Below are positions 1 to 64,000 of a stretch of DNA of 64,000 nt, piece by piece. The notes beneath the pieces were generated by a model that made no database searches, had not been told where the DNA came from, and saw only the letters and a program-made list of their open reading frames with translations. Within the stretch, counting starts at the first letter, position 1. Each line of letters opens with the position of its first letter. The stretch covers positions 186,001 to 250,000 of the forward strand of contig CP060764.1 in NCBI GenBank assembly GCA_023205875.1. The letters run 5' to 3'. This stretch comes from Chloropicon primus. Taxonomy: Eukaryota > Chlorophyta > Chloropicophyceae > Chloropicales > Chloropicaceae. Made by a program: the position numbers and the translations under genes.

Positions 1-1
1 T

Positions 2-352
2 CGATTCCCTGGAACAGTCGAAGCCGTGAACTACAAAGGGTGCATCCTCTTGTTGTGCTCAGACTTCCCAAGGTGTTCCTCCCCGCACTGGCACGCCCTT
101 GGGAAGCTGGGCTCCGCGGAGATCATCGGAACTTTTGATGGGGTTTCCCAGCGAGCGATTCCTCTCTTTTCAGGGGTAGACGAGGAGAAGCAAAACGTTT
201 TTTCTAGGGAAGTTGGTCAGTACAGCACGGGGCAAGGCAGGGGCGGCTCCCAGACAATCGTGAGAGTTGCCAACGTAGAGGACAGGGGCGGCACGTCGAC
301 GCTCAATTTCGGAATTATATCTGTGAAAGAAGAACATAAGAACTCGTTCTAG
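2..352 (+). CDS. 3' end of an unidentified gene (runs off left edge)
   Basis: An open frame enters from the left edge and ends with TAG at 350-352, giving about 116 C-terminal residues. There is no convincing ATG: the frame is open from base 2, and the codon at 26 is GTG. No domain is recognised. The visible part has a few cysteines and a short segment (NYKGCILLLCSDF) that could be a beta strand. TGTAA lies 23 bases after the stop, as after other genes here, which supports a true 3' end. It converges on the AP-3 beta gene with 56 bp between stops. Function unknown. Confidence 0.45.
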   Translation, partial: RFPGTVEAVNYKGCILLLCSDFPRCSSPHWHALGKLGSAEIIGTFDGVSQRAIPLFSGVDEEKQNVFSREVGQYSTGQGRGGSQTIVRVANVEDRGGTSTLNFGIISVKEEHKNSF

Positions 353-374
353 TGAAAACGCAGGCTCTTGCTGC

Positions 375-379
375 TGTAA
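375..379 (+). promoter_or_regulatory. TGTAA poly(A) signal candidate
   Basis: TGTAA, 23 bases after the stop of the left-edge gene. TGTAA is the usual chlorophyte polyadenylation signal; its use here is inferred. Confidence 0.35.
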
Positions 380-408
380 ATGCTAATGTATATTCATATT
401 TTGATAAG

Positions 409-3092
409 TTATTGTTCGCCTTCAGCCCCTTCCCCCGTCTGCTCTTCGTCCTGTCCTCGCTCCTCTTCCTCTTCCTCTGACTCAGAATAGCTGTAGCTGT
501 AGGACCCGGAATATCCGTCGCTCTCCGAGTCGCTATAAAAGTTGTCCAAAGGAGAATTGTCCGCAGCAGCGTGTGGTTGCTGAGAGGAGGACGCTGCATT
601 GTTGGGGTACTGGCTTCTCACCTGGTTTTGATTTTGGGACTTGCTCGAGTTTTGTGTTATCTTGGCATCTCGAAGGGTGCTATTTGTAGGCGTGGTTCTG
701 AATTCCGGCATCGTTTGGTAGCCAGGGGCGCTGTGGTCAACTAGGTGGCTCAGGGAACCAATCGAAAAGGCGTTCTTGCTATCATCGATCGGGGACGAGA
801 TGGGCTTCAGATTCGCACTCGCCAGGATGATCTTTTTGCTGATGGATTCACCGTCCGCGCCGCCACCTGAGGTCAATCCGCCATAAAGTCTGGCCTTGTC
901 CCTCACGCTGTACGAGGTGTCGCACTTTGCCATGTTCAGGACATAATCAAACGCCGGCTTTGCTTTCTCGACCCCATGGATAGTCAACCTTGCCAAACTA
1001 TTCAGAATTTGAATCTTGACCTCTTCGTCTTGTTCGATGAATTCTGTCGTGGCCAACCGAGCCGCTTCGTAGGCGAGATCAGAGAGCTTTGCAAAGGTTT
1101 CTTTCCCCATCATTTCCTTCACGTCCTGCTCTCCTTCCCCCGCCCTGCTCTGGAGGGTCAAGTGACAGCTGGAAAGCCACAGCACCCCCATCTTGGACTT
1201 TGGCGAAGCCATGAGGTGGTACCTTTTGATCAACTTGGCTATCTGTTCCATGTACAAGTCAGGGCGGCCCTGCGCGATGCCCAGGATGACTTGGACACTA
1301 TTCGCGGACACTTGCTCTGATGCATGCGTCGAAAGGACCATCAGGCTCTTCAGGATCCTTTCCTGCATCTTGGGGTACTTTTGCACGCATCGACCCAAGG
1401 CAAATATAGCGTTCGACACGAAAGTCATCTCGTTGTCCCTCAAATACGCTTGCAACTCCTTCAAGAGCTCAGGAATGTTATCCTCTGCAATGATCTCCGT
1501 CAGGACATTCAGTTTCAGACACTTGACGTGCAGCGGATCGCTCGCCCTCACGAAAAATCCTGTGAAGTGTGGTGCAAAGACTTCTGGGTACTTGTGCGCA
1601 AAGCTTGCCACGCTGTGAAGGATGACATACTCCGACGCCGATCTTGTCGACCTCATGCAAAACATGAGCGCCTTGCCACACCTGTGGTGCTCGTAGGACG
1701 GGGCAAAATCGAACTGCAAAGCAACAGTTGCCATGACCACCGCGGAGTTCCTCGACTGCAGCAATGGCCAGGTGCATCTCAAGAGAAGCCTGTGATCCTC
1801 AGTAATCAGGTTCTCGGGGCGGGAAGAGACCTCGGAGTCCTCGACAATCTTGGAAGAGCTGTCGTCGTCTCCGTAAAAGTTGTCCACGCTCTCCACTTTT
1901 GGCGAACTTTCCATGCTCACTTGCTTGGTGCCCTGAGTCTTGCCCTTGTTCGGATCCACGAAATTTGCCCTGGCATATCTGTGAAGAAGGTTCAACGCTG
2001 CCACCTGCGACCACTCATCCATATCGACCAGCATCTTGCAGAGCTTTCTGTAGCTCCAATGCACGGCGTCGAGCCTTTCCGGGCACATCGTGTTGAAAAC
2101 TTCGCAGGCGGAACCCATCACCAGAGGGGACGGCTCGCTGTCAAACACCTTGAGCAGGATCTCAAACAGGTCCTCCTCCATGTCCCTGTTGAAGGAATAC
2201 AGCTTGGCAAGCCCCACAACAGCGGCCTTCCTCACCAATGCGTTGGGATCGAAGACGGCGCTCTTGATGACGACGAAAGTTATGGGTACGATGTCCTGCA
2301 CCCGGATCGAAGACAATACCCTCACAGAGAGCACCCTGGCCTGCGCGTTGTTGGAGTCGTTCAAACCCTTCTGGATCTCGTTCACTGCCATGAGAGTGTC
2401 GTCTGGCTTGGACTCCGCGTGCCTCACGAGAAAGATGTAAACCAACCGCTTGATCTCGGGGTGCTTCGTGGCCAAAAGCTTGACAACGCTGGGAAGGAAA
2501 GTATCTGCTATACTCGTGTCCTCTGCCCCCCCTGCCGCGCCAGCGGTGCTGGACACACTTATCTGCTGGCTCATGTTCGTGTACGCCTTCTTCCCGCCCG
2601 TCTCAGTTATCAGCCAGCGCATTGCCTCCAGCTGCTCGTGCGTCGACTTGCTCGAAAGCTGCTGCTTCCGCTGACGCTCCTCCGTTGCGGAGGCGGGGTC
2701 ACTCCCAAAACCTAGAAGAAAAAGTTTGTGCAAACAAACAAACACTCTTCGTCAGAGAGAGAGAGAGTCTCAAGGGAGGGAATGAAAGAGAGAAGAAGGA
2801 GAGAGAACCGAGAGGCTTCTTGGCGAGTCCTTGACGCTTCGCCGTAACGGCCGTGCCACGCCCTCAGGCCAAACCAAACCGGAGCCTTACCTATCGACGC
2901 CGCTGCCGAACCAAACCCGTTGTTGTTGTAGCTCACGCCGTTGTTCTGTGCCACCGAGGGCGACGCGCTTGGCGTGGACGCCGCCGAATTCGACGTGGAG
3001 GATGCCCTGTTCCTCATCTTCTCCTTCAAACCTCTGCCGAAGTCCTTGAGACCCTTCATGGTTGACGCCGAACGTCCTCGAAGTCGCTCCAT
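409..3092 (-). CDS. AP3B: AP-3 adaptor complex beta subunit
   Basis: Large beta-adaptin of the AP-3 complex, which sorts cargo from endosome or trans-Golgi to vacuole/lysosome-type organelles. It is built from two exons, 2891-3092 and 409-2711; the intron (2712-2890) has GTAAGG donor and TTCTAG acceptor and is phase 1. The product is about 834 aa. The adaptin HEAT trunk is clear, with blocks such as KHPEIKRLVYIFLVRHAE and DPNALVRKAAVVGLAKLYS near its start. After about residue 680 the protein becomes a Ser/Gln/Asn-rich linker and ends in an acidic Ser/Tyr tail (SYSYSYSESEEEEEE). Animal AP-3 beta is about 1,090 aa with an ear after the acidic hinge; here the protein stops in the hinge and no ear is visible. 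The start at 3092 is the first ATG; MKGLKDF at 3059 is an alternative. Confidence 0.9.
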
Positions 3093-3536
3093 CTCAACCT
3101 CCTCGCTCGGCCTCGTACCCTAAATGACTCGAGCGAGCAAAACAAAAAAAAACCCACCTCCAAAAAAAAAAAAAACCCAGAACCGCAAACGACGGGACGA
3201 TACCGTAACACTTGCTCCGATCTCTCCAGCCGACCTCCTCCTCCTCCTCCTCCTGTCCCTCTCCCTCCGCCTCTCTCTCTCACGATCGCTTTCCTTTATC
3301 GATCGATCGATCGATCACTGGACTTTTGCTTTTGCGTTCGCTGCCGTCACCAGCAGAAGGCAAAGTCTGCGATCGAGAGGGCGGAGAGGGCATAAGCAAA
3401 GGGCAACGCATTCTCTTTCGATTGAAGTACCTCGATCGACGCGTTTGACGAAGAAGTGCTTCCTCTTCTTCTTCTTTTTCTCTTCCTCTCTCGATCGAAC
3501 GATTGATCGAACATCGTTTGGGAAGAAGGAAAGAGG
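3093..3536. promoter_or_regulatory. Divergent promoter AP3B / EF-Ts
   Basis: 444 bp between two start codons facing away from each other. It holds A-rich runs (3148-3177), a CCT triplet run (3235-3254), a CT-rich tract to about 3280, an ATCG tetranucleotide run (3298-3317) and CGATCG at 3283, 3370, 3433 and 3492. No gene is seen. A shared bidirectional promoter is inferred from position. Confidence 0.45.
3298..3317. repeat. (ATCG)n microsatellite
   Basis: Near-perfect ATCG tetranucleotide run of about 5 units in the AP3B/EF-Ts divergent promoter. It creates three overlapping CGATCG sites. Confidence 0.85.
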
Positions 3537-4643
3537 ATGGCCGCAGTGAGAGTGTTCAGGAGGTTGGCGACGAAGGCGCTACCGGGAGTGGGGGGGTGGA
3601 GTGGAGTGAATGAATCGGTCGCGTCGAGGGCGAGGTCCGTGCAAGGCGTGTTGCTTCTCCGGCCACTGGATGGGTTTGTCTTGGAGAGAAGTCTCGCGTC
3701 CGGTGCTGGATCAAACTTGCAGTTGATCAAGCAGTTGAGGGAGGAGAGCTCTGCTCCGGTGACCGAGGTCAAGGCCGCGCTGGAAGAGTCGGGCTGGGAC
3801 ATCGAGAAGGCGCACATTGTCCTGAGGAAGAGGGGCATTGCCCAAGCGGAGAAGAAGAAGTCCAAGCGCACCGCGACCGAGGGGCTCGTGGGCGTGGCGA
3901 CGAACGAGTCGGGCACCAGGGCGGCTCTCGTGGAGGTGAACTGCGAGACCGATTTCGTGAGCAGGAACGAGTCCTTCCAGAATTTGGCCGGGCAGGCCGC
4001 AAGAGCTTTGCTGGCATCTCCCCACGGGAGCGTGGCCACGGTCCCAGGCAGCGATATTCTGGCCCTCGGGACGGATGGCGACAAGGGGGCGACCGTGGAA
4101 GAGGCTCTCACGAACGTCGGCCTCGCAATTCGTGAGAAGTTGGAGGTCAGGCGGGGCCAGATCATGGAGTCGGAGAATGGCGTGGTTGCGACCTACCTGC
4201 ACATGAGCCAGGCGCCTTCCGTGGGGTCGATAGGATCGCTGGTGCGCCTCGAGGCGGGCGACGGGGAGCAGATCGGCGACAAGACTCCCGAGGTCCTTGC
4301 AGTGGGCAAGAAGGTCGCCATGCACGTGGCAGCTGCGTCGCCACAGTACCTTTGCGAGAACAGCGTGCCTACCGAGGCCCTCGAGGCCGAGAAGGAGGTC
4401 CTCCGCAATCTTCCAGGAGTCGCAGAAAAGCCTGCGAACATCGTGGAAAAGATGATCACGGGCAGGCTCAACAAGTTCCTCAAGCAAGTAACGCTGGTCT
4501 CGCAGCCCTTCGTGATGGACGACAGCGTGAGCGTGAAAGCTTTCGTGGAGAAGGAGGGAAAGAAGCTCGGGCTCAACCTCACCATCAAGTCTTTTGGCCG
4601 CTTCAAAGTTGGGGAAGGCATTGCCGCTGACAAGGAAGAGTGA
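3537..4643 (+). CDS. tsf: Elongation factor Ts, organellar (probably mitochondrial)
   Basis: Guanine-nucleotide exchange factor for EF-Tu in organellar translation. 368 aa, intronless. After a targeting-type leader of about 55 residues rich in Arg, Ala, Ser and Val comes the EF-Ts UBA-like start (IKQLREESSAPVTEVKAALEE, split here as two conserved blocks), then the hallmark VEVNCETDFVSRNESF near residue 140 that contacts EF-Tu, then two core subdomains to the C-terminus. The leader without plastid-specific domains favours mitochondria, but plastid targeting cannot be excluded. The stop TGA (4641-4643) directly abuts the stop of the convergent ApaG gene. Confidence 0.93.
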   Translation: MAAVRVFRRLATKALPGVGGWSGVNESVASRARSVQGVLLLRPLDGFVLERSLASGAGSNLQLIKQLREESSAPVTEVKAALEESGWDIEKAHIVLRKRGIAQAEKKKSKRTATEGLVGVATNESGTRAALVEVNCETDFVSRNESFQNLAGQAARALLASPHGSVATVPGSDILALGTDGDKGATVEEALTNVGLAIREKLEVRRGQIMESENGVVATYLHMSQAPSVGSIGSLVRLEAGDGEQIGDKTPEVLAVGKKVAMHVAAASPQYLCENSVPTEALEAEKEVLRNLPGVAEKPANIVEKMITGRLNKFLKQVTLVSQPFVMDDSVSVKAFVEKEGKKLGLNLTIKSFGRFKVGEGIAADKEE

Positions 4644-6347
4644 TCACCATGGACCGTGAATTAATTTTATTTGAGTCGTGACGGCGTAGCTGTTCTTGCT
4701 TTCATTCGTTTCCACTGCTTGCTGGTCAGAAGTCGCATTGAGGTTGAACTTCCCAATCTCCACCACCAGGCTGCGAGCTTTCGCCAGGTCAAAGTCCAAG
4801 GCCGACCCCAGCGCGCTCAAGTCCCAGAACACCATCCCGTACGACCCCGCCATGCTTCCCACGTTCTCGGTCTCCAGGTCGAGAATAGAAGCCGTCTGCA
4901 GGGGGGTGAACGAGGTGTAGTTGAACGCTTCTCCTGGCTTCAGGACGGGCTTCTCCCCTATCACTCCCGGGCCCTTCACCTCGTTCGTCCTGCCCTCCGC
5001 GTCCGTAATCACCCAGTGCCTGTTCATCAGCTGAACCGTCTTGTCCGTGCTCTCGTTCGTGATCTGCACGTCGTACTTGAAGAAGAACTGGCCTATCCGA
5101 GGGCTGCTGCGTTCCGGGACGTAGTGGGACTCCACTCTCACCCTGATCCCGTCCGTGATGATGTCCGACTTTGTGCTGGGAAGGGCGGGGACGGAAATCC
5201 TGCCGTTGTCCCCGCTCCTCAGGAGGTCCAAAGTGTGCGGGAGAATCTCGCCGAGATTAACCCTGCTCTCCAAAGCCTGCTCCGCCAGAAGCTCGATGTC
5301 TTCCTCTTTCATCATGGACATGGCCTCTGCGGCCATGTTCACCATCTCCGGCAGGTGGTCGGGGCTCATCGCGTCCTCTGGCAGCCCTATGATCTTCGTC
5401 AGCGCCTTGAGGTCCTCCCTCGGCACGGAGGTCATGATGTCATTGACCTGCTTCAGAACCTTTGGGTTGCTTTTCATCGTGGACGACATCTCCCTGATCA
5501 TCCTCTTCACGTTCGCCAAGTCGTCCGCCCCCTTCTCGTCTTCTGGCACCCGGCCAGCCTCCAAGTCCGAGTCCGAGTCCGAGTCCGAGTCCGTCGTCGT
5601 CCCCTCCACCTCCACCGCGAAACTCAGCCTGGCTGTCCCGCGAGGCGTGGTGAGGGTGGTGTGGGAGGCGTAGTCGAAGACGTCTCCGGGCTCAATCACC
5701 GGCGACACCGGCTTCCTCGGGCTGCCTTGATAGATGGGTTGAAAGCCAGGAATCACCTTCTCTGCCACGTTGTTGCTGTTCCTCGTGTCGAGGGAGCGGC
5801 CCAGCAGCTTGACGGGGTGCTTGCCCCTGTTCTCGATCCGGCAGCGGTAGGCAAAGTGATAGGCGTCCCTCCCGGCCCGCTCGGCCCTCTCCGCCGCCCC
5901 GCCGAACGGGTCCTCGATCCCGGAGCTCCACACCTCCACGAGCACCCCGGTGTCCCCGTGGTGAGTCGTGTTGGACGAGACCTGCAGCCTGCTTTGCTGC
6001 ACGATGGCGATGTACGCGTCAATCCCCTTCTGGAACTGCTTTGACGGTGGCAGCGATGCCGAGATCCCTTCCTCGAAGTACCTCCTCGCTAAACGCCTCA
6101 GCGAGCTCAGGGAGAACGTCCCTTGGTCGTCCCCGTCCCGCTCGAACCAAGGAAGGACCTCCCTCTTCGCTGCGGCGTGGCACTCCTCCCAAGAGCCTCG
6201 CCCCAGGCTCGAGCTCCGCAACACGTCCTCGTACGTCACCGGCCGCCTGAACGAGATCCCCGTCGCGCCCTCCCTCTCCAGCTTGGCGAGGCGCCTCAGC
6301 ACCTTGGAGTACAGGGACAACGACGACGACGACGACGACGACGCCAT
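4644..6347 (-). CDS. ApaG-domain protein with a possible second ApaG domain and LYR-like N-terminus
   Basis: 567 aa, intronless. The start is the ATG at 6347 (MASSSSSSS, encoded by a GAC-type triplet run on the plus strand). Residues about 9-25 (LYSKVLRRLAKLE) resemble a LYR/complex-I motif, tentatively. A clear ApaG (DUF525) domain fills the C-terminal third: residues from about 395 with VRVESHYVPERSS, FFKYDVQITNES, LMNRHWVITDAEG, VLKPGEAFNYTSF and GSMAGSYGMV. A weaker copy appears at about 155-285 (FAYRCRIENRGKHPVKLLGRS, VIEPGDVFDYASHTTL). An SDSDSDSDSD run from a GAGTCC hexanucleotide repeat separates the two. ApaG folds occur in bacterial ApaG, FBxo3 and PolDIP2; the partner here is unknown. 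Its TGA stop (4644-4646) abuts the EF-Ts stop. Confidence 0.8.
   Translation of the reverse strand: MASSSSSSSLSLYSKVLRRLAKLEREGATGISFRRPVTYEDVLRSSSLGRGSWEECHAAAKREVLPWFERDGDDQGTFSLSSLRRLARRYFEEGISASLPPSKQFQKGIDAYIAIVQQSRLQVSSNTTHHGDTGVLVEVWSSGIEDPFGGAAERAERAGRDAYHFAYRCRIENRGKHPVKLLGRSLDTRNSNNVAEKVIPGFQPIYQGSPRKPVSPVIEPGDVFDYASHTTLTTPRGTARLSFAVEVEGTTTDSDSDSDSDLEAGRVPEDEKGADDLANVKRMIREMSSTMKSNPKVLKQVNDIMTSVPREDLKALTKIIGLPEDAMSPDHLPEMVNMAAEAMSMMKEEDIELLAEQALESRVNLGEILPHTLDLLRSGDNGRISVPALPSTKSDIITDGIRVRVESHYVPERSSPRIGQFFFKYDVQITNESTDKTVQLMNRHWVITDAEGRTNEVKGPGVIGEKPVLKPGEAFNYTSFTPLQTASILDLETENVGSMAGSYGMVFWDLSALGSALDFDLAKARSLVVEIGKFNLNATSDQQAVETNESKNSYAVTTQIKLIHGPW
5566..5599. repeat. GAGTCC hexanucleotide run in coding sequence
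   Basis: About five copies of a 6-bp unit encode alternating Ser-Asp in the linker of the ApaG-domain protein. Confidence 0.8.
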
Positions 6348-6942
6348 CCGTCTGTCTGTCTGTCTGTCTATGTCGATATCGACCTCTCGCCGAAGCTTCC
6401 GAATCCCCAATGGCCCTTCGTCTTCCGACCTCGCAGTGCAGTCATCAAGCAAGCACAGCGAGCGCTAAAGGTGCTACTGACGCCTCCTCGCCCTTCTGCT
6501 TCTCTCCTCTTCTCTCCTCCTCTCCTCTCCTCCAAAGTTGTTGTTGTTGTCGATGACGATGACGATGACGATGATGATGATGATGGATGATGTTCCTGGT
6601 GTTGATGACAATCTGGTCCACCAAAAAAGTCAAGCGAGGTATCCCCAGAAAGATCGCAAGACGAAGATTCGTTCTAATGAGGAGAAACTCTCGTCCCTTG
6701 ACCTCCTCTCCCTCTCCCTCTCTCTTCTCTCTCTCCGTCTCTCTCTCTCCTCTCGCGCGCGCGCCCAGCCGAAGTGAGGCATCCAGAATCTCTTGAGGAG
6801 TGCAAAGAGTGGTACACTCGTGGGACGCATCGGAGAGACGAACGGAGGAAAACCCAAACCGTTTCTTTCGAGGAGCGGAGCCGTTACGAGGTCGCCGCTC
6901 GTGGGGACTGTAACGTAACGGTAGCGGGAAGAGGGGCGGTTC
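6348..6942. promoter_or_regulatory. Divergent promoter ApaG protein / ABCG transporter
   Basis: 595 bp without a gene. It contains GTCT tetranucleotides (6352-6370), GAT/GACGAT triplets (6550-6590) and a long CT-rich tract (6700-6760) on the strand coding for the ABCG gene. No TATA-like element is evident. Confidence 0.4.
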
Positions 6943-9900
6943 ATGGGGTGCGGGGTACCGGGAGGGTTCCGCAGGAGGTGGTCCCGCGCCATGTCGCGTC
7001 GTTTTGTGGGTTTTGTTTTCGTTCTCTTCGTCCTTGGCCTCGTCGGCCTCGGCTTCGAGGAGAAGACGTGTTACGCGCAAATTGACATAGGGACGGTGCT
7101 GCAGCAGGTGAACCCGCAGGACACCCTCGGTGCGGTGTGCGAGGATGAGAAGTTCAAGGTGGTGCTCAAGTCCATCTGCGAGCCTGGCGGAGCCGTGGCG
7201 AAGGCCATACGGGGGGCGACGGTCGCGAAAATTCCAGAGGAGGCCCTCACGCTCGAGGAGGCCACGACTGGGGAGAGTGGGGCGGCCTCCCTCCCCGAGC
7301 TCGCCGAGGGGAGGTCCGTCCAGGAGGTCCGCGAGGGCGGCCAGTGCCTTGTGGACGTCGGCAGCCTGAAGCTGGTGAGGACGAACGATCTCAGGCTCCG
7401 AAGTGTGGGGCGGAACACGGAAGTGAGGGGCGTCAAGAACGAGTTCGTGGAGTCCTGGAAGGAGTCCATCACGAAGGAGGTCGCCCAGTTCATCACGACC
7501 CTGCAGGGCGACGACCCCTCCTCCTCCTCGAACGCGACGAAGACGGACGACGACATGTCCGTGTACACCGTCTTCAGCGAGTCGGAGCTGATTTGCAGCG
7601 AGGGTCTCCAGTGCGTCGTCACGGACGCCGCTGACCTCGCTGCAGGTGGCCAGCTGTCCGGGACCTGCAAGAAGTGCAAGTTCGGCTCCTACTGCCCCGC
7701 CGGCGTCGTGAACGACGAGTCCGGCGCGCTCAAGTTCACGCCCAGCGTGGCGAACCAGTGCCCACCGGGCTACTTTTGCGAGACTCCGTCGTCCATCAAG
7801 AACTGCCCGGCGGGCTTGTTCTGCCCCTCCGGCAGCGCGAAGCCTCTCGACTGCAACGACCTCGGCTTTGAGATGAAGCACTGGGGAACGGAGTTTTCCG
7901 CCAGGTTGGAGGGCAACTACTGCCCCCCGAACTCGCAGGAGCCGTGGACGCTGTGCCCGGGCGGGTACTACTGCCCGAACGCGACCGTCGCCATCGTGTG
8001 CCCCAAGGGCCACTACTGCCCGGCGATGACGAAGGAACCGAGGAAGTGCCCGTTCCTCTCCGTCTGCAACGAGGGGTCAAGCGCGCCGTCCATCTCTTGG
8101 ATGGCCCTCGTCGGGGTGCTCGCCCTCGGCGTGGTCGTTTACGGAACCTCCTTCCTGATCATCTGGAGAAGCAAAAAGGCTTGCGAGGGGGATTCTGAGG
8201 ACGAGGAGCTCACGCTCTTCAACGACAAGGTCATCAAGACGATCTGCAGTGTCGTCCTCCCCCGGTACAAGGCCAGGGAGATTGCAGACATTTGCAAAAT
8301 GGGAACGCTCTCCGTCGTCAGCGACCCGCTGCGGTTGGACATCTGCGACCTCACGGTGAAGTTCAAAAACAGGGTGATCTTGAGCAGCGTCAACTTCCAC
8401 TTTCCGAATGGGACTTTGAACGCGATATTCGGACCAAGTGGGGCAGGAAAGACGACTTTGATCAAGAGCATGCTGGGCAAGCTCTCGTACAACTTGGACG
8501 TCGCAGGAAAGGTGTCCTTCACGAAGTGCACGTCCAACGAAGAGATCAAAGTGTACTCCAACTCTAGGACTTGCCTGAGGAAGACGCTCGACTTTTTTGA
8601 GACTTCTGCCGCCAGGAAGAAAGTCATCAGCAACAAGGTGGGCTACGTCCCCCAGGACAATGTCGTTTACCCAAATCTCACGGTGAACGAAAACATTCTG
8701 TACAGCGTCAAGCTGAGAAACAAGTTTGTGGCGAGCAGGAAGGCCTTGACTGATCAGATCCTAAACTTGCTGGGCCTCTTGAACGCGAAGAACACCATTG
8801 TCGGCACCCCAGAGAGGGGGGGAATCTCTGGAGGAGAGTGCCGCAGAGTCAGCATCGGGCTAGAGCTCGCGGGCTGCCCTCTCTGTTTGGTGCTGGACGA
8901 GCCCACCACCGGGCTCGACGCCGTCTCCGCCGACAGGGTGCTGAAGTGCCTGAACTTCTTGACTGCCTCTGGGATGACGATCATTGCATCCATTCACCAG
9001 CCGAAGTCCTCCATATTCCACCTTTTCGACCAGATACACGTGCTCATGAAGGGCGGTTACGTTGTCTACACCGGGCCCAAAAATTACGTGACGAGGTACT
9101 TCGATCACCTGGGCTTTGTCATGCCGGAGCTGGAAAATCCTGCTGACTTCATCATCGACATTGTGTCTGGGCTGGTGAACTGCAAGAGCAAGCCGTCGTT
9201 CACGACTGAAGAGCTCGCTGAGATGTGGGTGAACAACAAGCAAATGCTGCAGCACTACTCGAGCGATCCTTCGAGATACGGCGAGGGTTCGTCCGAGTCC
9301 AGCTTTGTCGACATGGACGCAAAGAATCAGGAGAAGGCGATGGACGAGGAGGCCAAGCTTCTGTTGGATCTCAGCTTGCCCGATTTGCACAAGGAGCTGT
9401 CGAGGAACCAAGAGTTGAACTCTGGCAAGCACGCATATAGCCTGTCCATCGACGAGCTCAAGGGCTTGGTCATCCACATATGCGCGGCAACATGCCACCT
9501 CAAGTACTTTGACACCGTGGACGAATGCATCAGGCACGTGTCCAACAGAATACGCTCTTGCCTTTCTCCTGAAAGGAACAGACCTTCTGGAGACATCTCA
9601 GCTGGCGACCAAGAGCCCGAGCCGCAGTCTTACAGCAGACTGACGAGCTTGTTCAGCTTCAAGTCTTTCTCCTGGTCTTTCAAATCTGCCTTGTCGTTGA
9701 AGTCCTTTGACACGGACGGTGACAGCTCCTGCACCTGCAACCTCGCTCATTACCTGAAGCGGCAGCTGCAGGTTGCCTGTGTCCTTTACTCGAAGGACAT
9801 CTTGGGCTGGGTGAGGTTGCTGGGCCTCAAGACGGTCGACATGGTCATCACAGCAGTTTTCGCGATTATCTTGGGGTTCAATCAAGGCCAGGGAAACATG

Positions 9901-10530
9901 GAAGTGAAGGACATCCTGTACATGTCCATGCTCATCAACTTGTATGTTGGAATGCTCTCGGTAGTGTGGTCCATCACCTTGACCCTGGAGAGGCTCAAGT
10001 CTGCCGAGAGAGAAGCGGGGGGATCGATCTCTACTGGCCTTGTTTACACCAGCGCGAAGATGGCAGATTTGATTGATCACATCCTGAGGCCGACCGTCTT
10101 CAGCTTGCTGTTCTACTTTATCTCACTTCCACGCCAGAGTTTCTTCGACTTTTACGTAGTCGTCCTTGGGGTCTCCCTGAGCTGTTCGGGACTCGGCGAC
10201 TTTGTGTCTGTCATTTTCCCTGAAAATTTGGCGACGGTTATGGGTCTCATCATCGCCTTTTTGTTCGGAGGCATCTTGAACGGCTTCTCCCCTCCCCTGA
10301 GCGACTTGCCAAGCGAGTGGATCGTGTTCCCTTCCTACGCGAGGTGGGGCGTGGAGGCCATGTCCCTCTCCGAATTCAAGGAGTATAACGACTGGCGCAC
10401 AATCACGGGCATGCAGCACATCGGCTATAGTTTTGACAACTACACCAACGGCGTCCTCTTCCTTTACATCTCTGCCTTGGTGCTAAGGGTTGCAGCGTAC
10501 CCTCTCTTCAGGAAGCGTGCGCTGGCATAA
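6943..10530 (+). CDS. ABCG (white-brown) half-transporter with cysteine-rich ectodomain
   Basis: 1,195 aa, intronless. Starting at the second ATG (6991) would give MSRRFVGFVFVLFVLGLVGLG, a good signal peptide; I give the longer frame but consider 6991 likely. The luminal or outer part is followed by a Cys-rich repeat region (residues about 240-380) with repeated YCP/FCP units (GSYCPAG, GYFCET, LFCPSG, YYCPNA, HYCPAM), as in plant ABCG24/28-type proteins. A TM helix near 390-410 leads to the NBD: Walker A GPSGAGKTTL, signature SGGECRRVS, Walker B CLVLDEPTTGLD, switch His in SIHQPKSS. A Ser-rich linker and a six-helix ABC2-type TMD follow to the end. It probably exports lipids or hydrophobic compounds as a dimer. 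Substrate unknown. Confidence 0.9.
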   Translation: MGCGVPGGFRRRWSRAMSRRFVGFVFVLFVLGLVGLGFEEKTCYAQIDIGTVLQQVNPQDTLGAVCEDEKFKVVLKSICEPGGAVAKAIRGATVAKIPEEALTLEEATTGESGAASLPELAEGRSVQEVREGGQCLVDVGSLKLVRTNDLRLRSVGRNTEVRGVKNEFVESWKESITKEVAQFITTLQGDDPSSSSNATKTDDDMSVYTVFSESELICSEGLQCVVTDAADLAAGGQLSGTCKKCKFGSYCPAGVVNDESGALKFTPSVANQCPPGYFCETPSSIKNCPAGLFCPSGSAKPLDCNDLGFEMKHWGTEFSARLEGNYCPPNSQEPWTLCPGGYYCPNATVAIVCPKGHYCPAMTKEPRKCPFLSVCNEGSSAPSISWMALVGVLALGVVVYGTSFLIIWRSKKACEGDSEDEELTLFNDKVIKTICSVVLPRYKAREIADICKMGTLSVVSDPLRLDICDLTVKFKNRVILSSVNFHFPNGTLNAIFGPSGAGKTTLIKSMLGKLSYNLDVAGKVSFTKCTSNEEIKVYSNSRTCLRKTLDFFETSAARKKVISNKVGYVPQDNVVYPNLTVNENILYSVKLRNKFVASRKALTDQILNLLGLLNAKNTIVGTPERGGISGGECRRVSIGLELAGCPLCLVLDEPTTGLDAVSADRVLKCLNFLTASGMTIIASIHQPKSSIFHLFDQIHVLMKGGYVVYTGPKNYVTRYFDHLGFVMPELENPADFIIDIVSGLVNCKSKPSFTTEELAEMWVNNKQMLQHYSSDPSRYGEGSSESSFVDMDAKNQEKAMDEEAKLLLDLSLPDLHKELSRNQELNSGKHAYSLSIDELKGLVIHICAATCHLKYFDTVDECIRHVSNRIRSCLSPERNRPSGDISAGDQEPEPQSYSRLTSLFSFKSFSWSFKSALSLKSFDTDGDSSCTCNLAHYLKRQLQVACVLYSKDILGWVRLLGLKTVDMVITAVFAIILGFNQGQGNMEVKDILYMSMLINLYVGMLSVVWSITLTLERLKSAEREAGGSISTGLVYTSAKMADLIDHILRPTVFSLLFYFISLPRQSFFDFYVVVLGVSLSCSGLGDFVSVIFPENLATVMGLIIAFLFGGILNGFSPPLSDLPSEWIVFPSYARWGVEAMSLSEFKEYNDWRTITGMQHIGYSFDNYTNGVLFLYISALVLRVAAYPLFRKRALA

Positions 10531-10829
10531 GTCCTGTCAAAATAATGCTTTGCTTGCCAATATATAATCCACAACTGTTTTTATTGCGTGTTTCCCGACC
10601 GCACCGCGGCGTGGTCTTCCAAAGCCTTTCATTGTCGTCAACATGGAGAGAGGTTGTTGTGTGCTGCGCTGCGTTGTGCGTGCGTTGTGCGTGCGTTGTT
10701 GCGTGCGGAGGAAAGAAGAAGAAAGAGTGATCAATAATGGTATCATATAGAATCTTTTACAATCAAATACATCCCACACAAAAATAATTGCGTCAAATAA
10801 GCGAGAGAAGTGGCGCTTGCCGCCACTCC
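10531..10829. other. Convergent intergenic region ABCG / sigma factor
   Basis: 299 bp between convergent stops. It includes GT-rich direct repeats (10678-10704, TGCGTTGTGCG units) and TTACA (minus-strand TGTAA) at 10757-10761, 69 bases beyond the sigma-factor stop. No gene is seen. Confidence 0.4.
10757..10761 (-). promoter_or_regulatory. TGTAA poly(A) signal candidate
   Basis: TGTAA on the minus strand, 69 bases past the sigma-factor stop. Inferred from the chlorophyte consensus. Confidence 0.3.
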
Positions 10830-12620
10830 CTACAACGGAAAGGAATCCTGGTAGTCCCGGACTATGCCGTTCCTCTCCGGGTCCCTGAGCTTTCTCAGGG
10901 CCCTGCTCTCGATCTGCCGAATCCTCTCCCGAGTCACGGAGAACTCGGCACCTATGGTCTCCAAAGTCATCTGCTTGTTGCCCAGAACACCGTAACGCAG
11001 GGCGATGATCTTTCTCTCCCTCTCACTCAACGTGTCGAGAAGGTTCTTCACGTCCATCTGAAGCCTCTCGTTGTAGGCAAAAAGCTCAGGGCACTCCTGG
11101 CTCTCGTCGCTGAGTATCTCCTCGAACGTCAATCCCCCCGAGCCCGAGTCGCCGCCTTTGCCGCTCTCGCCGCTGACCCTCTGCTCAAAGCTCATGGGGT
11201 CCTCCATCAGCTTGCAGAGCTTGTTCACGCGGTCCTCCTCGACGTCGAGGTGCTTGGCGATCTTGGCGTACACGCTGTTTCCCGATGAAGGGGCGCGGTC
11301 CTCGCCCCCCTTCCCCTTCCCCTTCCCCTTGGCGCGAAGCTTCGGGGTCTTGGAACCCTTTTCCTTTCCTTGGCTCTTGTCCAGGAAGCCGGGATCCTCC
11401 CGAAGCTGCGCTTGGACCGACCTGACCTTCGTCATCAGCTCGTGCAGGTGCACGGGGAGTCTCACGTCCCTCCCGTTGTCCTGGATTGCCCTCGTGATGC
11501 TTTGCCTCACCCACCAGTGGGCGTACGTGCTGAACTTGTAGCCCTTGGAAGGGTCGAACTTCTCCGCGCCCCTCACCAGACCCAAGCAACCCTCCTGCAC
11601 GAGGTCCGTGAACTCGAGGCCGTTCCCGCTGTACTTCTTCGCGACGGACTGGACCAAGCGAATGTTCGCGCCGATCATCCTCTGCTTCGCCTGGAGGCAC
11701 TCGCTGTAGGCCTCCTGGAGCCTCTCCCCGTCCTGGCCAAAGCCGGCGTACTCGGCCCACTCCTTCATGGTGGGGACCTTGCCCAGGTCTCCGTGAGCCT
11801 TGAAGTAGCAGTCCTCGAGCTGCTTGAGCTCCTGCACCTTGACCGCGAGCTGCTGCTCCTCGGCGGCGGTCAGAAGGTCGAACTGCAGGGAGTAGTCACC
11901 CCCCGCACCCGAGATCTCGTCCACCGTGAGGACGTCCGAGGTCCCCTCCGGCGACGACGGTGGCGCCGGCGGAGGCGCAGGCGCCTCGAGAATCTCCAGG
12001 GCCTCCTCCTCGTCCTCCCTCTGGGCCTGAGGGCTGTTCCACCTCCTCTTGCGGGCGTTCCTCGCGCTCCTCGCCCTCCGTACGCGCTGCCTCCGCCTCG
12101 ACGTCCTCAAGACCTCCTTGCTCTCCGTCAGGGGCCTTATCTCGCCCGTCAGGCCGACCACCGGGGAGGAAGCGTCCGAGGACGAACCGTCCCTCTCCGT
12201 CGAGGACGGGGCGCTGGGGAGGTCCATGGTGCTCTCCAATGACGCCGCAGCGCTCGCGAGCCTCGAGGCCTCCCTGGCGAGGTCCGCGACCTCCCTGGCC
12301 TTCTCCAAGGCGTCCAGGCTCACGTCCCCGCTGTCCGCCAGCTCCACGTCCTGAAAAACTTGGTTCAACTCCTTCAGGAGAAGGTCCAGGGAGTTGGCCC
12401 TCGCGTCCGTAGCCGTCGCCGTCGCCTCCGCCTCCTGGTGCTTTTGCGGCACGTACGCAATCCCAATGTTTCTCCTTCCTGCCGTGGAACAAACCGTCGT
12501 CGCAGTCTTTCTCGCCCTCGAAGAAGCGAATCCCGCCGCGCGGCGGGAGGAAGAAGGCCTCGACCCCCTCGCCGTCGCACCCCTGCGGACGCGGACGCCC
12601 CTCACCCCCGTCTCTCCCAT
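10830..12620 (-). CDS. SIG: Plastid RNA polymerase sigma factor (sigma-70 family)
   Basis: 596 aa, intronless. The first ~50 residues are rich in Arg, Ser, Ala and Thr (VRRGATARGSRPSSSRRAAG), as in a chloroplast transit peptide, followed by a long unconserved region. Sigma region 1.2 begins near residue 250 (LLTAAEEQQLAVKVQELKQL); region 2 has RMIGANIRLVQSVAKKY, FTDLVQEGCLGLVRG, KFDPSKGYKFSTYAHWWVRQ and SITRAIQDNGR; region 4 ends with ERKIIALRYGVL and the helix-turn-helix VTRERIRQIESRALRKLRDP. Region 3 is interrupted by a Lys/Gly-rich insert (AKGKGKGKGGEDRAP). It directs plastid-encoded RNA polymerase to promoters and shows that the organism has a plastid. Confidence 0.94.
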   Translation of the reverse strand: MGETGVRGVRVRRGATARGSRPSSSRRAAGFASSRARKTATTVCSTAGRRNIGIAYVPQKHQEAEATATATDARANSLDLLLKELNQVFQDVELADSGDVSLDALEKAREVADLAREASRLASAAASLESTMDLPSAPSSTERDGSSSDASSPVVGLTGEIRPLTESKEVLRTSRRRQRVRRARSARNARKRRWNSPQAQREDEEEALEILEAPAPPPAPPSSPEGTSDVLTVDEISGAGGDYSLQFDLLTAAEEQQLAVKVQELKQLEDCYFKAHGDLGKVPTMKEWAEYAGFGQDGERLQEAYSECLQAKQRMIGANIRLVQSVAKKYSGNGLEFTDLVQEGCLGLVRGAEKFDPSKGYKFSTYAHWWVRQSITRAIQDNGRDVRLPVHLHELMTKVRSVQAQLREDPGFLDKSQGKEKGSKTPKLRAKGKGKGKGGEDRAPSSGNSVYAKIAKHLDVEEDRVNKLCKLMEDPMSFEQRVSGESGKGGDSGSGGLTFEEILSDESQECPELFAYNERLQMDVKNLLDTLSERERKIIALRYGVLGNKQMTLETIGAEFSVTRERIRQIESRALRKLRDPERNGIVRDYQDSFPL

Positions 12621-13560
12621 CGTCCTTGTCCTCGTCCTCGTCCCCCGCGAGCGATGAGAACGCCGACTGACCCTTCTCTCTCTCTCTCTCTCTTCCCAGC
12701 CACAAGAGTAGTAAAACGGTTTTGCGGCTCGTGGCTGGGAAGAGAGACGAAGAGGATAAGGGTCGGTTTGGAAGTGTCCAAGCCGGAAGACACTGAGAAA
12801 ACGCCCTTGCCTTGAAGGCCGGGAGAGGAGGACAGGAGGACTGGAACACTGATGAATGTCTTGCTTGCTCTCCTTGTGTCGTATCTTCTCCTCGCTCGCT
12901 CGCTTGCTGTTTCCAAATGAAGGCCCTCACTTGATAAGAATGAGGGAGAGGGAGGAGAGGAGGTTGGTGGCTTGAGGCTGACAAACAAAGCAAGAGTAAA
13001 GTGTTGTGTGCATGAAAGATTGAAGATAATAAAGGATCATCAAGAAGCCGAGCCGACCTCTCCTCTTCTCTTCTCTTCTCTTCCCTTGATCTACATACAT
13101 CGATGCATATTCGAGGAACTCCTGGGAACGAGGAAAAAAAAGCTTGGTGATTTCGCGCGCGGCGTTGCACCCCTCGTCGATCGCTTTGGCTTGCGAAATC
13201 GAATCACTACCCACTCCAACCTTCGCATCTGAAAGGACCGCAGAAAGCAAAGAGGGAGCCTGGCGGGTCTGTGGTACGACTTGCGCGAACTCGAAAAATT
13301 TCAGTCACTTCGTTTTGAGATGGATTGGACGACTCGACTTCGAAACCCCGGGCATAGCACACACAAAAAAGGAGAATAATGAAAGGGAACCAAACATCAT
13401 TAATAAAGAAGAGAGAGACAGAGAGTTCATTCCATGCTTCAATGGTCACAGAAATGAGATATAATGCAGAACAAAGATGTAATGTTGCCCCCGCCCTCCA
13501 ACGTCGTCTGCTCCTGCTTCGAACTCCACGAAGGACTTGCACACTTTTAGGTTATTGACG
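12621..13560. promoter_or_regulatory. Sigma-factor upstream region, no gene seen
   Basis: About 940 bp of mixed-composition DNA upstream of the sigma-factor start. It has a CT run (12675-12696), CTCTT pentamer runs (13062-13085) and CGATCG at 13178. Short open frames on both strands show no recognisable domain and I did not call them. Confidence 0.4.
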
Positions 13561-15000
13561 AGACTCGCTGGACAGCAGCGAGGCAACGAAGGAAGAGCAA
13601 GTTCGATCGTGGTCGGATTTATTCTAACGAGAAATTCACGGCTACCAGGAAACGTCTTTGGACATCTTGTTAAACATAACTCAAACCAGTCCCGCTGTAA
13701 CAGTCTTCGTTAAATTCGCTTAAATTTGATTTGGTTGCACGTTGTTTGTCGTTTTCACACAAATCAGAGCTGGGCTTTCTTTCTCGTGCCTCACTATATT
13801 GAAGTAATTGCGCGAGTTCCTGGGGAGAATATTAACATGCGTGCGTGTGTGTGCGTCTGTTCACTATAACGTGGACACAAAATGATGACGCGAAGAGCCA
13901 AAGCAATAACGTGTTAACTCCGAATGATATTTTTGTAGTTCAACAATCAATAAGGGGAACAGCAAATCCAGGAGAGGACCGTTTTGATGTACTTTCCTGC
14001 CGAGTTACGAACATCAATTAGTGATCTGTAGAAATCAATATTAATCAGATGCGACGCATTCATGTTTATGCTAAAAGTTCAACATTATTATAATAATAAT
14101 AATAAACATCCCTGAAGGAAACCATATGTTCTCAGCCCAAAATCGAACGGCAGTTTTATACATATACACATGTGCAACACGTAAAGGCTTGCACGCACGA
14201 AGCATTGCATATAAATTAGACACTTAATATGAAAGAATGGGACAATTTTTATGAAAAAGAATAATATTTATAGCGTCCTTCTCACAACGCAAAGAAGGAT
14301 AATCATATTAATATGTTAAGATGCTTTAACCGAAAAGAGTAACTCAATATTCTTTGTTTATTATAGATGTATTAATTCATTTCGACTGCGTAGACAACTT
14401 AAAAGTGTTTATTCTTAAAGATACATCTTGAATTGTTCGCATTAAAGAAAAGGAACATTATCTTTTTGAGTGCTTTGGTGATATGGTATCAAACCTTTAC
14501 GCCTCCATATTCACGCTTCATAAAAACATGAGATAAGCAGGTTGATGCTTGATAAAAGCAATGTATTTTATAATTAATCCACAAAGTTTGAGACGCTTGC
14601 TTAAAAAAGCAAAAAAAATTGCTAAATGTTATGCCTTTTATCTCTTGCGCTGCGAAATTACCAATGTATAAACATTTGGGAAAGATTGCAAAATCATCCT
14701 ATGCAAACTTATTACGTCCATGTACCGCTGTTTGTATCATATGGATATGGGGCTGCCATGGCTTTTTGTTGCTCAAAGGAAAACTTGGGTGACAAATGTA
14801 GGCTTTCGAATTTGGCTATGGGGCGTTAAGAATATTCATTCATAGTTTTTGCCTTTCCTTTTGAATAGAGAAAACAGTTAGAGTTCTTCTTTTTGCGTAA
14901 ATACAGTTTCATCGTGCCCTCATACTTTGGTCCTGCCAGGGCGAACGCCGTTCTATTTTTTCTCGAGGAAATGAATGTACAGCAGGAACACGGAACGTGC
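13561..15000. other. AT-rich gene-free block (candidate centromere or other structural element)
   Basis: About 1.4 kb whose composition differs sharply from everything around it. The lines starting at 14041, 14221, 14341 and 14521 have 15, 15, 16 and 16 G+C of 60, against 38 of 60 in a coding line at 45541. It has AT triplets (14086-14106), no long open frame and no tandem satellite that I can see. It sits in the only large gap of the window. AT-rich unique DNA of this size is how centromeres look in some compact algal genomes; organelle-derived DNA is another possibility. Function is inference. Confidence 0.4.
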
Positions 15001-15623
15001 CGGTGAGTCAAACAAGATTTCTTTCTCTTCATTACGACAGCCAAGCAGCCTGGTGCATCTCTGCCTCATGATCGACTTCAATGCCACACCAACACTGCAC
15101 TACTCCTGCAGGGTTCCTCAAAGACTTCCCTCCTCCCCTTCGTCTTCGTCTTCCTCTGCACGACCCTCCGAGCTCACAAACAAACTTTGGGGCCCTCAAA
15201 GGAGGAGCGCGAGAGACCACTCCTTTTTGCCAAAACCTCCAGCCGAGGTATCAATCGAAAGCCCATTACATGACCTTCCGTTTGCTCAACACCTCCTCCC
15301 CTTCGTCGTCACCGACCTTGCACAAGATCCTCGACAAACACCACCCCTCTCCGTGTTGCGGGACCAAAAAAAACCGAGCGTTAATCTCGCTCGTCTTCTC
15401 AATCTCATCTCCTTCAGAGTGTCGCGATGAGATCCTGCAGGAGGTTTAGGTTTTAGGGCCAACAGCCCGAAGGCCGACAGACCGCCCACGCCCTACCTCC
15501 CCAAACCCGATACCCGATACGACAAGACAAGACAAGACAAGACAAGACAAGACAAGACGAGACGAGACGAGACGATCGAGCGCGCGGTTTGGTTGGGCTT
15601 CTTCTTCTTAGCAGATAATCGGG
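15001..15623. promoter_or_regulatory. SEC-C gene upstream region with pentanucleotide repeat
   Basis: About 620 bp returning to normal composition before the SEC-C gene. It ends in a GACAA/GACGA run (15521-15574) and CGATCG at 15573. The overlapping short frames here look like composition artefacts. Confidence 0.35.
15521..15574. repeat. (GACAA)n grading into (GACGA)n microsatellite
   Basis: About ten 5-bp units: roughly seven GACAA, then three GACGA, immediately upstream of the SEC-C gene. Confidence 0.9.
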
Positions 15624-16256
15624 ATGGCTGCCCGGTTGGCGAGAGGGACTCCGGGGACTCTGGAAATCCCTCCTCCTCCTTGCCATGGACGCAATCGTTG
15701 CGTTGCGATGCCGAGGCGTCGGGGACTGCGGCGGCACGACCTCCGTGGCGCTCCCTCGCGGCTGCTTGCTGCAGGCTTCGGGAAAGAGGGCAAAGGCTTC
15801 GGATCGAAGCAGAGCACGATGTCCAAGGATGAGCTTTGTCCTTGCGGACAGGAGGGTCTGGCGTACAAGAGTTGCTGCAAGGCGTACCACCTGAAGACGC
15901 GGAAGGCGGAGAGTCCCCGAAGGCTGCTGAGGACGAGGTTCACCGCGTATGCCAAGGCAAGGAAAGGGGATGCTGTGTTGTCTCGATACCTCGTGGAGAC
16001 AGCCGTGAAACCAGACTCGTCCAAGGAGCTTGAGGCGCTTTGCAAGGACATCGAAGCGTCGTGCGACAAGCTGCAGTTCTCGAACCTCAAAGTTCTCGAG
16101 GAGGCCGAGCACGAGAGCCACGCAGTGATCAAGTTCAGTTATACTGTTCGTGTGCAAGGGCAGAAGGGCTTCAATCTCGGTGCACCAGAGCAGATTGAAG
16201 AGACGAGCCACTTCGTCAAGAGCGATGGCGTCTGGTACTTTAACGACAGTGTGTAA
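15624..16256 (+). CDS. SEC-C motif protein, YchJ/UPF0225-like
   Basis: 210 aa, intronless. An N-terminal leader of about 65 residues (MAARLARGTPG, many Arg and few acids) suggests organellar import. Then comes a zinc-binding SEC-C motif, ELCPCGQEGLAYKSCC (C-x-C, then CC), followed by an NTF2-like body with RLLRTRFTAYAKARKGD and a closing HFVKSDGVWYFND, the arrangement of bacterial YchJ. A shorter product could start at the ATG at 15822 next to the motif. Function is not established for the family. The TAA stop is part of a TGTAA, and the gene converges on ALG5 with only 20 bp between stops. Confidence 0.82.
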   Translation: MAARLARGTPGTLEIPPPPCHGRNRCVAMPRRRGLRRHDLRGAPSRLLAAGFGKEGKGFGSKQSTMSKDELCPCGQEGLAYKSCCKAYHLKTRKAESPRRLLRTRFTAYAKARKGDAVLSRYLVETAVKPDSSKELEALCKDIEASCDKLQFSNLKVLEEAEHESHAVIKFSYTVRVQGQKGFNLGAPEQIEETSHFVKSDGVWYFNDSV

Positions 16257-16269
16257 TACAGTACAGCAA

Positions 16270-16274
16270 TTACA
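16270..16274 (-). promoter_or_regulatory. TGTAA poly(A) signal candidate
   Basis: Minus-strand TGTAA two bases beyond the ALG5 stop. In this 20-bp convergent gap the facing gene's own stop also forms TGTAA (16252-16256). Confidence 0.3.
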
Positions 16275-16276
16275 GC

Positions 16277-17514
16277 TCACACGGCGGCCGCGGTTTTGAT
16301 CCTCCAGAACTTGAGGTTGTAGCACACGAAAACGGTGAGGATCTCCAGCGCCATGTGGAACACGTGAAGGAACTTGAGCTTGGAGCCGTCCTTCTCCTGC
16401 CACTTGACTTGGACCTCCAGAATGGGAATCTTAAGCCTCTGAGCGATGTTGACGATCTCAACGTCGAAGCACCACCTCTTGAGCCTCTGGTGCTGGAAGA
16501 GGGCAAAAGCAGCTTCCCTCGTGAAAAGCTTGAACCCGCACTGGGTGTCCCTGATGCTCCCTCCGACCACCATGAAGACGAGGAGGTGGAACCCATGCAT
16601 CGCGAAATTCCTGACCCTCGTCCTCTTGGTCACGATGTCCTCCTGCTCCAGGTGAGCCCTGCTCCCGAAGCAAGCGACCGTCTGTTGAGAGAGGTGGGTG
16701 TATCCCCCAGCCTCCTGTATCACGTTGCCACGGCCCGCGGCCTTCTTCCTCCTGGAAGCGGGTCCCGTATCCTCTGCCCCCATGGAAGCCTTGGCCCCTT
16801 CCCCAGCCCTCTTGGCGCCCGTCCCCGACGACTTGGATTTCTTCATCAGTCTCTGGCACAGAGCAAACTCAAGAGCTTCCAGTCCGTGGGTAAGCTCAGT
16901 CGCCCCATCCGCGTCCATCATGAGCACGAGGTCACCCTCGGCGTTCAAGCAACCCGTCCGGACGGCCGCGCCCTTCCCACTGTTCCTCTGCATCTGGAAG
17001 ACCTTGACAGCATCCTCCGCACCCATCTCCTTCGCGCAGAGCCATGCCTGAGAAAAAAAAGGGATTCAAGACAACACAAGACAAGGCAAGGCAAGAAGAA
17101 GCTCGGGAGGTCAGCGACTCCATTCGGACTGGTATCGACCGGAACCAACCCCTGCATTACCTTGACGGCAGTTTGGTCCGTGCTCCCGTCATCGACGACG
17201 ACGACCTCGTAGGTGAAGCTGGAACCTTCCCTGTCCCTTCTCTTGACCAAATACTCCAGGGTGCTCTTCAACACAGCCGGAAGCCTCTTCTCCTCGTTAT
17301 ACGCCGGTATCACAATCGACAAGCGCTTGGTGGAAGGCTTCCCCCTGTTGGACAACGTGCGCTTCTCCTCCCTCTTCCTGTCGTCCTCCAACTTCCTCGT
17401 CCAAAGCCACCAGCCCCTCACGACCTCCGCTATCCATGTCGAGGCAATGGCGAAGACAAAGAAGTACACCAACGAAGCGATCGACGCCATCGATAACCCA
17501 ATCCAACTCTCCAA
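16277..17514 (-). CDS. ALG5: Dolichyl-phosphate beta-glucosyltransferase (ALG5)
   Basis: ER-membrane GT2 enzyme making dolichyl-phosphate-glucose from UDP-glucose for N-glycan assembly. Two exons: 17161-17514 and 16277-17047; the intron (17048-17160, 113 nt) is phase 0 with GTAATG donor and CAG acceptor. The product is about 374 aa. An N-terminal TM helix (about residues 8-28) is followed by [46 protein letters not shown] (metal-binding DxD region), [14 protein letters not shown] and [22 protein letters not shown] Ser/Lys/Ala-rich insert of about 35 residues after LMKKSKSSG makes it longer than yeast or human ALG5 (about 330). Start: the first ATG, directly before the TM segment. Confidence 0.93.
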
Positions 17515-17995
17515 CTCTCCCTCTCCCTCTATCCCTCTCCCTCTCTCTCCTCTGCCCCTTCTGCTTCACCCCTTCCTCGCCCTCTGCTCTGCAACCTGCG
17601 TTCCCCTTCCCAATGGTTCAAGCGAGAGAGGGGTTCACCCAAGAGATGGCACCCTACCGTGTTCTTCCGTGTCGTTCCGTGTCGTGTTGTTCCCCTCCTC
17701 CGAGCCTCCGCCTCCTCCGAGCCTCCGCCTCCCTGTGCCCTTCTGCTTCACCCCTTCCCCACTCGAATGGGAGGCGAACCCACGCGGCGAGAGAGGGAGA
17801 GAAGGTGAGTTTGAGAAGGGCACGAGGATCGAGGGAGGGGCGACGAGAGGAGGAGGAGGATAGGAATGGAAGCGTCTTCTCTTCCTCTTTCGATCGACAC
17901 CTCCCTTGGGGAGTTTGGCCCTGGAATGGGAATGCTGAGAATGATTTTGCTCCGTGGTTTTGTTCTCGACGCAGAAGAGAGAGAGGCAGAGGGAA

Positions 17996-18036
<41 letters not shown>

Positions 18037-18195
18037 GGAGGGGAAGGGAGGAGGCCGATGAGCCTGTGCCTCGCTTGAGTGATCTTATCTCTTGCAGGAA
18101 GCGGCCGGAGGGAGAAGAAGCGAAGGCGACCAGCGTGTGAGAGAGACCAAGCCAAACCAAGCCCGTTCCAACGTTTGGAGTTGAGGAAGGCAAGG
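17515..18195. promoter_or_regulatory. Divergent promoter ALG5 / GPAT with possible 5'UTR intron
   Basis: 681 bp without a called gene. A strong donor (GTGAGT at 17805) and acceptor (TCTTGCAG ending 18097) suggest a 293-nt intron in the GPAT 5'UTR. CGATCG lies at 17891 and a GA run at 18000-18034. Frames crossing this region lack recognisable protein. Confidence 0.4.
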
Positions 18196-19449
18196 ATGGG
18201 ACGAAAGGGGAAGAACAGGAAGCCGTCGATGATGCGGACGGGGTCGAGGAGGCTGGATGAGGAAAATGGATTGAACTCGTCGCACAACTTGAGCGGGATC
18301 GGCTTGGAGTTCAACAGGACCAAGACGTACATGAACCTAGTCTCGAACGAAATTGCTGCCGAGCTCAGGAAGGAGGAGAAGATCCGAGTGAGCGAGGACA
18401 CGTGCGGGCACGGGCTGATGAGGGACGTCCTCGACATTACGTCGACGCTGGAGGAGGGAGTCTCGGCCATTGTGGACGATAGCTTCACCAAGTGCTTCAA
18501 CAAGGCGTCGAAGACCGTGTGGAACTTCAACGCTTACCTGTTCCCCTTCTGGCTCGCGGGGGTTTTCGTGCGGTACCTGGTGCTGTTTCCATTGAGACTG
18601 GTGTGGCTCCTGTCATCATTCTTCGTCCTGAATGTGCTGTTCGCGCTATCTCGGATGCTTTTGCCCAAGAGCGACTTCAAGTTCCGGTTGAACACCATCA
18701 TTGTCCACCTCATTTCCTTCTGCTGGGTGGCCTCGTGGTCGGCGGTGATCCAGTGCCACGGCCCAAAGCCCACTAGCAGCAACGGCAGGGTTTACGTGAG
18801 CAACCACACGAGCATGATCGACTGGCTTGTCCTGTCCCAGGTAACGCCGTTCGCGACCGTGATGCAGAAGCACCCAGGTTGGCTCGGGCTTGTGCAGACT
18901 TACATCATGGATGGCTTCGGATGCGTCTACTTCAACAGGAAGGACGCCAAGGACAGGGAGAAAGTTGCGCAGACGATCAAGGAGAGGGTGAACAACAGCC
19001 ACGGGAAGTTTCCTCTGCTCATCTTTCCCGAGGGCACCTGCGTGAACAACAGGTACACCACGATGTTCAAGAAGGGAGCCTTCGAGTTGGACTGCGCGGT
19101 TTGCCCCGTGGCGGTGAAGTACAACAAGATATTCGTGGACGCGTTCTGGAGCTCGAGAACGCAGTCTTTCACGATGCATCTGTTCGAGCTGATGACTTCC
19201 TGGGCCGTGGTAGCTGACGTGTACTTTCTGGAACCCCAATACAAGAGAGAGGGGGAAACGTCCATTGAGTTCGCCTCGCGTGTACAACAGATGATAGCAA
19301 AGAAGGCCCAGCTCAAGATCGTGCCCTGGAACGGAATGCTCAAGTACTTCAAACCAAGTCCCAAGCTATGCGAGCAAAAACGTGAAATTTTCGGGACAGC
19401 CATCAAAGCCAGGCTGCAGGCCGAGGGGACGGCGCCAAAAGAGGACTGA
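18196..19449 (+). CDS. GPAT9: Glycerol-3-phosphate acyltransferase, GPAT9/AGPAT6-like
   Basis: 417 aa. PlsC-family enzyme that acylates sn-1 of glycerol-3-phosphate, the first step of ER glycerolipid synthesis. A basic N-terminus (MGRKGKNRK) and hydrophobic helices at about 115-175 and 200-220 precede the acyltransferase block: NHTSMID (H-x4-D-type catalytic motif), then GCVYFNRKDAKDRE, FPEGTCVNN (FPEG, glycerol-phosphate binding) and a Pro-containing strand (VCPVAVKYNKIFVD). The long N-terminal region and NHTSMID favour GPAT9/AGPAT6 over LPAAT. The start at 18196 lies after a likely 5'UTR acceptor at 18097; the upstream in-frame ATG at 18079 lies inside the putative intron. It converges on an acyl-CoA synthetase, whose product is its substrate. 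Confidence 0.87.
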   Translation: MGRKGKNRKPSMMRTGSRRLDEENGLNSSHNLSGIGLEFNRTKTYMNLVSNEIAAELRKEEKIRVSEDTCGHGLMRDVLDITSTLEEGVSAIVDDSFTKCFNKASKTVWNFNAYLFPFWLAGVFVRYLVLFPLRLVWLLSSFFVLNVLFALSRMLLPKSDFKFRLNTIIVHLISFCWVASWSAVIQCHGPKPTSSNGRVYVSNHTSMIDWLVLSQVTPFATVMQKHPGWLGLVQTYIMDGFGCVYFNRKDAKDREKVAQTIKERVNNSHGKFPLLIFPEGTCVNNRYTTMFKKGAFELDCAVCPVAVKYNKIFVDAFWSSRTQSFTMHLFELMTSWAVVADVYFLEPQYKREGETSIEFASRVQQMIAKKAQLKIVPWNGMLKYFKPSPKLCEQKREIFGTAIKARLQAEGTAPKED

Positions 19450-19557
19450 AAGAAAGCCTCCTCCTTGTATATAAGACTCTTAGCTCAGAGCGTTGTGGAA
19501 CGAAAGGTTTGTTGTTCACGGTTCGGGGCAGCTTTCTTTTCCTTGAGAACAATCTAA

Positions 19558-19562
19558 TTACA
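19558..19562 (-). promoter_or_regulatory. TGTAA poly(A) signal candidate
   Basis: Minus-strand TGTAA 35 bases past the stop of the first acyl-CoA synthetase. Confidence 0.35.
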
Positions 19563-19597
19563 ATAAGCTACTACTTAAACATCATCGCAGCATGTTT

Positions 19598-21559
19598 TTA
19601 CTTCTTCTTCATGGCCTCGTAGAGGGCATCGACTTGGCTCTGGTAGTGCTTGAGGAGCTGAGGCCTCTTCAACTTGAAAGTTGGGGTAAGAAGGTTCTCC
19701 TCGACGGAGAACTGGGTGGAATCCAAGTGGACGGCCTTGACGATCTCGAAACCCTTCATCTTGGCCTCCTTTCCGGTCTTCTTCAGCTCTCCGAGAATCA
19801 TCTCGTTGGCCTCCGGCGTCTTGCAGACGGCGGCGTAGTCTCCCGCGACTCCCTTCTCGCTGGCCCAGGCCATGATCTTCTCCTCGTTCGGGACAATCAC
19901 AGCAACGAGGCAGTTCTCGAAACTGTTCCCGTACACCCAGACCTGCTCCATGTTCAAGTTCTTCTTGTAGGCGCTCTCGAGGACCTCCACGGCGACGTAC
20001 TCTCCCTGGGAGAGCTTGAAGATGTTCTTCTTGCGGTCAATAATCTTGAGAGAGCCAAAGTCGGTGATCTCGCCAACATCTCCGGTGTGGAAGAACCCGT
20101 CCTTGTCGATCGCTCCCTTGGTCTGCGCCTCGTCCTTGTAGTAACCAGCGTAGACGGAGGGCCCCCTGATCAGGATCTCTCCCCTCGGTGGGTTGGTGAA
20201 AGGCGAGTAGTTCATCTCCGGCACGGCCTCGAGCCTGTACTCCACGCTCGGGGCAGGGACACCGACGGTCTTGTAGAACCTAATGTCATCAGGAACAGCA
20301 GTGAAGGAGGCGGCCATGGTCTCCGTGAGGCCATAGCCCTGGATGACGGGGCAGCACATGGAGGTCCTGAGGAACTGCTCGACGTGGGACGCAAGAGGAG
20401 CACCTCCGCTGACGATGACCCTACAGCAGCCTCCCAAGACAGCCTTGAGCTTTTTGAACAAGATCATGTTGAAAAGTGGCGCGGCCTTTGCCTGAGAAAC
20501 TCCCTTCTCGATTGCACTCCACTTTCTCTTCACACCGGTGGTGAACAAGAAGTTCTTGATGAAAGACGCCTGCATCTTGTTGCTGACCTTGGAGTAAATC
20601 CTGTCAAAAATTCTTGGCACGCCGGCGAAGATGGTGGGCTTAAGGGCAGCAACATCCTCGAGCAAGAGAAGCGGGCTGCCCCTCCAGTAACCGACGGCAC
20701 CTCCGGCGCAAAGGAAGGTCTCCTCGACGACTCTGTCGAAGATGTGAGCAAGAGGAAGGTAACTCATGAACCTATCCGTCTTGGAGATCGGGATCTTCTG
20801 GATTTCGAAGAGCTTCTCGATGGCGTTGAGCTCGGCGACCATGTTCTTGTGCTTGATCATCACACCCTTTGGATCGCCGGTGGTACCGCTGGTGTACATG
20901 ATGGTGCAGAGGTCCTCTGGCATTGGTCCGGCGTTCTCCTTCTTGTCGGCAGCGCCCTTCTCGAGGAACTGGTCGTAGGAGAAGACGTTGACGCCGAAGT
21001 CGTTGAGCTCCTTGAGCTCCTCCTCGGAGGGCTCTCCCCAGTACACCAAGGTGGTCACCGTGGGGATCTTTCCCTTGGTCTTCAGCAAGACGCTGATCTT
21101 CTTGGCGCTGATGAAAGCGACCTTGCACTCGGCGTGGTTTGTGATGTACTCCACGGCGTTCTCTCCCAAAGTATCGTAAAGGGGAACGCAAGCGGCGCCG
21201 ATCCTGTTGCAAGCCTGCATGGCGATCATCCACTCCGGGCAGTTTCCACTCAAGATTCCAACCTTTGTGCCGACATCGGCTCCCTCAGCGATGAGAGCGG
21301 AGGCGATCTTCTTCGTAGCGTCCATAACCTCGTTGTAGGTCAGCCACATGTATGGACCGTCCCCGTTCCTCTGGCCGAGGCACTTCTCCTCGCCAAACTC
21401 TTCCACCGACTTGGCGAAGAGTTCGCTCAAGGTGTAGCACCCCTTGTACTCGTAAGGCACCAAGCCATCCCCGCAGTTAAACAGTCTGTAAAGAGGTCCC
21501 TGAGTCTCATTCGCAGGCTCCACCTCCGTGATCCAGTTGTCCATTTGCAAAGCACTCAT
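19598..21559 (-). CDS. LACS: Long-chain acyl-CoA synthetase, copy 1
   Basis: 653 aa, intronless. ATP-dependent activation of free fatty acids to acyl-CoA (adenylate-forming family). The start ATG at 21559 gives MSALQMDNWITEVEPANETQG. P-loop-like adenylation motif YTSGTTGDPKGV near residue 245, YLPLAHIFDR, GYGLTETMA, YRLEAVPEMNYSPF, GEILIRGPSVYAGYYKDE, then FFHTGDVGEI, IDRKKNIFKLSQGEYVA and C-terminal VKAVHL with Lys-rich KLKRPQLLKHY. The C-terminus is MKKK; no obvious PTS1 or TM helix. Paralogue of the adjacent gene on the same strand, with near-identical DNA at the 3' end. Confidence 0.95.
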   Translation of the reverse strand: MSALQMDNWITEVEPANETQGPLYRLFNCGDGLVPYEYKGCYTLSELFAKSVEEFGEEKCLGQRNGDGPYMWLTYNEVMDATKKIASALIAEGADVGTKVGILSGNCPEWMIAMQACNRIGAACVPLYDTLGENAVEYITNHAECKVAFISAKKISVLLKTKGKIPTVTTLVYWGEPSEEELKELNDFGVNVFSYDQFLEKGAADKKENAGPMPEDLCTIMYTSGTTGDPKGVMIKHKNMVAELNAIEKLFEIQKIPISKTDRFMSYLPLAHIFDRVVEETFLCAGGAVGYWRGSPLLLLEDVAALKPTIFAGVPRIFDRIYSKVSNKMQASFIKNFLFTTGVKRKWSAIEKGVSQAKAAPLFNMILFKKLKAVLGGCCRVIVSGGAPLASHVEQFLRTSMCCPVIQGYGLTETMAASFTAVPDDIRFYKTVGVPAPSVEYRLEAVPEMNYSPFTNPPRGEILIRGPSVYAGYYKDEAQTKGAIDKDGFFHTGDVGEITDFGSLKIIDRKKNIFKLSQGEYVAVEVLESAYKKNLNMEQVWVYGNSFENCLVAVIVPNEEKIMAWASEKGVAGDYAAVCKTPEANEMILGELKKTGKEAKMKGFEIVKAVHLDSTQFSVEENLLTPTFKLKRPQLLKHYQSQVDALYEAMKKK

Positions 21560-22256
21560 CTTATGTGTATGTATGGGTCTAAACTTCAAAACGTTTTTCC
21601 TTTCCTTTCCTTCCTGATGCCAGCGAAGCTGCTGCTTTGTTGCTGCTGTGTGCGTCTCGACTTGAGAGCCTGAGAGCTGGACGAACGATAAGAGTAAAGT
21701 AGAACAAACCACAACCTGCTTGTGTTTGCCCGTGTTCCTTGCGCTTGCGCTTGACTCTTGGTCCTCGCGATGAGGTTGGCTTGTTGTGTCAACAAGCGCC
21801 GTCTCGATCCCCTTTCGTGGATGGTTTATGGATTTCGTTCCTGTGTCACGGCGTGGTATCGTGACGAGGATTACAATGACTTTACTACTGTGGCCGAACC
21901 TTCACTTCGCCGCCGACGACGACGTTTCAGAGAAACGACGAACGAAAAAAAATAATGCGAAATATCTCTCTCCTCTTTGGCTTGGGAAGGGGGGGAGGAG
22001 GAAGGGGGGGGAGGTCGAGAACATCGAGGGGAAGGGTTGTAACGTCTTGGCTCTTGAGGAGGCTGTCTTGCAAGAGCAATGCCATGGCCAAGATCAAGGG
22101 CGACACACCCAATGCTCCCACTTTAGAGCGGAGCAGACACCTTTGTGCGTGAATCATGATGTCAGTTTGTGGAAGAAACGAAATGAGTGAAAATGCATTG
22201 CAAGAAAGTAAAAGAAAGAAAGAAAAACTCTATCCACCCGTTCCGAGGGAAGCAAA
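21560..22256. promoter_or_regulatory. Spacer between tandem acyl-CoA synthetases
   Basis: 697 bp: promoter of copy 1 plus 3' flank of copy 2. Short frames across it show no domain. No conserved element recognised. Confidence 0.35.
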
Positions 22257-24299
22257 CTATTTGAGGGACGCGTACAAGGCATCGATCTTGCTCTTGTAGT
22301 GCTTGAGGAGCTGAGGCCTCTTCAACTTGAAGCTCGGGGTGAGGAGGTCCGTCTCGATAGAGAACTGCTCATAGTCCAAGTGGACGGCCTTGACGATCTC
22401 GAAACCCTTCAGCTTGGACTCCTTTCCGGTCTTCTTCAGCTCTCCGAGAATCATCTCGTTGGCCTCCGGCGTCTTGCAGACGGTGGCGTAGTCTCCCGCG
22501 ACGCCCTTGTCCTTGGCCCAGGCCATGATCTTCTCCTCGTTCGGCACGACGATCGCAACAAGGCAGTTCTCGAAACTGTTCCCGTACACCCAGACCTGCT
22601 CCATGTTCAAGTTCTTCTTGTAGACGCTCTCCACGACCTCCACGGCGACGTACTCTCCCTGGGAGAGCTTGAAGATGTTCTTCTTGCGGTCCACAATTTT
22701 CAGAGCTCCAGAGGGCTGGATCTCGCCGATGTCTCCGGTGTGGAAGAACCCGTCCTTGTCGATCGCTCCCTTGGTCTGCGCCTCGTCCTTGTAGTAGCCC
22801 GAGAACACGGAGGGGCCCCTGATGAGGACCTCCCCAGAGGGCGGGTCACTGAAGGGAGAGTAGTTCATCTCCGGCACGGCTTCGAGCCTGTACTCCACGC
22901 TCGGGAAGGGCACCCCGATGGTGGCAAACATCGACATGTCGTCGGGCACCGCGACGAAGGAGGCAGCGCAAGTCTCCGTGAGGCCGTAGCCCTGGACAAC
23001 GGCGCAACACATCGCGACCCTGAGGAATTTCTCGACGTGCGGGGCGAGGGGAGCCCCGCCGCTGATCATGATCCTCACGTTCCCCCCGAGCCTGGCCTTG
23101 ATCTTGCTGAAAATGATCTTGTCCATCAGCGGCGCGGCGTCGAACACGCTCGCCCCCTTTTTCATCGCACCAAACTTCCTGCTCATGGCAAACCTGTAGA
23201 GCATCCCGGCCACGAAGCTGGAGGACATCTTGGCCATCACGGCGCTGTAGATCCTGTCGAAAATTCGGGGGACTCCGCAGAAGAAGGTCGGCTTGAGCGA
23301 CCCAACGTCATCGAGAATCGCCTTGACGTTGCCCTGCCAGTACCCGATGCACCCCCCCTTGGCGATGACGAGCTCCTCGGTCATCCTGTCAAAGATGTGA
23401 GCCAGGGGAAGGTAGCTGAAGAACACCTCGTTCTCGGTGACTTCGCAGTTCACGGCCTTCAACTTTGCGCCCACGGCGTTGAGCTCCGACACGAGGGCGC
23501 TCTGAGGCAGGATGACGCCCTTGGGGTTTCCCGTGGTACCGCTCGTGTACATGATGGTGGCGATGTCGCTCGTCTTCGCCTTGACCGGCGCGGAGGGGCT
23601 CTTGGCCCCCGCGTCCAGCAGCTCGGGGAAGGAGTAAGACTTGACCTTGGCGGACTTGAGGGCCACCTTGTCCTCGTCGCTGGCCTCGCCCCAGTACACG
23701 ACGAGCTTCACGGTCGGCATGTTCCCCTTGGACTTGAGGAGGTTCCCCAGCTTCTCGCTCGAGACGAACACGGCCTTGCACTCGGCGTGGTTGAGGATGT
23801 ACTCCACGGCGTTCTCACCGAGGGTGTCGTACAGCGGGACGCACGCCACGTTGTTGCGGTTGCAGGCCTGCATCGCGATCATCCACTCGGGGCAGTTGGC
23901 CCCGAAGACCCCGATCTTGTCCTGGGACGCGATCCCCTCGGCGGCGAGGCCAGACCCCAGCAGCTTCACCTTCTCGCCCACCTCCCGGTAGGTCATCCAC
24001 TTGTACTCGCTGACGGTCCCGTCCTCCCCCTTGAGCCTCTTGCCGAGGCAGGGGTTGTCTGGGTAAAGCTCCACGGAACGCTCGAAGATCTCCAGCAAGT
24101 TGATGCACCCCTCGTACGTCGCACCCGCAAGGCCCTTGGCCGCCATCGACGACCGTATCAGGGGGCCCTGCGTCTCATTCGCGGGCTCCACCTCGCACAC
24201 CCAGCCCTCCTCAGGCCTCATCACACGAATCTCCCCTTGCTCTGGACTCGGTCCCTTGCCACTGAAACGGAACTTGTCTTCGCCCAAGCTCCCAGACAT
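22257..24299 (-). CDS. LACS: Long-chain acyl-CoA synthetase, copy 2
   Basis: 680 aa, intronless, ending TAG. Same reaction as copy 1. Motifs: YTSGTTGNPKGV near residue 250, YLPLAHIFDRMTEE, GYGLTETCAAS, YRLEAVPEMNYSPF, GEVLIRGPSVFSGYYKDE, FFHTGDIGEI, VDRKKNIFKLSQGEYVA. The N-terminus is about 25 residues longer than copy 1. The two proteins diverge in the N-terminal and central parts but share long identical stretches after the FKLSQGEYVAVEV block. The C-terminus is ASLK, not a clear peroxisomal signal. An inverted repeat lies just upstream of the start. Confidence 0.95.
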   Translation of the reverse strand: MSGSLGEDKFRFSGKGPSPEQGEIRVMRPEEGWVCEVEPANETQGPLIRSSMAAKGLAGATYEGCINLLEIFERSVELYPDNPCLGKRLKGEDGTVSEYKWMTYREVGEKVKLLGSGLAAEGIASQDKIGVFGANCPEWMIAMQACNRNNVACVPLYDTLGENAVEYILNHAECKAVFVSSEKLGNLLKSKGNMPTVKLVVYWGEASDEDKVALKSAKVKSYSFPELLDAGAKSPSAPVKAKTSDIATIMYTSGTTGNPKGVILPQSALVSELNAVGAKLKAVNCEVTENEVFFSYLPLAHIFDRMTEELVIAKGGCIGYWQGNVKAILDDVGSLKPTFFCGVPRIFDRIYSAVMAKMSSSFVAGMLYRFAMSRKFGAMKKGASVFDAAPLMDKIIFSKIKARLGGNVRIMISGGAPLAPHVEKFLRVAMCCAVVQGYGLTETCAASFVAVPDDMSMFATIGVPFPSVEYRLEAVPEMNYSPFSDPPSGEVLIRGPSVFSGYYKDEAQTKGAIDKDGFFHTGDIGEIQPSGALKIVDRKKNIFKLSQGEYVAVEVVESVYKKNLNMEQVWVYGNSFENCLVAIVVPNEEKIMAWAKDKGVAGDYATVCKTPEANEMILGELKKTGKESKLKGFEIVKAVHLDYEQFSIETDLLTPSFKLKRPQLLKHYKSKIDALYASLK

Positions 24300-24313
24300 C
24301 CCACGCTACCAAA

Positions 24314-24335
24314 CTATCGATATATGTATCGATAG
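24314..24335. promoter_or_regulatory. 9-bp-arm inverted repeat upstream of LACS copy 2
   Basis: CTATCGATA, TATG, TATCGATAG: perfect 9-bp arms with a 4-base loop, starting 15 bases upstream of the LACS start. It could be a dimeric regulator site or a 5'UTR hairpin; role unknown. Confidence 0.5.
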
Positions 24336-24362
24336 AAGAAGAAGAAGAAGAAGAAGAAGAAG
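24336..24362. repeat. (GAA)n microsatellite
   Basis: About nine GAA triplets directly following the inverted repeat in the LACS/DnaJ promoter. Confidence 0.85.
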
Positions 24363-24849
24363 GTGGAGGAGCTCTTCACCTCTTCACCACTCTGCCCAAA
24401 CCAAACCAAACCAAACCAAAACAATGGGGCTCCCCGCTCCAAAACACCTGAGAGAGGGACAGAGCAAGCAATGCGGATGCGGACCGACCGAGGATGGCAA
24501 AGAAAAAACAAAAAACCTCGAGAGGAGGGAAACCGTCCTGGTTGCGCAGAGGAGGAATCTCTGTCGTCGCCGTCGTCGCCGTCGCCGTCGGTTCCTCTTC
24601 GTTTGTCACGAGGGGAAGGGTTTTCTGTCTCGAACTGAAATATCTTTTTGTTTTATGACGTAACGGCAAAAAACGCTCCGAAAAAAACGCATGAAACGGC
24701 AGACTCAAAGAGCAAAGAGAAGAAGGACGACGACGGCGACGGCGACGGCGACGAGGACGAGGACGGCGACGAGGACGAGGGCATCTCGTCGTTCGCGCGC
24801 TTCCACACGTCACGGCGCGAGGACATCGCCTTCTTCGTCTTTTTTCGAG

Positions 24850-26535
24850 ATGGCGACGACGAAGATGGAGGAGGAGGGGATGATGCGACGAGGGGGAGGG
24901 GGTCGGGAGTCGGAGGGACCGAGTGCGGTCGTCGAGGCTTCTTCTTCTTCTTCTCCTTCTCCTGCTCCCAAGGTGAGGTACAGCAAAGCGAGCGAGGACG
25001 ACCTCGGGAAGGTCTGGCGTTGCGAGAAGGTGAGAGACTTCGAGTGGAGGATGAGGTGCTTGGGTTTGGAGGACAACGCGGAGGCCGTGGACCTGTTGAA
25101 GCGGATGCTGCGAAGCACGGAGGAGCTGAACGAGATCGGGGACGCGATGTCGAGGGGGGAGGTGGAGCCCAAGTGGTGGCTCGGCGGGGACTACGACGCG
25201 GACGAGGCGGAGGAGCACAACGACGAGGGGGCGGCGCTCTTCAAGGGGAAGGAGTACGGCGAGGCGTTCGAGAGTTTCACGAGGGCGATCGCGAGGTGGC
25301 CGAGCCGGGCGGTGTACCACGCGAACCGCGCCAGCGCCGCGCTCAAGGTCGGGGACTTCGAGGTGGCCGCGTCGGACTGCGGCGAGGCCCTCCGCCTCGA
25401 CCCGGGGAACGCCAAGGTGATGGCGAGGAGGGCGGCGGCGTTGGGCCGCCTGGGCCGCTTCGCGGAGGCCGCGGAGGTGTGGTCCGACGTTCTCGAGGCG
25501 GACCCCGGGAGCGTCAAGGCGAGGGCTGGCCTCGCCACCTCCCGGTCCGGGGAGAGGGCGGCGAGGGCCAGGAGGCAGGAGGAGCTGGAGCGGTCCGAAG
25601 CGGGGGGGAGGACGGGGCTGCCGCTGCGCGGGGTGGCCGACGACTGGAGCGACCGGCTCTACTCCCTGACGGAGATGCTCAAGTACGAGGGCGGCCTGTC
25701 CGCCAACCTCAGCGTGGTGGAGGCCCTGATCATGTGCAGGAGGTACCCCGACGCCCTCGGCAGGCTCGAGGCCATGCCGGCCACCACGGAGACGCGGTAC
25801 CTCACTGCGGAGGCCAAGTGGAGGAGCGGGCACGTCCGCGCGGCCGTGGAAGTTTTGGGGACCTCCCTCCCCAGGACCGTCGACAAGTGCGCGGCTCTGA
25901 GCAAGTACCTCGGGGAGGTGGGCGACCTCCTCGGGGGGGCGAGAGAGGCTCTGGAGGACGAGAGGTGCGTGGACGCGATCGAGGCGTGCGAGGCGCTTGA
26001 GCGCGTGCTCGATCCCGAAGCGTGCAGCGGGCTGTTCGCCCTGGTGGCGGAGATCAAAGCGTCATCCCTGATGTTCCGGGGCCAGGCCAAGGAGGCCGCT
26101 GGCGTGCTGGACTCCGCCCTCGTCCTCGAGCCGGAGAGCCAGCCGTGCCTGCTGCTCCGCGCGAGGGCGAGGCAGAAGATCGCAGACCACCACGGAGCTC
26201 TCGCGGACCTTTCTCTGCTCCAGAGCATCAACCCGTCTGCTCCGGGGGTCTTTGCCATGATGCAGAGGCTCGCCAGGACCCTCCTGGAGAGCAAGAACCC
26301 CTCGTACAAGATCGAATCCGTGAGGAAGAGAACCGGCTTCGATCCTTACGCCGTGCTCGGTATAGGCCCCGGGGCGACCGACCCGGACATCCGGAAAGCG
26401 TACAGGAAGCTCGCAGGCCAGTGGCACCCCGACAAGTGGCTGCAGAAGACGGAGGACCAGCGGGTGGTCGCGGGCAAGCGGTTCGAGGAGATACAGAAAG
26501 CGTACGAGAGCTTGACGATCGCGGAAGAGGTCTGA
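24850..26535 (+). CDS. TPR plus DnaJ co-chaperone (DNAJC3/DNAJC7-like)
   Basis: 561 aa, intronless. The start ATG at 24850 is in context GAGATGG; the frame continues upstream as low-complexity Arg/Thr that I exclude. After a Ser-rich stretch and a charged region (KVWRCEKVRDFEWRMRCLGL) come TPR repeats from about residue 115 (GAALFKGKEYGEAFESFTRAI, YHANRASAALKVGDFEVAASDC, RRAAALGRLGRFAEAAEVW) and further helical repeats to about 480. The C-terminal J-domain (DPYAVLGIGPGATDPDIRKAY) has the catalytic HPD in GQWHPDKW and ends FEEIQKAYESL. It would stimulate Hsp70 ATPase and bind Hsp70/Hsp90 via TPRs. No signal peptide, so cytosolic and DNAJC7-type is more likely than ER P58IPK. Confidence 0.9.
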   Translation: MATTKMEEEGMMRRGGGGRESEGPSAVVEASSSSSPSPAPKVRYSKASEDDLGKVWRCEKVRDFEWRMRCLGLEDNAEAVDLLKRMLRSTEELNEIGDAMSRGEVEPKWWLGGDYDADEAEEHNDEGAALFKGKEYGEAFESFTRAIARWPSRAVYHANRASAALKVGDFEVAASDCGEALRLDPGNAKVMARRAAALGRLGRFAEAAEVWSDVLEADPGSVKARAGLATSRSGERAARARRQEELERSEAGGRTGLPLRGVADDWSDRLYSLTEMLKYEGGLSANLSVVEALIMCRRYPDALGRLEAMPATTETRYLTAEAKWRSGHVRAAVEVLGTSLPRTVDKCAALSKYLGEVGDLLGGAREALEDERCVDAIEACEALERVLDPEACSGLFALVAEIKASSLMFRGQAKEAAGVLDSALVLEPESQPCLLLRARARQKIADHHGALADLSLLQSINPSAPGVFAMMQRLARTLLESKNPSYKIESVRKRTGFDPYAVLGIGPGATDPDIRKAYRKLAGQWHPDKWLQKTEDQRVVAGKRFEEIQKAYESLTIAEEV

Positions 26536-26648
26536 AAAATAAGCTTGCTTATTGTTATTTATTCCACATATTGTTTTTTTCATCGGTTTTTTTTTTTCGG
26601 TTAGGCTTCTTGAGTCACAACGATCGAAAAGGTCCCCCCGTGCGCGCT

Positions 26649-27259
26649 TCAAGCAGACTTCTCGATGTAGGACTGCATGGCGGCATCCTTCTTCGTCCCC
26701 TTGAGGTCGCTCCAGCTCTGCCACTCCGCACCGGACAGCTTGAATCCTCCCAAGCTGGAGGACAGCATTCCTGGCTTTGGCACGTAGACGTCCCCGTAGA
26801 TAGCCTGCCACCTGAGCCCCACGAGGTCTCCGTCCTTTCCGTTCTCCTTGGCGTCGACCAAGGCGGTCGCAAAGTCCTCCGCGAGCTTCCAGATCCTTGG
26901 CCAGGCATCCTTCGAGCCGTCGAGGACCGTCTTCACGAACGCAGGGCAGTCGTCGTTGGACAACATGTCGTTCAACCAGCCGAAAACCTCAGGCCTCTCC
27001 TTGGCGTCGATCAGCATGGACATGGCAACGATGTCCACGTACATGGCCTTGGCCTCGTCGGAGGTCAAGCCCTCCAGGGCCTTCCACGCATCCCACTTGA
27101 ACTGCCCCGCCTTGTCGAACATTCCCGGCCTCTTGGTGCTCACCTCGCCCACCGTGGCCACCTTGAAGAGAGCATAGTACCCGAGCTTCTCCTCCTGAGA
27201 GGTCAGCTCCAGACCTGGCACAGGGGACTCCTTGGGCAACCTGCATCCCCGTCGCGTCA

Positions 27260-27300
<41 letters not shown>

Positions 27301-27619
27301 CGCAAGCGAGACGAGGGGAGTGAGACGAGTCACGAATGCGGTGGGTCGAGTCCAGGAAGAGAGAACATCAGAGCGTCAGCACACTTCGTTCATGGGGCGA
27401 GACCGCACCTTCGTTCGCTCCCCTCGTGGGGATCATCCACGTCGTCGTCGTCATCAACAACAACAACAAAAGAAGAAGAAGAAAAATAAATGAGACCAGC
27501 CGCCTCTCCTTCGTCCTTCGTCCTCCTTGCCCTTGTCCAACTCACCCGTTGATGTACTTGACCGCGTCGTCAAAGTGTGGCACGGAAGCCGCAATGTCTT
27601 CGCCCGTTGGATAACTCAT
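26649..27619 (-). CDS. ACBP: Acyl-CoA-binding protein with a second, divergent ACB-like domain
   Basis: Binds and carries acyl-CoA esters. Two exons: 27546-27619 (start MSYPTGEDIAASVPHFDDAV) and 26649-27240; the intron (27241-27545, 305 nt) has GTGAGT donor and GCAG acceptor, is phase 2 and holds a CAT triplet run. 221 aa. Residues about 15-95 form a canonical ACB domain: FDDAVKYING, YYALFKVATVGEV, RPGMFDKAGQFKWDAWKALEG, EEAK-type DEAKAMYVDIV, with the Tyr and Lys residues that contact CoA. The C-terminal ~85 residues repeat the pattern weakly (FATALVDAKENG, WQAIYGDVYVPKPGML, EWQSWSDLKGTKKDAAMQSY), suggesting a decayed or specialised second domain. Divergent from the FABP-like gene. Confidence 0.88.
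27260..27301. repeat. (CAT)n microsatellite in ACBP intron
   Basis: About 13 triplets in the ACBP intron near its acceptor. Confidence 0.9.
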
Positions 27620-27970
27620 GCTCTCTCGTCTCTCTCGTCTCTCGTCTCTCGTCTTTCTCGTCTCTCGTCTCTCTCTCTGTCGCCGCCGCTTCTCGGAAAA
27701 TGACGAGAGAGAGAGAAGCTCTCGGGCTGCAAAAAAAGTAACGCCAATCGATTGAGGTGTTTTGCTAATCGTGGTCTCTCGAGTGCGGGAGAGGGCGAGG
27801 CGTTGCGTGGTACCGAAGGGTGTGGTCGTTCGTCAGCACCGGGTGCTTGATTGTGGACCGTGGGTCTTGGTCGCCGGAAGAGGGAAGGGGGTTGGTTTGG
27901 TTTTGGTTGGTGCTTTTTTTTTTTTTGGTCTCCAACGAGGTGTTGAGGTGAGGCGATTGGAGTGAAGAGG
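27620..27970. promoter_or_regulatory. Divergent promoter ACBP / FABP-like
   Basis: 351 bp, the shortest divergent spacer in the window. A CTCTCGT-type repeat (27621-27680) lies next to the ACBP start, and a T run (27916-27927) near the FABP-like start. Coregulation of two lipid-carrier genes is inferred. Confidence 0.45.
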
Positions 27971-28948
27971 ATGGCTCAGCAACAGTATCCGGACTTCACA
28001 GGGCACTGGAAGCAGGTGAAGAACGAGAATGCCGACGGGTACCTGAAGGTTCTCGGGTTCCCCTTCCCCATCAGGAGGTTTGCGGTGCCTGCCATGGGGA
28101 AGAGCACGGACATCGTGAAGCAGGCGGGAGACTTGCAAGTCGTGACCACGATCAATGTCAAGGGCTCCTGGACGAGGAAGTTCATCGTTGGCAAGGAGAT
28201 CACCCAGACGAACGCGGAGGGCGACAAGTGCGTCACGACGACCTGGTGGGACAACGACGAGAAGGAGTGCCCGGGCAAGATGCTGCACAAGAGCAAGCTG
28301 GTGGGGGCGAAGAGGGGGGTCAGCGAATCCTGGAGGTGGTACGACGGGGGTCTGATGGTCATCAAGAGCATCGTTCACCTCGAGAAGAAGCCGGGAACGC
28401 AGGCGTGGATGCTTTGGTACTTTGAGAGCATCGAACCCGTGCGCAACGAGACCTTCCTCTCCGCGAGGTCCAAGATGAAGCAGATCACGAGGGAGCAGAA
28501 GCTCATCGCGGAGGTGACCGAGAAGCAGACGAAGGAGCTCAAGGACGCGATGAAGGACCTCAGCACCATCCAGCAGGCTTTCGTGGTCGAGATGCTGTCG
28601 AACCTGAAGAAGAAGAAGGACGGGGGGGCCACCACCTCGGCCGCCTCCAAGTGGAAGACCAAGGCCAAGGTGAACGCCCCGGACTCGAGCAAGAAGGGGC
28701 AGCAGGACGAGGCGCAGGCGAAGGACGACGAGTTTTACGACTGCGACGACCTCACCGAGGAGCAGGCCAGGGCCCTGGAGAAGCAGGCCAAGGAGATCGA
28801 GGAGACCGTGGCCCGCGTGTCTTTCGACGACCCAACGACCGTCGTGGCTGACCAGGCCGCCGCCCCGGCGAAAACTTTCTTGTGCTTCCCCGTGGCAAAG
28901 AAGCCGCTGAAAAGGCTTCCCACGATCGTGCAGGACGCCCTAAAGTAA
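27971..28948 (+). CDS. Fatty-acid-binding-protein-like (calycin) protein with C-terminal extension
   Basis: 325 aa, intronless. The N-terminal ~135 residues match the FABP layout: FTGHWKQVKNENADGYLKVLG (entry helix region, compare [21 protein letters not shown] shape), then strands ending VTTTINVKGS, KFIVGKEITQTNAEG, SKLVGAKRG and WRWYDGGLMVIKSI. This points to a cytosolic lipid-binding beta-barrel. From about residue 165 the protein is helical and charged (REQKLIAEVTEKQTKELKDA), then Lys/Ala-rich and acidic (DDEFYDCDDLTEEQARALE), ending in a basic tail; partner unknown. The start is the first ATG (27971); an in-frame GTG at 27962 is not used. Assignment to FABP rests on pattern by eye. Confidence 0.68.
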   Translation: MAQQQYPDFTGHWKQVKNENADGYLKVLGFPFPIRRFAVPAMGKSTDIVKQAGDLQVVTTINVKGSWTRKFIVGKEITQTNAEGDKCVTTTWWDNDEKECPGKMLHKSKLVGAKRGVSESWRWYDGGLMVIKSIVHLEKKPGTQAWMLWYFESIEPVRNETFLSARSKMKQITREQKLIAEVTEKQTKELKDAMKDLSTIQQAFVVEMLSNLKKKKDGGATTSAASKWKTKAKVNAPDSSKKGQQDEAQAKDDEFYDCDDLTEEQARALEKQAKEIEETVARVSFDDPTTVVADQAAAPAKTFLCFPVAKKPLKRLPTIVQDALK

Positions 28949-29038
28949 CACGAGAAAGCATTTTTTTTGGTTTTTTTTTGTTGTTGTTGTTTTTGTTGGT
29001 TTCTTCCACGTACGTCTGTGCTGTTGTCCTGGTTAGAA

Positions 29039-29043
29039 TTACA
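29039..29043 (-). promoter_or_regulatory. TGTAA poly(A) signal candidate
   Basis: Minus-strand TGTAA 34 bases past the CWC22 stop. Confidence 0.35.
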
Positions 29044-29077
29044 TAACGAATACACCTCCGGCGTTGTTGTGGTTGGT

Positions 29078-31126
29078 TTACTTCTTGCCCTTCTTTCTGC
29101 CTTCGCCGCTGTCCGCAGTGTCCGAGTAGCTGTAAGAACCCGAGTAGCTGTAGCTGTAGCTGTACGACGACCCGCTGTAGCTGTAAGAACCCGAGTAACT
29201 GCACGAGTCCGATCGACCGCCCTTGTTCTTTTGCGGCCTCGATGATGGCACAGGGTTTGGCTGCTTGTTCTGCATAATTGTCTTGGGGAGGTTCTTGAGG
29301 TGAGCACGCATGTCGTCGGTGAGTCCACCCAAGCCTATCGAAGTGAAGAAGTTGATGGAGAACCTCGTGTCTTTCGGCAAATTCTTTGGGAACACCCCGT
29401 CGTACCATCCCGAAGATACCGCAGAACGCTCTTGCAGGCGCTCGTTGAGCGTTTTCAGCCCCAAGGAAGCGGCCAACTCCTGGAAGAGAATCTTGATGAA
29501 AATCCTGGAAGAGGACGTCGTGTCGTCCTCCGTGATCTTGATCGCCGTGAGCACCGACCACGGAAGCCCGTCCGTCTCCAAGAGGTGCGCGAACAGCTTG
29601 GCAACGTTCCTGAGCTTGTTCGTTTCCAGCCTATGTATCGTCTTGTACTGCTTGTGAAAGGCTTCGGCAAAGCAGTCCTGGTACACGCGCCTGACTTGGC
29701 AAAAGCGGTGGGCCAGCAGGCCATAGTACTTGACGTACGTCCTCTCCTGGCTGCAGCATTCTATGATCATCGACGAGAGCTCGTCCTCCTTCCCTTCAGG
29801 GATCTTGATCTTCATCAGTTTGTGCCCAGCCTCCTCAAAGTCGAGCGCGCTCATAATTGTCAGGTATATAGACCTCCTCAAGTTGACGAGGTCCGTCTCG
29901 GTCATGTCGGTGATTCCCGCCCCTCCCGCGTCGGTGACGACGGGGGCCGCAGTGGGCGGGGGACCCTCATCCCTTTCCTCCTCGGAGTCCTCCTCCTCGG
30001 AGCCCTCGCCGTCACTGTCTTCCTCCTCGGAGGACGACTCTCCCAGGATTTCCTTCTTCATCTTTCCGTACTCCCTCTCGCTCTCCTCGAAGTTCGGGTC
30101 GAGCTTGAAGACGTCCAGGCCCGACTGGGCGTCCAGCTTGTCCTCCAAGCTCAGCTCGTGGGTTATCTGGTCGTCTATCTCAACCAAGTCCAGCTCCTGC
30201 AGGACCGCCGGAAAGTCCTCAAAGCTCGTCTTTCTCACCGTAAAGAGACCCTCGATAATGAACTGGACACGCTTGTGTATCTCCCCCTCGTGAAGTATGC
30301 CCCGAAACCTCTCGAACACGGAGTGAAGCCCCTTGGGACTCACCTCCAGGAGCATAGCCCCCACCTCCTTGACGAAGGTCACGGCCAACTCCACCGAGTC
30401 GTTCGAGGGGTTCTCCAGGAGAAGGGCCAAGATTTCCAGGGCCAAGAGCTCGTGCTCCACCTGCTGGTTCACCAGGTGGGCTATGAACTTGCAAGCCGCC
30501 GTGCAGATGGGCTTGTCGTTCCTCTTGTATGCCCGCCTGAACTGCAGCACGACTCTGGTGACGAGGAGCTCTCCTATCTCTGGGAATTTGGTGTTGATCA
30601 CCGCCACGAGGGAAGCGTACACGTTCGTGAACGCTGGGCTCGCCATCTGAGACTTCATGAGCGACCGCACGAAGAGACCTTTGCCCCTCACCAGGTTCTC
30701 GCCGAAGATCTCCGGCAAGATCTCCTTCAAGTTCCCTTTATTCACCTGAGAGAAGACGAGCGACCAAGAGTCGAGTCGAGTCGAGAAGAGAAGAGAAGAG
30801 AAGAGAAGAAACAAGAGCAAGGTCAGCCGCCGCAATGTCTTCGAGGGGAGGGATGTCACGGGATCGCTCGCACTCACCTTGTTCACGAGGCCGTTGATGC
30901 TCTTCCTCAACGCGTCCCAGGCCAGCCTCTGGTAGCTCTCGCTCTGCTTATCAGGACCCACTTCCTTCATCATTTGCGCCAGCTTGAAGGGAGGTATGTA
31001 GACGCCACCCCTCGCCGCCGCCGAGGCCTTCCTCGTGGACGGGACCTTGGCTTCCTGGGCCTCCGACCTCCTCCTCTTCCTCCCCTCGCCCTCCGACGGG
31101 CTCCCGTCGCGCGCTCGGGTCACCAT
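29078..31126 (-). CDS. CWC22: Pre-mRNA splicing factor CWC22
   Basis: Spliceosomal MIF4G/MA3 protein that recruits eIF4A3 for exon-junction complex deposition. Two exons: 30878-31126 and 29078-30745; the intron (30746-30877, 132 nt) has GTGAGT donor and CTCAG acceptor, phase 0. About 638 aa. A basic N-terminus leads to GGVYIPPFKLAQMM, LRKSINGLVNKVNKGN and the MIF4G core (RGKGLFVRSLMKSQMASPAF, KFPEIGELLVTRVVLQFR, RNDKPICTAACKFIAHLVNQ), then FKLDPNFEESE, an acidic linker, the MA3 domain (LRRSIYLTIMSALDFEEAGHK) and SIGLGGLTDDMR. The animal RS tail is replaced by alternating Tyr-Ser (YSGSYSYSGSSYSYSYSYS), ending in Lys. Start: MVTRARDG at 31126. Confidence 0.94.
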   Translation of the reverse strand: MVTRARDGSPSEGEGRKRRRSEAQEAKVPSTRKASAAARGGVYIPPFKLAQMMKEVGPDKQSESYQRLAWDALRKSINGLVNKVSASDPVTSLPSKTLRRLTLLLFLLFSSLLFSTRLDSWSLVFSQVNKGNLKEILPEIFGENLVRGKGLFVRSLMKSQMASPAFTNVYASLVAVINTKFPEIGELLVTRVVLQFRRAYKRNDKPICTAACKFIAHLVNQQVEHELLALEILALLLENPSNDSVELAVTFVKEVGAMLLEVSPKGLHSVFERFRGILHEGEIHKRVQFIIEGLFTVRKTSFEDFPAVLQELDLVEIDDQITHELSLEDKLDAQSGLDVFKLDPNFEESEREYGKMKKEILGESSSEEEDSDGEGSEEEDSEEERDEGPPPTAAPVVTDAGGAGITDMTETDLVNLRRSIYLTIMSALDFEEAGHKLMKIKIPEGKEDELSSMIIECCSQERTYVKYYGLLAHRFCQVRRVYQDCFAEAFHKQYKTIHRLETNKLRNVAKLFAHLLETDGLPWSVLTAIKITEDDTTSSSRIFIKILFQELAASLGLKTLNERLQERSAVSSGWYDGVFPKNLPKDTRFSINFFTSIGLGGLTDDMRAHLKNLPKTIMQNKQPNPVPSSRPQKNKGGRSDSCSYSGSYSYSGSSYSYSYSYSGSYSYSDTADSGEGRKKGKK

Positions 31127-31582
31127 GACTCTGCCTCTCTCAACTAAAACTGGAGGCCTCGGGAGGAATGGCTTGGGGGAGGAGGTGGATCCAGTCCAAT
31201 GGAAGAAGGTCAGAGGGTGGAGAGGGGGAGGGGACCAAGAGGGAAGGACTGCCTCACAATCTTCCTCACACATACATACCCACATGCACACACGCACACA
31301 CTGTACCGATCCATTGGAGAGGAGATGCTTGAAAAAGAGGAAGAGGGAGAAGAGGGTCTGGTGGTGGTGTCAGTCAGTGGCCTGGGAGGGTCGGGTTAGT
31401 CAGGGACTTCGACATTCGCCCGCGCCTGCGTCCGATCAGAGGAGGGGGGGGGGATAAGACGACTGGGGACGAGGCACTTTAGTTGCTTCGACAGTAGACG
31501 GCGAGTTGGTAAAAAAAAGTTGTGTGTGTTGAAAAACTTTATTTTTGTCTGTCTGTCTGTCTGTCTGTCTGCTGTTGAAACT
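31127..31582. promoter_or_regulatory. CWC22 promoter / lipocalin 3' flank
   Basis: 456 bp between same-strand genes, with a CA-type run (31266-31302), a G run (31442-31452) and (GTCT)n at 31546-31572 next to the lipocalin stop. No gene seen. Confidence 0.35.
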
Positions 31583-32356
31583 CTACGCGCACTGGTGCTG
31601 CTGCTCTTTGATCTTGAATTCCTTCCAGGGAATGTTGTACTCGCTCCACTTGGTGAGAACGTCGCCCATGGTCACGATGTCCAGGGTCTTCTTCCTGCTC
31701 ACGATGAAGGCCTGCTGGGTCGTCGTGCCAAAGTGGGGCGAGCACGTGTAGAGCATCGCCCAAGACTTGTAGTCCGTGTCCACCACCCAGAGCTTGCTCA
31801 CCCTGTTCAGCAAGAAGTGGTACCCCTTGTTCCTGTAGTCCCTGGTGGGAGAGATCTGCTCCAGGTGCTGCAAGTTCTTCGCCTGGTCCGAGTCGGTGAC
31901 GAACCTGCAGCGCATGTCGTCCCTGTCCGGCTCACGCAGCCAAGCGACCTTGTGCCAGTCCCCCTGAAAGTCCTCGAAGTTGAAGGCCCTGAGCTTGGCG
32001 GTCGTGTTGTCCGCCCTAGTGAGGGGGGGGCACAGGCCGTCCAAGGTCTCCAGGGCCCGGTCGTAGTCCGTCTTCTCCGAGGCCCAGTTGAAGCTCTCGA
32101 AGTGGAGTCCGAGGAACCAGGCCACGAAGACCAGGGCCACGGCCGTCGTGACCCTGGACCCAAACGACTTGGGGCAAGCCTCCCCCTTGCCGGAGGAGGA
32201 GGACCCCAAGTCAGAAGACTCCCTCCTCTCCGTCCTCTCCAAGAAGGACCTCCTCTGCTCCCGGAGCCTCCTCTGGTACTCCTCCTGCGCGGACTGCCGA
32301 CGCTCCAGAAGCACCAGGCTGGACTCGCTCGCGCAGCTCCTCAGTCTCGTCGCCAT
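31583..32356 (-). CDS. Membrane-anchored lipocalin
   Basis: 257 aa, intronless. The start is MATRLRSC at 32356; the upstream in-frame sequence is intergenic low complexity. The cytosolic-side N-terminus is basic and Glu/Arg-rich (QEEYQRRLREQRRSFLERTE), followed by one TM helix (VTTAVALVFVAWFLGLHF, about residues 69-86), so a type II topology is likely. The rest is a lipocalin barrel: GDWHKVAWLREPD (the G-x-W motif), RYRC-like MRCRFVTDS, YRNKGYHFLLNR, WVVDTDYKSWAMLYTC (the TDY strand) and a final helix before PWKEF. It would bind small hydrophobic molecules at a membrane; ligand unknown. Confidence 0.8.
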   Translation of the reverse strand: MATRLRSCASESSLVLLERRQSAQEEYQRRLREQRRSFLERTERRESSDLGSSSSGKGEACPKSFGSRVTTAVALVFVAWFLGLHFESFNWASEKTDYDRALETLDGLCPPLTRADNTTAKLRAFNFEDFQGDWHKVAWLREPDRDDMRCRFVTDSDQAKNLQHLEQISPTRDYRNKGYHFLLNRVSKLWVVDTDYKSWAMLYTCSPHFGTTTQQAFIVSRKKTLDIVTMGDVLTKWSEYNIPWKEFKIKEQQHQCA

Positions 32357-33388
32357 CTCGCCCTCCGCCCCGTCGTCGCTTTTCCTTTTTTTTCTCTCGC
32401 TCTCTCTTTTTCTTGGCCTAAAAGCCAACCAATCAATCCCCCTCCTCCTTAGATGATGATGATGATGATGTTGAGGATGTGTCAAACCACAAGCAACGCG
32501 CGCTTTCTCGTGCCCATGTCCCACACATACGCACGCGCACACTGCACGCACGCGAAACCTCGAACCAACAAGCAAGCAAGAGAAGACCCCAAGGTTTCCC
32601 TAAACCCGTCCCCACCGGCAGAAGCCCTCAAGCTCTACCCCTCTTCCTCTCCCTGTGCTACCGAAACACCATTCGCTTGGCTCCCTCCTCTCTCTCCCCG
32701 CGCGCGAGCGAGAAAAAAAAAACGGAACGAAACGAAACGAAAGCGCACTCGGTGTCGTGACGGTGTCGCCCTCGTCGTCGTCGTCGTCGTCGTCGTTGCT
32801 CTCGTCGTTGTGATCTGTCCCGTTGCTTGGCTGCTCTTGTTCTCGAGATAAAATCATCGAGATAGAAAAAAAAACGTGGGATTGGAGCCGAAAGAGAGAG
32901 AGAGAGAGAGAGGGCAAACAAAGAGGAAAGGGAAGGGAATAGACAGAAGAGAGGGAGAAAGGGGGGAAGGAACATCATCATCATCATCAACTCCTTCAAT
33001 CGCGATCCGGGGAGGAGACGTTTGCCTCTTTTCTTAATCCTTTCCAGGACGAAGCCTTCAACAGCTCGATCCACAAAAGTAAGAGTAAGAGTAAACAAAA
33101 AAGGAAACACATAAATATATTAATATATAAAAAGATGGGCTTGCTCCTCTTTGCTTTGCAATTGTGTTGGTGCTCTCCTTTTATTCGTTCGTTCGTTCGC
33201 CAAGCAAGCAAGCAAAGCGGCGCAATGCAATTCATCATCACCACCACCGTGTTCATCAATACAATGTCATTGTTTGTTTGTTTGTTGTTGTTGTTAATGC
33301 ACAAAAGAGAAAGAAAAAAAAAACAAAAACAAAAACGCTTTCCCGGAGCGTGAATCTCATCCTCATCGTCATCCTCGACAACTTGTCA
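32357..33388. other. Intergenic region lipocalin / GPCR, no gene seen
   Basis: About 1 kb between two minus-strand genes: lipocalin promoter and GPCR 3' flank. It contains GTC triplets (32774-32800), a GA run (32896-32912), ATC triplets and an AT-rich piece (33105-33133). Short frames on both strands have no domain. Confidence 0.4.
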
Positions 33389-36300
33389 CTACGACTTGTC
33401 GCTCGTGGGCGGCGGGGTGATCTTCGGGCTGATGATCGGAGAGACCTTGGAGGTGCTCCTCTCGCTGTTGATCATGGAAGTGTTCCTCTTCGAACCCTGC
33501 AGGGTGGAGTTGAGGATGTCCGTGGCGGTGTTGTTGACGTTGTTGGTGTTGTTCATCGAGGGGACGACGGAGCCCACGGCGTAGAACGCCTTGGAGCCCG
33601 TGATCCCGATGCACGTTCCGCCGAAGGCCACGACGGAGGCCAGGGTGATCAGGATGAACCGAACGGTGATCTCTACGTCCAGGGCCAGGACCACGGGCAG
33701 GATCACGATGCAGACTATGGTCGAGTTGTAGAGCCCGAAGAAGATGGACTTGGACTCCTGGAAGTCGTCCTGGACGTCCTTGATCTTGTAAGCGATGTAG
33801 GCGCTGTAAATGATCAGGACGGCGTGGACAAAGACCGTGAGGAGGAAAGTGATGTTCCCGGTATTGTCCTTGCAGACCTCCTTGACGACGCTCTCCCCGT
33901 TCACGATCCTGACCTCCGTCTGGGCCTCCGGAGGGGCGACGGCGAGGTGCACGATCAGCATGGTCACCGCCAGCCCAAGGAGCTTGAAGAAGATCACCAG
34001 CATCTTGTTGGTCGTCAGGATCACCTTCTTCATGGCCTGGTTGTTGAAGATGGAGTCGATCCGGATCATCTTGGTGAGGAACGCGGTGTACATGACGGAA
34101 ACCCCCAGGAACACGCACAGCGGGGTCAGGGTGCAGGTGCTGTCGGTGGGCTTCCCGATCAGCCAGAACGGCGTGAGGAGGCCAATCACACCTCCCGCGC
34201 AGGCGATGATCACGAACACGGGCTGGGACCTCCTGATCGCCTTCTCCTGGGCCTTGGCCGAGTAGATGACCATGAGCACGAACAGCACTAACATCACGAG
34301 CAGGAGGATGGTCATCATGGCGATGGCGACGGCCGAGTCCGCCACAATGTACTCGCACTGGAACGTAAAGTCGCTCGGCAGGGCGGAGCCCTCGACGCAG
34401 GCAGACCCGTTGGCCCCAGACCTCTGGCCAGCGACACAGCAGTCCGAAGGGAGCTGGGGGTTCCCGAACAGAGGGTTCTTCCAGGAGTACGTCCCCTTCC
34501 TCTCGTTGTTGTCGTCGCACTGGCTCAAGACAATGTTCCAGTTGCTCGCGGTGCAAGCAGCAGGCCTCGCGAAGCACTCTCCCGCGATGTCGACCGTCTC
34601 CAAGTCGCTCTCTGGCGTGCCCCCAGTGTCCTTCGTCGTGAACTGGATCTGGCCATCAAGGCAGTTGGTGACCTTGACCTTGAGCGTGCTGAGCTTCCCG
34701 GTGTAAGGCAATGCCGAGACCCGGGCCGTGCCGTCGTAGAGCTCCAGGGGGCCAGAGAAGGACACGATCTTCATGTTGACCTCATCGTCGTCCTGGTTCA
34801 GGAGGAAGCCAAGGTCGGAGAGCAGGGTCATGACGCCCTCCTTCGCCGTCGCTTGGTTCGACTTGAGGATCGGAGGATCGTTCACCTGCTGAATCTTCAG
34901 GGTGATCTTGGCGTTGTCGCTCCTCCTGTACCTGTCGTAAGGGCAATCATACGCAGCGAACTCAAAGGCATCGTCCCCGTAAGCGTCCTTGTCGGGCAGG
35001 TAGTAGACAGACTTGGAAGGGTACTCGAGAGCTCCGTCGGGGAGCTGGGTGGAGCCGAACATCTGCACGTAGTCAATCTCATTCCAGTCAGGAACCGCAG
35101 CGGTATCCAACTCGACCCTAATCGTGTTGGACTTGAACGGTGGCTGGCAGACGGTCGGGCCAAACTTCCTGAACTGCTGGAACTTGGAGTGGTGCTTCTG
35201 AATGTCGTTCGACGCGGTGCCCTCCCACAGCTTGTAGTACTTCTTCGCGCCCTCGTTCCACGTTCTCACTTGGTTCACGGCTCCCATGCCCCTGTTCTCG
35301 CCGATCTCCACCCCCATCACGTACAGGGGCTGGGTGTAGTTGACCTCCAGGTACTCGTACGCCCCGTTCTCGGCAAAGTAAGCAATCGGGTCGTGCTTGA
35401 ACGAGATGATGCTGTCCGAGAATTCCGTGAGCGAGCCCTCCGTTCCGGCTTTCCACAGGGGACTCCAGGCGAGGGGAGTGTCCCCGAACGAGTCCACGCT
35501 AGGCGGCCCAAGTGCCTGAATTGGATGGTAACTCACGCTCTTTCCATTTCCCCAGAATGAGCTCACTTGCGTCACGTTGTAAGCGTACTGGTAGATCGGC
35601 TCCTGAAGGCTGTAGGGCGTGAAAGGCTTTATGATCTCAGCTCCAACGCTGCCGTCGCTGTTCTCAAGAAAGAGCTTTCCCTTCTGTGGCAGCTTCGTGA
35701 TCACCATCGTGTACATGTCCGTCTCCGGGTCGAGGACATCCAAAGAGATTTTCTCGTGTGCCTGGTCCTCTTCGAGGTTGACAGTCTTGCTCGAACAGAT
35801 CGGAACGTCGTCCAGGGCAAAGATGCTGTACGTTCCAGTAATCTCGAGGGTGGTAGCCAGAGAGTCCAACAACTCGAACTTGACCGCGCCGGGGACCTCG
35901 CCGGACCGGTCCAAGGCGAGCTTGCAAATCGCGTAACCCGGCTCCGGCAAGACTCCTCCCTCAACTGCTTTGCTCCCCACGTTGAAGTCCAAGTTCTGGT
36001 TCGTGAAGTACTTGGTCGCGTAAAGGCAGTCCTCGTTGTCCTTGAGCACCTTCACGCTGCAATCCAGGCCGAGGGTGTTGTGGCACCCCAAATTCATCGT
36101 GAAAGGCTTGTCCTCGATAGGAGTCATGGTGAAGACCTTGCTGGGAAGGTCTTCTGAGATCTTCATCTCCCCCGCGATGAGGATCTTCATCTTGTACGAC
36201 ACCGTGTTGTCCGCCACGGGATGAAAAGTCACCTCGTCGGAGGTGGGCTGAGCGCCCCCTCCTATTGCTGGCGCGGTGTACTTGTAGTTCCTCGTCTTGG

Positions 36301-37417
36301 CCGAGCCTCCCGCGGTAACGTCCACTCCGTCAGGGTCCGTCATCAGCCCACTTGGGCCCACGGTCACCTCGATGTCGTACGGAAGCTCGATGTCAGTCAC
36401 GAGAGGGGTGGTGCCGTCGTACCCAGAGACAGCGACGTTCAACTGGTAGTCCGCTCCGCCGTTCTTCACAAGGTCGAACTCGTTGGCCGTTCCAACGCCC
36501 TCAAGGGGTGCCGAGGAGACCACCAAAAGCGGCTTTACTCCCGTAAAGGTCTTCTCCTCGTTGGTGTCCGTGAACGTGTCCCCGTCCTTGAAACCACCGA
36601 GAATCAAGTCGTAGAAGGCACCACCGCTTCCTTGGTTCTCCAAGAAGGATCCACTCGGGCCGCCGCTCCTCAGGGTCGACTCCTCGAACGTGTGCCGCAC
36701 CTTGAGGGACGCGTCGTTGGTGGAAATGAGCAGCTTCTGCCAGTTGGCACCGATGTCCGCCTCGCTCACGACCTTGTTGTACATGCACAACTCGTCGAAC
36801 TGCCCGTAAAAGTTCGAGGACTTGATCGTCTCTCCCGCGTTGAAGGTGTACATGCCAAGGGTGAAGTAGCCCTGGCTCGCTGCATTGAACTCCAGGGGCT
36901 TGGCATCGTAAGATGCGGTGTAGAACTTGGTTCCGTTCACGTACACAAGCAAAGACGTCGAGTCCACGGTGATGGTAATACGATGCCATTCCAAAGTATC
37001 CGGAACCGATTTCAAGGACGAGGGCTCCGACAAGCGATGGAAGTACCTAAGGTCAGCAGTGCCCTGGCTTGCCTCGGTCCCCGTTCTCATCGCATCGTCG
37101 TTGGAAGAGTACTCCATGTGAAACATCTGGAGGTAGTTCTTATCGGTTGCAGTGATGAACGAGAAGTGGCAGAACCGAGACATGTGTTGTATCGTGCTTC
37201 CACCGTAAGTCTTCACCCAGTAGTCCACCGTCATGCCGTCCGTGAAGTCTCCGTCTTGGAGCAGGTCACGAAACCCGGCAGCTGACATACCCCCGAAAGG
37301 GAAGTACAGACTCTTCCCGTACCCATGAACCGCAGTCGACGCCCGTACGAGAGGCACAAGACTTTGCAGGACAACCACGCAAGAGAATGCGGCTAGAATT
37401 CTGACAGAGACTGCCAT
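33389..37417 (-). CDS. Class C-like seven-transmembrane receptor with LamG-type ectodomain
   Basis: 1,342 aa, intronless. The start ATG at 37417 gives a signal peptide (MAVSVRILAAFSCVVVLQSL). Residues about 30-240 look like a LamG/concanavalin-type domain (YFPFGGMSAAGFRDL, DYWVKTYGG, WHRITITVDSTSLLVYVNGTK, FYGQFDELCMYNKVVSEADI). A long ectodomain follows, with Ig/cadherin-like repeats and a possible discoidin/F5-8C-like module around 640-770 (YLEVNYTQPLYVMGVEIGEN, TIRVELDTAAVPDWNEIDYV). Seven TM helices lie at about 1015-1270, with class C features such as RRSQPVFVIIACAGGVIGLL and FLTKMIRIDSIFNN after TM3. A Ser/Thr/Asn-rich tail follows (about 70 aa). Ligand unknown; class C 7TM proteins with variable ectodomains occur in many protists. 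Confidence 0.82.
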   Translation of the reverse strand: MAVSVRILAAFSCVVVLQSLVPLVRASTAVHGYGKSLYFPFGGMSAAGFRDLLQDGDFTDGMTVDYWVKTYGGSTIQHMSRFCHFSFITATDKNYLQMFHMEYSSNDDAMRTGTEASQGTADLRYFHRLSEPSSLKSVPDTLEWHRITITVDSTSLLVYVNGTKFYTASYDAKPLEFNAASQGYFTLGMYTFNAGETIKSSNFYGQFDELCMYNKVVSEADIGANWQKLLISTNDASLKVRHTFEESTLRSGGPSGSFLENQGSGGAFYDLILGGFKDGDTFTDTNEEKTFTGVKPLLVVSSAPLEGVGTANEFDLVKNGGADYQLNVAVSGYDGTTPLVTDIELPYDIEVTVGPSGLMTDPDGVDVTAGGSAKTRNYKYTAPAIGGGAQPTSDEVTFHPVADNTVSYKMKILIAGEMKISEDLPSKVFTMTPIEDKPFTMNLGCHNTLGLDCSVKVLKDNEDCLYATKYFTNQNLDFNVGSKAVEGGVLPEPGYAICKLALDRSGEVPGAVKFELLDSLATTLEITGTYSIFALDDVPICSSKTVNLEEDQAHEKISLDVLDPETDMYTMVITKLPQKGKLFLENSDGSVGAEIIKPFTPYSLQEPIYQYAYNVTQVSSFWGNGKSVSYHPIQALGPPSVDSFGDTPLAWSPLWKAGTEGSLTEFSDSIISFKHDPIAYFAENGAYEYLEVNYTQPLYVMGVEIGENRGMGAVNQVRTWNEGAKKYYKLWEGTASNDIQKHHSKFQQFRKFGPTVCQPPFKSNTIRVELDTAAVPDWNEIDYVQMFGSTQLPDGALEYPSKSVYYLPDKDAYGDDAFEFAAYDCPYDRYRRSDNAKITLKIQQVNDPPILKSNQATAKEGVMTLLSDLGFLLNQDDDEVNMKIVSFSGPLELYDGTARVSALPYTGKLSTLKVKVTNCLDGQIQFTTKDTGGTPESDLETVDIAGECFARPAACTASNWNIVLSQCDDNNERKGTYSWKNPLFGNPQLPSDCCVAGQRSGANGSACVEGSALPSDFTFQCEYIVADSAVAIAMMTILLLVMLVLFVLMVIYSAKAQEKAIRRSQPVFVIIACAGGVIGLLTPFWLIGKPTDSTCTLTPLCVFLGVSVMYTAFLTKMIRIDSIFNNQAMKKVILTTNKMLVIFFKLLGLAVTMLIVHLAVAPPEAQTEVRIVNGESVVKEVCKDNTGNITFLLTVFVHAVLIIYSAYIAYKIKDVQDDFQESKSIFFGLYNSTIVCIVILPVVLALDVEITVRFILITLASVVAFGGTCIGITGSKAFYAVGSVVPSMNNTNNVNNTATDILNSTLQGSKRNTSMINSERSTSKVSPIISPKITPPPTSDKS

Positions 37418-38433
37418 GTTTGCCAAACCCTGGAGGACCAGAATTTCTCTTTGTTGTGTTGCTCCAATCCCCCTCAACCCTTATGGGTTCACCAAACCAC
37501 ACGAACACACACGAAACCCTCCTCCACAAGCCAAGTGTGGTGGTGGTTGTGTGTGTGTGTGTGTGTGTGTGTGTTTGGCCTCTTCTCTGCTTGACCCAAG
37601 CCACCCAAGCACCACAGAGTGTGCGTCTGACTCTGGCGCTGGCTTGACCCAACCCAAGAGCGTGAGACCAAGGACGAGCCGAGAGGCCTTGTGTGTGGAT
37701 GGAAACGGTCTTTGTGTCCCCTTGGGCCTTGTCAACGTCTTGTCCACGCAAGACAGCAAGACATAGCCCTCCCTCTCCTTGGAGTGTTGCTTGAGCAACG
37801 GAGGAAACGAAAGTAATTAAGGGAATTGCTCAAGTAACAACCCAGGGCCAGGGCCACCTCAACAAAAAGGTAATCTTCTTCGAGGGGGAGGAGGTCAAAG
37901 AGACTTCTCTTCCTTTACGAACAAGGGACGACGTTAGTGTGTACTGTGGAAAGGATTAAGCAAACCCTCTCTCGAGTGCACTTGGCTCATCGTAAGGCGA
38001 GGACACTTCACGTCTCTCACGAGGAGGGAAACGTTTTTGAGGTTTGAGGCGTCACACAAGCCCGAGGGACCCATGCCAAGCGATCGAGTCATGGAGATTA
38101 TCCCTCCCCTCTCTTCTCTCTTCTTCCTCTCCTCCTTCCACCTCCTCTCTTCTCTGTCTGTGTGTGTGGATCAGGCTCCTTTTGAAGTTTGAGCAACAGA
38201 AGAGAGGAGAAGGACACCAACAGCCAACGAGCGTGGACTTGTCGTTTCCCTTGCTTCCTCCACGCGTTTGAAGTTTTGCCCCACGTGCCGCTCGCTGCTC
38301 GGTTGCCTCGGGACACTCCACTTGTCGTGGCGATCTTGGACGAGAAACTGAAACGCTCAAGGGGAGAGAGGAACACTTTTTGAAGCTTGGACGTGAGGAG
38401 AGCAGAGGGGCACAGAGGGGTGGCTGGTGAAAG
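37418..38433. promoter_or_regulatory. Divergent promoter GPCR / pyruvate kinase
   Basis: About 1 kb without a gene. It has a GT dinucleotide run (37548-37574), CGATCG at 38081 and CT-rich sequence (38100-38160). Short frames overlap the GPCR start in antisense and are not called. Confidence 0.4.
37548..37574. repeat. (GT)n microsatellite
   Basis: About 13 GT units upstream of the GPCR gene. Confidence 0.9.
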
Positions 38434-40104
38434 ATGAATTCCATCGAGCCCATCCGCGTTCTCAATCAGAAGCTCGAGTCCATCTTGTTGCCGAGCGGAC
38501 GCAAGGAACGCCATGCCATGACCAAGGTCATTTGCACCTTGGGTCCCAACTCGAGGGATGTCAAGGTCCTGGAGGCCTTGCTGGACGCAGGGATGACTGC
38601 CGCGCGGTTTGACTTCAGCTGGGGATCCAGGCAGTACCACCAGGAGACCCTGAACAACCTCAGGCAAGCGTGCAGGAACAAGAGGAAGCTCTGCGGCGTC
38701 ATCATGGACACCAAGGGTCCAGAGATTGCTGTCTTGAACGTGAAGAAACCCATCAACTTGAAAGAGGGCCAGAAGATCAACATATCCTCGGACCCAGGCG
38801 TCGAGGCTTCGTCCGAAACCATTCCTGTGAACTTCCCGGACATCGGCAAGTACCTGAAGCCGGGATGCCAGGCCTTTGTCGGCCAGTACCTGTTCACGGG
38901 GAGCGAGACGACAAGCACTTACTTGACTGTGGAGGAAGCTTTGAGCGACTCGGAAGTTGTTTGCATCTGCCACAACGACGCTCGCTTGGAAGGGGTGATG
39001 CTGACGGTCCACTTATCGGGAGTATCAAACCCAATTCCCACCTTCACGGATGATGACGTCGAGGACATTCTTACCTGGGGCAAAAAGAATGAGATCGACT
39101 TCCTCTCCGTCTCGTTCTGCAAGAGCGCCGAGGACGTCCTGTACGCGAGGGAGCTCCTGGACAGGTGCGGCCTGACGAACACGGAGATTCTGTCCAAGAT
39201 CGAGAACAAGGAAGGGCTTTTGAACTTTGAGGGGATCCTGGAGAACAGTTATGGTTTGATCCTATCTCGAGGAAACCTCGGTATCGACGTGCCGGCAGAA
39301 AAGATGTTCCTGACGCAGAAGCTCCTTCTGGCGCAGTGCAACATGCACAGCAAGGCGGCAATCATCACAAGGGTCGTGGACACGATGACCGACACGCCGA
39401 GGCCCACGAGGGCAGAAGCAACCGATGTCGCGAACGCGGTCTTGGATGGCGCGGATGCCATCATGCTCGGTGCCGAGACCCTCAGAGGAAAGTTTCCCGT
39501 GGAGTCCGTGTTGACCGTGCTCAACATCTGCAAAGAGGCCGAGCAGGCGTACAACCACAGCTCCCATTACAAGAAGCTCATGAGTGCCTTGGGCGGCTAC
39601 GGGGATGATGCCCAGCTCAGCAAGACTGAGTCGCTGGCTTCCTCGGCAGTGAGAGCGGCCGATAAGACTCAGGCCGACTTGATTATTTGCTTCACCCAGT
39701 CCGGAACGAGTGCGAGGATGATCGCCAAGTACAGGCCTCCCGTTCCGATTCTGACGATCGTGATCCCAACCCTTGTCAGCGACAAGATCAAGTGGCGTTT
39801 CAGCGGAGGGGCACAAGCTAGGCAGACCCTCCTCTACAGGGGCGTGGTTCCTGTCCTCGGGGAGCCGCTGATGGGCCCCCAAAGGAGTAACTTGGACGAT
39901 TACTTGCTTCAGTTTGCCGTGCAAAAGGCAAAGGAGTTGAACCTGGTCTCCGAAGGAAACTACGCTGTGGTCACGCAAAGGATCGGGGGAAGTGACGTCT
40001 TGAAGATCGTCTTGATCGATGAGATTGATACACATGCCCTGAACCCCGTGCTGAAGAACCAGCGAACGTCTTCACAAACTGCCCTTGACATGATGAACAA
40101 TTGA
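38434..40104 (+). CDS. PK: Pyruvate kinase, plant cytosolic type
   Basis: Glycolysis: phosphoenolpyruvate + ADP to pyruvate + ATP. 556 aa, intronless. The sequence follows plant cytosolic PK closely: VICTLGPNSRDVKVLE, AARFDFSWGSRQYHQETL (RFDFSWG instead of RFNFSHG), IMDTKGPEIAVLN, FVGQYLFTGSETTS, WGKKNEIDFLSVSF, KIENKEGLLNFEGIL (catalytic Lys and metal-binding Glu), LILSRGNLGIDVPAEK (GNLG instead of GDLG), VTRVVDTMTDTPRPTRAEATDVANAV (split conserved block) and GAETLRG. No transit peptide, so cytosolic. These substitutions are normal for the green-lineage cytosolic clade, not defects. The start is the first ATG. Confidence 0.95.
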   Translation: MNSIEPIRVLNQKLESILLPSGRKERHAMTKVICTLGPNSRDVKVLEALLDAGMTAARFDFSWGSRQYHQETLNNLRQACRNKRKLCGVIMDTKGPEIAVLNVKKPINLKEGQKINISSDPGVEASSETIPVNFPDIGKYLKPGCQAFVGQYLFTGSETTSTYLTVEEALSDSEVVCICHNDARLEGVMLTVHLSGVSNPIPTFTDDDVEDILTWGKKNEIDFLSVSFCKSAEDVLYARELLDRCGLTNTEILSKIENKEGLLNFEGILENSYGLILSRGNLGIDVPAEKMFLTQKLLLAQCNMHSKAAIITRVVDTMTDTPRPTRAEATDVANAVLDGADAIMLGAETLRGKFPVESVLTVLNICKEAEQAYNHSSHYKKLMSALGGYGDDAQLSKTESLASSAVRAADKTQADLIICFTQSGTSARMIAKYRPPVPILTIVIPTLVSDKIKWRFSGGAQARQTLLYRGVVPVLGEPLMGPQRSNLDDYLLQFAVQKAKELNLVSEGNYAVVTQRIGGSDVLKIVLIDEIDTHALNPVLKNQRTSSQTALDMMNN

Positions 40105-40186
40105 GGCAAAGCAGGAGGGGCAAGAGATCAAACGGGCTTTGTGTGTGTGTGTTTTAAAGTAATAAAATAATAGGGGAAGACATCTT

Positions 40187-41050
40187 CTACTCAAATACAG
40201 GTACAGGTATCTGTTCTACATCAATGCTCATGTCGAGCGTGGCGCAGGAGTGGGGTCCCAGTTGGCTGTTCACGTACCCCACTTCGCTGTTGTGCATCCA
40301 CTTGGTAGCGACCCACTTCTCACCCTGCGCCACGGGGCAGCCCCCGTGCAAGGACCTCTCGTCCAGGACGAGGCCGGGGGTCTGCGAGTAGAAGAGTATC
40401 CCGTCCCCCGGCTCCGCCTTGACCTTGAGTCCCCTGTCACAAGTGTCAAAGTTTTCGATGGCTTCACCCCCCTTGTAACCGTCGCCACCTTTGCTCCTTG
40501 GGAAGATGGTCTCGCCCCCGCCTTCCGGAGACCTCAAGTAAAACAAAAACGTGGCGAGGCGATTGTTCTTCCCCAAGTCCGGAAAGTCCACGGGGTTGAA
40601 CCAGTCCATGTGGTGCGCGTAGTGGCCGTTCACAGGATAGTGCAAGACATTCCACGCCTCCCCCATCTCTCGGTGGATCCCAGTGAGGGTCGCCAGCCTC
40701 TCCTCCACTCGCTGGATGGTTGACGTCTTGTCCTCCTTGCTGTCCACGAAAGCGCCCGTGGACGTCCTGATGGACGAGTTAAACTCCTCCCCAGGCCTCA
40801 GCTTGAGCCCCGACTCCGCCATCTTTGGAGAAGCAAGGCCCACGAAGACCTCAAGGTCCTTTGGCTCCGCGAAGTTCTTGACCAGGACGACCCGAGGCTC
40901 CCAGGAGAGCAGGTGGTAGGACGTGTTGAGCCTGTTCAGCTCCGAGCAGGCACCGCTTGCCTTCTCTGAGGTTCCTCCTCTGGCGAACCTTATGCCTTGG
41001 GCCGCGCCAAGAAAAAGCGAGAAAACAATGCATGCGATCGCCACGTTCAT
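40187..41050 (-). CDS. P4H: Prolyl 4-hydroxylase-like 2-oxoglutarate/Fe(II) dioxygenase
   Basis: 287 aa, intronless. The signal peptide (MNVAIACIVFSLFLGAAQG) implies the secretory pathway. The P4H core begins at WEPRVVLVKNFAEPKDLEVF; iron ligands are His and Asp in NGHYAHHMDWFNP and a distal His in RSLHGGCPV, and the 2-oxoglutarate Lys is in GEKWVATKWMH. FLFYLRSPEGGGETIFP is the typical strand pair. Likely targets are hydroxyproline-rich wall or secreted proteins. The C-terminal ~40 residues extend beyond the core. Converges on pyruvate kinase (82 bp) and diverges from the JmjC gene. Confidence 0.92.
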   Translation of the reverse strand: MNVAIACIVFSLFLGAAQGIRFARGGTSEKASGACSELNRLNTSYHLLSWEPRVVLVKNFAEPKDLEVFVGLASPKMAESGLKLRPGEEFNSSIRTSTGAFVDSKEDKTSTIQRVEERLATLTGIHREMGEAWNVLHYPVNGHYAHHMDWFNPVDFPDLGKNNRLATFLFYLRSPEGGGETIFPRSKGGDGYKGGEAIENFDTCDRGLKVKAEPGDGILFYSQTPGLVLDERSLHGGCPVAQGEKWVATKWMHNSEVGYVNSQLGPHSCATLDMSIDVEQIPVPVFE

Positions 41051-41597
41051 GATCCCTGACCCAAGACGCTTTTCAGCACCCTTTCAGCACCCGACACACC
41101 CAAAACCCAAACACGGCCTCAGTCAAGAGGTCGAGGTCTCCCCTTGGAATCAATCAAAGTCCCTCCAGCCCTTCAGCGACAACACTCGTGCCCAAGACCT
41201 GTCGAGTTCGGTACCTTTGGAAAGCCCTCGAGCCTGACTTGCCTGGGACACGAATCTTGCGTCCTCTTCTCCTCCTTTCAGCCCTCCACTGCGGGGACAA
41301 GTCACCCCAGTCCTCCCGCTCCAGTCTCTTCCTCTGATTCTGATGGGACGCGCGAAGGACGTCTGCATCGCCATCCTCGATCAGAACGGAGCGAGGCGTC
41401 GGCGAAGAGGGGCGAGAGAGAGGGACGGCGACCGAGGACGAAGCGGACGACGGAGAGAGGGGTCGACCTCCTTCGCGCTCCGCGTTTCGTGTTTGTTCCG
41501 CGAGGGCGTCGAGTTCTATTTTTATTTTTTTTCGTGCGTGCGTGCGTGCGTGTGCGTTTTTGCATGACAGAAGGGTGTTACGGTTTCAAGGGGTAAG
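41051..41597. promoter_or_regulatory. Divergent promoter P4H / JmjC
   Basis: 547 bp between two dioxygenase genes. A T-rich and CGTG-repeat stretch (41518-41552) precedes the JmjC start. No gene seen. Confidence 0.4.
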
Positions 41598-43361
41598 ATG
41601 TCGAGCAGCGTGGTGGGCACGAGGACGGCTCCTGCTCCTGCTCCTTCTCTTCCGAGGGCGCTGATCGTCAAGGAGGAGCTGCGTCCTGCCGAGTGGCCAG
41701 GTTCCTCGGAAGAGGGAGTTCTTGGAAAGAAGGTTCTTGCCAAGGAGGAGGACGAGTACGCTTGGATGGGACAGATAGCCGAGGCGAAGACGTTCTACCC
41801 GACGGCGGAGGACTTCAGGGAACCTTTCTTGTATCTGAACAAAATATCTGTGGAAGCATCGAGGTACGGCATATGCAAGATTGTTCCGCCGGTGAAGGCG
41901 TCGGTGCCTGCTGGGAAAGTGCTGAGAAGGTTCAACTTCACCTCGAACGTGCAGCACTTGGGTGTTCACAAGCAGAAGAAGAGGACCAAGGGATCGAAGA
42001 AGTTCTTCCGGAGCGGGAAGAATTACACCCTTGACACCTTCCAGGAGATGGCGAACAAGGAGATGACCAAGCGCTTCGGTTGCAGTGGGTCGCTTCCCGC
42101 GAACATCGTCGAGCAGGAGTTTTGGAAGGAGATGCTCAAGCCTTCGCAAAGCAAGACGGTGGAGTACGGCTCCGACTTGGAAGGGAGCGGGTTCTCGAAG
42201 AACACGTCGTCTTGCCCGCTGTCCCGCTCGAAGTGGAACTTGAGGGACTTTGCGAGGTGCTCCCTGTCCTCGCTCTCCAATCTCAAGTCCAACATTCCTG
42301 GAGTGACTGAGCCCATGCTTTACTGCGGCATGCTGTTCAGTCAATTCGCCTGGCACGTGGAGGACAACTTCCTGAACAGCATCAACTACCACCACCTGGG
42401 CGCCCCAAAGTTCTGGTACGGTGTCCCCCAAGAGCACGCCAAACTGTTCGACGAGTGCGCCTCCAAGTACGTTTTCCTGAACTCTCCAGCGGATGGGGGA
42501 GAGGTCAAGGACAACCAGATCCACGAGGCGGCCGGGAACTTCATCAACAAGACAACGATGTTCTGCCCCAAGATCCTGGTGGAGAACAGCGTGAAGGTCT
42601 TCAAAATCGTTCAAAACCCGGGGGAATTCGTTATCACGTTTCCCCAGGCCTACCACGGAGGCTTCAGCATGGGCTTCAACTTGGGTGAAGCCGTCAACTT
42701 CGCAACCAGGGAGTGGTACCAGTTCGGAATCGCTGCCGAGATGAGGTACAGCGAGCTGAAGCGCACCCCAGTGGTCTCCGTAGAGGAGCTTTTGGCTTCT
42801 GACTTCGACAAGCTCAGGAAAGTCGACAACTACAACGAAGTGCCGACCGTGAAGATGATTGCAGCTTGGTACTCAAAGATCGAGAAGATTTGCAAGACGT
42901 TCAGCGAGATCGTGAAGCAGAATGCTGACCGCGCCCAGATCTTTTGGCTGAAAGAGAACTCCATTCCCGTGAGCTGTGCTAGCTGCCAGTGCACGTGCTA
43001 CTTTTCCTACTACACGGTTTCTGACGCGCCCACCCCGTTTTGCTCCAAGTGCATCTCGGAGAGGGAGCTTGCCGAGAGGGCTGCCAAGGAAACGAAGACG
43101 ACCACGTACCGAGTCTACGTCCACCCTGTCCTTAAGACGATCTGCGAGTACTTGCAAGGTCTTACGGAATCGCCTGCGATGAATAAGCACTTTACGGACA
43201 AGCAAAAAAAGTGGATCCAGATACGGGTGCACAACTTCAAGAGATTCACGATCGTGATTCAGCCCCGTCGAGGCAAGAGGAAGAGGGTAGAACTCGAATC
43301 TCTTGTCGACACCTGCAGGGAGGAGCTGCTTTGGAACATCACCCAAGGCACTGGTCCGTGA
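41598..43361 (+). CDS. JmjN/JmjC histone lysine demethylase with C5HC2 zinc finger
   Basis: 587 aa, intronless. 2-oxoglutarate/Fe(II) enzyme that removes methyl groups from histone lysines. JmjN at about 52-97 (FYPTAEDFREPFLYLNKI); JmjC at about 225-370 with iron ligands in WHVEDNFLNSINYHH (His and Glu, about 252-254) and in QAYHGGFSMGFN (His, about 353); the 2-oxoglutarate Lys is probably that of APKFWYGV. A C5HC2-type zinc finger follows (CASCQCTCYFSYY, FCSKC, about 457-480). JmjN+JmjC+C5HC2 without PHD or ARID matches the plant JMJ14/KDM7-like group related to KDM5, suggesting H3K4 as substrate (inference). The C-terminal ~100 residues are basic and unassigned. Confidence 0.92.
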   Translation: MSSSVVGTRTAPAPAPSLPRALIVKEELRPAEWPGSSEEGVLGKKVLAKEEDEYAWMGQIAEAKTFYPTAEDFREPFLYLNKISVEASRYGICKIVPPVKASVPAGKVLRRFNFTSNVQHLGVHKQKKRTKGSKKFFRSGKNYTLDTFQEMANKEMTKRFGCSGSLPANIVEQEFWKEMLKPSQSKTVEYGSDLEGSGFSKNTSSCPLSRSKWNLRDFARCSLSSLSNLKSNIPGVTEPMLYCGMLFSQFAWHVEDNFLNSINYHHLGAPKFWYGVPQEHAKLFDECASKYVFLNSPADGGEVKDNQIHEAAGNFINKTTMFCPKILVENSVKVFKIVQNPGEFVITFPQAYHGGFSMGFNLGEAVNFATREWYQFGIAAEMRYSELKRTPVVSVEELLASDFDKLRKVDNYNEVPTVKMIAAWYSKIEKICKTFSEIVKQNADRAQIFWLKENSIPVSCASCQCTCYFSYYTVSDAPTPFCSKCISERELAERAAKETKTTTYRVYVHPVLKTICEYLQGLTESPAMNKHFTDKQKKWIQIRVHNFKRFTIVIQPRRGKRKRVELESLVDTCREELLWNITQGTGP

Positions 43362-44034
43362 AAAGCGCGTGTCAAAGCCCGGATACGGGGACGACTGACA
43401 GAAAAGGGTGCGGCCGGTAGAGGACCGGCGTGGCACTCCTTCAGCAGAAAGGAAGACTGTGTATACTGTGTATACTTACATGTAACTCCAACTTTTCAAT
43501 GTGTGACAATAAATGACTACTTTTGCCATTCTTTAGCTCCAACTGAAAGATACATCCGTCCGTCGTCGTCGTCGCTCGGTCATCATCTGGCCCCGCGCAC
43601 TTCCCTCAAGCTCCCCCTTCGCCTTTTGTCTCAGAACAACAGGAGGCCCCTGAACAAGATCGCAGATCCACGGATTGCCAAAATTGTGCGTCATCTCCCT
43701 GGACTTGAGTCCACCACCATTCACGAGGCGCCGTCCTCCCCCCATCCTCCCCCACGTGCCCCTTTGCAGAAGGGCAGTTTCCACGAGTTCCTCCATCCGA
43801 AGGTTTGAATCCTCTTCCTCGGCAACTCTTGTCTCCGTCAGAAGGAGAGGGGAAAGAGGAAGGAAAGACCAAGACAGACCGCCTTGCAATGCACTCCGGA
43901 GGTGGACAAGGGTAAGGGTTGGTCCCAGTGGAGCCCCAAAACAAAAGGCCTTTGGACGCAAACCAACCCCCCTTCGTCTTGTCTGGAAACAAAGACCTAG
44001 TGGAGGGATACCTAGGGAAGAAGCATCTTGCAAG
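43362..44034. promoter_or_regulatory. JmjC 3' flank / ABCG promoter
   Basis: 673 bp between same-strand genes. TGTAA at 43481-43485 is 119 bases past the JmjC stop. The frame upstream of the ABCG start is open but has no recognisable domain and I exclude it. Confidence 0.4.
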
Positions 44035-47000
44035 ATGGCATCCTGTGGCCGCCGAAGGGCGATTCTTTGTGCTTTTATTCTGGCATCTTGGACACTTGCC
44101 TGTGGTCAAATCACACCAGAACAGGCTTGCCCAAACGCACTCAAGGCGGGACAGCCAAACTGCCAGAATGGTGGAACACTGTACTTTGAGAACAAGGATC
44201 AGACGCACTCCACGAGCTGCGCTCACTGCAATTGTCCCGACCAGTGGAGAGGCACGGATTGCTCAAGTAAGTCGCGTGGCTTCCCACAACAAGCCAAGAC
44301 TCAAAACCTCTGACCCAGTTCCTCTGACTTGCATGCAAACTTTCTCGTCGTTTTGATATCAAAATGGTTTTCCAATAACAGTATGCAAGTCCATCGATAG
44401 TTGTCCCCCAATCAAGGTGAACAACGAGACTCTGCACGCCCTTGCTTGCACGAACGATGCAATCATTCCCAACAGCGAGGAGATGATCGTGGGTAAGAAG
44501 ATCTCTTGCACTTGCGGCGGGGACGCGTTCTCAGACTTTGCTTGCATGAACCAACCCGACTTGAATATGCTCGTGGATCTGACGGGAGACCTTTCCAAGG
44601 GGATGGCGGTGATGAACGTCAAGCAGTTCTCTGGCATGCCGAATCAAGCTGCGCCATGCACCAAGGATGCATGTTATCCGAAGAAGAGGTACGAGTATGC
44701 TTACCCACAGGCGTGGGAGGCAGACTTTCTGCGCTGCAAGTCAGTGACCGAGGACTGCCAGGTGCCACTGAACACGAAGCAAAAGTGCTTGGTGATCGAG
44801 TGCGAGACATCGGATGTGTCTTGCCCCCCGAAAAGCGTTCCAAAGTGCCCGGAATTCTCCACGACGTCGCCGTATTGTGCGCACTTCAAATGCGAGAACG
44901 CCACGCAGTGCCCGCCAGAAGGAACCAGCGACTACTGGCAGCACCACTGCTACGAGAAAGCAACGCCGCCCCAGAACTCTTCCGTGACGTTCAGGTGCAT
45001 GGAGACTCCTACAGAGTCCGACGAGAGGTTCCACTGCGCTTTTTCGTACGCAAACATGAACTTTCCAACCTTCATAGGATTGAAATGCTCAGTTGGAAAC
45101 TGCATCTATCAGAAGCCAGGGCCGCCACCGGCACCGCCACCGTACGTGCCACCTGACCACGTGCCCACGCACATCCCCCACCTCATCCTTATGCTGTGCT
45201 GCTCGCTGCTGTCCTTTGCTTTCGTCGGCATCATCATCCGCGACCAGAAGCAGAGGGACACCCTGCCAAAGAATTTGATTCCATACATGCTGCCAACGTC
45301 CAAGGAGAACGACTTGATGATGGAAGACCGCTTGCTTCTGCACGAGAAGACGCGGAACTACATTTCTTGGAAGAACCTTACGTGCACGAGCTCGAGCTTT
45401 CTGAAAGTAAACAACATGCCCCTCCTGTCCAACGCGAGTGGATGGGCAGGCCATCTCATGGATGGAAACGGCCTGACCGCCATCATGGGGCCTTCCGGTG
45501 CGGGGAAGACGACTCTCCTCGACGCGATTTCGGGGAGAGCCAAGTCTATCCGCGTCCAGGGAGAAGTGCGGCTGAACGGCTGGATCGCCTCGCCCAAGCA
45601 GCTCAGGGCGATCTCCGGGTTTGTGATGCAAGACGACATCCTCCCTGGCACCTCCACCGTTTGGGAGTACTTCATGTTCAACGCCATGCTGAGGATGCCG
45701 CAGCGCTTGAGGAAGGAGTACAAGCGCCAGCGCGTGTTCGAGATCATCCAGCAGCTTGGCCTCACCAAGGTGGCCATGAGCTTGATCGGAGACGAATTTG
45801 TCAGGGGCCTGTCCGGCGGGGAGAAGAGGCGGCTCTCGATTGGCGTCGAGATATTGGTTTGCCCCCCTGTTCTCTTCTTGGACGAGCCGCTCTCTGGACT
45901 GGACAGTAGCAACGCGGGCAAGGTGATGAGTACGTTGGGCGACATCGCGGCTTCTGGCATCGCCGTGGTCCTGACCCTTCATCAGCCGAGGCCTGACATG
46001 CTGCTGACCATCGACAGGCTGATGGTCCTGTCCGCAGGTGGCTGCACCGTGTACTCTGGTCCCACGAGCCAGCTCGAATCTTATCTGGGTGAGATTGGCC
46101 ACACGACTCCAGAGTCCATGACACCTGTGGACTTCCTCCTTGAGCTCCTCGTGAACTCGGACGACTTTGGAGTCAGCGGTGGATTGAAGGGATTCTGCGA
46201 CGAGGTTGATTTTGAGGTCGAAGAGAGCTTCAGGTCCAGCAGGGGGGAGGATCTGTGGGAAGCATTGAATGATCGGGTCCCGTTCCTCGTGCAAATGCAG
46301 ATGCTTTCGGGGAGGTCTCTACGCAGCATTTACAGGAACAAGTACACCCTGTTCGTCAACTTTTTCTTGACCTTCATCGTCGCAATAAGCGTGGGAACCA
46401 TCTTTTTCAATTCGCAGAACAACACGGGTGGGATTCAGAACAGGTTCGGGAGCATTTTCTTCATCTTGCTGTACTTGGGAATGACATCTCTGGGCCTGCT
46501 GCCCATTTGGAGGGAACAGTGGATCCTCTTCTTGAAGGAGAATGCGTCTGGCACTTACTCCTCCTTCGCTTACTTTTTGAATATGGTGGTGTACGAGGTC
46601 ATCCTGACGAGGCTGATCCCGCCCATGTTCTTCGCCGTCTTCTCGTACTGGATGATCAGCCTGAACGACACCAACGGCTTCAGCATCTTCCTGTTCACGT
46701 TGGTGCTGATTCTGACGAACATTGCTGCGAGCAGCATGAGCATTCTGGTTGGACAGTTGTCGACTTCAAACGCTGTCTCAAATGTCATCGGAACCATGGC
46801 CACGCTGATCTTTGTCGTGTTTGGGGGCTTCTTCTTGAACAAGAACACCATCCCCGTAGGCCTTCAGTGGCTGGCAAACATCTCGTTCTTCAATTATGCT
46901 TATGAGGTTCTCGTGGTGAATGAATTCCATTACACAAACCAGATGTTCAATTTTACTGCGCCGCTGACGAATCAGTCGGTCACCATTCCGACTTCCGGCG

Positions 47001-48406
47001 ACGGAATCTTGGAAGTCTTTGGATTCGACTGGAGAAGGTTGCCGTCCGACCTGGTGATCCTGGTCATCATCATCGGCGTCATCCTGTGCATGACGTACAT
47101 GGTCCTCTTCCTCAAAGTGAAAAGGGCGTGGAACAACCACATTTCGTCCCCATCTTACCACGAGGACGACTCGCGTGCCGACGACGTCAGGCTGGCCCCG
47201 AACCTGCCATACACTCTGCACGGCAAGAACGATCGCGACTCGCACCTCCTTGCGGATAATTCCCAGAACATCATGGTGGATTTGCGGGCAGAGTACCTCA
47301 TCTTATCGTGGACCAAACTGTGCTGCTCGACCTTTGACAAGCAAGGAGTGGGATCCATCGTTCAGCATGCCTCCGGCCTCGCAATGAAGTACGCGATGAC
47401 CGCCATCATGGGGCCTTCCGGTGCGGGGAAGTCGACTCTTCTCGACGCGATTTCGGGGAGAGCCAAGTCTGTCCGCGTCCAGGGAGAAGTGCGGCTGAAC
47501 GGCTGGATCGCCTCGCCCAAGCAGCTCAGGGCGATCTCCGGGTTTGTGATGCAAGACGACATCCTCCCTGGCACCTCCACCGTTTGGGAGTACTTCATGT
47601 TCAACGCCATGCTGAGGATGCCGCAGCGCTTGAGGAAGGAGTACAAGCGCCAGCGCGTGTTCGAGATCATCCAGCAGCTTGGCCTCACCAAGGTGGCCAT
47701 GAGCTTGATCGGAGACGAATTTGTCAGGGGCCTGTCCGGCGGGGAGAAGAGGCGGCTCTCGATTGGCGTCGAGATATTGGTTTGCCCCCCTGTTCTCTTC
47801 TTGGACGAGCCGCTCTCTGGACTGGACAGTAGCAACGCGGGCAAGGTGATGAGTACGTTGGGCGACATCGCGGCTTCTGGCATCGCCGTGGTCCTGACCC
47901 TTCATCAGCCGAGGCCTGACATGCTGCTGACCATCGACAGGCTGATGGTCCTGTCCGCAGGTGGCTGCACCGTGTACTCTGGTCCCACGAGCCAGCTCGA
48001 ATCTTATCTGGGTGAGATTGGCCACACGACTCCAGAGTCCATGACACCTGTGGACTTCCTCCTTGAGCTCCTCGTGAACTCGGACGACTTTGGAGTCAGC
48101 GGTGGATTGAAGGGATTCTGCGACGAGGTTGATTTTGAGGTCGAAGAGAGCTTCAGGTCCAGCAGGGGGGAGGATCTGTGGGAAGCATTGAATGATCGGG
48201 TCCCGTTCCTCGTGCAAATGCAGATGCTTTCGGGGAGGTCTCTACGCAGCATTTACAGGAACAAGTACACCCTGTTCGTCAACTTTTTCTTGACCTTCAT
48301 CGTCGCAATAAGCGTGGGAACCATCTTTTCAATTCGCAGAACAACACGGGTGGGATTCAGAACAGGTTCGGGAGCATTTTCTTCATCTTGCTGTACTTGG
48401 GAATGA
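44035..48406 (+). CDS. ABCG transporter, 5' part: ectodomain-NBD1-TMD1-NBD(hybrid)-start of TMD copy
   Basis: Exon 1 (44035-44266) and exon 2 from 44382; the intron (44267-44381) has GTAAGT donor and AACAG acceptor, phase 1. Signal peptide (RRAILCAFILASWTLACG), an EGF-like Cys cluster, a Cys-rich ectodomain to about residue 320, one TM helix (HLILMLCCSLLSFAFVGIII), then NBD1: Walker A GPSGAGKTT, signature GLSGGEKRRLS, Walker B VLFLDEPLSGLDSS, His in TLHQPRPD. TMD1 of six helices and a linker follow, then a second NBD (Walker A GPSGAGKST) and the start of a second TMD copy. This frame closes at 48406 because the second TMD copy lacks one T of a five-T run (46403-46407 versus 48326-48329). About 1,418 aa. 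See the downstream part and the repeat entries. Confidence 0.82.
45474..47403 (+). repeat. ABCG internal tandem duplication, unit 1
   Basis: First copy of the 1,923-bp unit (NBD1-TMD1-linker). Its homology with unit 2 starts at the TGACCGCC before Walker A. Differences seen from unit 2: 45509 A/T, 45517 C/T, 45548 A/G, and the five-T versus four-T run. Confidence 0.9.
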
Positions 48407-49325
48407 CATCTCTGGGCCTGCTGCCCATTTGGAGGGAACAGTGGATCCTCTTCTTGAAGGAGAATGCGTCTGGCACTTACTCCTCCTTCGCTTACTTTTT
48501 GAATATGGTGGTGTACGAGGTCATCCTGACGAGGCTGATCCCGCCCATGTTCTTCGCCGTCTTCTCGTACTGGATGATCAGCCTGAACGACACCAACGGC
48601 TTCAGCATCTTCCTGTTCACGTTGGTGCTGATTCTGACGAACATTGCTGCGAGCAGCATGAGCATTCTGGTTGGACAGTTGTCGACTTCAAACGCTGTCT
48701 CAAATGTCATCGGAACCATGGCCACGCTGATCTTTGTCGTGTTTGGGGGCTTCTTCTTGAACAAGAACACCATCCCCGTAGGCCTTCAGTGGCTGGCAAA
48801 CATCTCGTTCTTCAATTATGCTTATGAGGTTCTCGTGGTGAATGAATTCCATTACACAAACCAGATGTTCAATTTTACTGCGCCGCTGACGAATCAGTCG
48901 GTCACCATTCCGACTTCCGGCGACGGAATCTTGGAAGTCTTTGGATTCGACTGGAGAAGGTTGCCGTCCGACCTGGTGATCCTGGTCATCATCATCGGCG
49001 TCATCCTGTGCATGACGTACATGGTCCTCTTCCTCAAAGTGAAAAGGGCGTGGAACAACCACATTTCGTCCCCATCTTACCACGAGGACGACTCGCGTGC
49101 CGACGACGTCAGGCTGGCCCCGAACCTGCCATACACTCTGCACGGCAAGAACGATCGCGACTCGCACCTCCTTGCGGATAATTCCCAGAACATCATGGTG
49201 GATTTGCGGGCAGAGTACCTCATCTTATCGTGGACCAAACTGTGCTGCTCGACCTTTGACAAGCAAGGAGTGGGATCCATCGTTCAGCATGCCTCCGGCC
49301 TCGCAATGAAGTACGCGATGACCGC
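47404..49325 (+). repeat. ABCG internal tandem duplication, unit 2 (hybrid NBD)
   Basis: Second copy, one base shorter. The NBD starts like the third NBD (T at 47432, T at 47440, G at 47471) and ends like the first (G at 48011, where the third has A at 49933; then AACTCGGACGAC). The TMD and linker match unit 1 apart from the missing T. Confidence 0.9.
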
Positions 49326-50997
49326 CATCATGGGGCCTTCCGGTGCGGGGAAGTCGACTCTTCTCGACGCGATTTCGGGGAGAGCCAAGTCTGTCCGCGT
49401 CCAGGGAGAAGTGCGGCTGAACGGCTGGATCGCCTCGCCCAAGCAGCTCAGGGCGATCTCCGGGTTTGTGATGCAAGACGACATCCTCCCTGGCACCTCC
49501 ACCGTTTGGGAGTACTTCATGTTCAACGCCATGCTGAGGATGCCGCAGCGCTTGAGGAAGGAGTACAAGCGCCAGCGCGTGTTCGAGATCATCCAGCAGC
49601 TTGGCCTCACCAAGGTGGCCATGAGCTTGATCGGAGACGAATTTGTCAGGGGCCTGTCCGGCGGGGAGAAGAGGCGGCTCTCGATTGGCGTCGAGATATT
49701 GGTTTGCCCCCCTGTTCTCTTCTTGGACGAGCCGCTCTCTGGACTGGACAGTAGCAACGCGGGCAAGGTGATGAGTACGTTGGGCGACATCGCGGCTTCT
49801 GGCATCGCCGTGGTCCTGACCCTTCATCAGCCGAGGCCTGACATGCTGCTGACCATCGACAGGCTGATGGTCCTGTCCGCAGGTGGCTGCACCGTGTACT
49901 CTGGTCCCACGAGCCAGCTCGAATCTTATCTGAGTGAGATTGGCCACACGACTCCAGAGTCCATGACACCTGTGGACTTCCTCCTTGAGCTCCTCGTGGA
50001 CTCTACAGAAGTGGTCGTAGCAAAGATTACCGAGTCGTACTCCAAGAGCGTCCTGATGGCCGATGAGATGAAGCAACTGGATCAACTGGTGTTGAATACA
50101 AATCAGACGGCGTCCAGCATCCCAGCCATAGCCCGAAGCTGCAGTGCCGTGTTCGAGTTCGGTCTTCTGCTGAAAAGGGCTGTCATTGCAAACGCCAGGT
50201 CCCCCCTTCTCATTACTTTGAACTTGGTGTCATCGCTCTTAATCGCATTTTCTGTTGGATTCATCTTCAAAGATGCAGGCACGGACACGAGTGGAATCCA
50301 AATGAGAATGGGAAGCCTCTTCTTCATACTCTTGTATTTGTCGATGATAAGCTTGGGCTCGATACCGGTGTGGCATCAGGAGCACAGAATCTTCTTGAAG
50401 GAGCACAGCAGCGGCTTGTACAGAATTTGGACCTATTTCTTGGCAGTGGTCGTGAACGAATTTGTGCTGCTTCGAAGCCTGCCCCCCGTCGCATTCTGCT
50501 GGTCCTACTACCTGATTAAACTTCGCGGAGAGGCGCACAGCTCGCACATGGTCACTTTTGTGACTTGCCTTGTCCTCTGCAATTGCACGCTGACAGGGAT
50601 AGTCTTCATCATCGGTGCAGCAACGCGAAAGACGAGCCTTGCCAATGTCCTGGGAAGTGTTGTGATGCTGCTCTCTACGCTCTTTGCGGGATATCTGCTG
50701 AACAAGAGCGACATGAGCAGGCTGATCAGCCTGCTGTCGCACCTCTCACCCCTGGAGTATGCGTTCCAGATACTCCTTGTGAACGAGTTCCATGGCTTGC
50801 CCAAGGGTTACTTCCACTTCACGGACCCGAGCGACAAGCACGCATCGGGCATAGCGGTGAGCGGGGACACGATCTTGGTCACCTTTGGGTTTTTCCCCGG
50901 TGGCAATGGGAACAATTATATTACACTTGCAGGAATACTGGCTGCGAGCTTGGTCGCCAGCTTTTTCCTGCTCAAGTCCGGGACTTTCAAGAACTAA
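48388..50997 (+). CDS. ABCG transporter, 3' part: TMD copy-NBD3-TMD2
   Basis: 869 aa from the ATG at 48388 (MLYLGMTSLG), in the frame that continues the second TMD copy after the one-base deletion. It probably belongs to the same gene as 44035-48406 rather than to a separate one; the frame is open upstream to the deletion and there is no promoter spacer. Order: rest of the TMD1 copy, linker, third NBD (Walker A GPSGAGKST, signature GLSGGEKRRLS, Walker B LFLDEPLSGLDSS) to about 49998, then a distinct TMD2 (IANARSPLLITLNLVSSLLI, FILLYLSMISLGSIPVWHQE) to LKSGTFKN. TGTAA at 51021 follows the stop. An ancestral full-size NBD1-TMD1-NBD2-TMD2 gene is inferred. Confidence 0.8.
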   Translation: MLYLGMTSLGLLPIWREQWILFLKENASGTYSSFAYFLNMVVYEVILTRLIPPMFFAVFSYWMISLNDTNGFSIFLFTLVLILTNIAASSMSILVGQLSTSNAVSNVIGTMATLIFVVFGGFFLNKNTIPVGLQWLANISFFNYAYEVLVVNEFHYTNQMFNFTAPLTNQSVTIPTSGDGILEVFGFDWRRLPSDLVILVIIIGVILCMTYMVLFLKVKRAWNNHISSPSYHEDDSRADDVRLAPNLPYTLHGKNDRDSHLLADNSQNIMVDLRAEYLILSWTKLCCSTFDKQGVGSIVQHASGLAMKYAMTAIMGPSGAGKSTLLDAISGRAKSVRVQGEVRLNGWIASPKQLRAISGFVMQDDILPGTSTVWEYFMFNAMLRMPQRLRKEYKRQRVFEIIQQLGLTKVAMSLIGDEFVRGLSGGEKRRLSIGVEILVCPPVLFLDEPLSGLDSSNAGKVMSTLGDIAASGIAVVLTLHQPRPDMLLTIDRLMVLSAGGCTVYSGPTSQLESYLSEIGHTTPESMTPVDFLLELLVDSTEVVVAKITESYSKSVLMADEMKQLDQLVLNTNQTASSIPAIARSCSAVFEFGLLLKRAVIANARSPLLITLNLVSSLLIAFSVGFIFKDAGTDTSGIQMRMGSLFFILLYLSMISLGSIPVWHQEHRIFLKEHSSGLYRIWTYFLAVVVNEFVLLRSLPPVAFCWSYYLIKLRGEAHSSHMVTFVTCLVLCNCTLTGIVFIIGAATRKTSLANVLGSVVMLLSTLFAGYLLNKSDMSRLISLLSHLSPLEYAFQILLVNEFHGLPKGYFHFTDPSDKHASGIAVSGDTILVTFGFFPGGNGNNYITLAGILAASLVASFFLLKSGTFKN
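49326..49998 (+). repeat. Third NBD copy of the ABCG locus (ancestral NBD2)
   Basis: About 670 bp nearly identical to the first and second NBDs. Homology ends at CTCCTCGTG, after which TMD2 is unrelated at DNA level. It differs from NBD1 at three residues by eye (T/S in Walker A, I/V, G/S). Confidence 0.85.
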
Positions 50998-51020
50998 ACA
51001 AACACGCAAAAATGTACTTT

Positions 51021-51025
51021 TGTAA
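51021..51025 (+). promoter_or_regulatory. TGTAA poly(A) signal candidate
   Basis: 24 bases past the ABCG stop, inside the 39-bp gap to the convergent gene. Confidence 0.35.
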
Positions 51026-51036
51026 TCTAGCTGTAA

Positions 51037-52368
51037 CTATTTCTGTGTGATCAGAGCGAAGGTCTGCGTTAAGGCCAAAATTGTCCCCTCGTATTTTTCC
51101 AGAAGCTTTAAGCGCAACTCGGGTATTGTGTGGGCCTCTTTGCTCGACAAAACTCTTCCATTCGAAAAAGTAATGTCGAGCTGGTTCTTCCCCACGGCTA
51201 CATTTTCGACTTCCACTCGCTCCCACGCCGAGGTGCTCCCCACGGGAGCCCTGTTCTCCTTTCTCCTCGCCTTTGACCAATGCCCCTTCGAGGATCTGCC
51301 CTGCTCCCCCCTATAGGGGTTGAAGTTCTCCCCGTCGGCCGTCTCGCTCGGGCCATTCTTGGCATCGTTCAAGGTTCGGAAAAAATCCTCCTCCTCCGGG
51401 TTCTCTGTCCTTTTCTTCCTCTTTCCCTTGAATCTCTGTGGCTCCGGAGGCTGGGACTGGTAGCTATCGTTCTCTTCCGCAGACACGTCCTCCTTCTTCT
51501 CCAGCTTTGACTTCAGCAACATGGCCCTTGCTTGGGAAGTACCGACGCTGCGGCCCTTTTGACTCGCCTCGTACCGAGCAATGCAGTTGGCTCCGTCCTT
51601 GTGCTCCTTCCTGAGGTGCGCGGCATCCACGCAGATGTTTTCCGAATCCGGATAGCCCACAAAGTGAACCGTGTACCGCACCTGTTGCCTCCCCTTCCTT
51701 CTCGACTTGACCGTTTTGTTTACGATTTCGATTTCGTACTCTTTCTGCACAACGGAGTCCCCCCGCCAGGGAACCAACTCTTCTTCCAACTCCTTCTTGT
51801 TCTGGTCCTCTTCGTAGTCGACGTCCAGAGACAGGTCGGTGAGGGACTCCTCCGATTGTTCCCTGGGCCTAGCATCAGGATCAGGATCCTCACAAACAAC
51901 ATTCAGCCTCTCCGCGTTCTTCACGACTTCCTCCTCCTCGTCCCAAAACCTTCTCATGAACCCCCAATCCATCGCCTCAAGCCCAAGCTTCTTTGCCCTC
52001 GCTACCAGACCAGCCTCCGTGGCAATCATCTCCCAGCCCTTCCAATCCTCTTCTGGGTAGTTGGTCTCCTCGGAGAGATCCCAACTCAACTGCTTGAGCA
52101 CTTTAGGGAAATACTCCTAACAGAAGGACGGAGCAAGACAACGCGCAGAGAGACAGACAGAGAGAGAGACCTCGCGTCAGCAGCGCTTCGAAGCCATCCG
52201 ATGGTCTCGCAACCACCACGTCGTCCATCAGATGGAAGAAGACCAAATCAATGAACACCCAGGAAGGAGAGGAGAGGTTTCACTCACATGTTTCATTCTC
52301 CTCCACAGAATGACTTTGTTCTCGACCATGTTCCCGAAGAGGAACTGCTTTTGCTTGGTCTCATCCAT
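51037..52368 (-). CDS. Chromo/Tudor-like protein of unknown function
   Basis: Two exons: 52288-52368 (MDETKQKQFLFGNMVENKV) and 51037-52116; the intron (52117-52287, 171 nt) has GTGAGT donor and TGTTAG acceptor, phase 0. 386 aa. The N-terminal ~100 residues are helical and Trp-rich (WDLSEETNYPEEDWKGWEMI, DWGFMRRFWDEEEE). Residues about 175-225 form a beta-barrel-like segment (YEIEIVNKTVKSRRKGRQQV, RYTVHFVGYPDSENICVDAAHLRK) resembling a chromo-barrel or Tudor-knot fold. A basic, Ser-rich linker (RFKGKRKKRTENPEEEDFF) and a conserved-looking C-terminus (QLDITFSNGRVLSS, LLEKYEGTILALTQ) follow. Probably nuclear, perhaps chromatin-binding; not assigned to a family. Confidence 0.7.
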
Positions 52369-52868
52369 CGTACTCTACCGAAGGTAACCCTTGCTTCTAT
52401 CCAAAGACCAAACCGATTCTATCGATCGCACGATGAACCTTTCACCACACGCTCGATCACTCTCCGCTTCGTTCTTCGACGACTCCGGGCGGCAAATTCT
52501 TCGAATGAGGTGCCGACAGAAAGATCGCGAGACGTATCTTCGACCTCACAACGTCTCCCAGCGCGTGACCTTCCCCGCGATCCCCGAGCACCCCTCCGTT
52601 TCACCGTCACCTCGCTCGCCCCGATCCAAAGCCCTTTCCCGCGCGTTTTTCCGTTTTCCTTTTCTCCCTCCATCTCCTCCTCGTCAGCCAATTCAGCGGA
52701 AGGTAACGTCCCAGCCAAAGGCTCAAGGCTCAAGGTTGAAGTGAAGCGCCGGCGCTCTTGGTGCATTGCTGAGACGCAAGGGACGAAGTAGAGCACGGAG
52801 CTTCCGCGAGAGCAAGCGTTTGTTGTGCGCGAGAGCTTGGAACCTTCCTTCGTTGAGCGGTTGCAAGT
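52369..52868. promoter_or_regulatory. Divergent promoter chromo-like / UMP-CMP kinase
   Basis: 500 bp. CGATCG at 52423; no TATA-like element; short frames without domains. Confidence 0.4.
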
Positions 52869-53649
52869 ATGGGTTGTTTCTTTTCGAAGGTTGTCAAAGG
52901 TACGAGGGCGAGAGAGGGAGGTCAGAGCACCACCACGGAAGGATAAGGATGTGGGTCTGACTGCCGCCATTGTCGCGTTCTTCTTCTTTTTCTTTTTCTT
53001 CGTCTTCGTCTTCGTTGCTTCTGCAGAGGGCGACGAGCCCAAGGAGCCCTCGGTGGAGGTTGCCTCGGACGCCCAAATCATCTTTGTCCTCGGCGGCCCT
53101 GGAAGCGGCAAGGGCACCCAGTGCGACCTCATTATCGAGAAGTATGGCTTCAGCCACTACAGTGCCGGAGACCTGCTGAGAGCGGAGGTCGCGAGCGGCT
53201 CAGAGATGGGGAAGGACCTCGAGGCGACCATGAAGGAGGGCAAACTCGTCGCGAGCTCGGTCACGATCGCCCTCCTCAAGAAGGCCATCGCCAACGCGTG
53301 CGAGGCTGGCAAGAGGAAGTTCCTGGTCGACGGCTTCCCCCGCGCCCTCGACCAGGCGGAGGAGTTCGAGGGCAAAGTCCTTCCCTGCAAACTCGTCTTG
53401 TTCTTCAGCTGCCCCATGAAGGTCCTCCAAAAGCGCTTGCTGAAGAGGGCGAAAACGAGCGGGAGGGCCGACGACAACAAGGAGACCATACAGAAGCGGT
53501 TCGACACGTTCCTGAACACGTCCATGCCCGTGATCGACCACTACGAAAAGCTGGGCAAGGTCGCAAAGGTCTCTGCGGAGCCCGCACCGGAGAAGGTCTT
53601 CAAGGAGGTCGAGAAGGTCATGAAAGCGAACGGCTTCGCCCCCGTGTGA
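52869..53649 (+). CDS. UMP-CMP kinase with N-terminal MGCFFS lipidation motif
   Basis: Phosphorylates UMP/CMP (and dCMP) with ATP. Exon 1 (52869-52899) encodes only MGCFFSKVVK plus one base; the intron (52900-53026, 127 nt) has GTACGA donor and TGCAG acceptor; exon 2 is 53027-53649. 217 aa. P-loop GGPGSGKGTQC, NMP-binding HYSAGDLLRAEVASGSE, DGFPRALDQAEEFE, and the LID RAKTSGRADDNKETIQKR, the short-LID UMP-CMP kinase signature (compare SGRSDDN). The Gly2-Cys3 and Ser6 of MGCFFS are the pattern for N-myristoylation plus palmitoylation, suggesting membrane attachment, unusual for this enzyme. The intron separates the lipidation tag from the enzyme. Confidence 0.9.
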
Positions 53650-53773
53650 GGAGCCAGGGGAACCCGAGGAGGTCCATGCCAAGACATATACCAAGCAAAA
53701 TAAATACTTTTCCAATGATGAATTCTTTTTTCTTCGTTTAGCGGGGATGTGAAATAACTTAACCGAGATTGGG

Positions 53774-55688
53774 CTACGACTCCGATGGAGTGCCAAGCTT
53801 CCTGGTGGGCCTGAAGGCAAAGCGGGAAGTCCCGCCATACTTTGCGATCTGGGCCTCGTTGATCTGGTTGTTGAGCCACTGGATCATTTGCTGGTTCTGG
53901 TCCAGCAGCTGCTTGGACTCCAGGAGCTTGTCCTTCTGGTCATCGCACGTTCTGCTTAGCGCAGACTTCTCGGCCTGCATCCCCTGGATCTGAGATTTGG
54001 AGATCATCTCATCCCTCTCGAGCTTGTCTACGGCGGACTGCTTCTCCTGCAGAAGGTGCTCTTGCTGGGTGATAACCTGGGACTTGAGCTTCATCTTCGC
54101 CCGGGACGACTTGAGGTCCTGCTGCAGCTTTTCGATGATCTGGTTGCCCTTGTTGACCTCCTGGGCGCTCAGGGACGACCTCTCTTCGGCCCTCGAGAGC
54201 GCCAGCTTCATCTCTGCAAAGGAGTCCTGCAGAGCGGCCGAGGACTGCTCCCCTGACTGCAGCTGGTCCTTCAGCGTCCTCACCAGCGCTTCCTTCTCCC
54301 TCATGCTGGCCTCCAAGCCCGCGACCTTCATCAGCAGCAGGTTGTTCTGCTTCTCCGCACCGTGCTTTCCAGAGTCCAACTCGAGGTTGCTCTGCTTCAG
54401 ATCGCTCTCCGAATCCCTCAGGAGCTTCAAGTCGCCCTCAAGGGACTCCACCTTGACGCCAAGCTCTCTCGACTTGGCGTCCAGGGAGAACTTCTCGTCC
54501 TGCAAGGTGGCCACCTTGTGCAGCAAGTCGGTGTTGCTGGCGGTGAGGGCGTCCTTCTCCGCCTTGAACTCGGCCTCCATGGCCCTCTTCTCCGCCTCGT
54601 ACTTGTCCCTCAACTCCGAAATCTCCCTCAGAAGCTCCTGCTTGCAATCGTTCAGCAGGCTCTGCTTCTCCGTCTCCCACCTCGAGGTTTGCTCCCTGCC
54701 GGTCAGCTGCTCGCTCGCCAGGGCTTCCGTGGCTTGCCTCAGCTCGCCGCTGAGCTTAGCCGTCGTGGCCTCCTCCGCCTTCAGGCTCGACTCCAGGGCC
54801 GACCTCGCCGCCCTGACCTCGCTCAGGCGTTGTGAGAGGTAGTCCTTGATCCTCGCGTCGTTGCCCGGCTGGAACTTCATGCTTATGTGGCACAGGTGCT
54901 TGAACTGGTTTGTCTCCACGATGCCGACCACGGACGTCGCCGAGTCAAAGGGGAGCGCCGAGGCCGCTTGGGAGTTGCCCTGCGAGCCGGAAGTGGAAGA
55001 CAACGAGTTGTGCTGCACCTCGGAGCTCGGCTTGGACGTGCTAAGAACGCAGAGGAACTTCGGATGGGCGTCCTGCTTCGCCTCGATGCAGTGCTCCAGC
55101 AGGGCGATCAGGTGAGAGGGAAAGTCCGTGAAGTCCACGAGTATGCTCTGGTCGTGCTTGAGCCTCTGGAACGAGTCCTCCGTCACCTCCAGCGAGTGCA
55201 AGAAGAAGCTGTCCTTCTCGCTCGTCACTTGAAGCTTCAGCACTTTGTCCACCTTCACCATATTGTGCCCATCCTGAGTCGTGCAAAGCGATATCCTGAA
55301 CCCGAGCTGCTCAACCCTCTCCTGCTTGTCAAACTCCTAAAAAAAACACAAATCCATCCATCGCCAACCAACCCAAACCACCCATGACGAAAAAACAAAA
55401 CGCTGTCAGGAAAACCATTCACAGGGGAGAGCGAGAAGGCGAACAGGACAGCGATAAACGGAAGAGAGCAACCCACAAAACAAAAACAAAAACAACCCCC
55501 CATCCATAAACCTCCATCCCTTCGTGTGCCCCCCCAAACATTACCTTGACGTGAACCGGAATGACTTGCTCGAAGAGTATCTCACTACTTGTCGTGGTCG
55601 GTCCCTGTCCAGCGTTTTGTCCGGCACTCCGCCCGTCCTCCGCATCGACGTAAGACGTCGTCGTCGTCGTCATGGTCGTCGTCGTCAT
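53774..55688 (-). CDS. SAS6: Centriole cartwheel protein SAS-6
   Basis: Builds the nine-fold cartwheel of centrioles/basal bodies. Two exons: 55545-55688 and 53774-55336; the intron (55337-55544, 208 nt) has GTAATG donor and TTTTTTAG acceptor, phase 0. About 568 aa. The N-terminus (MTTTTMTTTTT, a triplet repeat) is followed by the SAS-6 globular head: ILFEQVIPVHVK, GFRISLCTTQDG, SFFLHSLEVTEDSFQRLKHD, QSILVDFTDFPSHLIALLEHC, and CHISMKFQPGND. From about residue 215 it is a long coiled coil (RLSEVRAARSALESSLKAEE onward), ending with the PISA-like IQWLNNQINEAQ and a short tail. The start ATG at 55688 is the first in frame; the frame is open further upstream without ATG. Confidence 0.92.
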
Positions 55689-56223
55689 GGTCGTCGTCGC
55701 TGCCTTTGTGGCTCCTCTCCTCTTTCGCCTTCGTGTTTGAATTACTGAAAAGCGGGAAAATTCCGTCGTAATGTCATGCACCGAACGAGAAAGAAGCGAG
55801 CGATCGCGATCAAAGCGATCCAAAAACGGAAGGGTGCCTTCGTTCGATCGATCGTCGCGATCGGGGGTGGAAGGGGAAAGCGATCGTGGGTCGGGGAGGT
55901 TGCGGTAGAGGGAGGGGAGAGGGACAGGGAGGTGGAGAGTCTCGAGGTCTTTCGATTGGTACCGGGATTGGCCCGTTTCGGGAAAGGGGGAGGGGGTAAC
56001 GATTGGTGGGTTTGTCGTTTGGCGGGAGACTGGTTTGTACGCGAGGGGCTGGGATTCGGAGGGGAGGGAACGAAGGTCTAGGGGGTGAGGAGGGGGGTGG
56101 AGGGGGTAGATCGAGAACTAATCTCGCGATCTTTCGAGTGACACCCCGCCTGATTCGTTTGGATCCCGTTGTCCTCCGGCGAAGACCTTTTTTCGGTTGG
56201 CGTTGCGTCTCGAGACGAGGGGG
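55689..56223. promoter_or_regulatory. Divergent promoter SAS6 / TFIIIC
   Basis: 535 bp, purine-rich on the plus strand from about 55860. CGATCG at 55801, 55845, 55849 and 55881. No gene seen. Confidence 0.4.
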
Positions 56224-59200
56224 ATGGACATAACGTCTGCCGTGGTTCATCAACTCGCGGCGGAGGGAAAGGACGGGTAAGTCGAGTGCGAGTGGATCTT
56301 CAGGCCGATCATCCTGCCCGGTACTCGTTGCGACCTCTTTGCGAGCGAAGGGGACGGCCGAACTCGAAACCAGGCGTTTCTCCGAGTGGATTGCGGGGGT
56401 CTGACTCTAACCCCAATCGTCGTGGGGCTTTCTTCTGACCTTCTTCTTTCCTGCGCGCGTTCTACTTTTTCCAGGTGCACGCTGGTGGAGCTCTGGGCCC
56501 TTGCCGAGAAGTATGTCTTGCCGTGCCGCCCCACGAGCGAGGTCTCGGCACCGAAGAAGCAGTTGTTCGCCGACCTGTTGGAGCGGTCGGAAGTCGAGTT
56601 TTTGGACAAGGCGGGCGCCCAAGTGCTTCGAAAGGCCTTGAAACGCGGCGGCCCTGCGGATGACCCCCTCTCTCAACTCGTTGGGCGCGCGGGGGAGCTG
56701 CGCGTGGCTTGCACAGAGAACAGGAGACAGATTTGCCTTCTCGATGGCAGAGTCACTCTGTTCCACGTGCTGAACGACACGGACAAGAAGTTCCTCGAGG
56801 TCCTCGGAAAGAAGAGGAATGAGGGCGTCCTGATGAAGAACTTCGAGGAGCACACAAAAGTCTCCCAGCACATGGCTTACGCCACAATACAAAAGCTCGA
56901 GGAGTACGGCCTCGTCGTGACTCGCTCAGTTCTTCTTGTGGAGGACAAAAAGGATTCGAGGGTGTCGACGCAGCCCAACAAGGTCATTTACCTGCCTTGC
57001 TTCGTGCCCCAGGAGGGAACAGTTTATGGGGAGAGGCCTGACCTCAAACCCACCTTCACGGACTCGGAGAAGGGCCAAGCGATCAAGGAGGAGGCCATCG
57101 AGATGCTCAAGGTTGCTCCCAATCACGTCCTTCGGTCCTATGAGCTCCGACAGTACTTCAATGTCAAGCAGTCTATCTGGAAGAACTTGGTTTCTAGCTG
57201 GTTAAAAGACAAGCTTGTGGAAGAGTGCTACGTCCGAAAGGGAGAGAAAAGGACCGCCCTGTGCTTGAAGCTGTGCGACACAAAGAAAAGCGGCGGAGAG
57301 GAGGCTGCATCCAAGTGTTCAGGCACCCACGTCTTTGCAGAGTCATACCCTTTGATGGACGTGATGCACTTGGTGAAAGAGAGTGCCTCCGAAGGGGTTG
57401 ACGGGATTGAAGCGGAGCTGAAGTGCTGGCTAAACGGCAAGACGAAAAACAAGCTTTTCAAGTCTTTGGAAGATCAGAAGCTTCTGACCAAAGAGAAGGT
57501 TTTGACGGGGAGGGCAGTGGGGTGGAAATACAAGCTAGCTGGAGTGAAGACGGAACCCGATGTGCGGCTTGATCCAATGATATCGGACAAGGGACTGACA
57601 AAACAAAACAGGCTGAGAATGTCGTTCCTCCTGAATTTGCTCAAGGACAGGGAGTTCGTGTTCCTGAGCCAACTGCGAGAGCTATACCAACAACACGTGG
57701 AAGCGTCTGGCCTCAAAGATGAGGCAGACATATTCGCCGACAGAAAGAGTGCGAGGAAGGCAGTGGCTGAGCTAGAGAAGAAGGGCCGCTGCCACCTTCA
57801 CCCTGTGAACCTATTCCGCAAAACTACGATGGCAGGACACGAGTCCAAGGTCGTCCTTAGGCAGGGCTTGGAGTTTGACGACGCTATGCGTAAAAAGGTA
57901 GAGGCCGTAGCGAATGAGAAAACCTCGTTCGCTTCGTTGGCAAAGAAGAACGAGATGAAGGTGACGCAGTTCGATGAAGTCATGGAAGTCGATAGCATTT
58001 CCCACCTTATCAACAAGGACAAGCCAGGGAAGCCGGGGCTCTTGAATGCTGAGCAAGGGAAGCCTGATGTTCCAAAGAAGGAGGAAACCGCTGAAGGAGA
58101 GAAGAAGGGTGGGGTGTGCAGGGGCAACATTCGACCGGTACAGAGGAAGTCTGAGTATTGGAAGACCCCGGTTCGAAGGCTGCATGGAATGATAAGCGGA
58201 AGCGTAGCAAGGGCAAAAGCAGTGCATGGACACTTGTGGGCGTTGCAGCATGCTCGCGGATCCGAGATCTTGGATTTGAAGAAGAGTGCCACAGACATGA
58301 CAGTCGAGCAGTATACCAGATTGATCGGAATCTACAAGGTCCCACAGGAAGTGCTGAAGGAGGAGTACTCGTCCTCAACAAGAATATCTGAGTTCCCCTC
58401 CGCGTGCCAGGAGGTGTTGCTCAACAAGGAGAGCCAGAATCTGTACATGAGTGCGATCAGGGTGCTCACTACGTTTGGTCTGTTGCGCTGGTACATTAAC
58501 ATGGAAAGCGACGAACTGAACCCCAAACTGGACCCCTACGTGATTGTGAGCAAGTCCGCGCACATCAGAATTGGTGAGGACCTGCCGTCATTCAGTGAGC
58601 AAGATTTTGGATTTGCGATTCGAAAGCGAGAGCGTCTCGAGCAAGCAGAGGAGGTTGAATTTGCTTTAGAGACTGAGGACCAGTGTGAAGCTTATTGGAA
58701 CTGCCTCGAAAGGACGTTCCGGAAATCAAAATTTGACGCGTGCAAGCGTGCTGGGCTCTTCCCGGCATCTGAACACAAAGGCGTTTGCATGGATCAGAAG
58801 TGGGCAGAGTCGCTGTTGAGCTCAACGAAGTTGACGCTCAGGATTAGGGCTGGCCTTATGCAAGACCTCAGCAAAATCCCTCGAGAAGAAGATCTGCTTC
58901 GATCCACGAGCACCCTCGTCGCAAAATATGGCGTCGACGAAGAGATCGTGACTGAATTCGCCAGGTCTTGGGGTGTGATATACCGCAAGTTGCCCGGAAA
59001 GAAACGACGGAAGAGGGGCGAGAAAGAGAAGGCTCCGGCCCCGGCAATGAGGAGATACACGGAATCGGAGGACGCAAACCTTGTCGTTGCATTTGCGACT
59101 GCCCTGGTCCTTCAAGGTGGGGACGCGAAGAAGATACAGTGGGGGGAGATTTCTTGGATCCCGAATGATATCAGGTCGTCGCTCTCGAAGCGGCTAACCA

Positions 59201-59934
59201 AGCTGAGGAAAAACGAAACGATCGCTTCCAAGCTCCAAGAGATCAGTCACTACTGCATTCAGAACGACAAGGAGAGAGTGAACATGCTGGTGGACACGGG
59301 CGCAGGGCAACTTGAGAACTACCCGGAAAGGCTGAGGAAGCTCGTCAGGAGAGATAACAAGCTCGGGCTTGGTCTGAAGTCCCTTGGAGAGGACTTCGCA
59401 TTGGGGTGGTTCAAGTTGCTGGAAGAGCTGCAGAAAGTGGTCCAGCAAGAGGTTGCTGAGATGATGAGGGTGAAGGATGCCGCAGAGAGCGCGAGGAGGG
59501 AGGCCAAGGAGAGGAAGAGGCTGAGCGCGCAGCAGAGCACGCAGAGGAAATCAGTGCAGGCATCGAAGAAGAGGAGAAGGGCCACCGCTGCTGGGGTGCA
59601 GCAGCAGCAGCAGCACGTTCCGATGAAGTTTGAGGCGCTCCCGACGATCAACTTCTTGAACACCCACTTCCACACCTTCATGAATGATGGCCAGATTGCT
59701 CCTCCGGACACGCGCTGCGTGGTCCACAAGATGGTTCCCAGGGCGGAGGGAGGGGAGGAGGGGAGACTTCTCTCGTTCTTGTACCTCAAGCCGGGCGTGA
59801 GAGAGAGCGCCGTAACGGACCACTTTGGGGGGGACGTGGATTCCACAAGGAAACTCCTCTCCTCGTGCGTCTCCAGCGGCTTGGTGAAGGAGGTCGCCTC
59901 CTCCAAGGGCACGATGCACTACTTCCTCGCGTGA
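56224..59934 (+). CDS. TFIIIC B-block-binding subunit (GTF3C1-like)
   Basis: Largest TFIIIC subunit, recognising the B-box of tRNA-type RNA polymerase III promoters. Exon 1 (56224-56276, MDITSAVVHQLAAEGKDG) and exon 2 (56475-59934); the intron (56277-56474, 198 nt) has GTAAGT donor and TTCCAG acceptor. 1,170 aa. The N-terminus matches plant B-block proteins (start, then LVELWALAEKY and a helix-turn-helix). A winged-helix region near residue 130-165 (GVLMKNFEEHTKVSQHMAYA, TIQKLEEYGLVVTRSV) is the B-block-type module; further winged-helix-like segments occur. It is shorter than plant or human homologues (about 1,800-2,100). The late region has a basic stretch (KRRRATAAGVQQQQQH) before a final conserved block (FLYLKPGVRESAVTDHF). 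Confidence 0.85.
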
Positions 59935-60001
59935 GGGAACACACGGCGACGGCGGGCGCTCGGCTTTTGTATACAGTAGAAATAGAAGGAGAGCTTTTTG
60001 T

Positions 60002-60006
60002 TGTAA
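60002..60006 (+). promoter_or_regulatory. TGTAA poly(A) signal candidate
   Basis: 68 bases past the TFIIIC stop. Confidence 0.35.
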
Positions 60007-60199
60007 TGTAGATGTTGTGTACTTGTTTTTTGTAGATGCCCGAGCTCTTCAGCAGTGTGTGTGCGTGTGTGGTGTGTGAGAGAGAGGCCCCCAAACAAAG
60101 CGGTGGTGCTCTATAAAGTTATAAAGGTACTATTTCAAGTGAGCGTTCTGTGGTTTTTGTGCTAAGGTTTAAAAAAAAACCACAGGGACCCGTTTTCGT

Positions 60200-61030
60200 T
60201 TAGTACATGGGTGGGAGCTCCTTGGCGGCAGTCGATGGTCCTCCGAGGAAGTCCGTGTACTCCTGGTATGGAGCCTTAGCGAACCTAGTCTCCTTCCAGA
60301 GCTCTGGCGTGAGGAAGGTGTAAGTGTTCTTGACGGCCTCGAAGGTCGCCTTGATGAAGTTACCCATGGTCTTGGTGGTACCGCGAGAGCAGGTGTATAC
60401 GTCCTCGATACCCGCCATCTTAAGAATCTTCTTTGGAGCCATCGAGGCAACGAGTCCGGCTCCCTTTGGAGCAGGAATCAGACGCACGGAGACCGACCCG
60501 CACTTTCCGTGAACCTTGGTTGGCACGGTGTGCACCTTTCCGATCTTGTTACCCCAGTATCCCCTTCTAACTGGTACCATGGACAACTTGGCCGCGATGA
60601 TGGCTCCACGAATGGCGGTGGCAACCTCCTTGGCGCACTTGACGCCCAAGCCCAAGTGTCCGTTCTCATCTCCGACGGCGACGAAGGCCTTGAAACGAGT
60701 TCTCTGACCGGCACTGGTCTGCTTCTGCACTGGCATGATTTTCATGACCTCGTCCTTCAGCTGGGATCCCAAAAAGTAGTCGATGATCTGGTACTCCTTG
60801 ATTGGCATGGAGAACAAGTAAATCTGCTCGAGGGACTTGATCTTTCCGCTCTGGACAAGTCTACCAAGCTTGGTCACAGGGACCCACCTGTCCTCCTCAT
60901 CCTTCCTTCCTCTTCCACGACCACCGCGTCCACCCCTTCCACCTCTTCCACCACGTCCGCCTCTTCCCCTGTCGCCGAAGCCGCGACCGAACCCTCCGCG
61001 TCCTCCTTCCCTCTTTGGTGCGTCCGCCAT
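60200..61030 (-). CDS. RPS2: 40S ribosomal protein uS5 (RPS2)
   Basis: Small-subunit cytosolic ribosomal protein at the mRNA entry and decoding accuracy site. 276 aa, intronless. The start [10 protein letters not shown] at 61030 is the only ATG near the frame start; upstream codons use TTG. N-terminal RGG/Gly-Arg repeats ([14 protein letters not shown], eukaryote-specific) are followed by [36 protein letters not shown], the dsRNA-binding-type S5 domain ([20 protein letters not shown]) and the C-terminal S5 domain ([20 protein letters not shown]), then [12 protein letters not shown]. Normal length for eukaryotes. Confidence 0.97.
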
Positions 61031-61639
61031 GATCACAAACAAAACCCTCTCTCTCTCTCTTGCGCCTCCTCCGCTTTTGTGTTGTGTTTTGCTTTCCTCT
61101 TCTTCGCTCCTCCGCCGCCGCCACGAAATATTCTAACAACGACGTGTACATAAGAAACGTCTAGGACGAATTGAAAACGTGTTCTACCAACTAGTATTTG
61201 CTTTGGTGTAGATGTATCGTGTTCTTTTTATAACGTATATCGTAGGTACGTGTATTGTGGAATGACCGCCGTCAATTCTCTGGAGAGTAGAAATTCCATC
61301 TTGGGGATTTCATCTTGGTTTACACCTATTCATGACCTCTACCGTGAAATGGTAAAGTAGTAGTACTGAATTTCATTTCTTTCGGAGCTTTTGCTTTGGG
61401 GGGTCGGCGACGAGGTAGGGGTCGTTGTCTTGGGTTTTTTCGATCCGTTTCGGTCGTATACGCGAGAAGAAGGGGTGACCATCGGATGCCTCCCGTCTTT
61501 CTCTTTCTTTGGATCCCTTCCTTGCAAAGTTTCACCCATGGATGAGGATGGCACGACCGAATGCTTTTCGTTTTTGACTCCAAGGCCCCTCCTGACTCCA
61601 GCACTGCACCACTAGTTGTGATTTCCTTCCTTGGAGTAG
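61031..61639. promoter_or_regulatory. Divergent promoter RPS2 / IMP2-like
   Basis: 609 bp. A CT run (61050-61060) lies close to the RPS2 start; the AT-rich middle (61190-61260) has no gene. Confidence 0.4.
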
Positions 61640-62298
61640 ATGGCGGGATGGTGGGTGGGTCGAGTGGCGAGGGCATCGGCGTGGATCCTTCCCGTCGCCG
61701 CCTTCGCGGATTACGTCGGCACGGTCGAGAGGGTTCCGGATGATACCATGGCTCCCTCCCTTGGACCCGAACCCACGATCGTGTGGGTCGATAAATTCTT
61801 CTGCACACGGAAGTGGCTTGGGAATGACAGGATCGACAGGAGTCTGAGGGGTCAGGTGGTGTACTCAAAGTCTCCCCTCGCGCCGGACGAGTACATGATC
61901 CGTAGGGTCGTTGGGCTTCCAGGGGATTGGGTATCCTCATCGTCGTCGTCGTCGTCGTCCTGCTCGACGGAGGGAGGAGGAGGGAAGCGGGTTCACGTCG
62001 GGCAGGGGCAGATCTGGGTGGAGGGCGACAACCGGAATCCATCCGCCACGGAAGACTGTGATTCGAAGTTCACCTCGGGCTTGGTGAGTCAACCTTCGTT
62101 TTTTCCTCTGAGGCGACGCCAGCCAACTGACTCTCGTCTCGCGTCTCCTCTTTTGCCGTTCAGATCCCTTTCGGCCTGGTTCAGGGGCAGGTCACGAGGG
62201 TCGTGTGGCCCCCGAGTCGAATGGACAGGGTGCGGGACAAGATCGACTTGACGAGGTCCTTCCCCGTGGGCCACGGGCACAGGGACGACCACGCATGA
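61640..62298 (+). CDS. Mitochondrial inner-membrane protease subunit 2-like protein with altered catalytic dyad
   Basis: Exon 1 (61640-62083) and exon 2 (62164-62298); the intron (62084-62163, 80 nt) has GTGAGT donor and TTCAG acceptor, phase 0. 192 aa. S26-family layout: a hydrophobic N-terminal segment (AWILPVAAFADYVGTV), then VPDDTMAPSL where the family has the catalytic Ser in SM-P, EYMIRRVVGLPGDWV where it has the catalytic Lys (KR-V-GLPGD), and IWVEGDN and VTRVVWPPSR as in IMP2. So Ser is Thr and Lys is Arg. A Ser run from TCG triplets follows GLPGD. It may be a pseudoprotease partner of an active IMP1, or an active Thr variant (less likely). Confidence 0.82.
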
Positions 62299-62424
62299 CA
62301 ACCATGCGTGACGATCACGCGTGACGAGAGCAGAGCAGAGCAGAGCAGAGAGCAGTGCCAGATCGATCGTCGCGTCGACGAGAATATACAATAGTCATTA
62401 TTACCAACGTGTTTACGTTCCTTT

Positions 62425-62429
62425 TGTAA
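62425..62429 (+). promoter_or_regulatory. TGTAA poly(A) signal candidate
   Basis: 127 bases past the IMP2-like stop, in the gap to the convergent PP7 gene. Confidence 0.25.
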
Positions 62430-62471
62430 CAGTATTTGTGCACAACAGGACAACGTGGGTTTGGGCGCCCT

Positions 62472-63738
62472 TCACTCCTCGTCCTCGTCCTCCGCAAAGG
62501 CGGAGAAAACAGAGAGCTGAGGCCTCTGCACGGCGGAGAACTGCTTGAATTCCGGGTCCGCGATCTGAGGGTGCCGGAGAACCACGTAGGCGGCTAGGTT
62601 GTAGGTCCTCTCGTCCGGCTCGGCGAACTGGGGGTAGTCCGGAGCGCTGAAGACGGTGACCAGCTTCCCTGATTTTCCCTCGTGGTCAACGGAATAACCC
62701 CCGATAAGAGTTTTCATGTCCTCGCGGTACATGCGGGCGTCCGGCCCCTCGTGTGATCTGATAATCAGCTTGAGCTTGTTCTCCTTGAGGAACTGCTCGG
62801 TTACGTCCGGGCCGAAGAGGAGCCCGATCCCCCTGTTCTCGTTAGGGGCGAGACCTTTGTCCGGCTGTGGATCGCTCCAAAGGACGTCCGTGGAGATGAG
62901 TTGAGACGGCACGAAGTTGTCGGGGTCGAAGCCACCTTTGGACGCCGACCGCAGCTGGCCCATGTTCCCCACCTTCATCTTGTTCTTGTGCCAGTGCTTG
63001 CGCTTCTTCGCCTTGTGCCCCTTGCCCCCCTTGCTCGGCGCGGGGTCGCGGAAGAGGCCGCCGTGGGCGACATAGACCTGGTCCTCGATCACGGCACAGA
63101 GGGGAAGGTTCGCGAACACGCCCTCGCACAACTTGTACACCCTCTCCCAGTTGGAATCCGGGTACTTGAGGCCAAGCTCCTTGTAGAACCCGTAAGCTTG
63201 CGTGCACGAGGAGGACTCGTGGTTCCCCCTCGTCAGGAACACGCTGTCTGGATAGCACAGCTGTTACGGAGAGCAGGAGCAGAGGTTGTGGTGAGTTAGC
63301 CGGGCAGGATGGGAGTCAGCCAGGGTCAAGGAACAACGAAGAAGAAGAAGAACCCTCTCTTACCTTCCAGCTCAGCAGCGTGCTCAGCACCTCCACGCCC
63401 CAGTAGCCTCTGTCCACGAAGTCCCCGTTGAAAAGGAAGAGGTTCTTCTCCGACGGCCGTCCAGCGCTCCCGAGGAGGGTGAGAACGTCGTGGAACTGCC
63501 CGTGCGTGTCCCCCACGATGTTGATCTTCCCGTCCTTGGGAACCTCGATGTCCACCACCGTGGGCTCCTTCCTCAGCAGAGCCTGACAGTCCTTGAGAAG
63601 TTTGGACAAGAGTCTGGTGGGGAAGACGTCCTCGAGGGAGCACTCCTGCCGCCAAGTCGCCTTCTCCAGCACCTCCATCATCGCCTCCACCCACTCGGGC
63701 GTCACCTCATCCCCGTAGCTCTTGATCGTCAAGGTCAT
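62472..63738 (-). CDS. PP7: Serine/threonine phosphatase, plant PP7-like
   Basis: PPP-family metallophosphatase. Two exons: 63364-63738 and 62472-63260; the intron (63261-63363, 103 nt) has GTAAGA donor and AACAG acceptor, phase 0. About 387 aa. All catalytic motifs are present: GDTHGQF, NGDFVDRGYWGVE, RGNHESSSC, VYVAHGGLF, RSHEGPDAR and SAPDYPQF. The Lys/His-rich insert after AHGGLFRDP (KKRKHWHKNKMK) and PNENRGIGLLFGPDVTEQFL match plant PP7 better than PP5 or PPEF; no EF-hands or TPRs. Acidic C-terminus (AEDEDEE). A 5'UTR exon may lie further right: a GTGAGT donor (minus strand, about 63904) and a possible acceptor just upstream of the ATG. Confidence 0.9.
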
Positions 63739-64000
63739 GGCGCCACCAGCTGCGCACAGTGCTTGGGGAGCAACGAGCGTGCGTTAGTCACAACATCCTT
63801 ACTTGTCGTCCATTTCTTTCAACCAAGGGCTCTTTCGAAAGAGGTTGAAACGATTGTGAAACGTGCGGACTCTCCCGACGCTTCTCCCGTCCTCAAACTC
63901 ACCTCCCTCGTCCCCGCTCCGCTCTCTCTCTCCACCGCCGAGCAGCTGCTCTCCGATTGATTTTAAAGAAAAGACAGACGTTTTGGTGGGAGCTGCTGGG
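63739..64000. promoter_or_regulatory. PP7 upstream region to right edge
   Basis: 262 bp with a possible 5'UTR intron of PP7 (donor GTGAGT near 63904, minus strand). No other gene seen. Confidence 0.35.

What the first reader, a model, noticed from the sequence alone, without database searches (positions are those of the whole stretch)
44035..50997. Internal unequal crossover: 1,923-bp NBD-TMD unit duplicated inside an ABCG gene
Three NBDs at period 1,923 bp are seen directly. The middle NBD begins with the variants of the third (T47432, T47440, G47471) and ends with those of the first (G48011). The TMD-linker between NBD2 and NBD3 copies TMD1. This is exactly the product of misaligned exchange between NBD1 and NBD2 of an NBD-TMD-NBD-TMD gene, with the exchange point between about 47472 and 48010. 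A three-module ABC protein would be new; a collapsed or expanded assembly could give the same picture.
Basis: partly seen in the sequence, partly recalled or inferred. Interest (0 to 1): 0.75.

Follow-up and report, generated by a model that had tools for sequence, protein, structure and literature searches.

The report
Duplicated, frame-broken ABC transporter gene
In a nuclear gene for a two-part membrane pump, probably from an alga, one 1.9-kb part appears twice in tandem, but the extra copy lacks one base and breaks the reading frame, so the sequence as given does not encode a three-part pump, and the extra copy could also be an assembly error.

Summary
The repeat is present as described. 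Three NBD copies start at 45474, 47397 and 49319; the middle one begins like the third and ends like the first. At an offset of 1,923/1,922 bp the tandem copies agree from 45549 to 48010 with no substitution and one indel.

The middle unit has TTTT (48326-48329) where the first has TTTTT (46403-46407). The main frame then stops at 48404-48406, just after the first helix of the middle TMD; the rest lies in another frame (48388-50997). As given, no three-module protein is encoded.

The parental gene looks like a two-module ABCG transporter with a Cys-rich N-terminus. Its two NBDs differ at 4 of 680 bases although its TMDs are 31% identical as protein (100 of 324). This suggests recent gene conversion, which made the direct repeat that then recombined, in the cell or in the assembler.

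A real but broken duplication (about 0.45) and a false tandem duplication (about 0.4) are nearly tied: no reads, relatives or whole genome were available. A working three-module ABC protein needs the missing base to be a sequencing error in a real duplication (about 0.1).

The parts
44035..44266 (+). predicted exon 1: signal-peptide-like start and a Cys-rich, EGF-like stretch
   Evidence: ATG at 44035; in-frame join to exon 2 over a GT-AG intron. Predicted only, no transcript data; 'EGF-like' is by eye.
44267..44381 (+). predicted intron (GTAAGT...CAG)
44382..45473 (+). Cys-rich N-terminal region and one hydrophobic segment (about 45188-45244) before NBD1
   Evidence: translation; hydropathy
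45474..46153 (+). NBD1 repeat copy (Walker A GPSGAGKT, signature LSGGE, Walker B, LHQP)
46154..47396 (+). TMD1 (six hydrophobic segments) and linker; T5 run at 46403-46407
47397..48076 (+). middle NBD: starts with the variants of the third copy, ends with that of the first; all four motifs kept
47472..48010 (.). interval of 539 bp in which the exchange (or false join) must lie
48077..49318 (+). second copy of TMD1 and linker, one base shorter
48326..48329 (+). T4 run where the first copy has T5: one-base deletion that shifts the frame
48404..48406 (+). TGA stop that ends the main frame after the shift
48388..50997 (+). second open frame: the rest of the middle TMD, third NBD, TMD2
49319..49998 (+). 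third NBD copy (NBD2 of the presumed parental gene)
49999..50997 (+). TMD2, 31% identical to TMD1 as protein, and the stop codon

Best explanation
A full-length ABCG gene (Cys-rich N-terminus, NBD1-TMD1-NBD2-TMD2) first had its two NBDs made nearly identical by gene conversion (inferred). The resulting direct repeat of about 680 bp then recombined out of register: NBD2 of one copy exchanged with NBD1 of another somewhere in what is now 47472-48010, which added a second NBD-TMD1 unit of 1,922-1,923 bp (the shape is shown, the event inferred). Soon afterwards the middle unit lost one T of a T5 run, so the gene now makes at most NBD1-TMD1-NBD-(first helix) and is most likely a non-functional or transient allele. 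The presumed ancestor, a two-module transporter, is what would have worked. In this reading the duplication is really in the sequenced genome.
For: Hybrid middle NBD with 3 left variants of the third copy and 1 right variant of the first; 0 substitutions over 852 + 1,607 bp between tandem copies; the exchange interval lies inside the stretch where NBD1 and the last NBD are identical. The last NBD differs from NBD1 at 4 of 680 bases (one synonymous, three not), while TMD1 and TMD2 share 100 of 324 aligned residues and DNA identity in 100-column bins drops to about 0.6-0.7 on either side. The tandem copies differ less than the NBD pair (0 of 1,922 v 4 of 680 substitutions, Fisher p = 0.0046), which orders the events. 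Frame break. Consensus quality looks good elsewhere: 15 of the 20 long ORFs given to Pfam carry a family above its cut-off, together 10,497 codons (about 31.5 kb) of uninterrupted frame. The two larger frame changes that the codon scan showed in other genes and that I opened (16.3-17.4 kb and 62.5-63.8 kb) sit at GT-AG introns. Of six homopolymer runs of 5 or more in the unit, including C6 and G6, only this T5 differs between copies. Copies that differ by one base are not what a purely repeated graph node would give (inference).
Against: No reads, read depth, relatives or own genome could be consulted. Zero substitutions beside one homopolymer indel is a pattern more typical of consensus error than of mutation (general knowledge). 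The long ORFs were chosen because they are long, so broken genes may be under-represented; a frame change near 12.5 kb, at the start of the sigma-factor gene, was looked at and not resolved. Vertebrate long-read assemblies contain false partial tandem duplications inside genes (PMC8081667, passages).
Confidence: 0.45

Rival explanations
1. False tandem duplication: the genome holds an ordinary two-module gene, and the assembler passed twice through the NBD1/NBD2 repeat, or laid two alleles or poorly corrected read sets end to end. The one-base difference is then an allele difference or an uncorrected indel.
For: The repeat of about 680 bp, identical over 539 bp, is just the structure that invites this; the copies have 0 substitutions and one homopolymer indel. 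[quoted passage not shown]
Against: There are no Ns in 64 kb, and long reads would span repeats this short; sequencing method unknown. Two copies that differ by a base must come from reads or alleles that were kept apart. No other comparable near-identical repeat appears in the window.
Confidence: 0.4
2. A working three-module ABC protein (NBD-TMD) x 3: the duplication is real, and the missing T is a consensus error or is bypassed.
For: Apart from that one position neither frame has a stop within the modules, and all three NBDs keep Walker A, LSGGE, Walker B and LHQP.
Against: The frame is broken as given. No X XXY YYZ heptamer in the main frame lies in the overlap of the two frames, 48193-48404 (this tests only that one type of slip). 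No sign of frequent indel errors in 31.5 kb of other coding frame. A third module has no place in the usual NBD dimer (general knowledge).
Confidence: 0.1
3. The locus is two genes in tandem, split by the frame break, each used on its own.
For: Two long open frames, 44417-48406 and 48388-50997.
Against: The frames overlap, and the second begins inside a TMD with no NBD before it; the first in-frame Met lies in a membrane segment. The 48.3-kb stretch is identical to the inside of TMD1, so it has no promoter of its own that TMD1 would lack (inference).
Confidence: 0.02

Closest known systems
ABCG full-size transporters (NBD-TMD)2, including the PDR group
   Same: NBD before TMD in each module, two such modules in the presumed parental gene; PF00005 and PF01061 above cut-off; solved relatives include ABCG2, plant ABCG16 and ABCG25, and CDR1.
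   Different: Cys-rich N-terminal region; PF08370 not among the Pfam matches at E up to 0.001 and the PDR model TIGR00956 far below its cut-off for either open frame (455.1 and 301 v 1959 bits). The two NBDs are nearly identical, both with canonical motifs, whereas NBD1 of fungal PDR pumps is degenerate (recalled).
Algal ABC proteins of odd domain order (Chlamydomonas CrABCA3, TMD-NBD-TMD-TMD-NBD)
   Same: Domain numbers that depart from one or two modules have been reported from an alga (PMC9605142, passages).
   Different: Those are annotated protein architectures; here the third module is in a broken frame and is a near-exact DNA copy.
False partial tandem duplication within a gene (GABRG2 in an earlier zebra finch assembly)
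   Same: Near-identical internal tandem copy that could be read as a new gene form (PMC8081667, passages).
   Different: There shown to be an error by a better assembly; here no second assembly could be consulted.
Gene conversion between ABCG2 and its paralogue in birds (PMC7362505; seen in a search listing only)
   Same: The listing shows the term gene conversion in a paper on ABCG paralogues.
   Different: That is between genes; here it would be between two domains of one gene. Not opened.

Membership tests
ABCG subfamily | NBD N-terminal to TMD, ABC_tran plus ABC2_membrane domains | tested here: met
   PF00005 and PF01061 above their cut-offs in both open frames, in that order; best solved relatives are ABCG2 and other ABCG chains (best 60 of 138 shown).
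PDR-type full-size ABCG | match to the PDR family model / PDR-associated domain PF08370 | tested here: not met
   TIGR00956 455.1 and 301 bits v cut-off 1959; PF08370 absent from the matches at E up to 0.001. Caveat: the two broken frames were scanned apart, which lowers whole-protein scores.
White/pigment-precursor-type ABCG (TIGR00955) | score above the curated cut-off | tested here: not met
   694.2 and 489.7 bits v 736.35; best-scoring model of those listed, but below cut-off even with two stretches summed in the first frame.
Three-module ABC protein | one uninterrupted frame through three NBD-TMD modules | tested here: not met
   Stop at 48404-48406 after a one-base deletion.
Product of unequal exchange between direct repeats | tandem copies joined through a hybrid repeat whose two sides match different parents | tested here: met
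   Three left variants as in the third copy, one right variant as in the first.
Product of unequal exchange between direct repeats | present in the physical genome (reads across it) | not testable with these tools
   No reads; no genome held.
Gene-converted NBD pair | near-identity including silent sites, ending abruptly inside diverged homologues | tested here: met
   4 of 680 bases differ; 100-column bins fall from 0.97-1.0 to 0.6-0.7 at both ends; TMDs 100 of 324 identical residues. The conversion event itself is inferred.

The most novel reading that the evidence does not exclude
A eukaryotic ABCG gene that keeps its two NBDs identical by gene conversion and therefore expands and contracts by whole NBD-TMD units, with three-module alleles real in the population and, in copies without the missing base, translated as a three-module ABC transporter.
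Probability: 0.08. Interest if true: 0.75.

Novelty: new member of a known kind. Interest (0 to 1): 0.3.

Why it matters
If the duplication is real, it catches an early step in the gain or loss of ABC modules: NBD conversion makes a repeat, the repeat recombines, and the extra module decays. It would also show that two NBDs of one pump can be homogenised while its TMDs stay far apart, so NBD trees for this gene would record conversion and not the age of the fusion. If it is an artefact, it is a caution: near-identical NBDs inside one gene are a place where assemblies can invent a three-module transporter.

Tried and rejected
Own genome: the genome search 'own' was answered with an error, no genome held; not tried another way. 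Relatives: one viral-contig scan found no relative (it finds close relatives only); the one genome-contig scan gave a single weak match of 36 residues in a Ruminococcus MAG, not used. Metagenome contigs was not called, its cap being 0. Structure prediction was not run: the homology to solved ABCG chains (E down to 9.6e-78) already settles the fold, and the question turns on reads.

Rejected: an intron as the cause of the frame change at 48.3 kb. The same stretch is read straight through in the first copy, and no such intron is needed there (inference from identity). Rejected: -1 slippage at a standard heptamer, none found in the main frame between 48193 and 48404. Rejected: the other ABCG gene of the window (6943-10530) as donor of the NBD sequence, since its NBD region aligns with 88 of 240 identical residues. 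Considered and dropped: pure purifying selection as the reason for NBD identity, since silent sites agree too (1 silent difference in 680 bp).

Literature on three-module ABC proteins: 0 papers; 3 papers, passages of 1 opened; 50 papers, 15 listed, none of the 15 with 'three nucleotide-binding'; 32 papers, 15 listed, 0 occurrences of the three architecture strings in those 15; passages of 1 opened; 268 papers, 12 listed, none opened. No three-module ABC transporter appeared in what I saw; most listed papers were not opened, and subscription journals are largely missing from the library. In PMC4649718 the phrase 'three NBDs' refers to ancestral NBDs; in PMC5742209 'NBD3' labels ABCF proteins without TMDs.

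Full report
What was checked. The region 44035-50997 holds three copies of an NBD-coding repeat at 45474, 47397 and 49319, spaced 1923 and 1922 bp. Compared without gaps, the first and middle copies differ at 45509, 45517 and 45548 and then agree up to the indel; the middle and third copies agree up to 48010 and differ first at 48011. Between the tandem copies 852 bp left and 1,607 bp right of the indel were compared, with 0 mismatches in each. In the whole window no other direct repeat of this identity is listed; the next, the acyl-CoA synthetase-like pair, is 87% over 300 nt.

The middle unit has four Ts (48326-48329) where the first unit has five (46403-46407). The main open frame ends at 48404-48406; a second open frame runs from 48388 to 50997. 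The break falls at the end of the first hydrophobic segment of the middle TMD: of six such segments in TMD1, the first frame keeps one of the middle copy and the second frame holds the other five (hydropathy). So Pfam sees two NBDs and one full TMD in the first frame, and one NBD and two TMD stretches in the second. As given, the sequence does not encode a three-module protein.

The presumed parental gene. Predicted exon 1 (44035-44266) and a GT-AG intron (44267-44381) lead into a long exon; the N-terminal part is Cys-rich and ends in a hydrophobic segment near 45188-45244. These are predictions without transcript data. Both modules are ABCG-like: NBD before TMD, PF00005 and PF01061 above cut-off, best solved relatives ABCG2 and other ABCG chains (E down to 9.6e-78 for 45377-47398). 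It does not reach the cut-off of the PDR model or of the pigment-precursor model, with the caveat that each broken frame was scanned apart. All three NBD copies keep GPSGAGK(T/S), LSGGE, the Walker B stretch and LHQP (motif meaning recalled).

The NBDs are too alike. NBD1 and the last NBD differ at 4 of 680 bases, one silent and three not. TMD1 and TMD2 share 100 of 324 aligned residues, and DNA identity falls to about 0.6-0.7 per 100 columns on either side of the NBD plateau. Selection on protein would not keep silent sites alike, so a recent conversion of one NBD by the other is the likely cause (inference). The tandem unit is younger still: 0 of 1,922 substitutions against 4 of 680 (Fisher p = 0.0046). 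The order is then conversion, a few substitutions, unequal exchange, loss of one T.

Real or artefact. Both give the same hybrid middle NBD. For a real duplication: the copies are not quite identical, the window has no Ns, and the consensus looks clean: 15 of 20 long ORFs given to Pfam carry a family above cut-off, together 10,497 uninterrupted codons. Taking 0 indels in about 31.5 kb, the rule of three gives under about 1 error per 10.5 kb, so fewer than about 0.2 expected in a 1.9-kb unit (my arithmetic). Two frame changes in other genes lie at GT-AG introns; one near 12.5 kb, at the start of the sigma-factor gene, stayed unresolved. Those ORFs were picked for length, which favours clean genes. 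For an artefact: no substitution but one homopolymer indel, a repeat that invites false joins, and the published frequency of false duplications, including partial ones inside genes (PMC8081667, passages). I could find no test in the sequence that decides, and I put the two at 0.45 and 0.4.

Could a three-module protein still be made? No X XXY YYZ heptamer lies in the main frame in the overlap 48193-48404; other kinds of bypass were not tested. It would need T5 in the real middle unit. I give that about 0.1. In the papers I could search I saw no three-module ABC transporter (mostly listings, few papers opened). Algal ABC proteins of odd domain order have been reported, such as TMD-NBD-TMD-TMD-NBD in Chlamydomonas (PMC9605142, passages).

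Setting. The window has spliceosomal-type introns and genes for a JmjC protein, SAS-6, plastid-type sigma factor and EF-Ts, which suggests a plastid-bearing eukaryote with centrioles (inference). No genome is held for it, and scans of viral and prokaryote collections gave no useful relative. The species remains unknown.

Verdict. The better lasting lead is the NBD homogenisation inside one transporter gene.

Noticed in passing
window 19592-21712 and 22245-24299, minus strand: Tandem pair of acyl-CoA synthetase-like genes (the second matches AMP-binding): DNA identity mostly 0.59-0.78 per 100 columns, rising to 0.83-0.93 near the 3' ends, which may be an older patch of gene conversion.
   Followed up: partly
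window 6943-10530, plus strand: A second, single-module ABCG-type gene with a Cys-rich N-terminus (PF19055, PF00005, PF01061); its NBD region shares 88 of 240 residues with NBD1.
   Followed up: partly
window 33389-37477, minus strand: Long ORF (1,362 aa) that joins a Laminin_G_3 match and a weak cadherin-like match to a class C seven-helix receptor domain, 7tm_3.
   Followed up: no
window 4644-6452, minus strand: ORF of 602 aa with two ApaG (DUF525) stretches, an unusual length for a domain known mostly from small proteins (recalled).
   Followed up: no
window about 12480-12690, minus strand: Change of best coding frame at the start of the sigma-factor gene in the codon scan; intron, alternative start or error not resolved.
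   Followed up: partly
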